In this document: positions 1-64,000 of the stretch, in pieces
Position numbering within the stretch: position 1 is the stretch's first letter
Layout of the letters: every line of letters begins with the position of its first letter
DNA from: Ptychodera flava
Lineage: Eukaryota; Hemichordata; Enteropneusta; Ptychoderidae
Direction of reading: 5' to 3'
NCBI RefSeq assembly: GCF_041260155.1
Contig: NC_091947.1
Location: 38,248,532-38,312,531 of the forward strand
Length of the DNA stretch: 64,000 nucleotides
Position numbers and translations under genes: made by a program
Notes under the pieces: generated by a model
Seen by the model: only the letters and a program-made list of their open reading frames with translations
What the model was told of the DNA's origin: nothing
Databases searched by the model: none

Positions 1-114
1 GTGCATGACCCAATCTATGAGCCCCCTGGACTTTATCTGTGGGGACTAAAAACTGTGTCACTGCATCCTTTTTGCAATATGAATACGATGAGAAACTAAA
101 TTTTATTTTTCTTG

Positions 115-486
115 GCTTATACATGGGAGTCTATGGACTGCCTTATACATGGGAATTATACAGGGAGTCTATGGACTGCCTTATACATGGGAGTCTATGG
201 ACTGCCTTATACATGGAGTCTATGGACTGCCTTATACATTGGGAGTCTATGGACTGCCTAATACTGGGAGTCTATGGATTGCCTTATACATGGGAGTCAT
301 GGATTGCCCTTATACATGGGAGTCTATGGACTGCCTTATACATGGGAGTCTATGGACTGCCTTAAACATGGGAGTCTATGGATTGCCTTATACATGGGAG
401 TCTATGGATTGCCTTATACATGGGAGTCTATGGATTGCCTTATACATGGGAGTCTATGGATTGCCTTATACAGGGGAGTCTATGGA
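115..486. repeat. 26-bp minisatellite
   Basis: About 14 tandem copies of a 26-base unit with core GGAGTCTATGGACTGCC. Some copies are shortened by a few bases and some carry GGATTGCC. The unit length is not a multiple of three, so the open frames across it pass through all phases of one repeat and are not a gene. Confidence 0.92.
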
Positions 487-776
487 GGCGAAAACTAAAA
501 AGTCCTCTAACACGGCCAAATTTGATCACATTGTGTAACAATACAACGTGCATCTGTATGAGGTAGAGTACTATCCTTTTACCAAGTTTGAACGAAATCG
601 CTCCAGGCGTTCTTGAGATATCTGCGTGAACGAAAAAAGTCATAAAATATGCAAATGAGCAATTAATTAATAAGCCACACCCACCAAAATCTAATCAGAT
701 CTAAGTCATCATGATAATACCAAATACCAAATTGCATGACATTGGACCTAAGGGTTCTTAAGTTATGAGTGGAACA

Positions 777-858
777 AAATCTGTCTACGGACGGACGGAC
801 GGACGGACAGACAGACAGACGGACAGACGGACGGACAGACGGACACACACACAGACAT
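777..858. repeat. GGAC/GACA tetranucleotide tract
   Basis: Interrupted run of GGAC and AGAC tetramers ending in a short CA tract. Open frames across it on both strands are artefacts of composition. Confidence 0.9.
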
Positions 859-1187
859 TGTGGCGACATAGGACACCTTTGGTGCTTCGCACCACGGTGT
901 CCAAAAATCAGTTACTCTGTTACAGTTTGCGATTCATGGTATGAGCAAGTCGATCGATGTACGTCCACTAGCCACTGGACCCTGGGGCAAATGCCGGGCC
1001 ACGTACACTCCACTCATTTTACATGTAAAATGTAACGAGATAATAACCAGACAATGATGTTTGAAGCGGAAGCCTAGATTATTTTTAAAAGAACAACTAA
1101 CTTTTCACCAAACAATTTGGACAGTGAAACAGTAAAGCAAACTTTATTGACAAACACCGTTACTCTACCCAACTAACCTGCTAGCTT

Positions 1188-2000
1188 TATCATATACCCA
1201 TGCCCATATTGCTACATCCTTGTGATGTTCACCTTAAAATATCAGCCGTGATATTTCACGGTAAACGTCGAGATATGCACGATGAATGTCATCAGTTTTA
1301 GAGTTTTCCCGAACTACATTAGCAATTTGTTGGCAAACAACATAAACAACAAAATGGCTGCCACTCCCCGCCTGTGAAGCGATGTCACCGACGTAAAACT
1401 TGAGGGGCTTCGAGGAACAAGGGTAATTTCTGGTTGCAAAAATACGGAAATATCAAGTTGAGTCTTGAAATGTTTTCCCATGGTATTTTTTGGTCAAGTT
1501 CTAGCAAACATTCTGCCTTTCGCACGGCGCCAGCACTGTGCAGAGTCTCCCCCAAACAGGTAGTGAGCGCGTGGGGTGACAGCGATGTCGCGCGCGACGA
1601 CTGTTGACATGGCAACTCTAAGAATAAACCAACAAAATGGCGTCCTCTCCGCGCGAGCTCCGTGCCGTACGACAATCGAAATCAGGATAGTTTTAAAGCT
1701 GAGCACAGTTTTTGATCGGTTACAATTGTAATAGCATATTGCACTTTAAAATGTTCCTTCTGTATGACGATTTTTGTATCCCGGTGTCTTTCTTCTTGGG
1801 TTTCATTGATACGGACAACTTGCAGCGATGTCGCGCGTGATGTTGACATCTTCGTCGTATACTTTATGAACAAAGCCTCTTCACATAAACATTCTGATAT
1901 TTATGTGCAAGGCACAATAAAGTAATTAAAGCCTCAAAATTTAAGGTTTTTCGTTCTATTAGTAAAAATTCCCCAAAATTATGGGCATGGGTATATGATA
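1188..2000. repeat. Segment bounded by an exact 20-bp inverted repeat
   Basis: The 20 bases at 1188-1207 (starting TATCATATACCC) are the exact reverse complement of 1981-2000. The two lie about 770 bases apart, and the right copy abuts the large hairpin at 2006-2155. This could be the terminal inverted repeat of a non-autonomous DNA transposon, but I see no clear target duplication. Confidence 0.45.
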
Positions 2001-2005
2001 GATCA

Positions 2006-2155
2006 GTTATTACCCAATATCGCCTGTTCCTTGTGTCATATCAGCATGAGTGTCATTTGTGCTGCGTCAGACACGAGACGAAGTCGAGTGTCTGACGCAG
2101 CACAAATGACACTCATGCTGATACGACACAGGAACAGGCGATATTGGGTAATAAC
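2006..2155. repeat. Long near-perfect hairpin (foldback)
   Basis: Two arms of about 68 bases (2006-2074 and 2088-2155) are reverse complements with one single-base length difference and one mismatch. A loop of about 13 bases lies between them. The arms begin GTTATTACCC and end GGGTAATAAC. Such arm identity indicates a young foldback element or a recently made inverted duplication. Confidence 0.9.
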
Positions 2156-2779
2156 CTCTAAATATTATAGTAGTACACAGTGTGCACGGAGAATGAAATT
2201 TGTAGCCACACTGCACGGAGCATCAAACGGCACTATGTGGTATGATTGAAGCTCACAACTTTACCTAAAAATATCAGTAACTCCAAAATTTTGATGAAGC
2301 ACTATATCCCTGTCTTTCAAAGTAGTATTTTGCGGTCAGAAATTTCTCCAGAAGGAGTCTCATACCACTCTTTGATCGTACGCAGCAAGCTTGTGTAGGT
2401 CACCATGCTGAATTCCTTATATGGTCAAGACCCCTTATCTTGATTGTGGCGGACCCTAACAAAAGCCACCTAGCTTGTCAAAACCATGGTATGGCAAGTT
2501 ACTATTGCTATTATGAAAAGAAGGAGTTCCTCTCAGATATCTAGTGTTTTCAATCTATTTTTTTTTGCAATTTCTATAGTATCAATCATTTGGGCAATTA
2601 TAAAAATGAAGTGAACTTTACAGCAGTAGTGAAAAAATACCGCAATTATACTGTGTCGCTCAAATTTGATCAGAATTGGTACATATACCAAAGATCAACA
2701 ATAAGTGTTGTTTCTATCTGTTCAGTGCAGGAAAATTATACGTTGATGTTTTGACAATTTCTGCACAGTACAACCAGAA

Positions 2780-3375
2780 AAACAACAAGAAATATTTAAA
2801 CCAGAAAAACAAGAATGACAAAAGTAAATAAGGTCTGAAACTTTAGGTACTGAAGGTCAACTTTAGCAACATGCATAGCAGAGAATCTTTCAACCAAGGA
2901 TGTACAAAAATAGACATGCATGGTTTCAGCTGGTCTGTTAATATGTCACAGTTCATAAACAATTACAGGAAATGACCAATTAGCTGTTTCAGTTACTGCT
3001 ACCACTCCCAAACATAACAGGTACCCTGCATACAAATAGGTTAAACGTCAAAATCCTCTTATTCAGATGTGTGGGCTGATTCAGTTTACTGCCACCACTC
3101 CTGCACATTTGCAGGATTTCCCTTTTTCTTATCTCATTTGCACATTTTTGACACTGACGTGTTCATTTGAACAAATTCACATCTCAACCCCTGCATCTAC
3201 CTGTACACCAAATACTGAGACGGTAGCTTTGGCAGTATGGGAGCCTTTGAGTGTGACGGACATACATCCGTACATACATACCCACATACATACATATAGA
3301 CATACAGACGCCACCGACTCATCATATAAGCTCTTTTTGGTATTTATATATAAAACCAAATATGAGCTAAAAACC
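2780..3375 (-). repeat. Dispersed repeat, copy 1 (about 600 bp)
   Basis: Matches the reverse complement of 57840-58350 over most of its length. Shared pieces include the tract that reads AAACTTTAGGTACTG here, the paired words around GCCACCACTCC, a CATACATA microsatellite and a tail near GAGCTAAAAAC. Family not recognised; possibly a non-autonomous element with an internal microsatellite. Confidence 0.7.
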
Positions 3376-4769
3376 ATGTTAAATGTCTGCATTAGACTAT
3401 GTCTTCAATCACTTCTGGTTTTATAGTCATAAGTGTGATGAAACATCTTACCAGTATTTATTTCTGTTAAACACATCTAATGCGGTAACTGGCAAGAATT
3501 CCCATAAAGGACAGAAGCATAATAAATTAATTTCATTATGGTAATGTACTTTTTTACAACTAAAAACTGTAAATACCACCAATTTGTCACAAACCATTGT
3601 AGGAGAGGTCCCACAATCTGGGTAAGAGCAGAATCATTTTTTTGGGAAAATTTTCAGGGCAAGTGAGTTTCTGCAAGTAGAAAAATAGAGGCTACTTGTC
3701 CGGGAAAAGTGGATTAAAATTAAATTTTTCAGGCCCTGAGTAAACGTAATGTATATGAGACTGTTCATCCATCTCGTTTTTAGCTGTAAAGACTTGAAAC
3801 ATGTTCACAGAAAAACCCTTTTACTACAAACTAAGTGTATTCCAAGGCTAGAAAAATAAGCAGACTGCAGTCATAATCCAATGGGACCTCAGGAATGCCA
3901 CTCGGCAGACTCTAGATGGTCACTCGGGCCATAAACAGTGTACACCAGTGACATCAACCATAACAAATACACGTACTGTGTTGTGTTTACGTGAGAATTT
4001 CCTGCCTGTCTAGAACCGTACCTTATCCTTGCAGAATTTGCAATTAATGATGACTGGCACAACACTTTGTGATGTGTAGATACAATGTTGCTTGGAAAAT
4101 TATGGTCTGATCATAGAGAGGGACAGTGATGAAAATCAAAGTAGTTTTGTGCAAGTGGCGTTACCGTGAATGAACCTTTTCACTTGCAAGCAGGTGTACA
4201 TGTTCTATTTCCACGTTCAGGCTGGCCATGCAGTGCAGTGTAAGCTGAGTAGTCATTGTCACAAGTATTAAATTACAAAGACGTCAGTTTTTTGCATATT
4301 TTATAATAATTTTGCGTCAAATACCAAAATGTCACTTCTGTATGAAGGGAATTGTTTCATCAGTTTGATTTGTAACAGCAATATATACTGTGTCATTTAA
4401 GCTTGGAAATCGTCGCTGAGTTTTACTCTCTTGTAGGAGGCTTGCAATCAGTATCAATGTGATCATAGCATTCCAGTTCATGAAGATCTTGAAAATGTTA
4501 ATTTTTCCTGTAATTTTTGTGTCCTTCAATGTGCTGGTCAATTTTTGAAAGTTATTGAAAGTTAGAGTGGTTTTCAGTAATCATGCATGAAAGTTTTGAT
4601 GTGAAGTATTCATTTTTATCAAAGTAAGCAGCACTCAGAGCCTAAGGATACATAATGATGTGAAAGTGGCTGACTTCTGAAATGTTTTGTCTGTGTTTAA
4701 TTATATGACCTTTGACCCTCTAATATATGTGACCCTTGACCCTGTCCCTCAAAAAAATCTGGCTTCTTG

Positions 4770-4935
4770 TGTCCACACTGTATTAGCCAGAAAGGCTAAT
4801 CAGCTTGTGTAGCCAGAGCAAACCCTGCATACTGTACGTACATACATACACACATACACAGACGCCATCGACTTCAGCTTGTACGATAACCTCACATTGG
4901 TATTTAAATGTGAGCTAAAAACACAAACATGTATC
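4770..4935 (-). repeat. Partial copy of the same dispersed repeat
   Basis: A shorter relative of the tail of the 2780-3375 repeat: CATACATA tract, then an ACAGACGCCATCGAC-like word, a palindromic stretch around TTTAAATG and the ending GAGCTAAAAAC. Confidence 0.5.
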
Positions 4936-6804
4936 AATTAGATTTCCAGGTGCTGCCAACTAAGCTGTTAATTCGTACAAAAAGGTGTTCGTGCACAGTT
5001 TTTAAGCGGGCGGGCAAATTTCAAAACTAATCAGCCGGCAAGGAGAAAAAATTGACATTTACTGTGGGCACTGGGAGGGGAAGAAATTTAATTATGTTCA
5101 GCACTGGGTGGGAAGAAAATTTTTGAAAGTTGGTACCCAAATAGACAAATAGGGAGGGGAAAGTTGTGGTTGATAGAACTTGCGGGGAAATTATGCGCCT
5201 ATTACTCAGAGGGTAGTAGCAACTGGAATGTTCCAAAGTCTACGTACTGCTAGCTGCCTGCAGTTTTGCGTTATCTGGGTCGCCCAGCGGGCATCTAGTT
5301 GGCAATGGGGAATTTAAGTAGTGGGGAGAGGGCAGTATGGACCTTAAATTGTTGTGGGGTGTGAAGAGTGGGCAGACCATAGATACTGGAGGGCAGTGCA
5401 TGGCATCAAAATTCACTGATTTGGAGGGCATATTTTATGTGTATACCGGGGCAGTTACAACTTAATAGCTCTACCTTCTTTCCCCTCCAAATTTTAGATC
5501 AAGGTAATAAGTAAAACAGGTATAACAGCCTTCAAAACATGTTTAGTGGTGATTTTGCGCAATTGATGAAATTTACCAGTTTGTGGCACCTGGATTTCCA
5601 TGGCGACCATAAACTTCTGGCGCTGTGATGATATGTAAATTACATGCATGCATTAATTTTACTTCACCAATTACAACTTTCCAGAAACTGCTCTTCGGAC
5701 AATCGTGGTGTTTGTCGGAAATAATCCGTCGGCAAAGCTTGGCAATCACATATTCTTGAACTAATTTTTGTTCAAATGCGGAAGTTTAGTATGAATCGAA
5801 ATACAGCTATGCTTTGCTCGCCATGGCCGGGGAGGTACCACCTACCTCTGATTTAATTCCTAACAGTTCGAAGTACTCTGACGACTGTACCTATAAAGGT
5901 TTCTTCGCAGACGTAAGGCACGATCACATGTAATAGAGTGAGTGACACCCCCATATACTCGACCTGTGAGGCAAAAAGTTGTATGTAGTGAGTCCTCTTA
6001 GCGCTGTACCAAAAATGTCCAACAGGCAGTACACGGAAGTAACTTTGCCAGTTAAGAAGAATACCACGAGTACCTGGATTGATGGCAGCTCACTTGAAGC
6101 TTTAGACCGTCTGTAATCGCGTGGGACGATCTTTCGCTTTTCGACTCACCAGCAACTCAGAAAAATGCAAATTGTGGTAATATTTGCTCTCTACTTGGCC
6201 TTTTTTCCGTAACCACTGCTGCAATACGGTATTGTGTTCACAGGAGGAAACGCCGTGTCGTATACTTCACATCATTTTGACAAGGGCAAAGAGAACCAAC
6301 CAATCAGCAGTTAGCACAAGTTCCGCATGCATGAGTTCCGTTTCAACTGGGACTAGTATACCTAGGACTAGGTATATTCGCCCAAGGCATAGTCGGGCCC
6401 TCTAGGCTGGCGATCTAAAATAAAAGAAAGTCCGTAATGCAGACACGTTGTGATGGTATAAATCAGCACGTGTCACGGCACACTCCAAAATCAGTCTGAC
6501 AAATGATTTATACGAGGGAAGGAAGTAGGGAGAATGAAAGATTATCAAAACTTTATTTTGTTTCTGACATTAGGGAGCCGTCATTATTTATGGCCGGGGG
6601 GGGATCGGAGGAATCTGATGGGGTCACTCAAAAAATCGAAAGCTACAACTGCTACAAGGAGGGTTGCTCAAAAGTGGAAAACAAGAAGGGGAGCTACTCA
6701 ATTTTGTTGATATGTACTGAAGCATTTAGTGAAGTTATGAATGAATACAACAATAATAGTAAAGAACAGCAATATGTATGCTTGAGATATGTATGTTCAT
6801 ACCC

Positions 6805-6853
6805 GGTACATGTACACACAGACACACACTGACACACACAGACACACACACAG

Positions 6854-6899
<46 letters not shown>
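6805..6899. repeat. Compound CA/TA microsatellite
   Basis: CACACAGA runs pass into pure CA and then into TATA. It sits directly before the first copy of the 355-bp repeat. Confidence 0.95.
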
Positions 6900-6901
<2 letters not shown>

Positions 6902-7254
6902 CATAATACAGGTGGTTTCAAGTAGAAACTAAAATCTCATTACACTATGTGTTTCACGTTATTGTGATCTTCAGACGAGAATGATGAGCTATTCAACATG
7001 GCAAGCCTTATGTTAGAGTCTCATACTGACTACATTTTTCAGTATTTCCAGATTAAAGATTGATATACTTGCCTGATCATTCATGAGAAATGTCTGCTTT
7101 CAATATTCTACATTGTATAGGTTACCGATTGAAGAAAATGTGTAAAGCAAGCTAATTCTGATTCTATTGAGTTTAAAATCAGTGGAATGCCTTAACAACA
7201 ACCCCATCTTCTATTGCAGGAAAATAATGATAAATAATAAATGTGAATAAATGT
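6900..7254 (+). repeat. 355-bp dispersed repeat, copy 1
   Basis: Aligns from end to end, without a large gap, with 12280-12634 in the same orientation. I estimate over 90 percent identity by eye. Both copies start ATCATAATACAG immediately after a TA microsatellite and end AATGTGAATAAATGT. Family unknown; the fixed junction with a TA run suggests that the microsatellite belongs to the element. Confidence 0.85.
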
Positions 7255-7575
7255 GTGTCTGCCGCTATTTTTTTGTTTTCAAAAATGTAATCTTCATTGA
7301 AATCAGTGAACTGGAATATAAGGTTTTGAATACTGTCTCAGATTTCTGTTCCTTTGAGTTTTTATACAAAAAAATATGAAAAAATACTCCCCAAGTGCCA
7401 CCAAATAACACCATTTTAATCTCTATTTTTCAAATGTTCCAATGGCAACCAAATGCCTAATCAGTTAACACATTGTAACAATTTTAAAATGCATTTGCTC
7501 ACATTTAGTGATATTTTAAAAGTTGTACGTCACGGTCAAAAGGCAGAGAGGATATTCTTCCGGACTGATTTCCTG

Positions 7576-7576
<1 letters not shown>

Positions 7577-7619
<43 letters not shown>
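7577..7619. repeat. TTA microsatellite
   Basis: Pure TTA/ATT triplet run; it produces poly-Leu and poly-Asn open frames that are not genes. Confidence 0.97.
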
Positions 7620-8469
7620 TGGTGGTTTCCAAAGCTTACATAAAACGAAAAAGACTAACATTTTGACACGACAGGAAACGCCAGCTGAAAGCCATATTAG
7701 AGGATTAAGTGTTGCTAAACATATTTTCCACTGCAAAAATTTTTAATAATTTATCAAAGCTCGGCTTACAAACAAATTATGAAGTTCACAAGGTTAATTT
7801 TCAATTTTGATGAGATGGTAAAAAATTATCTCCATGGCAATTTAGCAAATATTTACAACGAAAACACCATGAGATTTCTAAAAGTTAACAGTATTTGCGA
7901 ATAGAGGTCATTTTCACATTTGCGAAGTTATTTTGTGAACACTTGTCAAGGAAGTGTTCGATGATTAAAGAAAACTCCTCCATGGCTTTCATTTCATTCT
8001 CTCATTGTACAACATATATTGTGACGCAAATAGATACCAACTTTCCCATGCTGCTCGTCAAATTATGAGATAAAAATGTTGACACGAGAATAGCCTCCAT
8101 GAATTGAGAAGATTACAGTAGCGTGTAGTTGTGACACGAAAATATTTTGTAGCAATCTGTACTATCTACCGTACCATGCAGCTATGCGTGTAACAAAATT
8201 ATTTAATTGTCTCAGAACTGAGTAACCTACACTATAGCGTTAAACTCCTCTTTTGTTAAGAAACGACGAATTAATCTCAATTCCAAGCATCCTTCAATAT
8301 GCTCAGGGCTATCTATGGTCTTCAGCTTCACTTTGCTGCAATCAGCAATATCCGACAATCTATCACTCGGCTCCGAGTAACCTTCACTAACGTTAAAACT
8401 CCGTCTAGGCTAAAAAAATTACCAATCTATCTCAGTCTGCAGCATCCTCGAACACACTCAGGACTCTAG

Positions 8470-9172
8470 GCCGCGTTAAAAAAAATGGTGAACGGGGGGG
8501 GGGGCTGGAGGTTCAGGGGGGATTCGAAAATTTTTGGGGTAGTTGAGGGGGGACTTGAAAGTTTTACTCTGCCTGTAGGGGGGGACCTGAAGATATTTTG
8601 ACTCCCAACATTTTGATGTCGTCCAATGGTTCTAATGTTAGTAATAATTAAACAAAATCTAGAACCATTTTGTCCCATTTTATGTCTTTAATCTCGAAAA
8701 AATCTAAAAACGTATGAGTGCCATTAAATTTTCGTCAAACAAGTTGGCCTTGTAATGGGGCAGGAGCTGCAACTGTTGATAATTTTTCAATATTTCTATG
8801 CAATGTATCAAACACAGTTTCTTGGTGTCTCTCTCTACACCATGCTGAAAAAACACAATATTCTGTTTGTCAACAAAGCCTGTTTGTCTAAATATGGGTG
8901 ATAATTGAATGATACAAATGCACGGTACACGTAGGCTGTGTTGGCAAGCTGAATACTGGACAGCTCAACATGCTGTAGGGAGTAGAACAAGAACGCAATT
9001 GTATAAACTGAACAAAAATATTGTCAAAATAAAAAGTTAATACAAATACTGCCCAGGGCCCCTGATACTAGATACTGGCAGTGACAGTGATACATGTAGC
9101 TCTGACTCTGATGTAGTTTAGGAAGAGTTTCGGTCATAAAAAACTCAATTGACAGTGAAACATACATCTACT
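8470..9172 (+). mobile_element. PIF/Harbinger-like element, truncated copy
   Basis: The first part begins GGCCGCGTT and is followed by G-rich runs and GGCTGGAGG. The whole stretch follows, in order, the reverse complement of about 52500-53247, the right end of the large intronic element at 48587-53247. Shared landmarks include AATGTTAGTAATAATTA, TAGAACCATTTTGT, GGGTGATAATTGAAT and GTATAAACTGAACAAAA. Near 9070-9140 a Ser/Asp-rich coding pattern is shared with the other copy but is interrupted here. This is one end only; no matching second end was seen. Confidence 0.7.
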
Positions 9173-9173
9173 T

Positions 9174-9174
<1 letters not shown>

Positions 9175-9204
<30 letters not shown>
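9175..9204. repeat. AAT microsatellite
   Basis: Pure TAA triplet run next to the end of the truncated Harbinger-like copy. Confidence 0.95.
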
Positions 9205-9205
<1 letters not shown>

Positions 9206-10889
9206 CTTTATTGCCCTTAAGGCCGAGTTACACGAGGCACAACACGACGAGCAACGCGGTAGGCAACGCATCAAGCGACGCGACTGGAACAGTTACACGA
9301 GGCAATTCGTTAGGCAATTTGTCGCTAGTTTCCTTGCAAAAGATTACGGGTGCGCATGCTTGAAGAGCGGACTATGTTTCGTGGCGGCCCATTATTAAAA
9401 CGTTCTCTAGACCGTGGCGAACCGCAATATATGACTCGACCACAAAAATAGTAAATCGTCGAATTAAAAGAAACTCCTACTATAATAATTTACAAATCGG
9501 ATTAATGAAGGATATTTTCGAAAAATCTTAGAGATGTGTCGTGATAATCAACATATAAAAACTCTAATTAAATAATGCTACAGCTAGAATTATTTCGAAT
9601 ATTCTTATACAGACATGATTGTCATGTCGAGATGGCTTCACGGGCATGCTTGATTGGCAACATAGGGTAAGGACAGAATTAACAGAAGCAGGGTGATGCG
9701 ATTGATATTAACTTGTTGCCTTGAAAATGTGGACTCTCCTCCAAACTTGCATACGAAATGGCGGCCTTCCTCTAAATTCATGAACCTCCCGTCTTGATTT
9801 TAATGCCAGAACATATACAAAAGTGATAATTATTATTTTCTAAGAATTATTAATAATTCAATATTAACGGGACAATGGTTCCCCCCCCCCTTCCGGGCCA
9901 TAATGGACGAAAGAAAACTTTGTACAAAATAATGTACGATACGAAGCTGAGTACACTATTGAGTGAAAAGTTTACTTGAGTCCATTACGGTCCTGGAGGG
10001 GTACACTATTTTCGGTTAATAGTTTTGGCATTGCCAGGGAATGTAGAAAACAGCGGAGGCCAAAATACGAGACATTTGGATATTTTATCATTAATTATAT
10101 GGGGAATAACGTCACAAAATTCTCTGTATTGACAAAGCTGTGATTTTATTTTATCTGAAGATTGAAATTTTACGGCACAGTGAAACAGCAATAACCTCAA
10201 ACCAGAATAAGAAATATCAAAATAAACTTTTCCGCGACACTGAAAAAAGGCTAGCTTGTGGTCGTGAGGAGGGTGGTCATGCCGACCGCGGACTCCCGTT
10301 GTAGAAACTTGAAAATTTGGCTATTGAAATGGTGCCATTTTGTGGCACTTTCGGTGAATTTCAGACATGTAAAAGCCATGAATATGAACTTACAGTATTA
10401 GCTGTTCTGCAACACAAAAAAGGATGGATACTTTGTGACAGATCATGGTGCGATGCAACGGTGCAGTGTTTAGGGAGGATGTCGTCAAATGAGTTCAATG
10501 ACACTGGCAGAAATATCGGTCAGGTATCGATTAAAGCCCATCCTGGAGTATGAGTATCAGTCATCAGTAATGCACCAAATAACGACATAGTTTTTAAAGA
10601 AATAAAAAATAACTTAGATATTTTGAGGTTTGCCAAAAGTTCTTATAACACATAACCCGAATAGACAATCGTGTGAATGATGGCATATTTTATTCTGGGG
10701 AACTTGAAACTACTCTCCGAATAAAATTTGAATAAATAAAATATATATTAAATTATTAAAATGTAAATTATCAGCTCATGGTTAAGGTTAACGAGTACAA
10801 AATGTTGTCGTAAAATAGGTGATATGTTCATTAATCCAGCAATGTCGTTTATTTTTTCCATATATAATCACATTTTTATCTACTAATTA

Positions 10890-12075
10890 CAGTTCAATAT
10901 AGAGTTAGAAAAGAAAGGTTAAAATCCGAGGCAATTGCAACTAAAGATTTGTTTACCAACATAAAATGGAATGCCGGTCCCAGAAATTTCCAATTCTTTG
11001 ACAACTCAGAAAAAAAATGCTCAAACGTCTCAGAAACCTTACAGAGAGAATCGCTGATTTTCCAATCGAAAAGTTTCAAACCATTTGGAAGAACATTGTG
11101 CAGGATCTTGAAATTGAATTCAGCTAGCTTCCTATCAGTTGAAAGAGAGATTGTTTTATTTACCCAAATAGACTTCAACTGAAGCGGAGTGTAAATCTTA
11201 AAATGACATTTCACATGTCTTCACAATAGGGACGTAATTGTTTGGCAACAAAATGTCATAAAAACTTGGATGTTACAGTATTCATTCCTTGTGAAATAAA
11301 ACATTTTCCGTTTACATACATAAAATTATCTTCTTGTCTACGCATCTGATCAAAACGGGTGTCTTTCAGAATACATTTCCATTGTTTTGGAATGAGATTT
11401 AAAAGCTTTCTTCATTCCGCGATCCAGTCGTGATGTTCAGTTTTTCTAACAACACTATAGGCGAAAGAAAGTCGCCATAGTCATCGACGATGTCATTAAT
11501 GTAGATTATATTCGAACTCATCTAGTTTGGATAAAAATAGTTTTGCCATTGTTCGAGATGTTGATATTGCCCCAAATAATTTGATTGCGGATATCTAGAT
11601 AACTGGGATTTGGCGTATTAAAGCAACCGGAACCTGCCTTGTGCTTTTTGGTATTGTGTCTATAAGTATGGAAAGCTAGAAGAGTTTCTGAAGTTGAAAT
11701 GGAAAATTAGAAAATCAGCTCCATAAACGCTTAGCCATCTCAAAGCTTACCAGCGAGCGATCGTTGAATCGCACAGTCTACGAATTCATGAAGCACAGAA
11801 TGCATCATGGAGGGCAAAGATGTCGGGCATCTTGAGCCTTCCACGTTCGTAAGTTTCCAATCAATGTGAGTCTTTTTATTCTCTCAGGCCCATTATTCCA
11901 TAAAAAGTTGGAAATTGCTTGATTGATCGGTTTTAAAAGTTCATCACAAGCACCAAGAATTAACATTACAATACGTAAAACAGTTTTAGAAGAGCTACTG
12001 ATTTGATGATAGTGAGTTTACCATACATACTCAGCTTACGCTTTGACCAAATTTTCAAAACGGTCTTAATCATAT
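10890..12075 (-). mobile_element. LINE fragment: C-terminal part of the reverse transcriptase ORF
   Basis: The minus strand reads, in order, pieces typical of the region after the reverse transcriptase core in non-LTR retrotransposons: KRKLSMYGKLTIIKS near 12040, LKPINQAISNFLWNNGP near 11910, a GRLKMPD piece near 11840 and EFNFKILHNVLPNG near 11110. The last lies in an open frame of 106 codons (10894-11214) and is followed by an ET.EHFF pattern where this family has a zinc-binding tail. Several frame changes separate the pieces. There is no endonuclease and no reverse transcriptase core upstream, so this is a 5'-truncated, decayed insertion. The clade is not resolved. Confidence 0.75.
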
Positions 12076-12179
12076 AAGTCTAAAACGGTCGTAACCAAAA
12101 TAAATGCCTATTATTTTGTTTGATGATGATTCCCATATCAAGCCAGCCGAGGTGTCGCGTCTATTTTTCCACGAACCGA

Positions 12180-12634
<455 letters not shown>

Positions 12635-13359
12635 AACCACGATTGGAACTATTTTGGGATAATTGGATTGCAACAAAATACACAAAAAATGCTTAATCAG
12701 TTCAAAATGACATGCTAAATGTGGAAAAATTTTGAATTTTCCTTAAAAAAACGCACATTGTCATAATCATTACTAGTGAAGATTTAAAATGACAGCATAT
12801 TTTTAGTTTTTGTCAGTAGACAACAGATAACCTGATATTTTTCATCAAAATATGCTGAATTGTTTGACTTTCTTTCATGCGTCAAAATGCTGTTATAATG
12901 TCAGTTTGTAATTTTGCTCCCCGCAAAATCTTAAAATTCCACTATTCACATTCACACTGTCACTGAAGAATAATTGACAAGGTAATTCTTGCAGAATTGC
13001 TAACAATCTTTATTTTTCCTACACATAAAATATCATCACACATGACATTTTTCCAATATGGTACAACACATCACATTACTGACAGTAAAAAATGTAAATT
13101 TTACAGTGTAAATTAAAACTGAACATTGACCAGGTGTAAAAATAGAAGAATATCCATGCATAACCATGAATGACTAAATTCTGTCAGGAAAAGAACTTAC
13201 AACAGCATATTTTTCACAGAAGTACATCAAAATGAGTCAAACTCTATTAATTACTGTGAAAACTCAATTCTTCAAAGTTATTTCACACAATCAAGTAAAC
13301 AATCAGTAATTTTTGCTAACTGAAACAATCTAAGTACAATTCTAAAGTCAGGGCATATT

Positions 13360-16020
13360 TCAAATGATCCTCACTGGTAGAAACTTTTAACTATGGCATT
13401 GGTCAGACATCTGTATCTGCAGTCAGGGCATATCAAACATGACCTTCAGTGGTGAAACACTAAACTTTGACATTGGTACAATTGCAATTCTGAAGTCAGG
13501 GCATATTGAAAATGACCATCACTGGAAGACAATCTAAACTATGACATTGTTTTAATTGTTTTTTTAAAATCAAGGCAAATTTAGAATGTCCTTTACTGGC
13601 TGGCTTTGAAATTCTTATTCGAAGTCAGGGTATATTTAAAATGACCGTCACTGGAAGACAATCTAAACTATGACATTGGTCAGACATCTGTATCTGAAGT
13701 CAGGGTCAATTTAAAATGACCTTCACTGGTTGAAACAATAAACTTTGACATTGGTCCAATTGCAATTTTAAAGTCAGGGCATATTTAAAATGACCGTCAC
13801 TGGAAGACAATCTAAACTATGACATTGGTCAGACATCTGTATCTGAAGTCAGGGTCAATTTAAAATGACCTTCACTGGTTGAAACAATAAACTTTGACAT
13901 TGGTCCAATTGCAATTTTAAAGTCAGGGCATATTTAAAATGACCGTCACTGGAAGACAATCTAAACTATGACATTGGTCAGACATCTGTATCTGAAGTCA
14001 GGGTCAATTTAAATGACCTTCACTGGTTGAAACAATAAACTTTGACATTGGTCCAATTGCAATTTTAAAGTCAGGGCATATTTAAAATGACCGTCACTGG
14101 AAGACAATCTAAACTATGACATTGGTCAGACATCTGTATCTGAAGTCAGGGTCAATTTAAAATGACCTTCACTGGTTGAAACAATCAACTTTGACATTGG
14201 TCCAATTGCAATTTTAAAGTCAGGGCATATTTAAAATGACCGTCACTGGAAGACAATCTAAACTATGACATTGGTCAGACATCTGTATCTGAAGTCAGGG
14301 TCAATTTAAAATGACCTTCACTGGTAGACACAATAAACTTTGACACAAGTAAAATTGCAATTCTAAAGTCAGGGCATATTTAAAATGACCGTCACTGGAA
14401 GACAATCTAAACTATGACATTGGTCAGACATCTGTATCTGAAGTCAGGGTCAATTTAAAATGACCTTCACTGGTTGAAACAAACTTTGACATTGGTCCAA
14501 TTGCAATTTTAAAGTCAGGGCATATTTAAAATGACCGTCACTGGAAGACAATCTAAACTATGACATTGGTCAGACATCTGTATCTGAAGTCAGGGTCAAT
14601 TTAAAATGACCTTCACTAGTAGACACAATAAACTTTGACACAAGTAAAATTGCAATTCTAAAGTCAGGGCATATTTAAAATGACCATCACTGGAAGACAA
14701 TCTAAACTAGGACATTGGTCAGACATCTATCTGAAGTCCGGGTCAATTTAAAATGACCTTCACTGGTTGACACAATAACTTTGACACAAGTAAAATTGCA
14801 ATTCTAAAGTCAGGGCATATTTAAACTGACCGTCACCGGAAGACAATCTAAACTATGACATTGGTCAGACATCTGTATCTGAAGTCAGGGTCAATTTAAA
14901 TGACCTTCACTGGTTGATACATAAACTTTGACACAAGTAAAATTGCAATTCTTAAGTCAGGGCATATTTAAATGACCATCACTGGAAGACAATCTAAACT
15001 ACGACATTGGTCAGACATCTGTATCTGAAGTCAGGGTCAATTTAAATGACCTTCACTGGTTGAAACAATAAACTTTGACATTGGTCCAATTGCAATTCTA
15101 AAGTCGGGGCATATTTAAAATGACCGTCACTGGCAGACAATCTAAACTTGGACATTGGTCAGATATCTGTATCTGAAGTCAGGGTCATTTAAAATGACCT
15201 TCACTGGTTGACACAATAAACTTGGACACAAGTAAATTGCAATTCTAAAGTCAGGGCATATTTAAAATGACCATCACTGGAAGACAATCCAAACTAGGAC
15301 ATTGGTCAGACATCTATCTGAAGTCAGGGTCAATTTAAAATGACCTTCACTGGTTGACACAATAAACTTTGACACAAGTAAAATTGCAATTCTAAGTCAG
15401 GGCATATTTCAAATGACCATCACTGGAAGACAATCTAAACTAGGACATTGGTCAGACATCTGTATCTGAAGTCAGGGTCAATTTAAAACGACCTTCACTT
15501 GTTGACACAATAAACTTTGACATTGGTCCAATTGCAATTCTAAAGTCAGGGCATATTTAAAATGACCATCACTGGAAGACAATCTAAACTATGACATTGG
15601 TCAGACATCTGTATCTGAAGTCAGGGTCAATTTAAAATGACCTTCACTGGTTGACACAATAAACTTTGACACAAGTAAAATTGCAATTCTAAAGTCAGGG
15701 CATATTTAAAATGACCATCACTGGAAGACAATCTAAACTATGACATTGGTCAGACATCTGTATCTGAAGTCAGGGTCAATTTAAAATGACCTTCACTGGT
15801 TGAAACAATAAACTTTGACACCAGTAAAATTGCAATTCTAAAGTCAGGGCATATTTAAAATGACCATCACTGGAAGACAATCTTAACTAGGACATTGGTC
15901 AGACATCTGTATCTGAAGTCAGGGTCAATTTAAAATGACCTTTCTTTGGCTGGCTTTGACATTGGCCCAATTCTAATTCAGAAGTCAGGGCATATTTCAT
16001 ATGTCCTTCACTGGTTGACA
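13360..16020. repeat. 149-bp satellite with two-part higher-order structure
   Basis: About 18 tandem units with a period of 149 bases, for example 13771 to 13920. Each unit has two related halves of 75 and 74 bases. Both halves begin AAGTCAGGG and carry a TTTAAAATGACC and TCACTGG core. They differ after it: one continues GAAGACAATCTAAAC, the other GTTGAAACAATAAAC or a GACACAAGTAAAATT variant. The middle units are nearly identical and the edges diverged, as expected from unequal exchange. It lies downstream of gene 1, beyond its likely poly(A) signal. Confidence 0.95.
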
Positions 16021-16238
16021 CACTAATCTATGGCATTGGTCCAATTCTAATTCACTTGTTGAAAGCTAATTGGTACAATTGTCAGTAATCGATTTAAATT
16101 CTTTAGTCAGGGCATATGTAACATGACCATCATCATATGACAATAGTGGCTCCTTTGTAAAAGTCAAACTCTGTTATGCTGTTTTGAGGAATTTTCATTT
16201 TTTCAATCTTTGTGTACATTTTTTCTTGTATTTGTCCT

Positions 16239-16244
16239 TTTATT
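16239..16244 (-). terminator. Possible poly(A) signal of gene 1
   Basis: AATAAA on the minus strand, about 300 bases beyond the gene 1 stop and before the satellite. The hexamer is common in A+T-rich DNA, so this is only a candidate. Confidence 0.35.
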
Positions 16245-16539
16245 GCTGAATGTATCTTTTGGTGCCGAGGAATGGATTCTTTTAATAATTTACTCATTTT
16301 AAAAGGCCAAATTAAAAAGTAAAACATAAATTAATTTGCCTAAATTGAATATTTGGATAAAAATTTAAATGAAGTAGTGTACAGTGTCAGCCAATGAAAG
16401 CCATTCAAACATTCCCTGACTCATTGGTTAAGATGGTACACAAGTGGGCAGTAAAAACATAGCTACATGGATTGTCCGCCTTTAAAAGTCCCTTATCAAT
16501 AATACTATACCCAGAGATTGCCTTGCTTCACAAAGATTC

Positions 16540-16661
16540 TCATAGCTCTTCAGTACCAACAAACTGAGAGACATTGTCACAGAGGATAGCTAATTGGTCC
16601 GATGAATGATCAGTGACGATGCAGTGTCTGCCATTCTTCAAGGATGATATCATTCCATTAC
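16540..16661 (-). CDS. Gene 1 exon J (last)
   Basis: Acceptor TTCACAG, phase 1 in; 40 codons ending in TGA. It encodes NGMISSLKNGRHCIVTDH and then DQLAILCDNV, which fits the strand after the SAM-binding glycine loop of amino-methyltransferases. Ends FVGTEEL-stop. Confidence 0.75.
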
Positions 16662-19600
16662 CTGTGAATGAAACAAATTTTTATTAGTCCATTAAATTTG
16701 AAGAAAATTAAAGGATAGTGTTGTGGAAAGATGAGTGAATTCATATTGTCTTATCAACAAATTCATTAAAAGTCCTGCTGCAACTTTTCACAATATTTTC
16801 ATAATGTTACATGCAATGTACAATTAGTGCATGTAGATAGACATACTATTGGGTATCCATACACATACCGATATTATCAACCTCTGCTAATGACAGAATG
16901 TCGAAATGTGAGCAAAATAATTTTTACGTGGGTGCTGCTCTCCATTAATCAGCCCCCACGGCAAGAGTTGCAACTATGTTGTATGCATGCACTTGTTTAA
17001 AATTGAATTTGTTCACAATTATAGTAAGTATTAAGGCACGAACAGAGGTTGATAGATAATATTTATTTGCACACTCATTAACAATAATGTCAAAAGTTGC
17101 AGCTTTTGGTGCTTTGATGTTATGTTGGATTTATGGGTTATAATACTATATTGTATTTCAGTAATATGAAGGAATAAATCGTATATCAAGTAATTTTGAC
17201 CAAATTAAAAACATACATTTCCTAAATTATCATGTACGCAAAACTATAATTTTTCTTGTGAGAAAGATTAGTTGAATTATTGCAGCACTTGAAGCATTGC
17301 AAAAGAGACCTTTCTCAGCACATGCAGATACAGTAAGGAAAATAAAATGTGTGTGATTCTTGTAGTCTGCCTTGTCCTACAATTGCATTGGCATCTGCTT
17401 TTTTTCGAAAGCACGAAAATGGAACTAAAAGTAATTTATTTATGAGATCCACTGAATATGTGAAGTATCCATCCCCCTCTGTGGCTGAAAGTTTGAATCA
17501 CATGGTCATACGTTCTTTGTGGAGTGTCACAGGACCATATTGTGTCGTTCTTCGGTTGGATGTTGAATTGGATTCTTGTCTTGTGAGCAGTACATAGCCA
17601 CCACCATACACTGTACGGCCTCTATCAGTCCAAATCTGCGGGCTGAAATGTAGAAATAATAATATCTATTATTTTACAAGCCTAAATCTAACTTCAGCAT
17701 TTTTACACTTTATGTTTGTAAATATCGATTACAAAGAGTGCCAAGAATACATTACCCTTTTCCTGCCAAGTTCATATTTCCCCATCAGGTCTAGATCGTT
17801 AAAACTAGTGAAGCACAATATGTAACATTCGGTCATTTTAACAACAAAATTGAACTTTTGAAGACCTTGAAATCACAGATACTGAAAACATTATTTGTAT
17901 GGACTAAAGCTGTTGGAACAGACCAAGCCAAATTGGTGGAAATGCGTATTGTTGTGGCTCAACACTGCTTTTCCCTGAGTTGGCTGATGGGGAAGTAATA
18001 TCGTCTGGCAGGAAAAGGGTTAATTAACCCTTTCACCACCATGGTTTGTCCCAAATCCATTGTTTCTATGGTAAAGTTGGACCTGTATACAGGGAACTGG
18101 GGGTGAAAGGGTTAAATGAATTTCATTTGCTAAATGTATTTGGCAATCTATCTTCATCAGATATTACACAAAATTGACATATTTCCAAAAAACATGCATC
18201 AAACTTGTCAATAAGCACCAACAAGGGTGTGTGTGTTGGTCGTTACACTACATCATGTGGTCTATTTTATGTGTACGAGAAGGAGGGGGAAGAAAGAACA
18301 ATAGGGTAAAAACAGTGATTGCACTTACTTGAGCTACAAGTTTGTACATGACAGAACACAGGTTGCACAGAGACAAAGTTTTTGTCTCTTTTAAATGCCT
18401 GCATAATCTCTCCCATCTCTGATGCTCTGCAGATGACAGCTATGTTAAATGCACTTTGTTGGCAGTCGACATTTATTGCCTTGATGGTAATCATCAGTCT
18501 TTGGATATCACTTGCTGACCATTCCTTGAAAATAAAATAGGAGACAGCTTTAATTCACTATTTGACATCCTGGTAGATTTAAGCATAGACAGTATGATTC
18601 GGGAGTGGAGATTTAGCCGAGTGGTTCTGTCTGTGGCCTCTCAGCTAGGCGACTGATGCCGTATGTTGTGGGTTCGAATCCGATTGAAAACTAGCCGTAT
18701 TAAGTCATGAACATACATGAAACACATGACTAAACAGTCCCGTGTATGTTTATGAGTATAAATATAAAGTGACATGCTAGGTGGCGTAAGGGTTCCAACA
18801 AGCAATGAAACATGAACAATAACAATTTTATAACCATGACATTGAATGAAACACTTATCATAAAATTCAGATAGCCGTTGAGAGTCATGGCTGAGACAGT
18901 AAAAAACTGAGATCTCACTTAACACTTTTCAGTGTAGATGACTCCATATGATGTAAAAGTCATGGCAAAAAGTTTCCCAGCCTATACAACAGATGATTAT
19001 ACCATGTGTATGTGTGGAATTTGGAAGCGAAAAACTATGTCAGGGGGAAATACTATCGGTACGCAAGGACCTCCATACTTATTGATTTCCGTGGCTATGA
19101 CCAAAACACATTAAAAGAAGCAGCTTTGGTTGGTCGTGTTAGTAACAATGATAAGAGTACACTTACTGAAGGCATATCAACCAATGTTAGGTCAATTCCT
19201 CGGAATCCTGGACACTGCTGTTTTAGTGAAGAGGCATTCAGATCAAGCACATCTGCATTGTGGATTGTGAATCCATAGGCGCCATCAGTTGCAAATACGG
19301 CAGTTTTACTCGCATCTTCCTTGTTTTTTTCTAGAATTACTGCTCTTTGGCAAAATGATTCAAACTGTGCTGGTACCCACGACTGTACGATAGGTTTACA
19401 AACTGTTCTAGTTTTTCTCTTGTTGTTTCGTTTGGAAATCTTTGCCTTGCCTCTTCCCAGCCCCCTTCAACACAGCCAGTAATCATGACGAAAAATCTCT
19501 GTACCAGGTCTAATTTCCTCAGTACTGCCGATTCCTTTACTAGCTCTGTAACAGAAATTTCTGTTGAAATTATTTCTTCTAACAGCCATTTCTGATCGTT

Positions 19601-22600
19601 ATTGTTAACCGAAGAAAGTCACCTAATTTTCTGAACGGAATTTCTGGCCTCTTCAATCCTCTCAGTTCAGCAGGCTTGAGATTCTGAGATCTTGTTCGAC
19701 CTTCTTCATACATTGCGAACACTTCCATCATCAATGAAAAATGTCTCATTTTCGCAACAGCACAGCATATCTTCATGAAGAGGGAGTCGGCTTTCTGTGT
19801 CAAGAAAATAATTAGTAATTAACATATCAATTTCATGAGCATGACACTTAACATCATCGATAATTGCGCCAGTGGCTTACTGACAATATGTATGCAGGTT
19901 CACAATATATTATGCGATTAACCGAAGTGTACACAATTAAATTCATGGGTGCTGCCATGCTTTTTGAGTACTTGTGAATAAACAAATATGAAGTGTGCAA
20001 AGTATAACTTTATAACATGCCATTAATAAAATATGTATCTCTATTATTAGCCAGTTAGTATCATAATCCATCTTGTCAATGATATAAAATATTGTTACTA
20101 TCATGCCTAAAGAAAAACAGAAAAAGAGAGAAAACTGCTGTACCTATGAACATAAGTAAGAATGTTGGGATTGAATTTTAGAGAGCATCCTCTGTGTAAA
20201 TAACTTGATGCAAAAATTGCCAGTTTTCAGCCACAATGTCAGTTTTTGGCTTGCAAGTGGAAGTTAGGCAGTGCAGTTACTCAATGGTAATGATGGCACA
20301 GTACATCCCTTGTTAAACACAATAGGTAAGTATGATGGTAAAAATTGCCAATTTATGTCCAACATTTTTACACATTAAACAGAAAATCTATACCTGCAGG
20401 GAGTCTGATATTGTGTATGTGTTTGAACTGTTGTGGTCAGTAGGTAGATTGGCATTTAAAGCAAGTAATGATTAATTCTATTTTATCCTTTACTATTACT
20501 AATGATGAATCAATACAAATAAAATTAAGATCTTAACCCCTGACGTGACACCAAGGGCTGAGTCCTATATGATATTACAAAGCTGGAGATTATCATGTGA
20601 TGTTCTGGTAATACACAGCTTGTCCATATAAGACTGAAAACCTACACAGTGTAGGTTTTTAGTCTTACATTTTCAATATATAACATCAATGTTTATGTAT
20701 CAACTGATACAGTCATTAGTAAACTTACCTCCTTAAGTATCATTGCACATGATTTCTCCCACTGTTCTTCTTTTGCTTCTATGTCTGGCATTTCTTCGTA
20801 TCTATCCCGGCACATTTGAACCTAATGACCTAAACAAGAGGGCATATTACATCTTATCCAACAAAATACATACTAGATACATATTTTACAAAATCATTGA
20901 GCACAATCAATTATCTGAATTACTCATTACTTTTTGTTCAGTCTATCAGACAAAAGTGTCCTGCAAATAAAACTGTCAAATTTCTTACCAAAAGACAACT
21001 GGTATTTGTTTGACTTTACTTGCAATAATAAACTTAACCATTTCAACCAACTCGGACAAAAATGTCCGATGACGTCATAGAGTACCAGGGGGTCAGGGTG
21101 CAAAGGGTTAAAATGTTGTACAACTGTTGGAAACTCAAAACTCTCCTTTAATGTCTCCAGTTTTACTTAAAAATTATATGAGTTCAACAGGAGATGTATT
21201 ATGTAATTGTACTGTCATCAATGCTGTTGTATAATTAGATGGTACTTTAAGGCTTCAATGCACATTTCAACTTACAATAATCTCCAAAATGTCTGACATT
21301 CTGGCTAGAGATATTTTGTTCTATCAGTATCAACAATTTTTTTCTTGTTTAGATATTGCATACTCTTTACACCCAACACTCTGTTCTTGCTAAGTAATTT
21401 CAAATCCATTTGTTGACAATCAAAGTAAGGCACTTCAGCCTTATGGGAATGTATATGTATTGAGGAACGAAGGCTATTTTTTATAACTTACATGGCTTGT
21501 GATGAACAAATTTGTACAATTTTCAAAGCATTTCCAAGTATAATCCCTACTCGTGTATAAGCCCCTGCACTAATTTTGTGTGGAAGGTTTAAAATGAAGT
21601 AGATCTTTGCATAAGCCCCTACGTTTGCTGCACACATACATAAATCAACTGGTAAAATTTCTTTTCAGACCAAAGAAACTGGTGTGAAAAAATGTGAAAT
21701 TAACCTTTCCATGAAGGTAACATAATGTAACATCTGCGCTATTTATGGTCCCTTATTATCATTTGTGAAACTCTGTTGTCCCTTTGTGCAATGGAACAGA
21801 TATACCGATACTCTTAGGTCACAATGCATTTTTCATTTCTATTCTTATTCACAATGTTGCATTTCATCCTCTAAACATTTTTTTGGTTTCCAACAATTAC
21901 TTTTTTTCATCTTTATAGATTTTAACAATCACTATACAAGAATTTCCCATCTATGTTGTTGTTTTCTGAGATCTGGTTACATGAGTCAGTGTTCTCCACA
22001 GCTTAGAAAAACAGATGGATGGCCAATTTACACAACAGTGCATAATTTGCAAATTCTTTTCTTGTGAAAATGTATTCTTATGTGCAGTTATTAACATAAG
22101 AATAAATTGCTCCAAAAACGGAGGGGTGGCCCACCCATAAAAATCCCCTTGTGGAGAACCCTGTGAGTAAAAGATTTTTAAAAAGCAGTTTTGTGTCTCT
22201 GAGGTTATACTTGGAACAGTGCAGTACATCAGACGTGTAAGATAACTCATCCTACCTTCTCTTGAAAGTCATCGAATGATGGAATTCAACAGTTGCATTA
22301 TGTCTATGGGCCAACCACTTCCTCTGTTCATCGCTCAGTCCTGCATAGACAACAGCGAGTCTACTTTTCAGTTCTTTCCGATTTCCATATTTTTCACTCA
22401 GGCGTTTAACAGCAAGGAAAGAATGCTGCCCTCCAATAACCTCATATGTGTAGCCGTTAACCTAGAATAATAATGAAACAGGTTTTTGAAACAGGACAAG
22501 TTAAACATTGCAATAACTGTTCACTTTACATACGTCAAAAGCTCTACTTTGTGAATGCCAATCATTACATACATTTTCTCTTTCTTATCAGAAGTCACCA

Positions 22601-25600
22601 TGAAATTGTTACGCTAACTAAAGAAGTAGTCTCCCCTATCTAGAAATGTTGTGATTATTGCTATTCAAACAGTACAGGGAAATCAACCAAAAAGTCTGTG
22701 GTATATTTAATAAATTTTAACATCATTGATACATGTTTTGACATTCAAACACTAGGTGAAGGATAAGGCACAGAATAAATGTGAATGTGTTTGCTAAGTA
22801 GAGGCCGTATGTCCAAAGATAAAAATATTGTAAATACAGCTAAATGTGTATAGCACATTTTGCATGCATTCATTTCACAGGCATTGAGTTGCATGACACT
22901 GCTTCTGTCTCACATGCAAGTCATGTACATTTCACAGGGAGAAGTTGAAATGTATTTTCATTACATTACCCTTCCATATATTGACCCAGATGTTGTTTAG
23001 ATACATTCTCAACCTGGAAAGTGTTAGGACACAATGCGTGCCAAGCAAACATAGGTAAAGTTCAGTTCCAAGATACTCACATTGGACTCCCTAAAGTTCT
23101 CCTTGATTCATTTTTCAACACAACAATTAATGGTTGATATGCCTCATCAAGGTAATCCTCCATAGCTGCTTCCATTTGTCAACCCATTTGTCATCAGGAG
23201 CCCTTGCTTGCTTCCCTAGTTCCAGTGCGCTGATATCAATTAAAAACGGTCCTTAAGAAAAGACAAACATTACATTGTCATTGGGAAGACAGCAGGATAA
23301 TATACAAATAAGATTTTTCTAATAATTTTTTTATGTAAATGTTTTCATCAAAGTCTGACACACCATACCAAAGATGTGCACAGAAAGACTTCAGTTATCA
23401 TCTGCTAGTACATGGCACTTGTCTTCGATAGAACATCACAGTTTGATATATCACTAATATTTGGTTCATGTTTTGATGGTGAAAGTGTGTCAACTATGGG
23501 TGGACTGTTAACCCACAGAATTCTTATTAAACCAACTGTTCCTACCATCAATCATGCCACTTGAGAAACAACTTAGGATTGGCAAGTACACATAACTTTA
23601 TGTGAATATTCTTGGGTTGTGTAAATGCTTTTTGTGCAGACAATAATATACATGTATGAATAGACTTGTCAAAAAGCTCAGGATTAGTCACCTACTGAAA
23701 TCCCCTTATGATGAGCACTAAAGCTTAAATTAATAACCAATTCAAGTTTATTTCTTTGTCAAAAATCAGCAAGAATTACTCAATTAAACCAATCCTTAGA
23801 ATTAAAATAATCAACAGTAAACACTTTCAAACCATACACTTTTTATAAGGTTAACCAGGAGCTTCATACTGACACTAGTGATGTTTGTCAGCTGCACACG
23901 ACATAAATAATTTAGACATTTTGTTCTTCATACCGCATTGAAGAATGAGCGAGTCTTTCACGAGCTTCTCTTTTCTTGTACTTAACCAAAAAGGTCAGTG
24001 TTGTTTAGTATTTATCTGCACTTTATTTCAAATACCTCAATTATTCCTCTTTGCACTAATTGATATTGACTAGATTTCCTCAAAGAGTGTTGTCTTTCCG
24101 ACAGATAAGGGAAACATAGAGAAATCTTTGTCAAGCTTACCAGTTCCAATGTGGCAGTCCCTGATGCTTTCTTTCATCGATAGCTCCTCCTCACTCATTT
24201 CTTTGTTGAGTTTTTCAGCCTTCTTTTTCTTTGAAAGTGTCGTAGCACTAATTGTTTTGCAGCATCTGTCAATTTTCTCTTCTTTGTGCTTCTTGATAAG
24301 GGAGTATTTGACCTGTGTAATTCACCAAAATAAAGAAATGTTGTATTCAACTCAAAGTAACATATTGGTTTCAATGTCAGCAATAGGTCTCCAGAGATTT
24401 GGACCATTTCCCTTCACATTAATGCTTTATGTTATTACAAATCTTTGACAGACTACCCGTATTACATGCACTTCAGTCTTATATGACTTTGAGCATTATA
24501 TGTACTCTAGCTTTTGCTGTATTTTGTTGGTTGCAACTTGTATTCTCTTTGCTGCTTCATATGTACCAAAGTAGCTTGGTGAATCTCATTGTGTTAGATC
24601 TCTTTGTAGGCTTGGTTACAAAGGACTGGAATGTTTGCATTCATACATGTGCGGTTTCTCTAATTTGGTACCTGAGAAAACTTGTGATTTCATAGTTCTG
24701 TGAAATGTGAACCATGTTTCATTTGATTCCACTGCAAAGGAAGTGTAACAGAAGGTCACTAGTTCAAGGGTACAATGACCATGAATCAAATTACACAAAT
24801 TTAGAAGTTCAAATGGTTAAACTCATGATATGTATGGTCCAAGAATTCTTCAATGAATTGTCATGGGTTTTGTTTTCATCAATTGTGTTTTAGTCTCTCA
24901 GATGTCGATGTACTTACATACTAGCTGTGGGACTCATTACATCATCATCATCATCTGGTGTAGACTCTATGCCATTACTGGAACTATGACTAATATTTTC
25001 TGTTGTTTCTGATTCACCCTCTGGCTCTGAGTCATCTTCACTGGAATCGTTGGTCAGGTTACTCACACTTGATGCAGGTGAAGATGTGTCTTCCTTACCG
25101 GACAATACTGAATTAAAATGATCACAGAACTCCTGTGGACTTCTAAGGTCTCTGAATTGGCGACACATGTCATTCTTGTTCCACACAAAGGAAGAACGTA
25201 GGAGCTTGTATGGATGATCATTTTTGTCAGTAAAGTAAACCTGAAAAAAAAAATATTATCATTATGGTTGATGTATTTGGCAAATGCTGAATACTTATAT
25301 ACTGATTTATCAATCAATGCTAACAAACCATGGTCCAACCATCATGAATATTTTCACTATTCAGACCTCATCACTTTACTCAAAGTGAGTAGTTTGCATT
25401 AATTGATGAAATACTTTGCTGCAAGAGTGAAATACTTAACAAGTTGCTTCATTTTTCGGCAATGTCCATCTCCACTGTCAGAGAAAACTTTGCCTAAATC
25501 ATAAACTGTATCATTGAAACAATAAGGTGTGAAAAGCCAGTCTAACCCTATTCCTGCCAAGTCCATATTTCACCATCACCTCAAGATGGTTAAATTAATG

Positions 25601-27452
25601 AAACACAACATATTCCATATATTGTGTATTTTAAAAAAATACTGTGCATTTGAAGGTGGTTGAAAACATAAATACTGTAAACTTGATTTTTTGGGACTAA
25701 AGATGCTATATAGACCAAGCCAACCAGGTGAAAATACGTCATGATTTGGCTCAATACCGCTTTAACTAACTTGGCTGATGCACAAGTGAGGCTACCCACA
25801 ATTCTCCATGATCTGTACACACGGAGATCACTCACTGAAGCAAATTTCTTCCGTACACAGAAAAACTCTGTCCAAATTTCAAAATTCCCGCAACATAGTT
25901 CTCATAATCATAATTTTCTGATTCTCACTGTGAATAATGAGACGAATAACCCCTTTCTGCGGAGGAGATAGCAATTTTGTAATTTTGTCGACATAGATTT
26001 TTGACAGCCATACACCATATTTTCAAGGAAACTAAGGGAATAAGTTGCATCTGTGTTGGCAAATAAAACGTATTGACTGATTTTTAATGTAGTAATGGCG
26101 TGTACACATCAGACCAACAGACGTGTATCTACACACATCCATGCACGGGCCGCGAAGCTACCGCGGACTTGCAGCCAACTAGTACTATTATTTCAAGTAA
26201 CTGTGGTATAGAACTTCCAGAAAACTCGAGGGTCTTTGACAATGATTGTGGGTCGAACAACGGTCATGCCATAGCATTGCTGCGAAAACAAGCACTGCCA
26301 CTCCTTGACATGTTCTTTTGGGAGTGGGGTAGCCACTCAAATGACCAAGCTACAACCGAGTGGCAAAGGCTACGGATTCGCAGCAACCCATAGCACAGCG
26401 TCGCGTCGTCACCGCCAGGGTGCGGTTAAGAGGATATTTCGTGTCTGAACGAATGTGTTTAAATCAGTCGAAACGACTGAAGGTTGACATAGTGGATGAA
26501 TTCCGAGTGCTTGTCTATCATAAAAAATCTTACCAATTACTTTTGAAGCATCTTCAACACAGCACTGGTTGAATGAACACCTGCGACTATGCCTTGCGAG
26601 ACGATGCTTTGGGCAACGGCAAATGCTCACGGGAGTGACCTATAAAGTGACCTTCAATATATACCGTAAACCGGTATGTTGCCAGTTGTCGCAAACCAAT
26701 CTAGGCTACTGTGTAACAGTGATCCTTGGCCCCGGGTGTTTCTTTTACTTTTTTCCCTCACGGTATATCATGTATGAATAGTTGACCATAACAATTCGAT
26801 GTTGTTATTCCGGATAATTCAGACGCCTTTAGCCTAGCCTGTCCGCAATTCGCACGGTTGCCGCCGATAGATCACAGTCACCTGTGATGTATTCCGCTCT
26901 GCGTCCATTATGCTCTCCGTATAGACGTGTGTACATATGCCTGAGAAAAAGATTTCTCAGACATATGTACACATGTCTATGGGGCGCATAGTCCCAGAGC
27001 TGAATAGATCACATGTGACTGTGGATAGATACCTGGATCGGGCCCGGGGTCTCCTGCGCATTATTATTCTTTGCCTCCAAACTTCCCTGAGGGAAGACAT
27101 CTCCAAAGATTCTTCCTTTGGATCAGCGACGGCGCCGTTGAAATACTTTATTTTATTTTAAACACAGCGCACTTCGAAAATGCAGATATCATGAAGGGAA
27201 TAATCCAACAAGACATCACAGTGCATTGCCAAACGAAGCCTGATAAAACATGAAACAAATAACAACACAGTACTTAACTTACCTTGATTGCGTCATCGCC
27301 GATACCAGAGTATGCCTTGAATTTCGCTACACTGCTGTATACAGCGCTCGAGCCTCCTTTCTTTCGGAGCCTTGACGGGTTTTCTCGATAATCGATATGA
27401 TGAAGATTGAGTCGTCTGACTTCTCGAACCACCAACCACGAGCACGAGTCAT
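16540..27452 (-). CDS. Gene 1: ParB/sulfiredoxin-like plus amino-methyltransferase-like protein, ten exons
   Basis: Ten exons with GT...AG introns join into about 760 codons. Residues about 1-90 are an unrecognised N-terminal module (LLRSSFVWNKNDMCRQF). About 90-165 are Ser/Asp/Glu-rich and probably disordered. About 165-222 are Lys-rich with KKRK. About 223-340 resemble a ParB/sulfiredoxin fold: FLIDISALEL, then PLIVVL, YEVIGGQHSFLAVKRL and LSDEQRKWLAHRHN. About 545-758 resemble a permuted N4/N6 amino-methyltransferase: IHNADVLDL, LTLVDMPS where DPPY is usual, EAVQCMVVAMY, then WILHIFSNGM where an FxGxG motif is usual, and NGRHCIVTDH. ParB-methylase fusions are known in prokaryotes and phages; this gene has animal introns. 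Signature residues differ, so catalysis is doubtful. Several frame interruptions, almost all explained by missing bases, break the model (exons A, C, D, E, G, I). The domain names are my inference from motifs. Confidence 0.72.
17453..17642 (-). CDS. Gene 1 exon I
   Basis: Phase 1 in and out. Reads RRFGLIEAVQCMVVAMYC, then after a frame change of two missing (or one extra) bases near 17530 continues as TPQRTYDHVIQTFSHRGG and WILHIFS. The order matches the end of the methyltransferase target region followed by the SAM-binding strand. The donor A|GTGGAT is weak, but it is the one that keeps frame with exon J. Confidence 0.62.
17755..18019. mobile_element. piggyBac-like MITE in gene 1 intron
   Basis: About 265 bases. 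Terminal inverted repeats read CCCTTTTCCTGCCA at both ends and continue with a shared TTCCCCATCA. It is flanked by ATTA on the left and TTAA on the right, fitting TTAA target preference. A diverged relative lies at 25543-25790. Confidence 0.75.
18028..18111. mobile_element. 84-bp TTAA-flanked micro-MITE
   Basis: Starts CCCTTTCACC and ends GGTGAAAGGG, with TTAA on both sides. It abuts the previous MITE: two TTAA tetramers lie back to back at 18020-18027. No coding capacity. Confidence 0.75.
18329..18524 (-). CDS. Gene 1 exon H
   Basis: Phase 0 in, phase 1 out, 65 codons without interruption: EWSASDIQRLMITIKAINVD, then FNIAVICRASEMGEIMQAF and FVSVQPVFCHVQ. It follows the DMPS motif directly, as the helix-strand pair after motif IV does in amino-methyltransferases. 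Canonical GTAAGT donor. Confidence 0.82.
18604..18925 (+). mobile_element. tRNA-derived SINE
   Basis: The head carries Pol III promoter boxes: box A TAGCCGAGTGG at 18614-18624 and box B GGTTCGAATCC at 18671-18681. Their spacing fits a Ser- or Leu-type tRNA with a long variable arm. The acceptor stem does not close, so this is not a functional tRNA gene. The unrelated body runs on for roughly 200 bases; its 3' end is uncertain. It lies in the intron between exons H and G, opposite in strand to the gene. Confidence 0.7.
19167..19794 (-). CDS. Gene 1 exon G (largest)
   Basis: Phase 0 in and out; about 210 codons. Begins KADSLFMKICCAVAKMRHFS and continues LKPAELRGLKRPEIPFRK, KWLLEEIISTEISVTELV, RKLDLVQRFFVMITGCVEGG, RTVCKPIVQSWVPAQFESF and TAVFATDGAYGFTIHNADVL, ending PGFRGIDLTLVDMPS at a GTAAGT donor. 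Two single-base deficits interrupt the frame, at a T run near 19620 and an A run near 19450. The first half is likely the helical linker between the ParB-like and methyltransferase-like parts. Confidence 0.78.
19860..20577 (+). repeat. 730-bp dispersed repeat, oldest copy
   Basis: Matches 58652-59382 throughout, in the same orientation, and the reverse complement of 43229-43962, but it is clearly more diverged. Runs from GCGCCAGTGGCTTACTGAC to CACCAAGGGCTGAGTCCTATAT. It lies in the intron between exons G and F. Confidence 0.8.
20625..20668. repeat. Short hairpin in gene 1 intron
   Basis: AAGACTGAAAACCTACAC and its reverse complement meet at the centre with one extra T, forming a stem of about 18 pairs. 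Function unknown. Confidence 0.6.
20729..20821 (-). CDS. Gene 1 exon F
   Basis: 31 codons, phase 0 in and out: VQMCRDRYEEM, then EAKEEQWEKSCAMILKE, with acceptor CATTAG and donor GTAAGT. Charged helical segment after the ParB-like domain. No interruption. Confidence 0.78.
21038..21107. mobile_element. 70-bp TTAA-flanked micro-MITE (degenerate)
   Basis: Bounded by TTAA at 21034-21037 and 21108-21111. Ends CCATTTCAACC and GGTGCAAAGGG form an imperfect terminal repeat like that at 18028-18111. Confidence 0.5.
21987..22163. mobile_element. hAT-like MITE
   Basis: Left end CAGTGTTCTCCACA and right end TGTGGAGAACCCTG are inverted repeats with one mismatch; the right end has the CAGGG start common in hAT elements. 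Flanks share TGAGT but no full 8-bp duplication, so the copy is old. It lies in the intron between exons F and E. Confidence 0.55.
22256..22461 (-). CDS. Gene 1 exon E: ParB-like core
   Basis: 69 codons: VNGYTYEVIGGQHSFLAVKR, then RLAVVYAGLSDEQRKWLAHR and HNATVEFHHSMTFKR. The order strand, GGQH turn, helix, strand, LSDEQ helix, HN fits the core of ParB/sulfiredoxin proteins; most ParB proteins have G[ED]RR or GxxR where this has GGQHS. One base appears to be missing in the A run just before the donor. Confidence 0.8.
23081..23251 (-). CDS. Gene 1 exon D: start of the ParB-like domain
   Basis: Phase 1 in. PFLIDISALELGKQARAPDD and KWVDK, then after a one-base deficit in an A run near 23172, MEAAMEDYLDEAYQPLIVVL and KNESRRTLGSP. 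A second single-base deficit (G) is needed at the donor to keep frame with exon E. The layout matches the first strands of ParB-type domains. Confidence 0.7.
24141..24312 (-). CDS. Gene 1 exon C, Lys-rich
   Basis: Phase 2 in. Reads MSNTPLSRSTKKRKLTDAAK, then in a shifted frame SKKKKAEKLNKE, MSEEELSMKESIRDCHIGTG. One missing A in the run after GATGCTGC would join them. KKRK and SKKKK could be nuclear localisation signals. Donor GTAAGC. Confidence 0.65.
24918..25240 (-). CDS. Gene 1 exon B, acidic Ser-rich region
   Basis: 107 uninterrupted codons, phase 0 in and 2 out: VYFTDKNDHPYKLLRSSFVW, NKNDMCRQFRDLRSPQEF, then a long low-complexity tract with SSEDDSEPEGESETTE and DDDDDVMSPTAS. The start is set by the acceptor after a poly-T tract. 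The first 35 residues look like a conserved structured module; the rest is likely a disordered linker. Confidence 0.82.
25543..25790. mobile_element. Diverged relative of the 17755 MITE
   Basis: Starts CCCTATTCCTGCCAAG and follows the 17755-18019 element (GACCAAGCCAA, GGCTCAA, CTTGGCTGATG). Its right terminal repeat is lost. Confidence 0.6.
26868..27033. repeat. Long imperfect hairpin in first intron of gene 1
   Basis: The inner arms TAGACGTGTGTACATATG and CATATGTACACATGTCTA flank a short centre around CTGAGAAAAAGATTTCTCAG. Outer arms with GATAGATCACAG and CTGTGGATAG extend the stem to about 80 bases per side with mismatches. Probably a foldback MITE about 250 bases inside the first intron. 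Confidence 0.75.
27283..27452 (-). CDS. Gene 1 exon A (first coding exon)
   Basis: The frame that enters exon B reads WLVVREVRRLNLHHIDYREN, PSRLRKKGGSSAVYSSVAKF and KAYSGIGDDAIK, ending at an AAG|GTAAGT donor. It has no ATG of its own. The ATG at 27452 (A at -3) opens MTRA one base out of that frame, so a single missing base within about ten codons would join it. An alternative is that the exon starts at an acceptor-like CTGACTCAG at 27463, with an unseen upstream exon. Confidence 0.6.
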
Positions 27453-27566
27453 CTTGTTCAGCCTGAGTCAGCTTAGAGCACGCAGAAAGAACGGCAGGAA
27501 CCTGACACGCAAAGCACTTGTTGAAGGACCGTGGTCCAGATTGTGCTCATAGTCAAAATATTCCGC

Positions 27567-27573
27567 TTTTATA
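27567..27573 (-). promoter_or_regulatory. TATA box of gene 1
   Basis: The minus strand reads CTATAAAAGC in C+G-richer context. A start of transcription about 30 bases downstream would fall near 27540 and leave a leader of about 90 bases before the ATG at 27452. Confidence 0.5.
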
Positions 27574-29359
27574 GCAACTGTTGATCAGTGCCGCATGCAA
27601 ATTTAGTGAGGTACAGGCGTCATGCAGTCTGATACCTCTACCTGGAGTCGACGCTTGGTATGCAAGAACGATTAACACCTCGTTAACGAAATTCATCGTC
27701 TTGTAATCGTTGAGCAAGACTAATTGCTGGATATCTTGTTGTCCGTGTGTGACAGTGACCAACCAATCTGCTTGCATACTGGCGCATTTTCCCGATAGCA
27801 TATATCAATGATTACTGTGGTTTGCAGGTAGATGTCGAAGATACAGCCATAAACCTCTCTTAATCACCATTTTACAAACAGGAATGTGTAATTGAAATTA
27901 CAATAAAATATCATGTTGTTTTAAATATTTCCTATCATGGAGGTAAAAGTATTTCTTTGTTCCTATGTAGACAATTTGAAATTCATTTCAAGTATAAACA
28001 AGACAAATCAACGCCATACACACGTACGTACGGTCGATGTTAGACCCGGCCCTGGCTGTGCGAGCGTGTCGATCGCGTGTCAGATCACGGTCCCTCCACA
28101 AAATAGATCTACACAATGCGCTAGATCACATGACCGGAGTTTGGTAGGTTTTAAGTAAGTTTTTTGTCAACGCAAGAACGTATCATTTTGTTCCCTTGAA
28201 TAGAAGCCCGGAATAGAACATATCAGAAAATTTGTACCGAATTTATTTACAGGGTTTGTAATTGTCTCACTTTTCGAAAATCATGACATTCATGGTATAA
28301 GCCTTGCCTGATGTCAGGATTTGAAATCCCAAGGTATGTCATTCGAATCGACAGCTCTCTGGGAATTGTCTCATGACTACTGTATATGGAAGGCTAGTAA
28401 TAAAAATATAAAAAAACATGGAAAGCAGGAAATAGATAGAATCTGTATATTTGTTGAAATGAATATCGACCTGCAATAAAATCTGAAGTAGGCCATGAAG
28501 ATACTGGTACCTCAAGAATACGATATGGTTGTCTCGTCTTGTCAACATTAATGATAATTAGAAACCAGCATTGCCAACACTGTTTCCGGTAAACGTACTT
28601 GTACTTCCTAGAATGATGTAAACAACCTGGCCTATGTGGCGCAAAGCCCGTACCACCAGAAATACCTGCAGCAAGAAAATCATGTACGGGTGCAAGAAAA
28701 ACGAATAAATGTATTCATATTCAACCTTTGCTCTCGGTAGTTTGACATCACACTACTCTTGTCAAGTAAAAATTCCAACGATTAGTCTAATTCAAAGAGG
28801 GAAAAGACCACAAACTCAATATGTGACACAAAGACGCTATGGGCTAGGCAAAGTCAGTTTATTTTGACCGGTTGATGACGGAGACCACGAACCCTGTCTA
28901 GGCCCAGGTACAGGATTACTTTACAGGCCACAAGCGAGAAGAGTTGATATTACATGATGTTGGATATATACCATGAGACATATATCTCAATGAATATATA
29001 GCAGTATAGCGTCCAGTACCGTCTAAGTTTTCAGAGCAAACGCTATACCATCATACTATCGACAGGCTAGTTTGATATACTGTAATTTTCCAAGCTAGAT
29101 CGCATTTTTTGCAAGTTTAGTTGGTTCCCGAGCTTTTCGAGCTGAAAGATATTTTGTGGTCGCACGCAGAGATATATCTAATTATCGAAATTTTCGAAAT
29201 CTCTTAGTCTATCAGACTTTTCAAGCTAGATGATATTTCATTACAAATGTCACTGATTCCAGACAATGGCTGGTATAAAAAGTCCGATACCGTCGAATAG
29301 TATCAACTGTAACGCCTAGGTTTTGAAGTTAGGCGATAAATTATCACAACTTTGACTAG

Positions 29360-30160
29360 CTCAGTAATCTCACGATTCAAAGGTGCTTTCAGAATCGATG
29401 GAAATTTTCATGTTTGGTAAAGGTTATAGAAATCGCCATGCACAGGCCAAACATCAACCGATTGACAAAGAACTTTGACATTTAAAAATCTGCCAGGGTA
29501 CGCATGCTGCTATAATCTCTCGCTCTCATTTACACCTGTATGGATTTACGCCCTATTGTTTCTTCTCTGATGCCAATCATGTCTTGTAACTTCCTGTCTG
29601 ATTGCCCGTGAGAATGTAAACATGGATTCTGTCACATAAAACGAATAAGCATCTATGACATACATTTAATTTACTGGTCTCAAGCAAGAGGAAAGATTCG
29701 ACGAACTCAGAAAGATATATATATAAATATGTCATGACGCGCATCTTGGGGCAAACGTTAAATATGATACACTGGTTCGATCGTTGTGATGAATGCGGGG
29801 ATACTAATTTGGTCTCCTGGAAATCAGACGTCGCTCGAAAATCATTTTTGACGAGCGACACTGCCGTAATAAAATATCGTCAAACACGGTCCCTCCACAA
29901 CATTTTAGTGCAACATTTTAGGTAATCTCTTTCGTGAAGTCTTCACGTCAACGATGGTATACGATGGTCTTGGATATTATGACAGTTCATTTTTGAGATA
30001 TTTGACATCATGGCACGGCTGAATTTAGTGTAACTTTGCCATGAGCAATGCTACTATCGATCTTTCATATTTTTATACCATATGATTGTGTCGTTATTTT
30101 TGCTATCGACACCAAACCATATATTTCTCGCTTTGCGAATGTCTCGTGTTCATGATAAAT
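29360..30160 (+). repeat. Old direct duplication, copy 1
   Basis: Collinear with 31640-32525: GGTGCTTTCAGAATC, ACACCTGTATGGAT, GAGAATGTAAACATGGATT, AGACGTCGCTCGAAA and CATGATAA occur in the same order. Moderate identity with gaps. No coding potential recognised. Confidence 0.8.
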
Positions 30161-30543
30161 GCAATGCGTAATTAGTTTCACACTTTGAACAAGTAAGGAA
30201 AGAGATGGAATTAACTAAATTCAATTGCTTTTTGGCTGCGTGACAGGTACCACAATTATTTCATCTAATTTTTGTGAATGTCACTCACTATTTTGTCGAA
30301 TGTCAAAACTAGCACAAGTAATTATTTAAAATTGTCAATATATAACACTATACTATAGACAGTACAGTGTGGTAACTTCTACGTCAAGCCTGACGATATA
30401 TATTACAAGTTTGGCTGGTTGAAATTAGCTGATATTATAGGGAGCACCGTCAATTCTTTTCAAACTACACAGTATTTTGGTTCATTGTGGTAGTTTCCCA
30501 CCGAAAAATACTCAAGTACTATCAATAACATCGTCCAGTATTG

Positions 30544-31444
30544 CAGGGCTCGAAATTAACATTTTACCTTGGTAGTACACTTGGGCTACCATTTGCTGAA
30601 GTTGGTAGCCCAGTGACAATGGCTGGTAGTCCATGAATATTTTAGTTTAGGGATGCTGTACTCGTTCGACTATAAGCCCCGGTTCAGCAACACAAAATAG
30701 CAGTAAAACTAGGGGCTTCAACTCGAGAAACCCCATGTTATGTGTCACGAACGCTTAATTTATGCTAATTTATGTACATTTTAACACTTTCTATCACTTT
30801 CAAAATCGGCTTACACATCCAAAGAAATTGTAACTTGAGTAAAGAAAAAACAGAAAAAAAATATTCTCATGATCTTTATGAACTGGCATGCCTTGTTACA
30901 CCCGAGTCTCTCTATACAGAACGTAATACATTGATACTGATCGACAACCATAGATAAAAGACAGCGAAACTCTTGTATTACTATTTCAAATCAAACTGAT
31001 TACAATCTCTTGATATAGAAGTGACAGTTTTGTGAAATTTCAGCATCAAAACCCAAAAACTTGACACAAGTACGTCTTGTATGCTGCCGATCAACAGCAT
31101 AGTGTGAACTGGCATGCAAAGACTGCACACACCGTGTGACGGAAAAGCAACTCAACATTCTAGTATCAAACGCTCTGCATCTTGTGAAAATAACAACATA
31201 GCAGTGAAAATTGTAATAGTCACCAGAAAAAAACTCTTTACAGATGAAAGGATAATTTATTCAAACAAATGAAACTGTATGTTGATTGCATTTAGCTCGT
31301 CCGAAAGTGACGGACATCGCACGCCAAGTATTTCATGTCCCAGGCTTTGGTAGTCCGTGTGGGCTACCATTTCATGGACTTCGGTAGCCCCAGGGAAAAG
31401 TTGGTAGTCTGTGGACGCGGGACTACCGCTAATTTCGAGCCCTG
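30544..31444. mobile_element. Non-autonomous hAT element with perfect target duplication
   Basis: 901 bases with 15-bp terminal repeats CAGGGCTCGAAATTA and TAATTTCGAGCCCTG, flanked on both sides by the identical 8-mer CAGTATTG (30536-30543 and 31445-31452). Subterminal repeats with TGGTAG and GGGCTACCATTT words occur in both ends. 8-bp duplications and a CAGGG start are hAT hallmarks. No transposase frame inside. Confidence 0.93.
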
Positions 31445-31639
31445 CAGTATTGTTTGGGTTTACGAAAGTGAATGATTTGCTGACTCTCAACAAGATGACA
31501 CGTGTATCATACTTCAGATCTCTTCTTACCTCCATTGTCAGATGTTATCGATAGCCACAGTGGATAGAGGGACTGTGTGATAGCAGAGCTAATGTTGTCT
31601 AGCTATTCAAGCTAAAATACATTTTTTTAACTAGTACTT

Positions 31640-32525
31640 TTGGCTCACTCGGTGATTTTATGATTCAAGGGTGCTTTCAGAATCATAGAAATTTTTAAGT
31701 TTCGGAAAATATTCGTCAAGAAGAGGCCAAACAACGGCCAATTGCAAGTGAACTTTGACATTTTAAAAACCTGCCAGGTACGCGGTTTTCTACAGCGGCT
31801 ATAATCTCTCACTGTCATTTACACCTGTATGGATCTAATCCCCATTGTTTCTTCTCCGACGCCGATCATGTCTCGTAACTGCCTGTCCGATCGTCCGTGA
31901 GAATGTAAACATGGATTTTGTCACATCACGATTAGGAAACTCACAGGATTGCTTTTAGAGGAGAATAATTATGATAACATAAAAAGAAAAGGCATCCATG
32001 ATATTTAATTTTACTCGTCCCATACAAGCTAAAAGCTGCAACGAACACCGACAACTATGATGTTGGGTCTCTCGGAAATAAGACGTCGCTCGAAAGTTAT
32101 TATTTGTCGAGCGACATTTTCGGCAAAAGCTACTGTTGTCATAAAATACACTTTGACTTAATAACCTAGAAATTATCAGCTAGACGTATCGTCACACATT
32201 CCTAGATTTTTTTTGTCTTTGGTATCATATACATTCAACAGCATTGGATAGTTTGGATGACATTGTCAGAAATCTCGGCCAGTCAGATTGTGAACTCAAC
32301 CTGACAAAAACGATATTATCAATAGTCTCTGATATTTTTCCTGTTCATATTCGAGATAAAGGATGTCGCCATGGCACCGGGTGAATTGCATGTAACTTTT
32401 GCATAGGTGTCGCTACTAGTCGATCCGTAGTAGTTTTGACTACACGATAGTGTCATTAATTTCTATTTTCGATTCTAGACGATGTATATCTTGCATTGCA
32501 TGTTTGGGTGTTGAGCTTTCATGAT
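31640..32525 (+). repeat. Old direct duplication, copy 2
   Basis: Partner of 29360-30160; see there. The hAT element lies between the two copies. Confidence 0.8.
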
Positions 32526-33169
32526 AACAACTATGGGTTCAATTAGAGTGACATAAAAGTTCAAAGTCTGATCAAAAACTGAAATCTTTAAGTTTATCGC
32601 GCAACCTCCCCCACCTCCCACCAAAACCCCCATGAAACTTAATTGTTGAATGTTGATCACAGCTTCCTAATATTTTCTTACAGTGATACTCAGGACTGGT
32701 GATATTGCAACATTATTCAAATGAAAACACCAGTTAAGTTCGAAAAATTTCCCGGTCTGTCACTGTACATATAACATCAATATCAAAGTATCAAAGGGTC
32801 TCTATTGACTTTACCGCGAAAGGAGCGAAAATGTGTAATTACTCAGGGTTTTCACAAGCTGTAGAATATCTCTCAGGGGATAGTGTCAAAGTACAGGGGA
32901 GATATTTGGGGGAAAACGTGCAAAAGTTTTGATGGGAGAGCAAGAGATGTCCCCTCTCCCATAGAAAATTTTGAAAAATCGCTGTCTGCACTGGTACTAT
33001 CTGAGAGAAGTTTTGTTTTGCATTAAGACCGTTTGAAAATGACATTCGACAATGATAATTTTTCAATGACAATGATAATTTTATTTGATTTTTTTAAATT
33101 TTTGCATGATCAGTGGCTGAGGAACAATTATTCAACAATGCAACAATTTACAATACATCTAGACGCATT

Positions 33170-34800
33170 AAGGTGCGAAATTGTGTTTCTACCGTTTCTA
33201 GAAAGTTTAGCTAGAAGTTTAGAAAGCTAAATTAGATTTGTCTAAATCTAAATCTAAACTTAGAAAGTTAAGCAAGAAACGATAATTATCGCTTTCTAAA
33301 TAGCGTTCTAAGTTTAGAAATTAGCTGAAGTTTAGAAAGTTGAGCCTCGAGTGAAAACTGTTTTCGAGGATATATCGGATAAAAACGATAATTATCGCTT
33401 TCTAAATAGCGTTCTAAATTTAGAAAAAAGCTGAAGTTTAGAAAGTTGGGCCTCGAGTGGAAACATTTTTCCAAAGATAATCGGATAAAAATGATAATTA
33501 TCGCTTTCTAAATAGCGTTCTAGACAGACAAGACGTGGTTCAGATTATCTTTGTTTCACGATGATCGCGTCCATTGTAGTGCAAATTAATGCTAACAGCC
33601 TTATCAATGCCTCATTAGCATTAACTTGAATCACAACTTTATCAGCACAAATTGACGCGATCGTTATGGAACACACCTTGGTCATTAGCTGAAGCAGTAC
33701 GGTTCCTTTTTTGTCTATTGGACAAGTCACATTTGAGCTTTGGATGTTAAAACTTACTTCCGGGGGGAAATAGTATTTTCCAGGCTATACAAGAAAGCTC
33801 CTACATGCTCACACTTTTTAATTTAAAAACCTCGGGAATTTACAGATGACCACAGAAACTGTGAATCAACCTTTTTTCCGACATAATCTTGAAAGTGTTT
33901 GCGGGACTTCATCTCAAGCACTGCACATTTCACTGTGAGCACGCAGCTGGGAGATGGCAGCCTGTCCGGCAACACTTTTGATAAGGCCAATGCATTAATT
34001 TGCATCACTTATGGGAAGTACTATATCGTCGGTCTATTGGACAAGTCACATTTAAGCTTTTGCTTTTAAAACTTACTTCTGGACTGAAGACTGCTCCTAC
34101 AAACTCACACTTTTTCCATTGAAACACTTACGAATATACAGATGACAATAGAAATGGTGTACCAACGTTCTTATCCGATATATCTATGGAGAACTTTTTC
34201 TACAGTAACTCAAACTCCGACTTTCCAAACTTCAGCTAATTTCTAAACTTAGAACGCTATTTAGAAAGCGATAATTTTCGTTTTCATCCGATATATCCTT
34301 GGAAAAAAATTTCAACCTAAGGCCCGACTTTCTAAACTATACAGCTATTTTCTAAATTTAGAACGCTATTTAGAAAGCGATAATTATCGTTTTTATCCAA
34401 TATATCATTGGAAAAACTTTTCCGCTCCAAGCCCGACTTTCTAATCTATAGCTAATTTCTAAACTTAAAACGCTATTTAAAATGCGATAATTATCGTTTT
34501 TATCCGATATATCCTCGGAAAAAAATTACAACCTCAGGACCGATTTTCTAAACTACAGCTAATTTCTAAACTTAGAACGCTATTTAGAAAGCGATAATTA
34601 TCGTTTTTATCCGATATATCCTTGGAAAAAGTTTTTCATCAGAGGCCCGACTTTCTAAACTACAGCTATTTCTAAACTTAGAACGCTATTCAGAAAGCGA
34701 TAATTATCGGGGTTTTGTGTATATCGTTTTAGCTAGTTTAGCCCCCATAGGGAATACACGTAGTTTAGAAATGGCTTTGAGGAACAGACACAATTCCGTA
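33170..34800. mobile_element. Foldback element with arrayed arms
   Basis: The left arm (about 33230-33520) holds three tandem units of about 100 bases; the right arm (about 34160-34715) holds about five of the same unit in reverse. Each unit carries the palindrome CGATAATTATCG next to GCGTTCTAAATTTAGAAA and a GATATATC word. The outer ends share an AATTGTGT word in inverted orientation. The middle contains two copies of a GGACAAGTCACATTT segment (33720 and 34042). Arms built of tandem repeats are typical of foldback transposons. Confidence 0.85.
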
Positions 34801-36465
34801 CCTAACTCTCTATACGGCTGGTAAAAGAATTAGCTCTCGGATATACCAAGATTGTGACCATTAATTCATTAATTCTCCGTTGGTTTCATATCTCGTGTCT
34901 AAAACTGGTATCGAATATATGCATGGTCACCCATTCATTCAGTATCTTTCAACATATCAAGCAATATATATCGTATCTCGTATCAAACAAATTCATGAAA
35001 AAATGTGCGACTTTGTCCCTTGATTGCTTTCTTTCCCCCCGATTTCCTTCTCATGCCAATATCGAACAATTAAAGATAGCTGGCTCATGGCTCATACAGT
35101 GCCACCGATTACTGAAAGTATGCGAACTCTACGAAAGGTCAAACCATTTTCAATGACGCAAAAAATGCTGTATATGAAACTTTAAATATTACGATTTTTG
35201 GGTACGAGAGTCTCATTGGCAAGAGAGTACCCGACACATCATAACACAAACCGGTATATGCATGATCACTTTCTAGCAGGCTGTGCGTGTATGTCCAGCG
35301 TAACGGACTTGGGTCATTTGTAAAATCTTATATTACCCTAAAAGACTAACAGTCAGAGTCAACTTTTTTCCCTTTCAATCATTATTTGTTTGCAACTTTG
35401 AAATTTTCAGCCAGAGAAACGACTTCGCCAGCTTTGCAATTTCTCTGGCCAACACCTGATTATATTAGCAATTTATTATTATAGGACATTTACTTTTGAC
35501 CAAACCAAAGTAGGATATCTTGATATTGTTTCTGTCGGATAAAAAAGTTTTTTGGTTGGGTTACCCCTAAAACAAAACAAAACAAAAAAAAAATTAAAGC
35601 ATCCGACATCGAAGTTTTGTCGTTGTTTCCTAGTTCCACACTTTGAATTTTGCTTCGGTGGATGTAAAACTTTACTGTACTGCAATAATTGAAAGTATAT
35701 TGATGGTATCATTCGTGTTTATGTGTTTAAGTATGGCTTTCCGATAGGCACCTTGTGTTCAAAAGTCTAAATAGAAGCTTACAGTTTGTGTAATATAAAT
35801 AATGAATACACGACTATACATATAACAATGTCATACAGTATCAAATAGTGTCCAATATTTTTATAGGCGACATAGACATACCATGTCATAGGTGACATGA
35901 GTCTGTAATGACACACCGGTAAACTTATCGATACTATATATCGTACCCCTATCGACATTATCGGTAGCATCGTATGTTTCACAGGCGTTATTGATCTTTA
36001 GTCCAATACAGCAGACGATACCAGATAGTATCGGATAGGCCTACTATCGAATTTTATTTTGTTCATATGTCAGAAGCGACATGTGTATCTAGCGAAATCA
36101 AATTGATATGTTATAAGTGTTATCGATGGTGTCGATATTTTCTTAATTTAGCACTTCTAGGATATATGTATATCCGATGCTAAACGTTTGTGCACAGACA
36201 AAGATCTTTTCGTGTTGTCTGTAATGTCGTGCCTATATGCTGGAGCTTGAATGACCAGTGACCTTATTCAGAGAGCATGTTGGGATCCATAAGCTTTCGA
36301 GATGGCTTCGAGGGCTCAGGGCCATATTAAAAGTAACACTGTACTATCATAGAATTATAGAATTACGGCTTCGTCAACAGTTGAGCTCTCAAACTCGCTC
36401 AATGTTTGGAAAACAATCGATGATTAGTTTGCAGGATATTCTCGAATTCAGATTATTATTTATTC

Positions 36466-36704
36466 AAAGTGTTATAAACGCGATTGGAACTAATTTTTGG
36501 ATAATTGGATGGTGAAGTAGTGTCGATTTAATCTGCAAATGTAAGCTCATCTGCTTTCCTTTTTAAGTTACACATTTATTTTTATAGTAATGTGTAAAAT
36601 TGCAACATTGAGCTATAGAGCTTAACAATTGTGATAAATTTGAAAGATATGAAGATCCAATTATCACGAATTAGTTCCAATCTTGCTTATAACATTTATA
36701 AAGT
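36466..36704. mobile_element. MITE with about 50-bp terminal inverted repeats
   Basis: The left end runs AAGTGTTATAAACGCGATTG, then GAACTAA and GGATAATTGGAT; the right end is its imperfect reverse complement. About 239 bases in all. A fragment of the same terminus is at 12634-12670. Confidence 0.75.
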
Positions 36705-38723
36705 GAACATGGCATGAAACTTACTTTTGCAGGTCAGCTTGATAATTTTATTTTGTGAAAGCAAGGGCTATTTCTGCTTGTTGCCATCTGTTCAGGCAGA
36801 ATAAAGCCATGTTGTATTGTTTTTTCATTCGTTTTAGTCAATTCTCTTGTGTTCTTGCCACAACTCTAGGCCTATAGAAACTTTTGTAGAAATTGCCGCG
36901 CCTCCCTCAATAATTGAATGTAAAGTCACCCCCCCCCCATTTCCACTGACCCTCACTGTAAAAAATAATGTTCCCTTCATATATGCTATACAGTTTCTCA
37001 TCCAAGAGCTCGCACCTGTTATACCTTGAATACTAAATTCAGCTTGACCCCGACATAGCCGGCACTGGATATCGGTGTGTACGTTGTTGTTCTTCACAAT
37101 GATGTGCCAGGCTTATCACGACTTCTCAACAAAAGTATATTTTACATAAAGAGGTTCAGAAAATCGCCCCAATAATGAATGTTTACTCTTTTCCAGTTTC
37201 TATCATTGTTGGACAAGGATGCCAGAGTTTGCCATAAAATTGACCACGGCCACTTCTTATAAATGTACGTCGTGATGGTAACCATAATTTATTATCCATT
37301 TTGTCTGTCAAAGCATGCATACACCTGGTAACAGAGCTACATTCCAAAATGAGCCTCAATTTGAACAAATGTATCACATAAACTTTTGAAATATATACTA
37401 CGGAAATTATGTAGCATATACATATACAGATGCTGCATTTTGCTTATTTAATTTGCCTTTCTTTAAAAAAAAAAAACCATGGAAATTTGGCTTTGTGGGG
37501 TGACTTGTCTCTGTTGACAATGTACAAGTCGTAGCTGCGTAGGCCTACAGGAAATCATTTCATGTGTAGTAACTGGAATCATTTCAGTCTTAACACAATT
37601 CGGGTCCGTTAAAAAACTAGACTGTATAAGAGCACTCAAAATGGCTACCAAATAACCTAACTTTATTCATAATTTCCTGTGTCAGCACCCTGTACTATAC
37701 CTGGAACAAACTTTATCACTAAAATTGGTAGTGGTTCTTTAAAGATTGAGATCTCGATGATTTCTCGTCTACACATCTGTGATTTGCTGTACCGTGTAAA
37801 AAGATGCTTCTTTTTTCTTTCAAACTTTCCAGCATTCTGGAGCAGATGCTGTTATCCTGTACTTCCATGTAAATTTGGAGCAGCATTAAATTTCTCTATT
37901 CGTTTTGTCATGGCATATAAAGAAAAGCATTGTGACAGAAAAAACAGGAAATATTGGCATTTCAGCATGCGCATGAGGGCGAAAAAATCTTCTCAGAAAG
38001 GAAATGAAAAAGAGATGCGGTTGACAGAAATAAATCAAGATGACGCAGCCAGGAAGAAGGAATGATGCTTCAGAGTAAAACTTCTAACCAACCCCCCCCC
38101 CCCCCCACCCCCCGCATATCACATCGTTCACTGTGTTACTGGGTTATCCGGGCAAAGAAAGATTGTCTACTGTCAGGCGAAGTGATGAATTTGGCGAAAT
38201 TGTTTCTCGTTCAAAGTTGGCACCGACCACAGGCTTCCGATCAGAAGGCGAACCGCAAAACCGTCACTGGTGCAATATACATGTATCAGTGATGGTTTGG
38301 CGGCTCGCTTGCATTTATTCGAAAGCAAGTGGCACCGACCATCGATAAATTTTCATGTTAAGGTGTGTCTATAGTGCGATCTTTTCTTTTTCCGCCGAGA
38401 CGCGATCAATGTTGCGCTGCCCTTTCACGGTCCCTCCGGGGCCGTACTAATATACTGTAGTTCTGTAGTTCATGCCACATCGAGCGGGGACTGCTGTTTA
38501 CATACATGACATTATGGTAATTTTATGCAAATTTCATCCAATATCAAATACAAATACACCTATAACCTTCACGCTGGTATACGCGTACGTATGCTACAGA
38601 TCCAAACGGGGATCAAAACCAGCCAAAAATAAATCGCGTCTGACTAGCTCCTGTATATAGACACGCGTGAAGAAACATACCAACAATTTCCTAACCGATA
38701 GCCAAAGAAGAACCAATCGCAAT

Positions 38724-39611
38724 ATGTTACACATATGCAGAACTGGGTATCCATTCAGCGACACGCTTTCAAGCGGCGAGGCACCCTCGGCACCTTTCGG
38801 CAGAGGTCATCTTGTTGATGACACATCGATACTTTCGTCTCATCAACCAACAGAATCCAGCGATTCATCATCACTGTCTACTCACCAAGAAACGGAAACA
38901 AGCCACACTAATGAACTATCTACACATTGTGACAGTGAGAACGCCAGTGAGTATGCATCAAGTTCAAATTCATGTGACGATAGTATGAGAGTACGGCAAA
39001 CAAAGAGACGCCGTCTATCACAGCCACTCAGAAACTATTCCATTTTGTACCAGGTCACATGTTGCAAAAACGTATGCATACAAGATTTTTCTCCCGCTGA
39101 ATTAAAAGATGTAGAACTCACATTCAAGGACATTGGCAATGAAGTGAAACAGAAACAATATATCCTCGACAACATTAGACAACATTCCGTTCTCAGTATG
39201 AAAGGGAAACGAAAGCACACGGAGACTGATTTCCGCATTCTCGGCAAGCCTGTTTGCGTAAAGGCATGGCGTGAAATGCACAACATCAGTCAGAAGCGGT
39301 ACGAAAATTGTGTACGCATGTACAAGGATGGTGTTATCAACGTAGTACACGGTAATGCCGATCAGATAAAAATGAAGAGCAAAACGACAATGGCGTTGAC
39401 GTGGATGCGCTTCCTGTTCGAGCGAATTGGTGATTGGATGCCGCACAAAACTGAAGTTCACCTGCCGAAAACATCATCAAAGAAAATGTTCTATCAGAGA
39501 ATGTGCAAAGAGTTTGAAGAGGACTATAACATAAAACCAGAGGACAACATAAGCTATGAATATTTCACTACAATTTGGGCCGAGCATTTACCCGAATTTA
39601 AGATTCCTAAG
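38724..39611 (+). CDS. Gene 2 exon 1
   Basis: 296 codons. The frame opens upstream at a GTG at 38667, but the first ATG is at 38724 with A at -3, which I take as the start. Contains the Ser-rich tail, TKRRRLSQPL, and YENCVRMYKDGVINVVHGN, ending EFKIPK at AAG|GTGAGC, phase 0. Further 5' non-coding exons are possible. Confidence 0.85.
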
Positions 39612-42600
39612 GTGAGCCACGGTCTTACAACATACATGTATTGCTAAATTACTGCTGATGGCAGTCTCAAAATTCAACAAGTGACTGCTCTATTTGATCG
39701 CTTGCAAACAATATCCGCATTGTTTTGGTGTTTACACAATAACAAATTATGCATAATAGTCGCTGCACATTGTTATGACTTGTGCTTATACTTTAATGTC
39801 CTGAACTAAATCATATGGAGGGAAGTACAATGAAAAGACTTCTGTCATAAAATTACAATTAAATTTGTGGTATCGATGCATTAGACTATTCAAACCTTAC
39901 TAAACGTGTTGGCACCAACTTAGTTGGGGCTTTGGTAGTCACTTTATAATCTAAATTTATGTAATGATAGTGAACTGAAATGGAGATCAACTGGAGTGAA
40001 CAAATAGCGATAACTTAAATTAGCATATGAATACTTTTGTATATAGAGCAGGTTTGCAAAATGACTTAGGAATTTTCCTAACTCGATGATTAGAATAAAT
40101 TACCAGGGTAATGCAACTAGCAACTGCAGGGCCAGGTGCAGGCATGCATTGTCCCCCCCCCCCCCCACACACACACAAACACAACTTCTGAATCATTCGA
40201 AGGGAAGGGAAGGCCGTAGGTTTTGATCATTTTGTGATTCCTCGTAGTTTTGATTGATATATAAGTATTCAAAATGTGATCACAATGCAATTGCATTAGT
40301 CTGGCCACTACTACCTCCATGATGTTGTTAACTTGCCATGATGTATGGGTCACAGTCTTACAACACAAAAAATATGAATGAACATATCAGTGCAGGGTAT
40401 TTTTCTGCATTTACTCAATATGACAGCACTAATTGGAGTTTTCCATCTTGTTTTCACTCATTCATATTCATTCACAGACTTCAGAATTTGTTGAGTGTAG
40501 CATATGTGCACAGTTGAAAGAAGACCGAAACCGAGCTAAGACAAAACAGAAAAAAGAAATCATTTCGGAATTGCTGAAAAAACATTTTGTCCAAGTTGAG
40601 TAAGTATTTTGTGTATGATAATTTTCATGGAATGATAATATTATGTGCTGTACATGTGTCCTGCCTTGTGAATATTGTTAATTGGTTCCAATGTTTATGA
40701 TGATATATGCTGTTTTCAGGACTGAAATTTAATGGAAAATTCTCAGGTACGTCACTAGTGCAGACACATAGATTTGAAACAGGGGAGACCAGTATGATAG
40801 GGGTCCCTTCATTCATTATATTGTTGAAAGCTGCTAAATTTGATAATTTCAGTGCTTTGCTTTTTTGTTTATGAACTGCTCTTCTTGATCTATTTTGCAT
40901 CATACTATAATAAACCAAATGCCACTATTCTTCCTGTCAAATTTGTCCATCTCTGTGTAAGAAGTAAATTTTGTTATATTAAGAAATGAGTTCAAGTCCA
41001 CTTCAGAATTCAATTTCCTAGAGAATGTATGTGTACTGTAGTTATTTGCTGTATACCATTCAAGTTATTCATTGTTTCATGGATAACATTGTAAGCATGT
41101 GAGCTAAATCAATCATGAAGAGAGACAAAGTGTTCAGAGTTCTATCCTTGGACAATACTCTATCTTGACTCTAGTATTATATGTCGTCATAATGCACTAG
41201 TTTGTTTGAAGTAAGTTGATTGAATGACTGTGATACTGATATGCCATTGACCAAAACAAATGCCAAACGTAACCAACATACAACCTCACAAACTAATAAA
41301 TGGCCATACTATGCATTTGCAAAATAGTTTTTGTTTTTTTAACCCCGTACCTGCACGCATACATGCATGTGTATTGGCTTTGGTATTCACAGTTGTACCT
41401 GTGTCTTTTGATAGCAGTGAAAAGCTTCATTGTTACCCAGAAGGTTGATTTTGTGAAGTATTGAGAATGTTGATATTGTATCTTTTATGTATATAGGACA
41501 GAGAGAAAGGTGTATCATGCAACCCGAGAACAGGCAAGATTTGAACCTGATGAAATAATGTGTATAATTCAGGATGGAATGGATCAGAAGAAAACAGCAA
41601 TCCCAAGACTAGTAAATGAGGATAAGATGACAAGCTTGCTTGCCCGAATACGATTGCATATTACCGTGAGTTGTTGTCAGCTTTTGTCCCATAGGCGATA
41701 TGCCACACCAAGCAATGGATATTAAGCAATAAACACCAAGTAAAATACTTTATGTACGTTCTTGTAGATTTATGTTTATGAATGTATGGCACACGACACT
41801 AGCGGTATACATCCCAAAGATCTAATGCGGTGTTCCGTAATTGTACAAGAACGTATATCCAGTATTTTACATAGGGAAAGCACACCCAGTGACGGCATAC
41901 CATGAGATTTTGATCAGTTCACAACCTATTTGCACAAGGAAGAGCCATTGTATACAAGAAGTGAACTGGTCAAAATGAGTGGTTTACTATTGCTAGATGT
42001 GATTTATTGCTATTATATCACAACAGTATATTGGAATTCTTGCACTGATGTCAGAAAAGGATTTTTGCTCTTGCCGAAAGCTCATGCAGGTGCCAAACAT
42101 GATATATCACGTATATACCATGGTTCTTTTCATTCTCAACCAATCTGATTGCTACATTTGTGCCATCAATATGCTGGTATGATATAATGCAATATATTGA
42201 CCAGTTTCCAATATATATTCGCAAACAATGACAAGTGCTAATCTGGAGTGAAGCGGTCAAAACCTAGTGGTATATCCATTGCTCAGTTGTCGCTAACACA
42301 ATTTTCTCCATGCTATTGTCCAATAATAATGCAACTGTGCAGATGCCAGTATGACATGTCTCTGAAAGTGCACAAATTTGTGTTTACAACACAAACGATT
42401 GTAGAAGTATGTGGGCCACAGGATGAAAGTTCTAATGTTAATTAGATATATTCATGTAACACAGTGTTTTAAGGAGGAAATCTGCATAAAAATCTTCCCC
42501 TACTGTCTGTTGTTATTTCAATGGGAATATAAGAAGTCATGGGTGCACTGTGGAACTGCTGATGATGCATGTCATTGTACACTGAGGGTAGTTTTTGAAT

Positions 42601-45600
42601 GCTGGTATAATAAACAGTGGCTATAACCATCTATTTGAGGTAAACACTGTCTGTTTCACTCAAGGTGTAGCACATGTTTTTGAAACTTGCATTCTATGAC
42701 AAAAACAATATTTTTTTTAGTTTGTTAAGATTTTCAGACATCATGTAATTGAATGACAAGGGCCTCTTTTTAACATGGTAAAATAAGGAGATTCTTGGAT
42801 CAAACAAACACGTTCGATCAATAGCTGACTTTTTGACATTTGTCCAGATTTACAAAAATTAAGCATTTATAGTGGAAATTTCTGCTTGTAATGCAGTACC
42901 GTGTCGGTGTGTATCCTGTAACGACTTTAGAACCATTGAACATATCTCCTTTGTACCGGTACATGGATGCAACCTGGACTGTTTATGAGATTTTGTTGGA
43001 AACAAAACTTATCATTATGTAAAATTAAATAAAAAATATGACAAAATTATATACTCAAGAATTATAGGTCAAGCTGATTTTATGACTTTGTAATTATTTT
43101 TCATGTATGAGAAAAAAGATTCAGAAAAACTCCTGTTGCATCAGCCAGTCCATGATGGCAATACTGGTATCATTCCTCTGTTTACCTCAATCATGACTCC
43201 AAAGGGATATATGATTATTCAGATGATACTAATATTATATAGGGCTCAGCCCTTGGTGTCGCGCCAGGCGTTGAGATTAAAAATGTAATTTGTATCGATT
43301 CATGATTAGTAATCATAAAGGATAAAATAGAATTAATTGTTACTTTCTATATACGTTTGTACAAGTATGACCGGTTTAGGGCCTACCCTCTAATGACAGT
43401 TCACGTACATGATGTCGGACCCCTTTAGGTATAGATTTTCTGTTATGTGTAAAAAGTTTGACATAAATTTGCAATTTTTACCATGATTACTATCTATTGT
43501 GTTTAACAAGGGACGTATTGTGCCATCATTAACTTTGCAATAGTAACTGTACCGCCCAACTTCCGATATTGTAAGCTGAAAACCAGCGTTACTTCTAAAA
43601 ACGGGTAAATTTTGCACATAGTTATTGACACAGAGGGCGCCTTTCTAAGATTCAATCCCAGCATTCTTTGCAAATGTTCTCGTTCATATGCACGACAGTT
43701 TTCTCTCTTCTTTTAATTTTTAGGCATGATAAGAAATTTTGTATCAGCGACAGGGTGGATAATAATAATTACTCGCTAATAAAAAAGATATTTTATTAAT
43801 GGCATGTTATAAAATAATAGAGAGCACGTTTCGAATTTGTTTATTTACGAGCACTCAAAAAACATGGCGGCGCCCCCGAAAGAAGGGTACACTTCCGGTT
43901 ACTCGCATAGTATATTATGAATGCGCGCATGCGTAGTCAGTAAGCTGCTGGCGCGACTATTACAAGGGAGGAATAATGAATGGGGAGAGGAGGCTGTGTG
44001 TGATTTTTATGATTGCTCAGTAATTTTATTTTATGTTATATCGCTCATATTGCATGTCTGCATGTCATATAAATGTCATTGATTCTAATAGTCAAGTACA
44101 GTGATTGTTAAATAATGTATGAAATAATTCTCCCAATATTTTTTCTTTTCTCCAAAATACAGGCAATATTATCCATACTAATGTACCAGGTGGTAAAATA
44201 ATACCGGCTTATGTTGACCTGTTGAACTATCCACACGACAGCAACCTATCCATGCACCTGCTGCTGCAAACATTGTTTGACAACCGAGCCCGTTTATCCA
44301 GATGTTTATTTACTCAATTAGACAACTGCTATCGTGAAATAAAAATCGATACATGTTAAGTCTTGCTCATGTGTTGGTGCAGTACAAGGTATTTGATATG
44401 GTGAGTTTATTTAGTAAACATGTTACTTTAAATAGATCCCTCATATTAAAGCTCCAGAAGCTGTATCTTTTGGCTATTTTTTTTCAGAACTTTTGTTTTG
44501 TGGTTTCCCTAAACTTTCTGCATTGAATGCCTAAACTGTAATTTAATGCCAAGTATTTAGCATATCAACACAATCTATATGAGTGTAATCTGTATTGTTA
44601 TTGTTGAAAACTGTTTTCAAGTCCAGACTAGAATTCATTTGTAAACAGTAAGCAATGATCACTACACACATACAAGCTGCATTGACCCAAAAAACACCTG
44701 AAATTTCTGCATGACAAATGGATTTTGGTCAAACACTGTAGTTGATATACAGAAGCAAATACTGAAACTGAAAAACTTGATACAAGTTACAGCTTATGTA
44801 CCTTTAAAATAGACAATGAGTTTAAACGGGTGTGATTATACCTGTAGTGTAAAACTTCAAAGGGAGGTTCAAAGGTTGATTTTTACATAGCTTTTGGGTC
44901 GCTTATTCTGGAAAAAGCCATTTCCCCGCGATTTCTTTGCCATATCACATGATGAAAGCGCCAAGCTTTTCACTTTCTCTCCATGATCCAAATAAATTGA
45001 GTTGAAAAGCCCTAAACTACAACTTCCACTACTATTTTTATCTGTTTTTGTAAAAAATTGCATGAGGTATGAATGGTGAAAATGGCTTTTCGGAATAAGT
45101 GACACTAAAGGCAGCACATACGCAAAATCAGCCTTGGTGAACTTCCCCTTTAATTTCAAATCAGGCACAGAGTTATCAAGATATTTCCTTATCTCTATCC
45201 TCTATGGAAAATGGTAAATTAAAGTGAAAGAATACAATTTCCATGTGTTTGAATGGTCACTATTTATTCAGTGATGTATCCTTCACAATCACAGGTTGAC
45301 CTTCATTTCCTACCGGTCGGTCATACTCACGAGGATATTGACCAGTTGTTTTCCTGCATCAGCAGACACTTGAAGAAGACAAACATTTATACAATGGATG
45401 GTAAGTTTTAATTTAAAGGAGTGACATGATTTGCTACAAACACCAGTATAACCCCCTTGCATTAAGATTATGCATTCATGATATTGTACAAAATGAGAAA
45501 ACTACCATATAGGTTTCTGATAAGACGGCAGGTGTCTGATACTAATATTGTAATTTCAGCATTAACTTTCCTCAGATTGAGTTTTTTCAAGTCACTTAGG

Positions 45601-48600
45601 CAACATGCTGTAGTCAGGTGGCTTAGCAACAAAAAACAGCAAGATCGTTACACGGATGACAAAAGTGCCAAATTTGCTACAGAGGTTCGTACATATGTGT
45701 AGATCAAAATTAGCTATTGCTCCAAAAATTTAGGCCACCGGAAAGGCTCGATGACGTCATAAATTCAAAATGGCCGCCATTATATTGCTTAAAAATGGTA
45801 AAATACGGTTTATTCAGCCAATTTTTAACATGCTTTTGGGAAAACTGGCACAAACATTCTCAATTATAAATTAAACATGAAATTGACACAAATCAATTAT
45901 TATGATGACGTCACAAAGCCAAAATGGCCGACCAAATTAAAAATGTCCACTGTAACATTGTATAAAAATGTTAAAACACTGTTAATTAAGCCTATTTTCA
46001 GCATAAACTGAAATTAACACCTCAAATTATATATAAAACATATAAATGATGCAAATTAATTATTGAGATGACGTCATGAAACCAAAATGGCAACCGAAAG
46101 CTACAAAATGGCCGACTATGAAGTTTACTATACTTGGTACAATAGCCCAGACAAAATGATATTTTAAAAGGTAATGTACAATTTGTCTTGATAATCAATA
46201 AACTCGATTTGTCTTGATGATCAATAAACTCAAAAAAGATAAATGTACAAAAACTTAACAAATAAGTTCAACACAAGTAACAAACTCTTATGAGATTATT
46301 TTTTATTATTAAACAATGGTCTGTGTTTGAAAAATCAAATTGATATAAACAGGAAATGAAGGCAACTTCACACACTGGGTCTACCATTGTTTGTGATACT
46401 GTATTAAATGAATAGATCAATGTGATTTTGTGACATGGGAAACATGCAATCTGATTAAAATCAGATGTAGAGTATGGCCACGTCCATACTTGCGTGGTAT
46501 TCTCTGTAGTGAGAGGCGACAGCAGGAGAATACTGCGTAAGTATAGACGTCGCCATACTCTACATATGATTTTAATCAAATTGGGGAAACATGGTGAGAA
46601 ACCAGAGAATCGACAGTGCTATGACCCTGGTAATGTGAGCTTGGTCCCAGAAAAAGGGTTTTATGTTGGTGATTCCTCCTAGCGGCGTTTAGGGCCAAAG
46701 TGGGGTCCCTTCTTCAGTCACTTGAATGGTTTTGTATTCTCACATGCTTAGTTTTATGGTAGCCATTGTTCATCAAAGAGAGATACTAAGATCATTATGT
46801 TGTGGTCTGATTGTTGCGTGAATTGTTGCTCAGACCGTTCATTTGAATTTTGCTTGAAGGAGGATATCTTGTATGTTTTTCTTCCTTTTATACGTTATTA
46901 TAAGTTTTCTGGAAAACCATAGCCAGTGTTTACTCGCCTTCCTTATTTTCCAGTTTCTTATAGCATTGTTTGATTAGGCTGGTTTTGATGAGGTTGTGCT
47001 GAAAAGTTTTTTTGTTAAATCATTACTCTTTCTTTTGTTGATGAAGAATAGATTACGTTTTATTACATTAACTTCTTTTTGATAAAAGCTATGTTTTTCT
47101 TTTTGTAATCTCGTTGTTGAAGTTCTTGCGTTGAGACATTGATTGTAAAATCTTATGATGCGAATAAATTTGTTGATATCTCATACGACAATTTTTCTGT
47201 ATAGGCACTTTGGAGTGGGATTAAAATCAAGCCGTTGCTTAATGCTTTGTTTCAATATTTATTAACGTTTGATTTGCAAGATTTTTGATGAATCTGAGAA
47301 TCTTTCTGAGTTCTTGTTTTTGTTTTAGCTTCCATTTCTGTGTATGTTTTTCCAGGCGTTTTTTATGTTTTTGGTTTCAAAACAGCAAAATGAGACCAAA
47401 AACGAAAGGCAAAGACGCTTTTCGTAAAATTCACGAAAGCTGCAAAAAAGCAAGGTAAACTAGCTTCCAAAGGCAATAAATTCTTCTCTTTGTTCATAAA
47501 ACCCTGACAAAATGGTCTTTTTAGGCCAGCACACCCTCCGAAAAGAGAACTACTGTGGTACAAAACTCTCACCACACGTCGCGACATAAAAAAACCAGAA
47601 AATGCAACAAGCGAAAAGGCTTCTCAAACTTGCCTGAAGCAAAAGACCAAAATAACAACATAAAACCTTTTTGCGAGGACCAAGGTCACATGACCAGGGT
47701 CAAGGAATGATTTATTCACCGGTTTCTTGCCATGTTTTTCGTTATCTTGAAATCACACGACTATTGATCTACTCACTATATCGTTACACTTTCAAAGGTA
47801 GAACCGGTGTGTAAAGTTGCCTTCATTTCCTTTATATTGATTCAGTTTTTCAGACAGAGGCCATTGTTAAATAATCAATAATTTCATAATAGTTTGTAAC
47901 TTGTGTTGAGCTTATGGCTAAGTTTTGGTACATTATCATTTATTTTGAGTTTACGGATCATCAACACAAATCGTACATTACCTTTAAACTATCATTTTGT
48001 CATGTAAATTGGCTATTGTACCGAGCATAGTGAACTTCATAATCGGCCATTTTAAATTTTCGGTTGCCATTTTGGTTTTATGACGTCATCACAATAATTA
48101 ATTTGCATCAATTATATGTTTTGTCTGTAATTTTGGGTGTTAATTTTAGTTCAGGCACTAACGTGCTGGAAACAGGATTAATTAACAGTATTTGAACATT
48201 TTCAGACGATATTATGGGGATATTTTGAATATGGTCAGCCATTTTGGCTTTGTGACGTCATCATAATAATTGATTTGCGTCAAATAATGTTTTATTTATA
48301 ATTTAGAATGTTTGTGCCAGTTTATTCAAAAGGATGTTGAAAACTGGCTGAATAAACCGTATTTTACCATTTTTAAGCAATATAATGGCGGCCATTTTGA
48401 ATTTATGACGTCATCGAGCCTTTCCGGTGGCCTAAATTTTTGGAGCAATAGCTAATTCTGATCTACACATATGTACGAACCTCTGTAGCAAATTTGGCAC
48501 TTTTGTCATCCGTGTAACGATATTTTTGCTAAGCCACCTGACTACTGTGAGTTTTCATTGTCCTGAGTAAAAAAAAGGAAATGTTAGGCTGCGTATACAA

Positions 48601-48713
48601 ATAACAGGAGGGCTGGAGGAATTGTGATTGAAATCTTATTTTTTTTCAGATCCCCCCCCCTCAATACCCTTAACAATTTTCAAGCTCCCCGTCTATATGA
48701 TCAAAAATTTTAA

Positions 48714-48747
<34 letters not shown>

Positions 48748-51700
48748 TATCATCATGTTCTTCCCAGGATTTTCTGGTAGAGTGGAGACCATTTTCCATA
48801 ACAATAAATTTAATTGTCATGATAATGAGTTTCTATAAATAATATTTACCAAAAATTAAAGAGTGCCAGCCAACACTATAATTGCTTAGGGATTACAATG
48901 ATCATGTAGCTGCATATGTATTAGGGATGCACACAAAGAAAATATAGAAATCTATTGGGCAGTTCTGCTCAGAAGTGTCCAACACTACCTGTTATTAGTA
49001 GTTTGTAGAGCCATATTCCCAGGCAAGTTCTTTAATTGATTCATTTTTAAAGACAGTCGACTTTTTTGAATTATCAGTCAAAGCCGACTTAAAGGCGGAG
49101 CCTCCCTTAAAAGGACGCCAAGGTATGGCGGTGTTCATTGTGTAAGTGGACACCAAACAGGCAACAAGCGGGCACACGCTCCAGAAAATGCCACTTTTTA
49201 GTTTTCCGCGGCCGCAAAAAGACAGACAGACTGCCAAGCGGTCAGTGCGAAGTTGCTGCCGATCGAACTGTGTGGTTATATTCAAAGTCTAACGCGACTG
49301 GAAGACAATTTTTTAGGAAATTCGAGCGTTTGTGGTGGGGAATCAATGACCGTTGGCGATTTGAACCGACCGTCAATCAATAGCTTGCATAAACTCTGTT
49401 TGCAGGATTATCAAAATGTGATAAAGGTTGAGATCACTTTGTGTAATCAGTGTTATAGAAATCAAACATCTTACTGGCCAAGCGTTTGACTGGGAGGAGA
49501 ATTCCACTAATGCGAAAACCTGGGATTGAAAAGTGCGGCTTTAAGGTAATCCAACTTGAAATGGCCACACCAATGGCACCTGCTGAAGAGCACACCAAAA
49601 TGATGGCCATGAAAGAGTATGCGAATGGTGAATTCCTGGGCACATTAAATGCTAGTTAGAAGTTTACTAAATTGACAATACCAATAAGAAATGATAAAAT
49701 ATTCCATCAAATAAAAGTTTTAATCGCTGAAATTTTTGGTGAAATAATGCTATTTTGCTAAAATTAAAATAATTCCATCAAGTCACACATTTTTATTAGC
49801 TTCTCGTCTATGTATAGACAGAGAAGCTATTAGAAATGAAAAAATACCGTCAATGACGCTGTACCTTCTCTTATGTGTGGCTAGGTCAGGTAATTGGTTG
49901 TTGGCATGGAGTTGTTGGCAAATAGTTGATAATGTAGGGGCATGAGGTGGGATATGGACCCAAAGAACCCAAAAGATGATTAAATATATCAATCAAAAAA
50001 ATTCTAAGCTATATTATAAACAAAGTTTTTGAGATGGGCATATTTTAACAAAAACAGAAATTATTAACATTATATATATATATGACCAAACTATTTTTTC
50101 AGGGATGGGGCAGGCTGGAAATGAGGGAATGAGAGACAAGGCATTCCTTGATTGCTGCATGTGGATGCAGCCACACCATTCCACTTACAGAATACTTAGT
50201 TTTAAATCATAGTGAAGTAGTACTTCAAACAGATTAACCATTATTTTTCTGTCAACCCATAATTTTACATCACAAAGACTGTAATTCTTCCAAAATTTGT
50301 ATTTTTCAGGCATTTAAAAATTTTTGCACTGCACAACATTGAAAAAACTGCAATGTTTGAATATGTTAAGCTCAAAGAATAAAAATCCTTTATCACAGAG
50401 TAATTTCTTTAAAGAAATTACTTTTCAACACTTCCAGCATATATTCTTTACAGGGTCATATATTTCAAGGAAAATATGCCTATTAAAACTGTAATTTCAT
50501 CACTTTCAATTTTGTTCTATAATATGACAATTACTAGTATTGGCCATGCGGTACATTTACAAACACAAACCCCAAATAAGCATTTTTCATCATTTTCAAA
50601 GGACTCTTTAGAAATTGCATTTTAACAGTTAATAGTGACTTAATTATTCACTTGGTATACATTTAATTTACAGACGCCAGGTTGTTCATTTCACATGCAC
50701 TCAGGTCAGCAGGGAAGTGTGTCATTACTATTTCAGGATTTTTATTTCTTATTTCTTAATTATTTAACTTCTTTCCACAATGAACTATCTGTAGGCAATT
50801 TATACTGTAACTTACAATTTTTTCTCATTGATATATTTAATCATCTGTTCTGTTGGGTTCTTTGGGTCCATATCCACCTCATGCCAATACATCATCAACT
50901 ATTTGCCAGCAACTCCATGCCAATAACCAATTATCTGACCTGGCCACTAATTAGAGAAGCTACAGCGTCATTGACGGTATTTTTACCTTCTCGTGTCTAT
51001 TTATAGACAGAGAAGGTATTAGAGTTGAAAACCAGTATGCTGGTGTCAACTACTTCCGTCTGTCAATACTTCCGTCTGTCAAGATCCGTTGACGTCATGC
51101 TATTGTGATGGGTCATATCATAAACTGGTGGGGGTGTTCATGGTTCAGGTTGAGGTGTAGGAGACGATTTTGAGCTGTGACAAAAATCAAATGGAACTTA
51201 GCGGCATAGCCAGTGTTAAGCCTTTCTCCAAGGTTTCTTAGTTGACTACAACTTATTACAGACTACTGAGCTGGGGTACTCACTTTGTGTTTGCTCACTC
51301 TGTGTGCGCTAGTGTTTGGTACTGAGTTGCGTGGATATCCCCTCATGGCCTCACGTGATATGGGCCTGTTGCATAATCTGCAGATGATATGATGCCTCTG
51401 AGTCTGAAAACGGTCGTTAGCCAGTCGGCATTTTCCTTGCATTTTTTCTCATTTAATTTTGCAAAATATCGGCGAGTATCTCAATATTTCAAGATAACTC
51501 TTTCTTCCCAATCGTTTCCTGGGGTTTCAGAGTCATATGAACGAAAATGAGTGAAAGTTTTAGACAGGAAAATCGGACGTCGGCCACAGTACAATCAGAA
51601 ATTTATGTGGAGGAAATAACTAACAAACAAACACTGTTCATGATGCCCGCCCTCTAGAGGCAGACCTTCCTATATGAAGTACGACATTTGATGCTTGTGG

Positions 51701-54700
51701 AAAGCTTGACCACACAAAGGAGCATTTTAACTTTAGAAAAGACAATATTCTTTACACGGTCATGTATTTCAAGGTAAATATGCCTATCAAAAACAGTAAT
51801 TTCTTCACTTTCAATTTTTTTTCAATACTATGACAATTATCAGCCATGAAGTTTTACAAACACAGTACCAGATAAGCGTTTTTCATCATTTCCACAGGAC
51901 TCTTTGAAAATCCATTTAAAACAGTTAAAAGTGACTTAAAATGATCACTTGGTATACCGGTACATTTAATTTATAGATGCCAGGTTGTGTATTTCACATG
52001 CACTCAGGTCAGTAGGGAAGTGCGTCATTACTATTTTGGACTGTTAATTCTTATTTCTGAATTATTTAACTTTTTTCCATATTGAACTATCTTTAGGTAG
52101 TTTATACTGTAGCTTAGAATTTTTTTGATTGATGTATTTAATCATCTTTTGGGTTCTTTCGGTCCATATCCCACCTCATACCCCTACATCATCAACTATT
52201 TACCAACAACTCCATGCCAACAACCATTACCTGACCTGGCCACACATTAGAGAAGGTACAGCGTCTTGACGGTATTTTTTAAATTAGAGTCTTTACTGTA
52301 TTACTAATATGAAAATTTAGAAAATCAAGCATGGTGACCCTATCTTTTTTCTTTAATAATTGAAATATTTGATTATTCTCATGTGCTAGAATTCAAAAAT
52401 CCCAGATAACTTTCAAGTCTCCTGGTCTTCTGTGTCGTGCTTTCTGGCCTGATCTTGTGTACAAATATGTTTCACCGTCATGAGTGTCACATGACCCAAA
52501 CTCTTCTTCAGCTACTTCATAGTCAGAACTATCTCTGTCACTACTGCTATAGTATACAGTAGCAGTGACACTGCCTGTAGGCAGTAGCAGGGCAGTAGCT
52601 GTATTAACTTTGATAATATTGACAATAATTTTGTTCAGTTTATACAACTGCATTCTTGTTCAACTCCCTACAGAGTGTTGAACTGTACAGTATTCAGCGT
52701 GCCAACACAGCCTGTGAATATGTATCCCGCATTTGTATCATTGACAAATGACTTTCAGTCTGGACTCTGATTCAATTATCACCCAATATTCCCATATGCA
52801 GGCTTTTGTCGACAAACTGAATAATATGTGTTTCAGCATACTTTAGGGAGACAGCAAGCAACTGTATTTGATATATTTCAAAGAACTATTGAAAAACTTA
52901 TCAACAGTTCCAGCTTCTGCCCCAATACTACGCCTACTTGTTTGCTTTTTAACGAAAATTCATAAATTTTTAAATTTTTTTTGAGACAAAAGTAATGAAA
53001 TGGTACAAAATGGTTCTAGATCTTTCATAATTATTACTAACATTAAAACAATGGAATTACATAAAAATGTAATTAAATTTCATTGAATTTTCAACCAAAC
53101 CTTGGAATCATAAAAAAAGGGAACCAAAAAATTTTAAAGTCCCCCTGTAGGTAGAGCAAAACTTTACAGTCCCCCCTCCTCTAACCCCAAAAATTTTCAA
53201 ATGTTACCCGAATTCCTCCAGCCCCCCTGGTTTTTGTGAACGCAGTCTTAAGCACACTTCCCCTATTCCCTTTAGTGTTTATTATTCTGAATGTCTTTCT
53301 GTGCAGATATGGAGCGTGCTGTGATGAATTCATATAATGTCCCTGTATTTGTCAAACATGTAGAAGGAGTGTTTGACATAAAGAAATGGCTGTTGCCACA
53401 CATGGTGAAGAACTTCAAGGGACAGTCAAAGCCACTGCATTTTCAGTTCAAGGAATTTGATGGTAAAGTGCGGATGAGATATAGACATCGTTCAACTTCA
53501 AACTGGAGACCAGTTCTCCAGTTTAAAGATGATGACTTCACACCAATTGAAGAATCAAAGGGGTTGATTTGCTTGAAGGTTAGCCATATCCTCTTACATC
53601 TCTGTCACTTCGCTAACACCCTTTAAACTCCAATATTGGATATTAACCCTTAAAGCGCCGCGTCGGTTTATAAACCGACACGGCATTCTCGCTCTCGGCG
53701 CCACGTCGGTATATAAACCGACAGTGATTGCGTTCTATGCTTATGCCTAACTTAGCTATGCATTGCCGAACTCAGCCAGAAGAAGGGTATTCCTGACCCT
53801 TTGAACCCAGTTTAGTACCATATAAGGACTAAAATAATGACATCATGCAGCCTAACAATCGAAAATTCCAGTAATTTATGCGAACTTTCTTTAAAAGAGG
53901 TCAGCGGTTTTCATGAATATTTAATCAGGTCCGCAGTTTCAATCGTACGCGGATACGGCCACAGTGCATTGAACAGAACACGTACGTACGTTTTGAAAGC
54001 TTTACCATGCCGTAGACACGGAACTCCATGATTATGCGAAGCTACTGCCCCCTGGGTGATAGAAATGACAGTTTTTTGAGAGTATTTTACGAAAAAATTA
54101 CGCGATTTGCTGACCAAATTGATCGCAATAGTGAACTTCGAACGTATGGGCGGCCAAGATGGCGGCACTGTGTGATGCCGAACTCTCGACATGGAACCCA
54201 AGGTTAAGGTTTTCGAAGCCCAAAACTAAGGTTTTCGAAGTCCAAAACATGCAAGATTGAGAAATTTGTAAGGATTTGGTTAAATTGAAGTGTATTTTTG
54301 TCGATTTTCAAGCGTTGGACTACCAATAAGCTCCTTTAAACTGTTGATATTTGACCTCCGGCCGGCTTGGAGCGAGACGGCCATGACAGTCGACCCGGAT
54401 TGTAAATGAAATGTAGTTGTTCCGAACTGTTGACATTGCGAGACATTTCCTACGTGTTACGCATTTTTTTAACTGAAATAAACCGGACATGAAACTTTTT
54501 CTCGATACTTAGTGGTTTCATTCCATTTCGTGGTGGATTTTGTGGCGTGCTTGTCAAAATACGTGATCAAACTTGGCAAACGGATTGACTAGTATTGTCT
54601 GGTAGTACGAGTCTGTGACTCGATAAGCCACAGATAGTTACACACGCGTACGTGAATTAAACTAATGTAAGTTGGGTCAAACACCAAAATTAATCAATGA

Positions 54701-57700
54701 CAAGGTCAGTGAAATGTGTTTTTGTCTTCAACTCTTCATTATAATTATACTGGCGGTTGAAACTACATGTCTACAGAGTCAGTTGAATATGCCCTATAGT
54801 TGTGTGCATGTGTTGCACAATAGTTACCCCTCCCTGTACAATATGGAACCTTGTTGTCTCTGTGTATGCAAATTAATTGTTTGTGTTTACAGGCAAACAA
54901 ATTGATTTCTTCTAACTTTGAAGACAGATTTTAAATAACAACAACAAGAAATCATATGATAGTAAACTGTTGACAAAGTGGATATGTACACTGAATTTTT
55001 GTCTGGAAAATCATTTCCACTAGAAGAAATAAAAATATATAAACAAGCAAACAAACAAATAAACAAACAAATACAATAGACAAGTAAAAGACAATGCTTA
55101 GGCAATGCAATCATGCCGATGCTCCATACACAGTAGCTGTCAATCTACATTTAGTGTACTGCATGTAAAATATTATTTGTATTTTGTAGAGATGCATTTG
55201 CACAGGAAGCATTTGTATTATTTTGAAAGACACTAATTGTTTGTTTGTTTTTTGTTTATGACTTACGTATGATGTTACATGATGCTGAAATCGTGTAACT
55301 GAATTTGTGTCTTTCGATAACACAAAACTTCTATTCAAGTTTGAAGGCCGTTGATGAATTTTATACATTTTTAGAAACTTTTTATCATTTTGAGTGAATT
55401 TTGAACAAAAAACGAGCATTTTAGCCCAATTTTACACCTTCAGCGTGTAATTTGAAACTTTTCATTGTCATAGAGAGCTTCTTCATATCCTGCGCTTTGA
55501 AAATAATAATGGTTTGTTAGGGTTTCTCATCACAGAAAATGAACTGCACCAGTCTGAAAAAGTGTAACATGTTGAGAAGTTGGTTCAAAAAGTCCTTGGC
55601 CTGGTAGTTGCATTGCATAGAAAGTCTATGGCACTTTAAGGGTTAAAGACATCCTTACTATTCGAAAATTCATAATAACACATCAATAACAATAGCAACA
55701 GTAAGGTGTACCGCTCAGTGAAAATAACACAACCACCAGTCAACAAAAATTATTGGAATGGCATGAATGTTTATCATTTCATAAACACGTAGACCATACA
55801 GAAATCCACATAATTTTAAAGGATTTTCCAATTACAAAGATTTTTTGGGAAAATGACTTTATGAAGAAACACAAGGGCACTTGGGAAACTTCGGTTCCAC
55901 TACTCAAACAATTGTCAATCGGTCAGTGATACTCAGAGGTGTCAACTGCTTGAACATCTGCCGTGTAAGCCAGAACAATTACAAGATAAACAAATCATAT
56001 GTGTGCCTATATATAAATACATGTGCGAAAGGTAAACTCTTTGAGTTGTAATTGATTCTCTTGGATTTGTGAAAGTGGTGTACTGATATCATAAAACTGA
56101 ACCTTTTTGAACGTAAGCTAGCAAGAAGTAAGGGGGCAGTGTCATGAATAGTTGGTGGTGGCACTGCCACACTAATGATTTCGCAAAACTGTAAGCATAG
56201 TCCATAGTTTGTACTGATGTTGAAAATAACCACAAAAATATTGTATACCCAATCAATCTTCACGTCTCCCCTCCCCCACCCACACAATCGACAGCCAAAA
56301 TATGGTATGGTACATGTATTTTGGATATGCTGGCCCAACGACCTTTAGGTTTGTGCACATGTTTTTATATAGTGGAAATTTGATAAAATGTTTAGGGGCT
56401 GTCGATAATAAAAGCTGACGCACAAGAAATGTAATTCCTTCGTTTTACATGAAACCCCCTCCCTCCCCCCTCAAAACGAAAGTTTTTATGAGAAATCAAT
56501 TTCGTATTATACCATTTCTGACAAACGCACAAGCACCCCTCCGATCCGCACGCCCATGAAAAAATACCGGAAGGGCATATTAATTAAAAAAACTCCACTT
56601 TACGCATTTCACTTTTTAAGACGGAACATTTTAATGTATTTCGCATGTAGGAAAATGTTTCACGTACATGTTTCACGTTGAAAAAGCATACAAGTTTTTA
56701 TTTCACATTCATATCTTTTCGTTGTCTTTTCTGTCTCCGTATTTTGTGGTCATTCTGTTCTGGATGAACACGAAAGTAGTTTCGCGTTCTCACTGCAAAG
56801 TCGCACTTCAAAACAGTAGAAAATCTTTATGCGATTTTGACACACACAAAACAAAATGAGCTTTTACCACTCCCCCTAAACGAAAGAATTACGTTTGTCG
56901 TGCGTCAGCTTTTATTATCGATGGCCCCCCCTTAGACAGTCATGATCGGGTTTACTAACTAGTACCAGCCACAGTAACATTTGGTTTTTTCTGTGTTGAG
57001 AACAAAACACAGCTTAAAAGACATCGCAACAGTTGAAACATTTCCTCAGTCAGTTCAATGTGGATGGATATGTATGACATCAAATTTCTTGTCTCTGGGC
57101 GTGCATGTGTGATGATGGCACATCGAATCATATGCTGCATTGTTAGATTTTGACAAACATTGGTTTGATTCCCTCCATAATGAAGATGCACTGACATTGT
57201 TGTCAGTGCCTGTCACACATTGACTAACTTTTTGTTGAACAAATCTTCAGAAAATAAACTCAAAGGTTAAACAGGTTACCATACAAACAAATATTGTACA
57301 TGAAACACACTGAAATTTCAGCCTATACGTGACGTAATAAACTACCGAAGTTAATTTGCTCATAAAATAGTCCACCTACTGCCTACCATTGTCAGCACCG
57401 TATTCTTTTGTTCATGCTCAGATGAAGAGAATTAGTATATAATATTTATATATATCCAAAAAGAGGTTATCTTATAGAGTGAATCAGTTCATTTGCATCT
57501 CATTTGCAAGTCTGTGTGTATGTATATATGTATCTATGTCTGTTATTCAGTCCATATCCAAAAAACTTCCAAACTGAAGGACCTACCATCTTAGTATTTA
57601 ATGTACGCTGTACATGCAGGGATGGAGATGTGGGTTTGTTCAAATGAACATACCAGTGTCAAAAATATGCAAATAAGGAAGGAAAGGGAAATATACTGCA

Positions 57701-60700
57701 AATTGCTAAAACTATGTAACCATTGGTCAGATTGCGTTGAAACTTGGTTTGCAAGTTCCTTTAGGTATTCTTAATTAGTTGTGTACAAATTGGGGTATAA
57801 TTTGCATGTTTGTATTTTTTTTGGATTTTTTATTTCATTTTTACCTCATATTTGGTATATAAATACCAAAAAGCTTATATGGTGAGTCAGTGGTGTCTGT
57901 ATGTATGTATGTATGTACGGATGTACGTCAGTCACACGCAAAAGCTCCCAAACCGCCAAACAGGTATAGACCCAGGGGTTTAGATGTAACGTTGTTCAAA
58001 TGAATATGTCAGTGTCAAAATATTCAAATAAGGTAAGAAAAAGGGGGAATCCTGCAAATGTGCGTGAGTGGTGGCATTTACAGAAACAGCCCACACATCT
58101 GAGATGTAGATTCTGTAATCTCTAACCTATTTGTATGCAGTGTGCCTATTATGTGTAAGAGTGGTGGCAGTGACTGAAACAGGCTACTTTACTGACCTTG
58201 AGTCATTTCCTGTCATTGTTCATGAACTGATACATATTGGCAGACCTGCTGAAACCATGAAGGACTGTGTTGAAACATTCCTGTGCTAAGCCTGTTCCTA
58301 AAGTTGACCTCCAGTACCTAAAGTTTCAGACCTCATTTACTTTTGCCATTTTTTTTTTTCTTGTTTAAATATTTCTTGATGGACCAATTCAAACCAACTA
58401 TGAGCACACTGTCCTTGACGGTATTTTTTAGTCAAAGAATCTTCTTCTCTGAAACAGCTTGTCTGATTGCTTTGAAAGTTGGTACCTATGTTCCTCAGGA
58501 TGACCTCAGTCCATTTTGTATAAAGTGTAGTGAAATATTCGTATTTATAATTTTGGAGCAATTTTCCCAATTTTTTGGTCAATTTTTTTTTCCAAAAATG
58601 ACTGATGAGATAGCTTTTGATATTTGGTGCACAGGTTGCTAGAGCTTATCTTAATAGTCCCGCCAGCGGCTTACTGACTACGCATGCGCTTATTCATAAT
58701 ATACTATGCGAGTAACCGGAAGTGTACCCTTCTTTCGTGGGCGCCGCCATGTTTTTTTGAGTGCTCGTTAATAAACAAATTCGAAACATGCTCTCTATTA
58801 TTTTTTAACATGCCATTAATAAAATATATCTTTTCCATTAGCGAGTAATCATTATTATCCACCCTGTCGCTTATACAAAATTTCTTATCACGCCTAAAAA
58901 TTAAAAGAAGAGAGAAAACTGTCGTGCATATGAACGAGAACATTCGCAAAGAATGCTGGGATTGAATCTTAGAAAGGCGCCCTCTGTGTCAATAACTATA
59001 TGTAAAATTTACCCGTTTTTAGAAGTGACGCTGGTTTTCAGCTTACAATATTGGAAGTTTGGCGTACAGTTACTATTGCAAAGTTAATGGTGGCACAATA
59101 CGTCCCTTGTTAAATACAATAGATAGTAATCATGGTAAAAATTGCAAATTTATGTCAAACTTTTTTACACATAACAGAAAATCTATACCTACAGGGTCTG
59201 ACATCGTGTACGTGAACTGTCATCAGAGGGTAAACCGGTCATACTTGTACAAACGTATATGGAAAGTAACAATTAATTCTATTTTATCCTTTATGATTAT
59301 TTATCATGAATCGATACAAATAACATTTTTAATCTCAACGCCTGGCGCGACACCAAGGGCTTAGCCCTATATAATATTATTAGATATAGAATTTTGAATG
59401 AAATATGTAAATTTTTATCTTGGGGCAATTCTTCTCATTTGTAGTCAAAACATTTTTTCTCTCTCAAAAACTACTTGTCTGGTTGCTTTGATATTTGGTT
59501 TACACGTTCAAAGGGTTTATATTAATGTGATATATTGAAATTAGGTAAAAATGGGCACTTTTGTATTGTGGGGGGCAATTTTTGCCACTTGTGTAAAAAA
59601 ATGTGTTTCTGAAAGACTACTCATCAGACAGCTTTGATATTTAGTAGACATGTTTGTACACGTGATTTTAATTAAATATGTTCAAATTGTGATCAAACTG
59701 ATCAAATTAACTGCTGTACATATTTTTGCAGCTATTTTTGCCATTTTGGTCAGGCCAACTGAAGTGGGTTATCAAAGATTTCCTCCTCCATCAACACGTG
59801 TGTCACAAAAAATTCATTCTCAGCAATCATTCTCAGCATAACACAAAGGAGCTCTATCCAGCTACACTCAGCATGTCATTGAAAATTCCTGGGAAAGATT
59901 GTAATTACAATAAATGTCTCTTTATGAAATATCTTAGACTTTACCCAATGTTGATGATGTGCCAGAATGGGTGAAACCTAGCATTGAGAAAATGGACCCA
60001 GAAAGACTACGGAAAGACTTGCCTGATGCATACCAGGGAAGAATCACATGTGAAAGAGATAAACAGTGGCTACGAGAATTTGCACAAAATATCAATGATC
60101 ATGCAAAGGTAAGAAAACGTGCATTCACATGGACTGGAAAGTATTTTATGTGGGTTCTTTTTGTCTTTTTATTCTGTGTTTACGGAAGTGTAATCGAACG
60201 TGAACCTCACTGAACGCAGCATCTTACACAACACAACTTGGTGATTTTTTGTCGAAAACAGGTAAAATATTTACCGCTGCTACCACTGCATTTGCTGTCA
60301 GCCGTCTTGTTTACGCCATTAATATAAAAATATTTTCAAAGCTATCGTTTTAGACGACCAAACTTATGGATTCCATTCCAGCAACTATCATTTCCCTAAC
60401 CAAGCTATGCTGCACGGTGTCAAAGCTATCGTTTTCATTCAAAGCTACACTTTCTTAGGTATCCCTGCACATGTGACAATTTTGGGTGAAATTTGGAGAA
60501 ACGTTAATTGTGCAGATCTTGACTGGGCATTTGTCAAAGATTTACGTTCACCAAGAAAAATTACATGTGGTCATTCTTTACTGGTTTGTTTGAGTTTATT
60601 TCAATGAAAAACACTACTAACTGAGACCAACGTTTCTTCTCAAGGTGTATTTACCACCTATTGATACTAGTTTGTCAGTTTGTATCAATTTTACACATAA

Positions 60701-62887
60701 ATTTCATATTGGTACAGCAACTGTTTGATTCTAATGGGACAGAAAGGGGCAGCATCAGAATGCATAAACCAAATACTATCATATTGGCTTGTTTTGTTAC
60801 GCCATTGGGTTTTGTAAATAATATCTATGATACTATTGTGAACAATGCTATAAGATATTTTCATTGAAATTTACTTTTCTTATCAGGCTCCATCTTCAAG
60901 ACCTCAAAGGTGGTTTCTACATGACTTGATTGATGCTGCCAAGCAGAGACGAGATAGGCAGCAGAACACTTCGATGCCAGATCACATACTTTCAATTCAA
61001 CAGAACATTGAGAATGAGTGTCCAGATGTGAGTATAGCCATGAAGATTCACTATTGTGTGTAAAGCAGTCTTTTTTTTCAAATAGCATTTTGTTTTTAGA
61101 TGCAAATCACATTACTGTTTAAATTATATTATTCAAAAAGTTTTGATTTTAATTTTACACTTTGACTGGCAGCCAACAATTCTTTTCAATGTTATTATTT
61201 TCTTGTTGACATCGATTGATGCCCTTTAGCTGTATAAATATGTTTGAAGTGAATATATATGTTTACCTGGTTCTGTATCATATTCTAATATAGCTTAATG
61301 CCCCAGTGCTGCTAACTTTTGGTGATTTTTTCATTATTTTTATTCTATAAATCAATTGCAACTTCTTATTCTACTCCCCAAAGAATGTTGAAACACCCAC
61401 TATTTAGCTTGTCAACTTAGCGTCTATATGTGTAAAATGCATGGTTATTGTTTACATTTGAATTCTAGTCCGGACCAGAAGTCAGTTTTCAACAATAACA
61501 AAGCAGTTTACAACCATAGGGGCTGAGTTAACAAGCTGGATACTGTGTATATCAACATTATTTGGGGAGAAGGAAAAGGAATTATGGTTCACATTCAAAA
61601 TAAAAATGGTGAAATTATCATCAAAAGTTAGCAGCACTGGGGCTTTAAGTGCTACGCTAACATTAGAATATCTTTTCAAGTCACTGCTGTTCATTAATAA
61701 TAATTTAGTGAGATAAAAATATGCTGTGAACCATTTTCATGATGTCATTTTGTACAAAATGAGTATTAGTATTTTAGCATTATGTCAGAAAAGCTAATGT
61801 GTACATGTATTAGTGGTTCTGCCTGAGGGAAAAAAAATTGTTCCTTGGAGTTTTTTGCTCAGCTTTTGAGGTAATGAGCAAGTTTTTTATTTGTTATTCT
61901 GTCAAATCCAGCAGTAATTCCTGCTAATAACATTGTTACTGATGACTTGGAGTCCAAACTTTACAAACAGTTCACAACGATAGAGGCATTAAATATACAG
62001 GCAGTGTTCACAGAACTAATTCTGAGCATTTCAACTTGCTGCCAGAAGAACTAAAAATATGTGCTACAAAAAGGATTAACAGTAAAATGATAACAGTCTT
62101 GTGCTATTAGACTCCTCAATGAGGGCTGTATCATTTGATGTTTTTATTCATGTTACCTTCACCCCATGTATTAGCCACTTAACCTCTGCCCCACCACTTT
62201 TTACAGAACAGTCTCATAATTCTGTCCTGTGATCAGAGTGAATTATGCAGTTAGCAAGTAGGACCTTTTGTGCTCTGCAATAGAAACAGCAAGCTTCAAA
62301 CAGGTTGCACTGACTAGTAATTTGTCTCCATTGGACTTTTCCATACCGCTCAGTTGTACAACGGCACTTCAATGATTGCAATGCAGAAGTATCTGCTGCA
62401 TCTCAAAAAAAGATTCTAAATTGGCTTGAGTAGGAGGGGGAATTTCAAGGAAATTTCTTCCGGGCCTTAGTATAATAAAATTTGTTTTTGACAGGTTGTC
62501 ATTGGGAGACCAATTCCAACAAGTGAAGACAGGGGAAATAGCCTTGAGAAAATGGATGACTTCTCCAGCCTGAAAGAAGGCATGCTTGTAGCAGTCTATC
62601 TCCCAGATGTGAAAAGACAGCCACAAATTGGCAAAGTGGTTTGCTTAAAGACAGAAGAGGAAGTGCTTACTCTTCATTGGTACACTGGGTCATGGAAAGC
62701 AGCATGGAAGCCAACATATAGAGGAGTAGGAAGAAACAGAAGACCAAATACACAAATAATATGGATTCAGGCATCAATCATGTGGGATTTTTCCCTCACA
62801 CCAAGTGGAATGCTGCCAAAACAGACTAGGACACAATTACATGAACGGTACAGAGAGATAGAGGATGAAAGTGACCAGGAACAGTAA
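38724..62887 (+). CDS. Gene 2: DUF7869-like, transposase-fold protein, nine exons
   Basis: Nine exons with canonical splice sites join into about 833 codons. Residues about 1-90 are Ser/Thr-rich; TKRRR near 94 could be a nuclear signal. A conserved region follows with DFRILGKPVCVKAWREMHNI. A FVECSICAQL piece (CxxC) with later histidines near 297-350 may bind zinc. Acidic residues stand in QDGMDQ (about 363), QLDNCYRE (about 447) and VGHTHEDIDQLFS (about 486), the order and context of a DDE/RNase H-fold core. The C terminus (about 720-790) has GMLVAVYLPDV and LHWYTGSWKAAWKP, resembling a Tudor- or chromo-like barrel. From memory this is the DUF7869 family, widespread in invertebrates; function unknown. 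The many introns and lack of flanking terminal repeats argue for a host gene. Two one-base deficits occur, at the exon 3 donor and in exon 4. Confidence 0.82.
40478..40599 (+). CDS. Gene 2 exon 2
   Basis: Acceptor TTCACAG, donor GTAAGT, phase 0 in and 2 out. TSEFVECSICAQLKEDRNRA and EIISELLKKHFVQVE; the CxxC likely belongs to a small zinc site. Confidence 0.87.
41497..41665 (+). CDS. Gene 2 exon 3, first acidic motif
   Basis: Phase 2 in. TERKVYHATREQARFEPDEI, then CIIQDGMDQKKTAIPRLV and LLARIRLHIT at a GTGAGT donor. The next exon needs one more base than this donor gives; a G lost from a GG just before the donor would explain it. Confidence 0.85.
41740..41870. mobile_element. 131-bp MITE in gene 2 intron
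   Basis: Ends GTAAAATACT and AGTATTTTAC; the inverted arms continue with ACGTTCTTGTA and TACAAGAACGT. No target duplication recognised. Confidence 0.7.
43229..43962 (-). repeat. 730-bp dispersed repeat, inverted copy in gene 2 intron
   Basis: Reverse complement of 58652-59382 at high identity. Both ends contain GTCGCGCCAG in opposite orientations, so the unit may be a MITE with short, imperfect terminal repeats. Confidence 0.88.
44163..44400 (+). CDS. Gene 2 exon 4, second acidic motif
   Basis: GNIIHTNVPGGKIIPAYVDL, LNYPHDSNLSMHLLLQTL, LFTQLDNCYRE, then in the next frame RYMLSLAHVLVQYKVFDM. One base is missing in the A-rich stretch near 44340. The LDN followed by E/N residues and a hydrophobic helix matches the second catalytic block of RNase H-fold transposases. 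Ends ATG|GTGAGT. Confidence 0.85.
45295..45400 (+). CDS. Gene 2 exon 5, third acidic motif
   Basis: Phase 0 in, 1 out, uninterrupted: VDLHFLPVGHTHEDIDQLFS, then CISRHLKKTNIYTMD. GHTHEDID is the most recognisable signature of this family. Confidence 0.92.
45610..48545. mobile_element. 2.9-kb foldback DNA transposon in intron 5
   Basis: The terminal inverted repeats are about 750-800 bases long (45610 to about 46410, and about 47795 to 48545). They begin GTAGTCAGGTGGCTTAGCAA on both sides and include a run of ATGACGTCA blocks next to AAAATGGCC words. The unique centre of about 1.4 kb opens with a nested hairpin at 46453-46575. No transposase recognised; non-autonomous. Confidence 0.9.
46453..46575. 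repeat. Nested hairpin in the foldback element
   Basis: ATTAAAATCAGATGTAGAGTATGG and its near reverse complement at the right end flank a second pair around GGTATTCTC and GAGAATACTGCG. Stem of about 50 pairs with mismatches. Confidence 0.7.
48718..48744. repeat. Long C homopolymer
   Basis: About 27 cytosines in a row inside the left part of the Harbinger-like element. Exact length is unreliable in any sequencing method. Confidence 0.9.
49797..51020. mobile_element. Nested inverted-repeat element
   Basis: The left arm (49797-50010) and right arm (about 50830-51020) are inverted copies: TATAGACAGAGAAG, ATACCGTCAATGACGCTGTA, and the GGCATGAGGTGG with GGGTTCTTTGGGTCC tract. Each end itself contains a small palindrome around CTATTTATAG or CTATGTATAG. 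Confidence 0.72.
51735..52280 (+). repeat. Second, direct copy of 50427-50985
   Basis: Collinear with 50427-50985 for about 550 bases: ATATTCTTTACA, CATGCACTCAGGTCAG, ACATCATCAACTATTT, GTACAGCGTC. The left arm of that unit is absent here, so this is a partial tandem copy. Confidence 0.8.
52393..52653 (-). CDS. Fragment of an unidentified ORF inside the Harbinger-like element
   Basis: 86 codons on the minus strand: starts MQLYKLNKIIVNI, then SSSDRDSSDYEVAEEEFGS and GQKARHRRPGDLKVIWDF. The QLYKLNK and Ser/Asp-rich parts also read in frame, with interruptions, in the 8470-9172 copy, so the peptide was probably once coding. It could be the acidic N terminus of a transposon protein; no catalytic motif is visible. 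Confidence 0.35.
   Translation of the reverse strand: MQLYKLNKIIVNIIKVNTATALLLPTGSVTATVYYSSSDRDSSDYEVAEEEFGSCDTHDGETYLYTRSGQKARHRRPGDLKVIWDF
53307..53578 (+). CDS. Gene 2 exon 6
   Basis: Phase 1 in, 0 out, 91 codons without interruption: DMERAVMNSYNVPVFVKHVE, then GVFDIKKWLLPHMV, KPLHFQFKEFDGKVRMRYRH and GLICLK. It begins 60 bases after the end of the Harbinger-like element, so that insertion came very close to the acceptor (TGTGCAG). Confidence 0.9.
53647..55642. mobile_element. piggyBac-like non-autonomous element, 2.0 kb, in intron 6
   Basis: Starts CCCTTAAAGCGCC and ends GGCACTTTAAGGG, an inverted repeat with one mismatch. It is flanked by TTAA at 53643-53646 and 55643-55646. Just inside the left end are two copies of ACGTCGG..TATAAACCGACA-type hairpins. 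TTAA duplication and a CCC start are piggyBac features. No transposase frame seen. Confidence 0.85.
56392..56934. mobile_element. 543-bp MITE in intron 6
   Basis: Left end AGGGGCTGTCGATAATAAAA, then GCTGACGCAC; the right end is the reverse complement with a few changes and an extra C run. The arms run about 50 bases, with ATTCCTTCGTTT and AAACGAAAGAATT inside. No coding frame recognised. Confidence 0.8.
57840..58350 (+). repeat. Dispersed repeat, copy in intron 6
   Basis: Inverted partner of 2780-3375; carries the TATG microsatellite and ends near CAGACCTCATTTACTTTTG. Confidence 0.7.
58425..58650 (+). repeat. Degenerate repeat family around CTTGTCTGATTGCTTTGA
   Basis: Related segments here, at 59383-59760 (two tandem copies) and at 63000-63480 share a word like TCTGATTGCTTTGATATTTG, a GTTTACACGT-type word and interspersed T runs. 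The 730-bp repeat at 58652-59382 is inserted between two of them. Confidence 0.5.
58652..59382 (+). repeat. 730-bp dispersed repeat, direct copy in intron 6
   Basis: Close match to 43229-43962 in reverse and a looser match to 19860-20577. It splits the repeat family around CTTGTCTGATTGC, so it is the younger insertion there. Confidence 0.88.
59938..60108 (+). CDS. Gene 2 exon 7
   Basis: 57 codons, phase 0 in and out: TLPNVDDVPEWVKPSIEKMD, then RLRKDLPDAYQGRITCERDK and WLREFAQNINDHAK at AAG|GTAAGA. Charged helical segment; it lies 6.4 kb after exon 6, the longest-but-one intron of the gene. Confidence 0.85.
60887..61027 (+). CDS. Gene 2 exon 8
   Basis: 47 codons, phase 0 in and out: APSSRPQRWFLHDLIDAAKQ, RRDRQQNTSMPDHILSIQQN and IENECPD. 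Acceptor TTATCAG, donor GTGAGT. No interruption. Confidence 0.85.
61294..61649. mobile_element. 356-bp MITE in the last intron of gene 2
   Basis: Left end CTTAATGCCCCAGTGCTGCT and right end AGCAGCACTGGGGCTTTAAG are inverted with one mismatch. The arms continue with ACTTTTG and TTGGGGAG-type words for over 100 bases. Confidence 0.82.
62495..62887 (+). CDS. Gene 2 exon 9 (last), Tudor-like module
   Basis: Phase 0 in; 130 codons and TAA: VVIGRPIPTSEDRGNSLEKM, then FSSLKEGMLVAVYLPDVKRQ, GKVVCLKTEEEVLTLHWYTG and SWKAAWKPTY, ending ESDQEQ. The pattern GxxVAVY...IGKV...V.LHWY.GS suits a Tudor/chromo-type barrel that binds a peptide or nucleic acid; this assignment is by resemblance only. Confidence 0.88.
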   Translation, partial: VVIGRPIPTSEDRGNSLEKMDDFSSLKEGMLVAVYLPDVKRQPQIGKVVCLKTEEEVLTLHWYTGSWKAAWKPTYRGVGRNRRPNTQIIWIQASIMWDFSLTPSGMLPKQTRTQLHERYREIEDESDQEQ

Positions 62888-64000
62888 GAAAGACAATAAT
62901 GCATACGTACGTATGCATGTGTACATACATGTGTGTTTGTGTTTCTGTGTGCTTTATAGCCCCACTCTCAGCGACGTGGAGCTTATCTCATAGGTGATGT
63001 AGCCAGAGTCTGTCATCTTTCTACATTCCAAGCTGCTTCTTCAAACTTAAAGTCTGATTCCTTTGATATGTGGAGAACAGGTCTGTAGGGATGATCTTAA
63101 TCAGATTTGTTCAAATTAAAATGAAATATGCCAGTGTGTATTTTTCAGGCTAATTTGCTATTTGTGGGCAAAAATCTTCTCCGTAACGGCTGTTAAACAA
63201 CTTAAATATTTGGTTTACACGTCCATATAGGGATAACCACAATTAGGTTTCTACAAACAGTGATGAAATCTAAAATTTTGTACAGTGACAGTGGCATTTT
63301 TTCTCAGTTTTTTCAATTTTTTTTCAAAGGCATGATAAAAATGTGTTATATTCAAATTATGTTGAAATCTACAAGTTTGTATTGTAATGCAATGAATTGA
63401 TGTGTAGAAATCTGCAGACCTTTCTTTTGATAAATTTAAAAGCCAACTTTCTATCAAATGGTTTATCAGACAGGTTTGGTACTCCAGTCAGGGGCAGAGA
63501 AACTCAAATTTATCATTTGTGAGGAATGATGCATTCTTATTTGTCGAGAATATTTTGGTTAAATTTGCTGGAAAAAATTTATTTTGAATCACTGCACAGT
63601 ATCATGGTTGTAAATAAGCAATATCATTACCTATATACTAGCTGTGTAAACCTTAAAATTTTGTTTCAGTTTTAGGTGATTTTTGTTATCCATTGGATAT
63701 TTATTGCCAATATTGTTACAAAAGTCAGTACATAAAATTTAAAGAAAGATAAGTTTTATTAATGCCAAATTAGTCCATTTGAAATATACTAATACTAAAA
63801 AAATTAAACTTGACTTTTTGTAGTTGGCAGAGTTATGATATTCAGTCTAGGTCATTTCAAAAATGTCCTAACTTCAGCTTTACATAAAACTATGTAATAA
63901 GTATAAAATATCTAACCACAATATTTAAAGTGCCCACACTTCTCATTGAAAACCAAAGTATTTCTGAAAACAAAGTCAGGTTAATTCCTAATGTGCCCTG
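62888..64000. other. 3' flank of gene 2
   Basis: Contains a short CATG/TGTG tract at 62900-62950 and a copy of the degenerate repeat at about 63000-63480. No close AATAAA follows the stop; the nearest plausible variant is ATTAAA near 63803. No gene seen. Confidence 0.6.

Follow-up and report, generated by a model that had tools for sequence, protein, structure and literature searches.

A diverged gene with ParB-like and amino-methyltransferase-like parts and altered signature residues in a hemichordate genome

A multi-exon gene on the minus strand, at 27452-16540 of the window (the whole stretch of 64,000 nucleotides of Ptychodera flava DNA that was analysed), matches a ParB profile and, more moderately, a methyltransferase profile, and carries changed signature residues in both of the corresponding domains. 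The tentative explanation that I favour is that it encodes a ParB-methyltransferase that came from mobile DNA, has diverged and is probably catalytically dead. The protein would comprise an N-terminal acidic and lysine-rich region, then a ParB/sulfiredoxin-type domain, and at the C-terminus a relative of the N6/N4 amino-methyltransferases that follow ParB in phages and bacteria, where both parts are usually encountered. A working DNA-marking enzyme is less likely than a DNA-binding protein that is a remnant or has been put to new use, perhaps one derived from a transposon. Few bacterial-type amino-methyltransferases are known from animals, the rotifer N4CMT being one. Such enzymes bear on the debated N6- and N4-methylation of animal DNA.

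Exon structure and reading frame

The peptides YEVIGGQHSFLAVKRL, LSDEQRKWLAHRHN, GIDLTLVDMPS, WILHIFS/NGM and NGRHCIVTDH were all found where a prior, sequence-only reading of this DNA had placed them, and the acidic linker and Lys-rich segment that it had described were located in E2 and E3 (Table 1). That reading had also proposed ten exons with consistent splice phases. The exon count is ten if 19794-19167 is taken as one continuous exon, and the phases agree at five junctions (E1/E2, E3/E4, E6/E7, E7-8/E9 and E10/E11). However, they disagree at E9/E10, where one base is carried and two are needed, they match at E4/E5 and E5/E6 only once frame breaks within exons are allowed, and the E2/E3 junction requires a weak donor or one more frame break. 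There are two candidate ends for E2, at 24918 (GTAAGT) or about 24942 (GTAATG), and two successive frames of E3 both read plausibly. The in-exon frame breaks, to which the sequence-only reading had not drawn attention, number six: two in E4, one close to the end of E5, two in E7/8 and one in E10. A seventh has to be added if E1 starts at the ATG at 27452, whose frame differs from that of the remainder of the exon. Every break shifts the frame from f to f-1, as would one missing base each, and these breaks aside, no other stop codons were seen inside the exon pieces.

Table 1. Position and supporting evidence of the features discussed (window coordinates)
Feature	Position	Strand	Evidence or remark
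E1, N-terminal exon	27283..27452	-	donor AAG/GTAAGT, phase 0; codon usage
E2, acidic Ser/Glu/Asp linker	24918..25240	-	codon usage
E3, Lys-rich segment	24141..24312	-	donor CTG/GTAAGC, phase 1
E4, beginning of ParB-like domain (GPFLIDIS ... YQPLIVVLKN)	23081..23251	-	2 frame breaks
E5, core of ParB-like domain (YEVIGGQHSFLAVKRL ... AVVYAGLSDEQRKWLAHRHN)	22256..22461	-	profile match
E6, segment downstream of ParB core (VQMCRDRYEEMP...)	20729..20829	-	codon usage
E7/8, continuous: middle region followed by the beginning of the methyltransferase-like domain	19167..19794	-	codon usage
E9, middle part of methyltransferase-like domain (EWSASDIQRL ... VFCHVQT)	18329..18524	-	codon usage
E10, NDTIWSCDTPQRTYDHVIQTFSHRGGWILHIFS	17453..17642	-	best methyltransferase-profile match in the window; 1 frame break
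E11, remainder of the region around motif I, (S)NGM...NGRHCIVTDHSSDQL, with stop codon	16540..16661	-	profile alignment
Tandem array, 74-base unit (149-base double unit)	13284..16144	+	directly past the gene on its 3' side
Divergent gene with DUF7869 (PF25273)	38661..62887	+	11 kb from the ParB-methyltransferase gene
Diverged array-related units	63751..64000	.	opposite side, continuing past the window end

Codon usage was assessed with a model trained only on the adjacent gene of the opposite strand (604 codons). Of the 14 pieces, 12 gave the claimed frame the top rank among the six when stop codons were scored and 7 did so when they were left out, the latter result having a probability of about 0.004 against an expectation of one in six and of 0.0024 against open control segments (61/400). 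Without stops, the claimed frame of E11 came last of the six. When the gene pieces were compared with the window by tblastn, the sole matches were their own exons.

The explanation that comes closest to the favoured one is that the gene is a dead copy, that is, a pseudogene, standing alone or within a decayed transposon, from which protein is no longer made. Such a copy would be expected to show the changed signature residues, the junction mismatch and the frame breaks, of which there are six or seven over about 2.28 kb of exon, as opposed to one seen in about 2.2 kb of pieces in the neighbouring gene. However, since the breaks all go in one direction and no other stops are present, base-skipping assembly errors fit better than decay. 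Near 44335 the neighbour itself seems, to judge by its family, to be interrupted in the same manner, and codon usage still picks out many of the frames of the ParB-methyltransferase gene. On balance, I regard a dead copy as rather unlikely, if a serious contender.

Profile evidence for the two domains

The ParB-like domain proposed by the sequence-only reading was supported by profile comparison. A wide ParB profile was built from 53 of 198 collected domains (less than 70% identity, at least 65 residues). Among the 932 unjoined open reading frames of the window (at least 35 amino acids), E5 ranked first against the ParB profile by hhalign, with a score of 26.0 as compared with 17.6 for the next, and only second by HMMER (E 2.3). 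The faithfully spliced ParB piece scored 28.4 against the wide profile, a value that none of 250 shuffled sequences attained, and another string covering the domain aligned with 77 of the 96 profile columns (0/400 shuffles). No significance was reached with a narrower, phage-derived profile, 21 of 300 shuffles scoring as high as the ParB piece. For this narrow profile the filter gave a fusion frame in 52 of 80 viral loci, and the alignment retained 24 sequences (less than 85% identity) after exclusion of L003, L010 and L011 from the 52. The similarity to the wide profile, which extends along the domain, provides good support for placing the predicted protein in the ParB/sulfiredoxin superfamily. 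The arginine of the ParB GxxR motif, present in 198 of 198 collected domains, is a serine here (GGQHS).

For the methyltransferase part, the fusions selected for a motif IV downstream of ParB (127 of 198) were used, of which 27 were kept at less than 65% identity. Searched against the same 932 unjoined frames, a profile of ParB-linked amino-methyltransferases ranked E10 first by HMMER (11.9 bits, E 0.0051; runner-up 3.4 bits, E 1.9) and first by hhalign (27.4, next 25.4). The two top unjoined frames, E5 and E10, lie on the same strand in the order expected for fusions. With two profiles, the faithfully spliced methyltransferase piece scored 27.4 (0/250 shuffles) and 28.4 (1/250), E10 alone scored 20.5 (0/250), and the ParB piece, set against the methyltransferase profile as a control, scored 15.9, which 47 of 250 shuffles equalled. 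A methyltransferase-like C-terminus, the second domain of the sequence-only reading, is moderately supported by these scores. The faithful splice retrieved no Pfam family, PF01555 included, at E up to 10.

The residues expected to carry out the chemistry are altered, a point absent from the sequence-only reading, as is the change in the ParB-like domain. In motif IV, (D/N/S)PP(Y/F/W), DPPY is replaced by DMPS at the place expected from the pattern, at the 3' end of E7/8. Equating DMPS with motif IV rests on this pattern, because the half of the domain that contains it was not significant by itself (88/300 shuffles as good). At the place of motif I, canonical splicing of E10 to E11 gives FSNGM instead of FxGxG, which is present somewhere downstream of ParB in 118 of the 127 collected fusions. 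An intact motif I (FSGNG at the E10/E11 junction) was considered and dropped, since canonical splicing supplies no extra glycine. Strings containing this glycine scored higher (Pfam E 0.021-0.032, below the cut-off; 38.9 and 42.2) and were set aside; one shuffle of the string scoring 42.2 reached 38.4.

Single-sequence searches of Pfam, PHROGs, NCBIfam, the PDB, phages and viral contigs gave no convincing match. A better E-value in NCBIfam (3.3e-4; 19.4 bits, cut-off 461), to a c-di-GMP phosphodiesterase model, was judged spurious. The models predicted for E5 and for the beginning of the methyltransferase-like domain were unusable (pLDDT 51 and 49).

Could the resemblance be fortuitous, the gene belonging to an unrelated eukaryotic family that happens to contain ParB-like and methyltransferase-like peptides? 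Every library match falling under its cut-off, and the merely moderate methyltransferase score left after faithful splicing, would be in keeping with this. Yet two independent profiles select this one gene among 932 frames, and do so in fusion order, which makes chance resemblance quite improbable.

Relation to known fusions and possible mode of action

Phage and bacterial fusions (127 collected; an example is Bce_0392 of Bacillus cereus, PMC5512222) have a ParB domain followed by a methyltransferase, as here, and their motif I with the preceding region and their GRxC segment align with the gene. They differ in being single open reading frames, in having GxxR, in having DPPY or DPPF (by selection) and in having mostly kept FxGxG. 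The sequence-only reading had proposed that an animal lineage captured such a fusion. Kinship with ParB-methyltransferases is partly supported, but capture from a phage is one origin among several, because accessory genes of this kind have already been reported in algal transposons. As described in a 2025 paper (PMC12477816), a brown-algal transposon carries a ParB-like plus methyltransferase accessory gene, which in Sola1-1_Ec32 of Ectocarpus lies opposite to the transposase; green and red algal ParB-methyltransferase transposons are cited there, and the elements are proposed to mark their own DNA by methylation. The combination is hence not new in eukaryotes. By description, the algal element and the gene studied here are both eukaryotic, encode both domains in one protein and have a neighbour on the opposite strand; they differ in that this neighbour is the transposase there and a DUF7869 gene here, in that signature residues are changed here, and in that no transposon ends were seen here. 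The bdelloid rotifer N4CMT is likewise an amino-methyltransferase of bacterial type that an animal acquired and that is joined to another domain, but N4CMT is an active enzyme with SPPY and a chromodomain, and the word ParB is absent from the paper (PMC8885841). In this animal enzyme, changing SPPY to APPA abolishes activity (PMC8885841). Among the papers listed by searches of an open-access library, none was recognised as describing an animal ParB-methyltransferase; two works cited in PMC12477816, the 2025 Bostrychia paper and a chapter of 2011 (Iyer, Abhiman and Aravind), may cover it.

Catalytically dead methyltransferase subunits serve as binding platforms. The chemistry residues being changed in both domains of the predicted protein, its action, if any, is therefore most likely non-catalytic: catalysis would have been lost and DNA binding retained. 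DNA or a partner might be held jointly by the methyltransferase fold and the ParB-like domain, which would mark, tether or shield transposon DNA. A mobile-DNA origin appears the most likely, the gene having perhaps been an accessory gene of an algal-type transposon or a relative of a phage fusion. If a gene of the algal-transposon kind did reach animals and lose its chemistry, accessory proteins could be useful by binding alone, to the benefit of the element or the host, an idea that could be tested with this protein and its orthologues.

Genomic neighbourhood

The divergent DUF7869 gene is possibly transposase-like. Units related to the tandem array recur on its far side, where they constitute the best match outside the array, and dispersed repeats near 59.1 and 43.3 kb contain similar units as well. 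Of 99 inverted pairs in the window, the 25 longest included no inverted transposon ends; blast of the two outer sides gave no convincing ones, and Rfam and tRNA scans were empty. That the gene pair lies within a transposon is unproven.

The least probable reading, that of a working DNA amino-methyltransferase by which a giant transposon marks its own DNA, could appeal to the domain pair of the Sola1-1_Ec32 accessory gene (PMC12477816) and to the DUF7869 gene with array-related repeats beyond it, but is opposed by DMPS and FSNGM, where the 127 fusions have DPPY or DPPF (by selection) and 118 have FxGxG, by the lack of inverted ends among the 25 longest pairs and in the blast comparison, and by the dispersal of the array-like units. 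A broader proposal, which I consider unlikely, is that of a giant animal transposon of more than 47 kb with subterminal tandem repeats, combining a divergent DUF7869 transposase with a non-catalytic, DNA-binding ParB-methyltransferase, or else of a chromatin factor adopted by the host. The exon pieces of the DUF7869 gene lie near 38661-39647, 41497-41665 and 44163-44400, with further ones near 45295-45400, 53307-53578 and 62492-62887.

The minus-strand gene and its domain matches

The window's six frames contain 932 stop-to-stop ORFs of at least 35 aa, and each was scored with hhalign and HMMER, no exons being joined. Against the ParB profile, exon E5 of a minus-strand gene ranked first by hhalign (26.0; runner-up 17.6) and second by HMMER (E 2.3). 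Against the methyltransferase profile, exon E10 of the same gene ranked first by both programs (hhalign, 27.4, runner-up 25.4; HMMER, E 0.0051, runner-up 1.9). That two profiles lead to one gene, on one strand and in the correct order, is the strongest evidence for a ParB-methyltransferase gene.

This gene, at 27452-16540, is real and unusual, and was correctly noticed by the sequence-only reading: all the peptides quoted there are found in it, and it is a multi-exon gene with the ten exons claimed, E7/8 counting as one. GT/AG is present at the chosen donors and acceptors. Judged by its structure, the window is eukaryotic DNA, probably from an animal. With codon usage trained on four pieces (604 codons) of the opposite-strand neighbour gene, the claimed frame outranked the other five in 12 of the 14 pieces, stops counted, a ranking that owes much to stop codons in the other frames. 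With stops left out, the count was 7 of 14, which has P about 0.004 if one in six is expected and 0.0024 if the expectation is taken from open control segments, of which 61 in 400 ranked first; E11 came last of six.

Features of the ParB-methyltransferase gene and its surroundings
Feature	Position	Strand	Remark
E1	27452-27283	minus	
E2	25240-24918, or ending about 24942	minus	
E3	24312-24141	minus	
E4	23251-23081	minus	
E5	22461-22256	minus	
E6	20829-20729	minus	
E7/8	19794-19167	minus	single exon
E9	18524-18329	minus	
E10	17642-17453	minus	
E11	16661-16540	minus	contains stop
Tandem array	13284-16144		74/149-base unit; directly behind the gene
Neighbour	38661-62887	plus	divergent; DUF7869

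Altered signatures in both domains

ParB domains from 80 viral contigs, 80 bacterial contigs and additional loci (198 in total, 53 after thinning) gave a wide profile, against which the E3-E5 piece, as a single sequence, scored 25.9 across 77 columns, a value reached by none of 400 shuffles, and, with X at the breaks, 28.4 across 49 columns, reached by none of 250; the middle piece scored 10.9 and the methyltransferase piece 17.1. Against a narrow phage profile the match was not significant (21 of 300 shuffles equalled it). The wide-profile shuffles and the hhalign rank of E5 bear out the ParB-like domain proposed earlier. According to a passage of PMC5512222, the ParB/sulfiredoxin superfamily typically has, in its active-site pocket, an arginine that is highly conserved; the GxxR arginine is R in all 198 collected domains and Ser in the window gene. 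As judged from sequence, the gene carries a ParB-like domain without the catalytic signature.

Canonical splicing of E10 to E11 gives WILHIFS-NGM. With two profiles of ParB-linked enzymes, NDTIWSCDTPQRTYDHVIQTFSHRGGWILHIFSNGMISSLKNGRHCIVTDH matches the last part of the methyltransferase domain in order, scoring 27.4 (reached by 0 of 250 shuffles) and 28.4 (reached by 1 of 250), and E10 alone, containing no join, scores 20.5 (0 of 250). The segment ending GIDLTLVDMPS resembles the strand and motif IV of ParB-linked methyltransferases but is unsupported when taken alone, 88 of 300 shuffles scoring as well; a Pfam search of the canonically spliced string listed no family. The claimed amino-methyltransferase-like domain is moderately supported, at its E10/E11 end. 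Such a domain, without catalytic signatures, is predicted with less certainty than the ParB-like one.

Three signature sites are altered: GxxR to GGQHS, (D/N/S)PP(Y/F/W) to DMPS, and FxGxG to FSNGM. In N4CMT, the bacterial-type amino-methyltransferase of bdelloid rotifers, a passage of PMC8885841 reports that mutating SPPY to APPA abolishes methylation. For these two reasons I think that the protein, if made, would not be a methyltransferase. Catalytically dead methyltransferase subunits that act as binding platforms are known (METTL14), and the window-gene protein may bind DNA or a partner. The ParB-methyltransferase combination is not new to eukaryotes: in known eukaryotic systems it is already there, as transposon cargo.

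Frame breaks

Splice phases were claimed to be consistent, which fails at E9/E10, where they mismatch, and holds at E2/E3 only with a weak donor or another break. Six frame changes lie within exons (two each in E4 and E7/8, one each in E5 and E10), and E1 adds a seventh should translation begin with the ATG at 27452. Decay of the gene is possible: six or seven breaks in about 2.28 kb contrast with one in about 2.2 kb of the neighbour's pieces. However, every change runs from f to f-1 (a direction deduced from the frames read), the signature of one missing base; no further stops were seen inside the exon pieces; and the neighbour's DUF7869 exon apparently has a like break at about 44335, one base lacking from the reading expected for the family. 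Assembly errors are therefore favoured over decay.

The neighbour, the array and other repeats

The neighbour matches DUF7869 (PF25273) in pieces (E 4.2e-8, 2.6e-12 and 1.6e-11) and, by its pattern, is suspected to be a DDE transposase; the open-access literature searched yielded no paper for the term DUF7869. Outside the array, the array-unit profile best matches 16421-16375 (E 4e-5), then 63877-63843 (E 0.0071), and both matches are inverted; within the array itself there is a partial match, at 13565-13602. When part of the array (13601-15000) was compared with the sequence elsewhere, giving 2405 segment-and-strand scores (median 13), the window's last 250 bases (63751-64000) came top, one strand scoring 37 and the other 34, followed by a score of 32 within a dispersed repeat near 59.1 kb. 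No inverted ends were seen among the 25 longest of 99 inverted pairs or by blast of the two sides. The ParB-methyltransferase gene might belong to a transposon larger than 47 kb.

Positions 63751-64000 hold diverged units related to the array. A dispersed repeat of several hundred bases has three copies (19942-20526, 43227-43962 and 58652-59382), one of them in an intron of the gene. The E7/8-E9 intron holds, at 18605-18690, a tRNA-promoter-like GGTTCGAATCC, perhaps a SINE, where ARAGORN finds no tRNA; in the whole window there is a single occurrence of a 35-base piece from this sequence. A 26-base minisatellite, TTATACATGGGAGTCTATGGACTGCC, at 117-486 is read through by several overlapping ORFs, and 106/107-base tandem repeats at 33277-34709 form two mutually inverted clusters.
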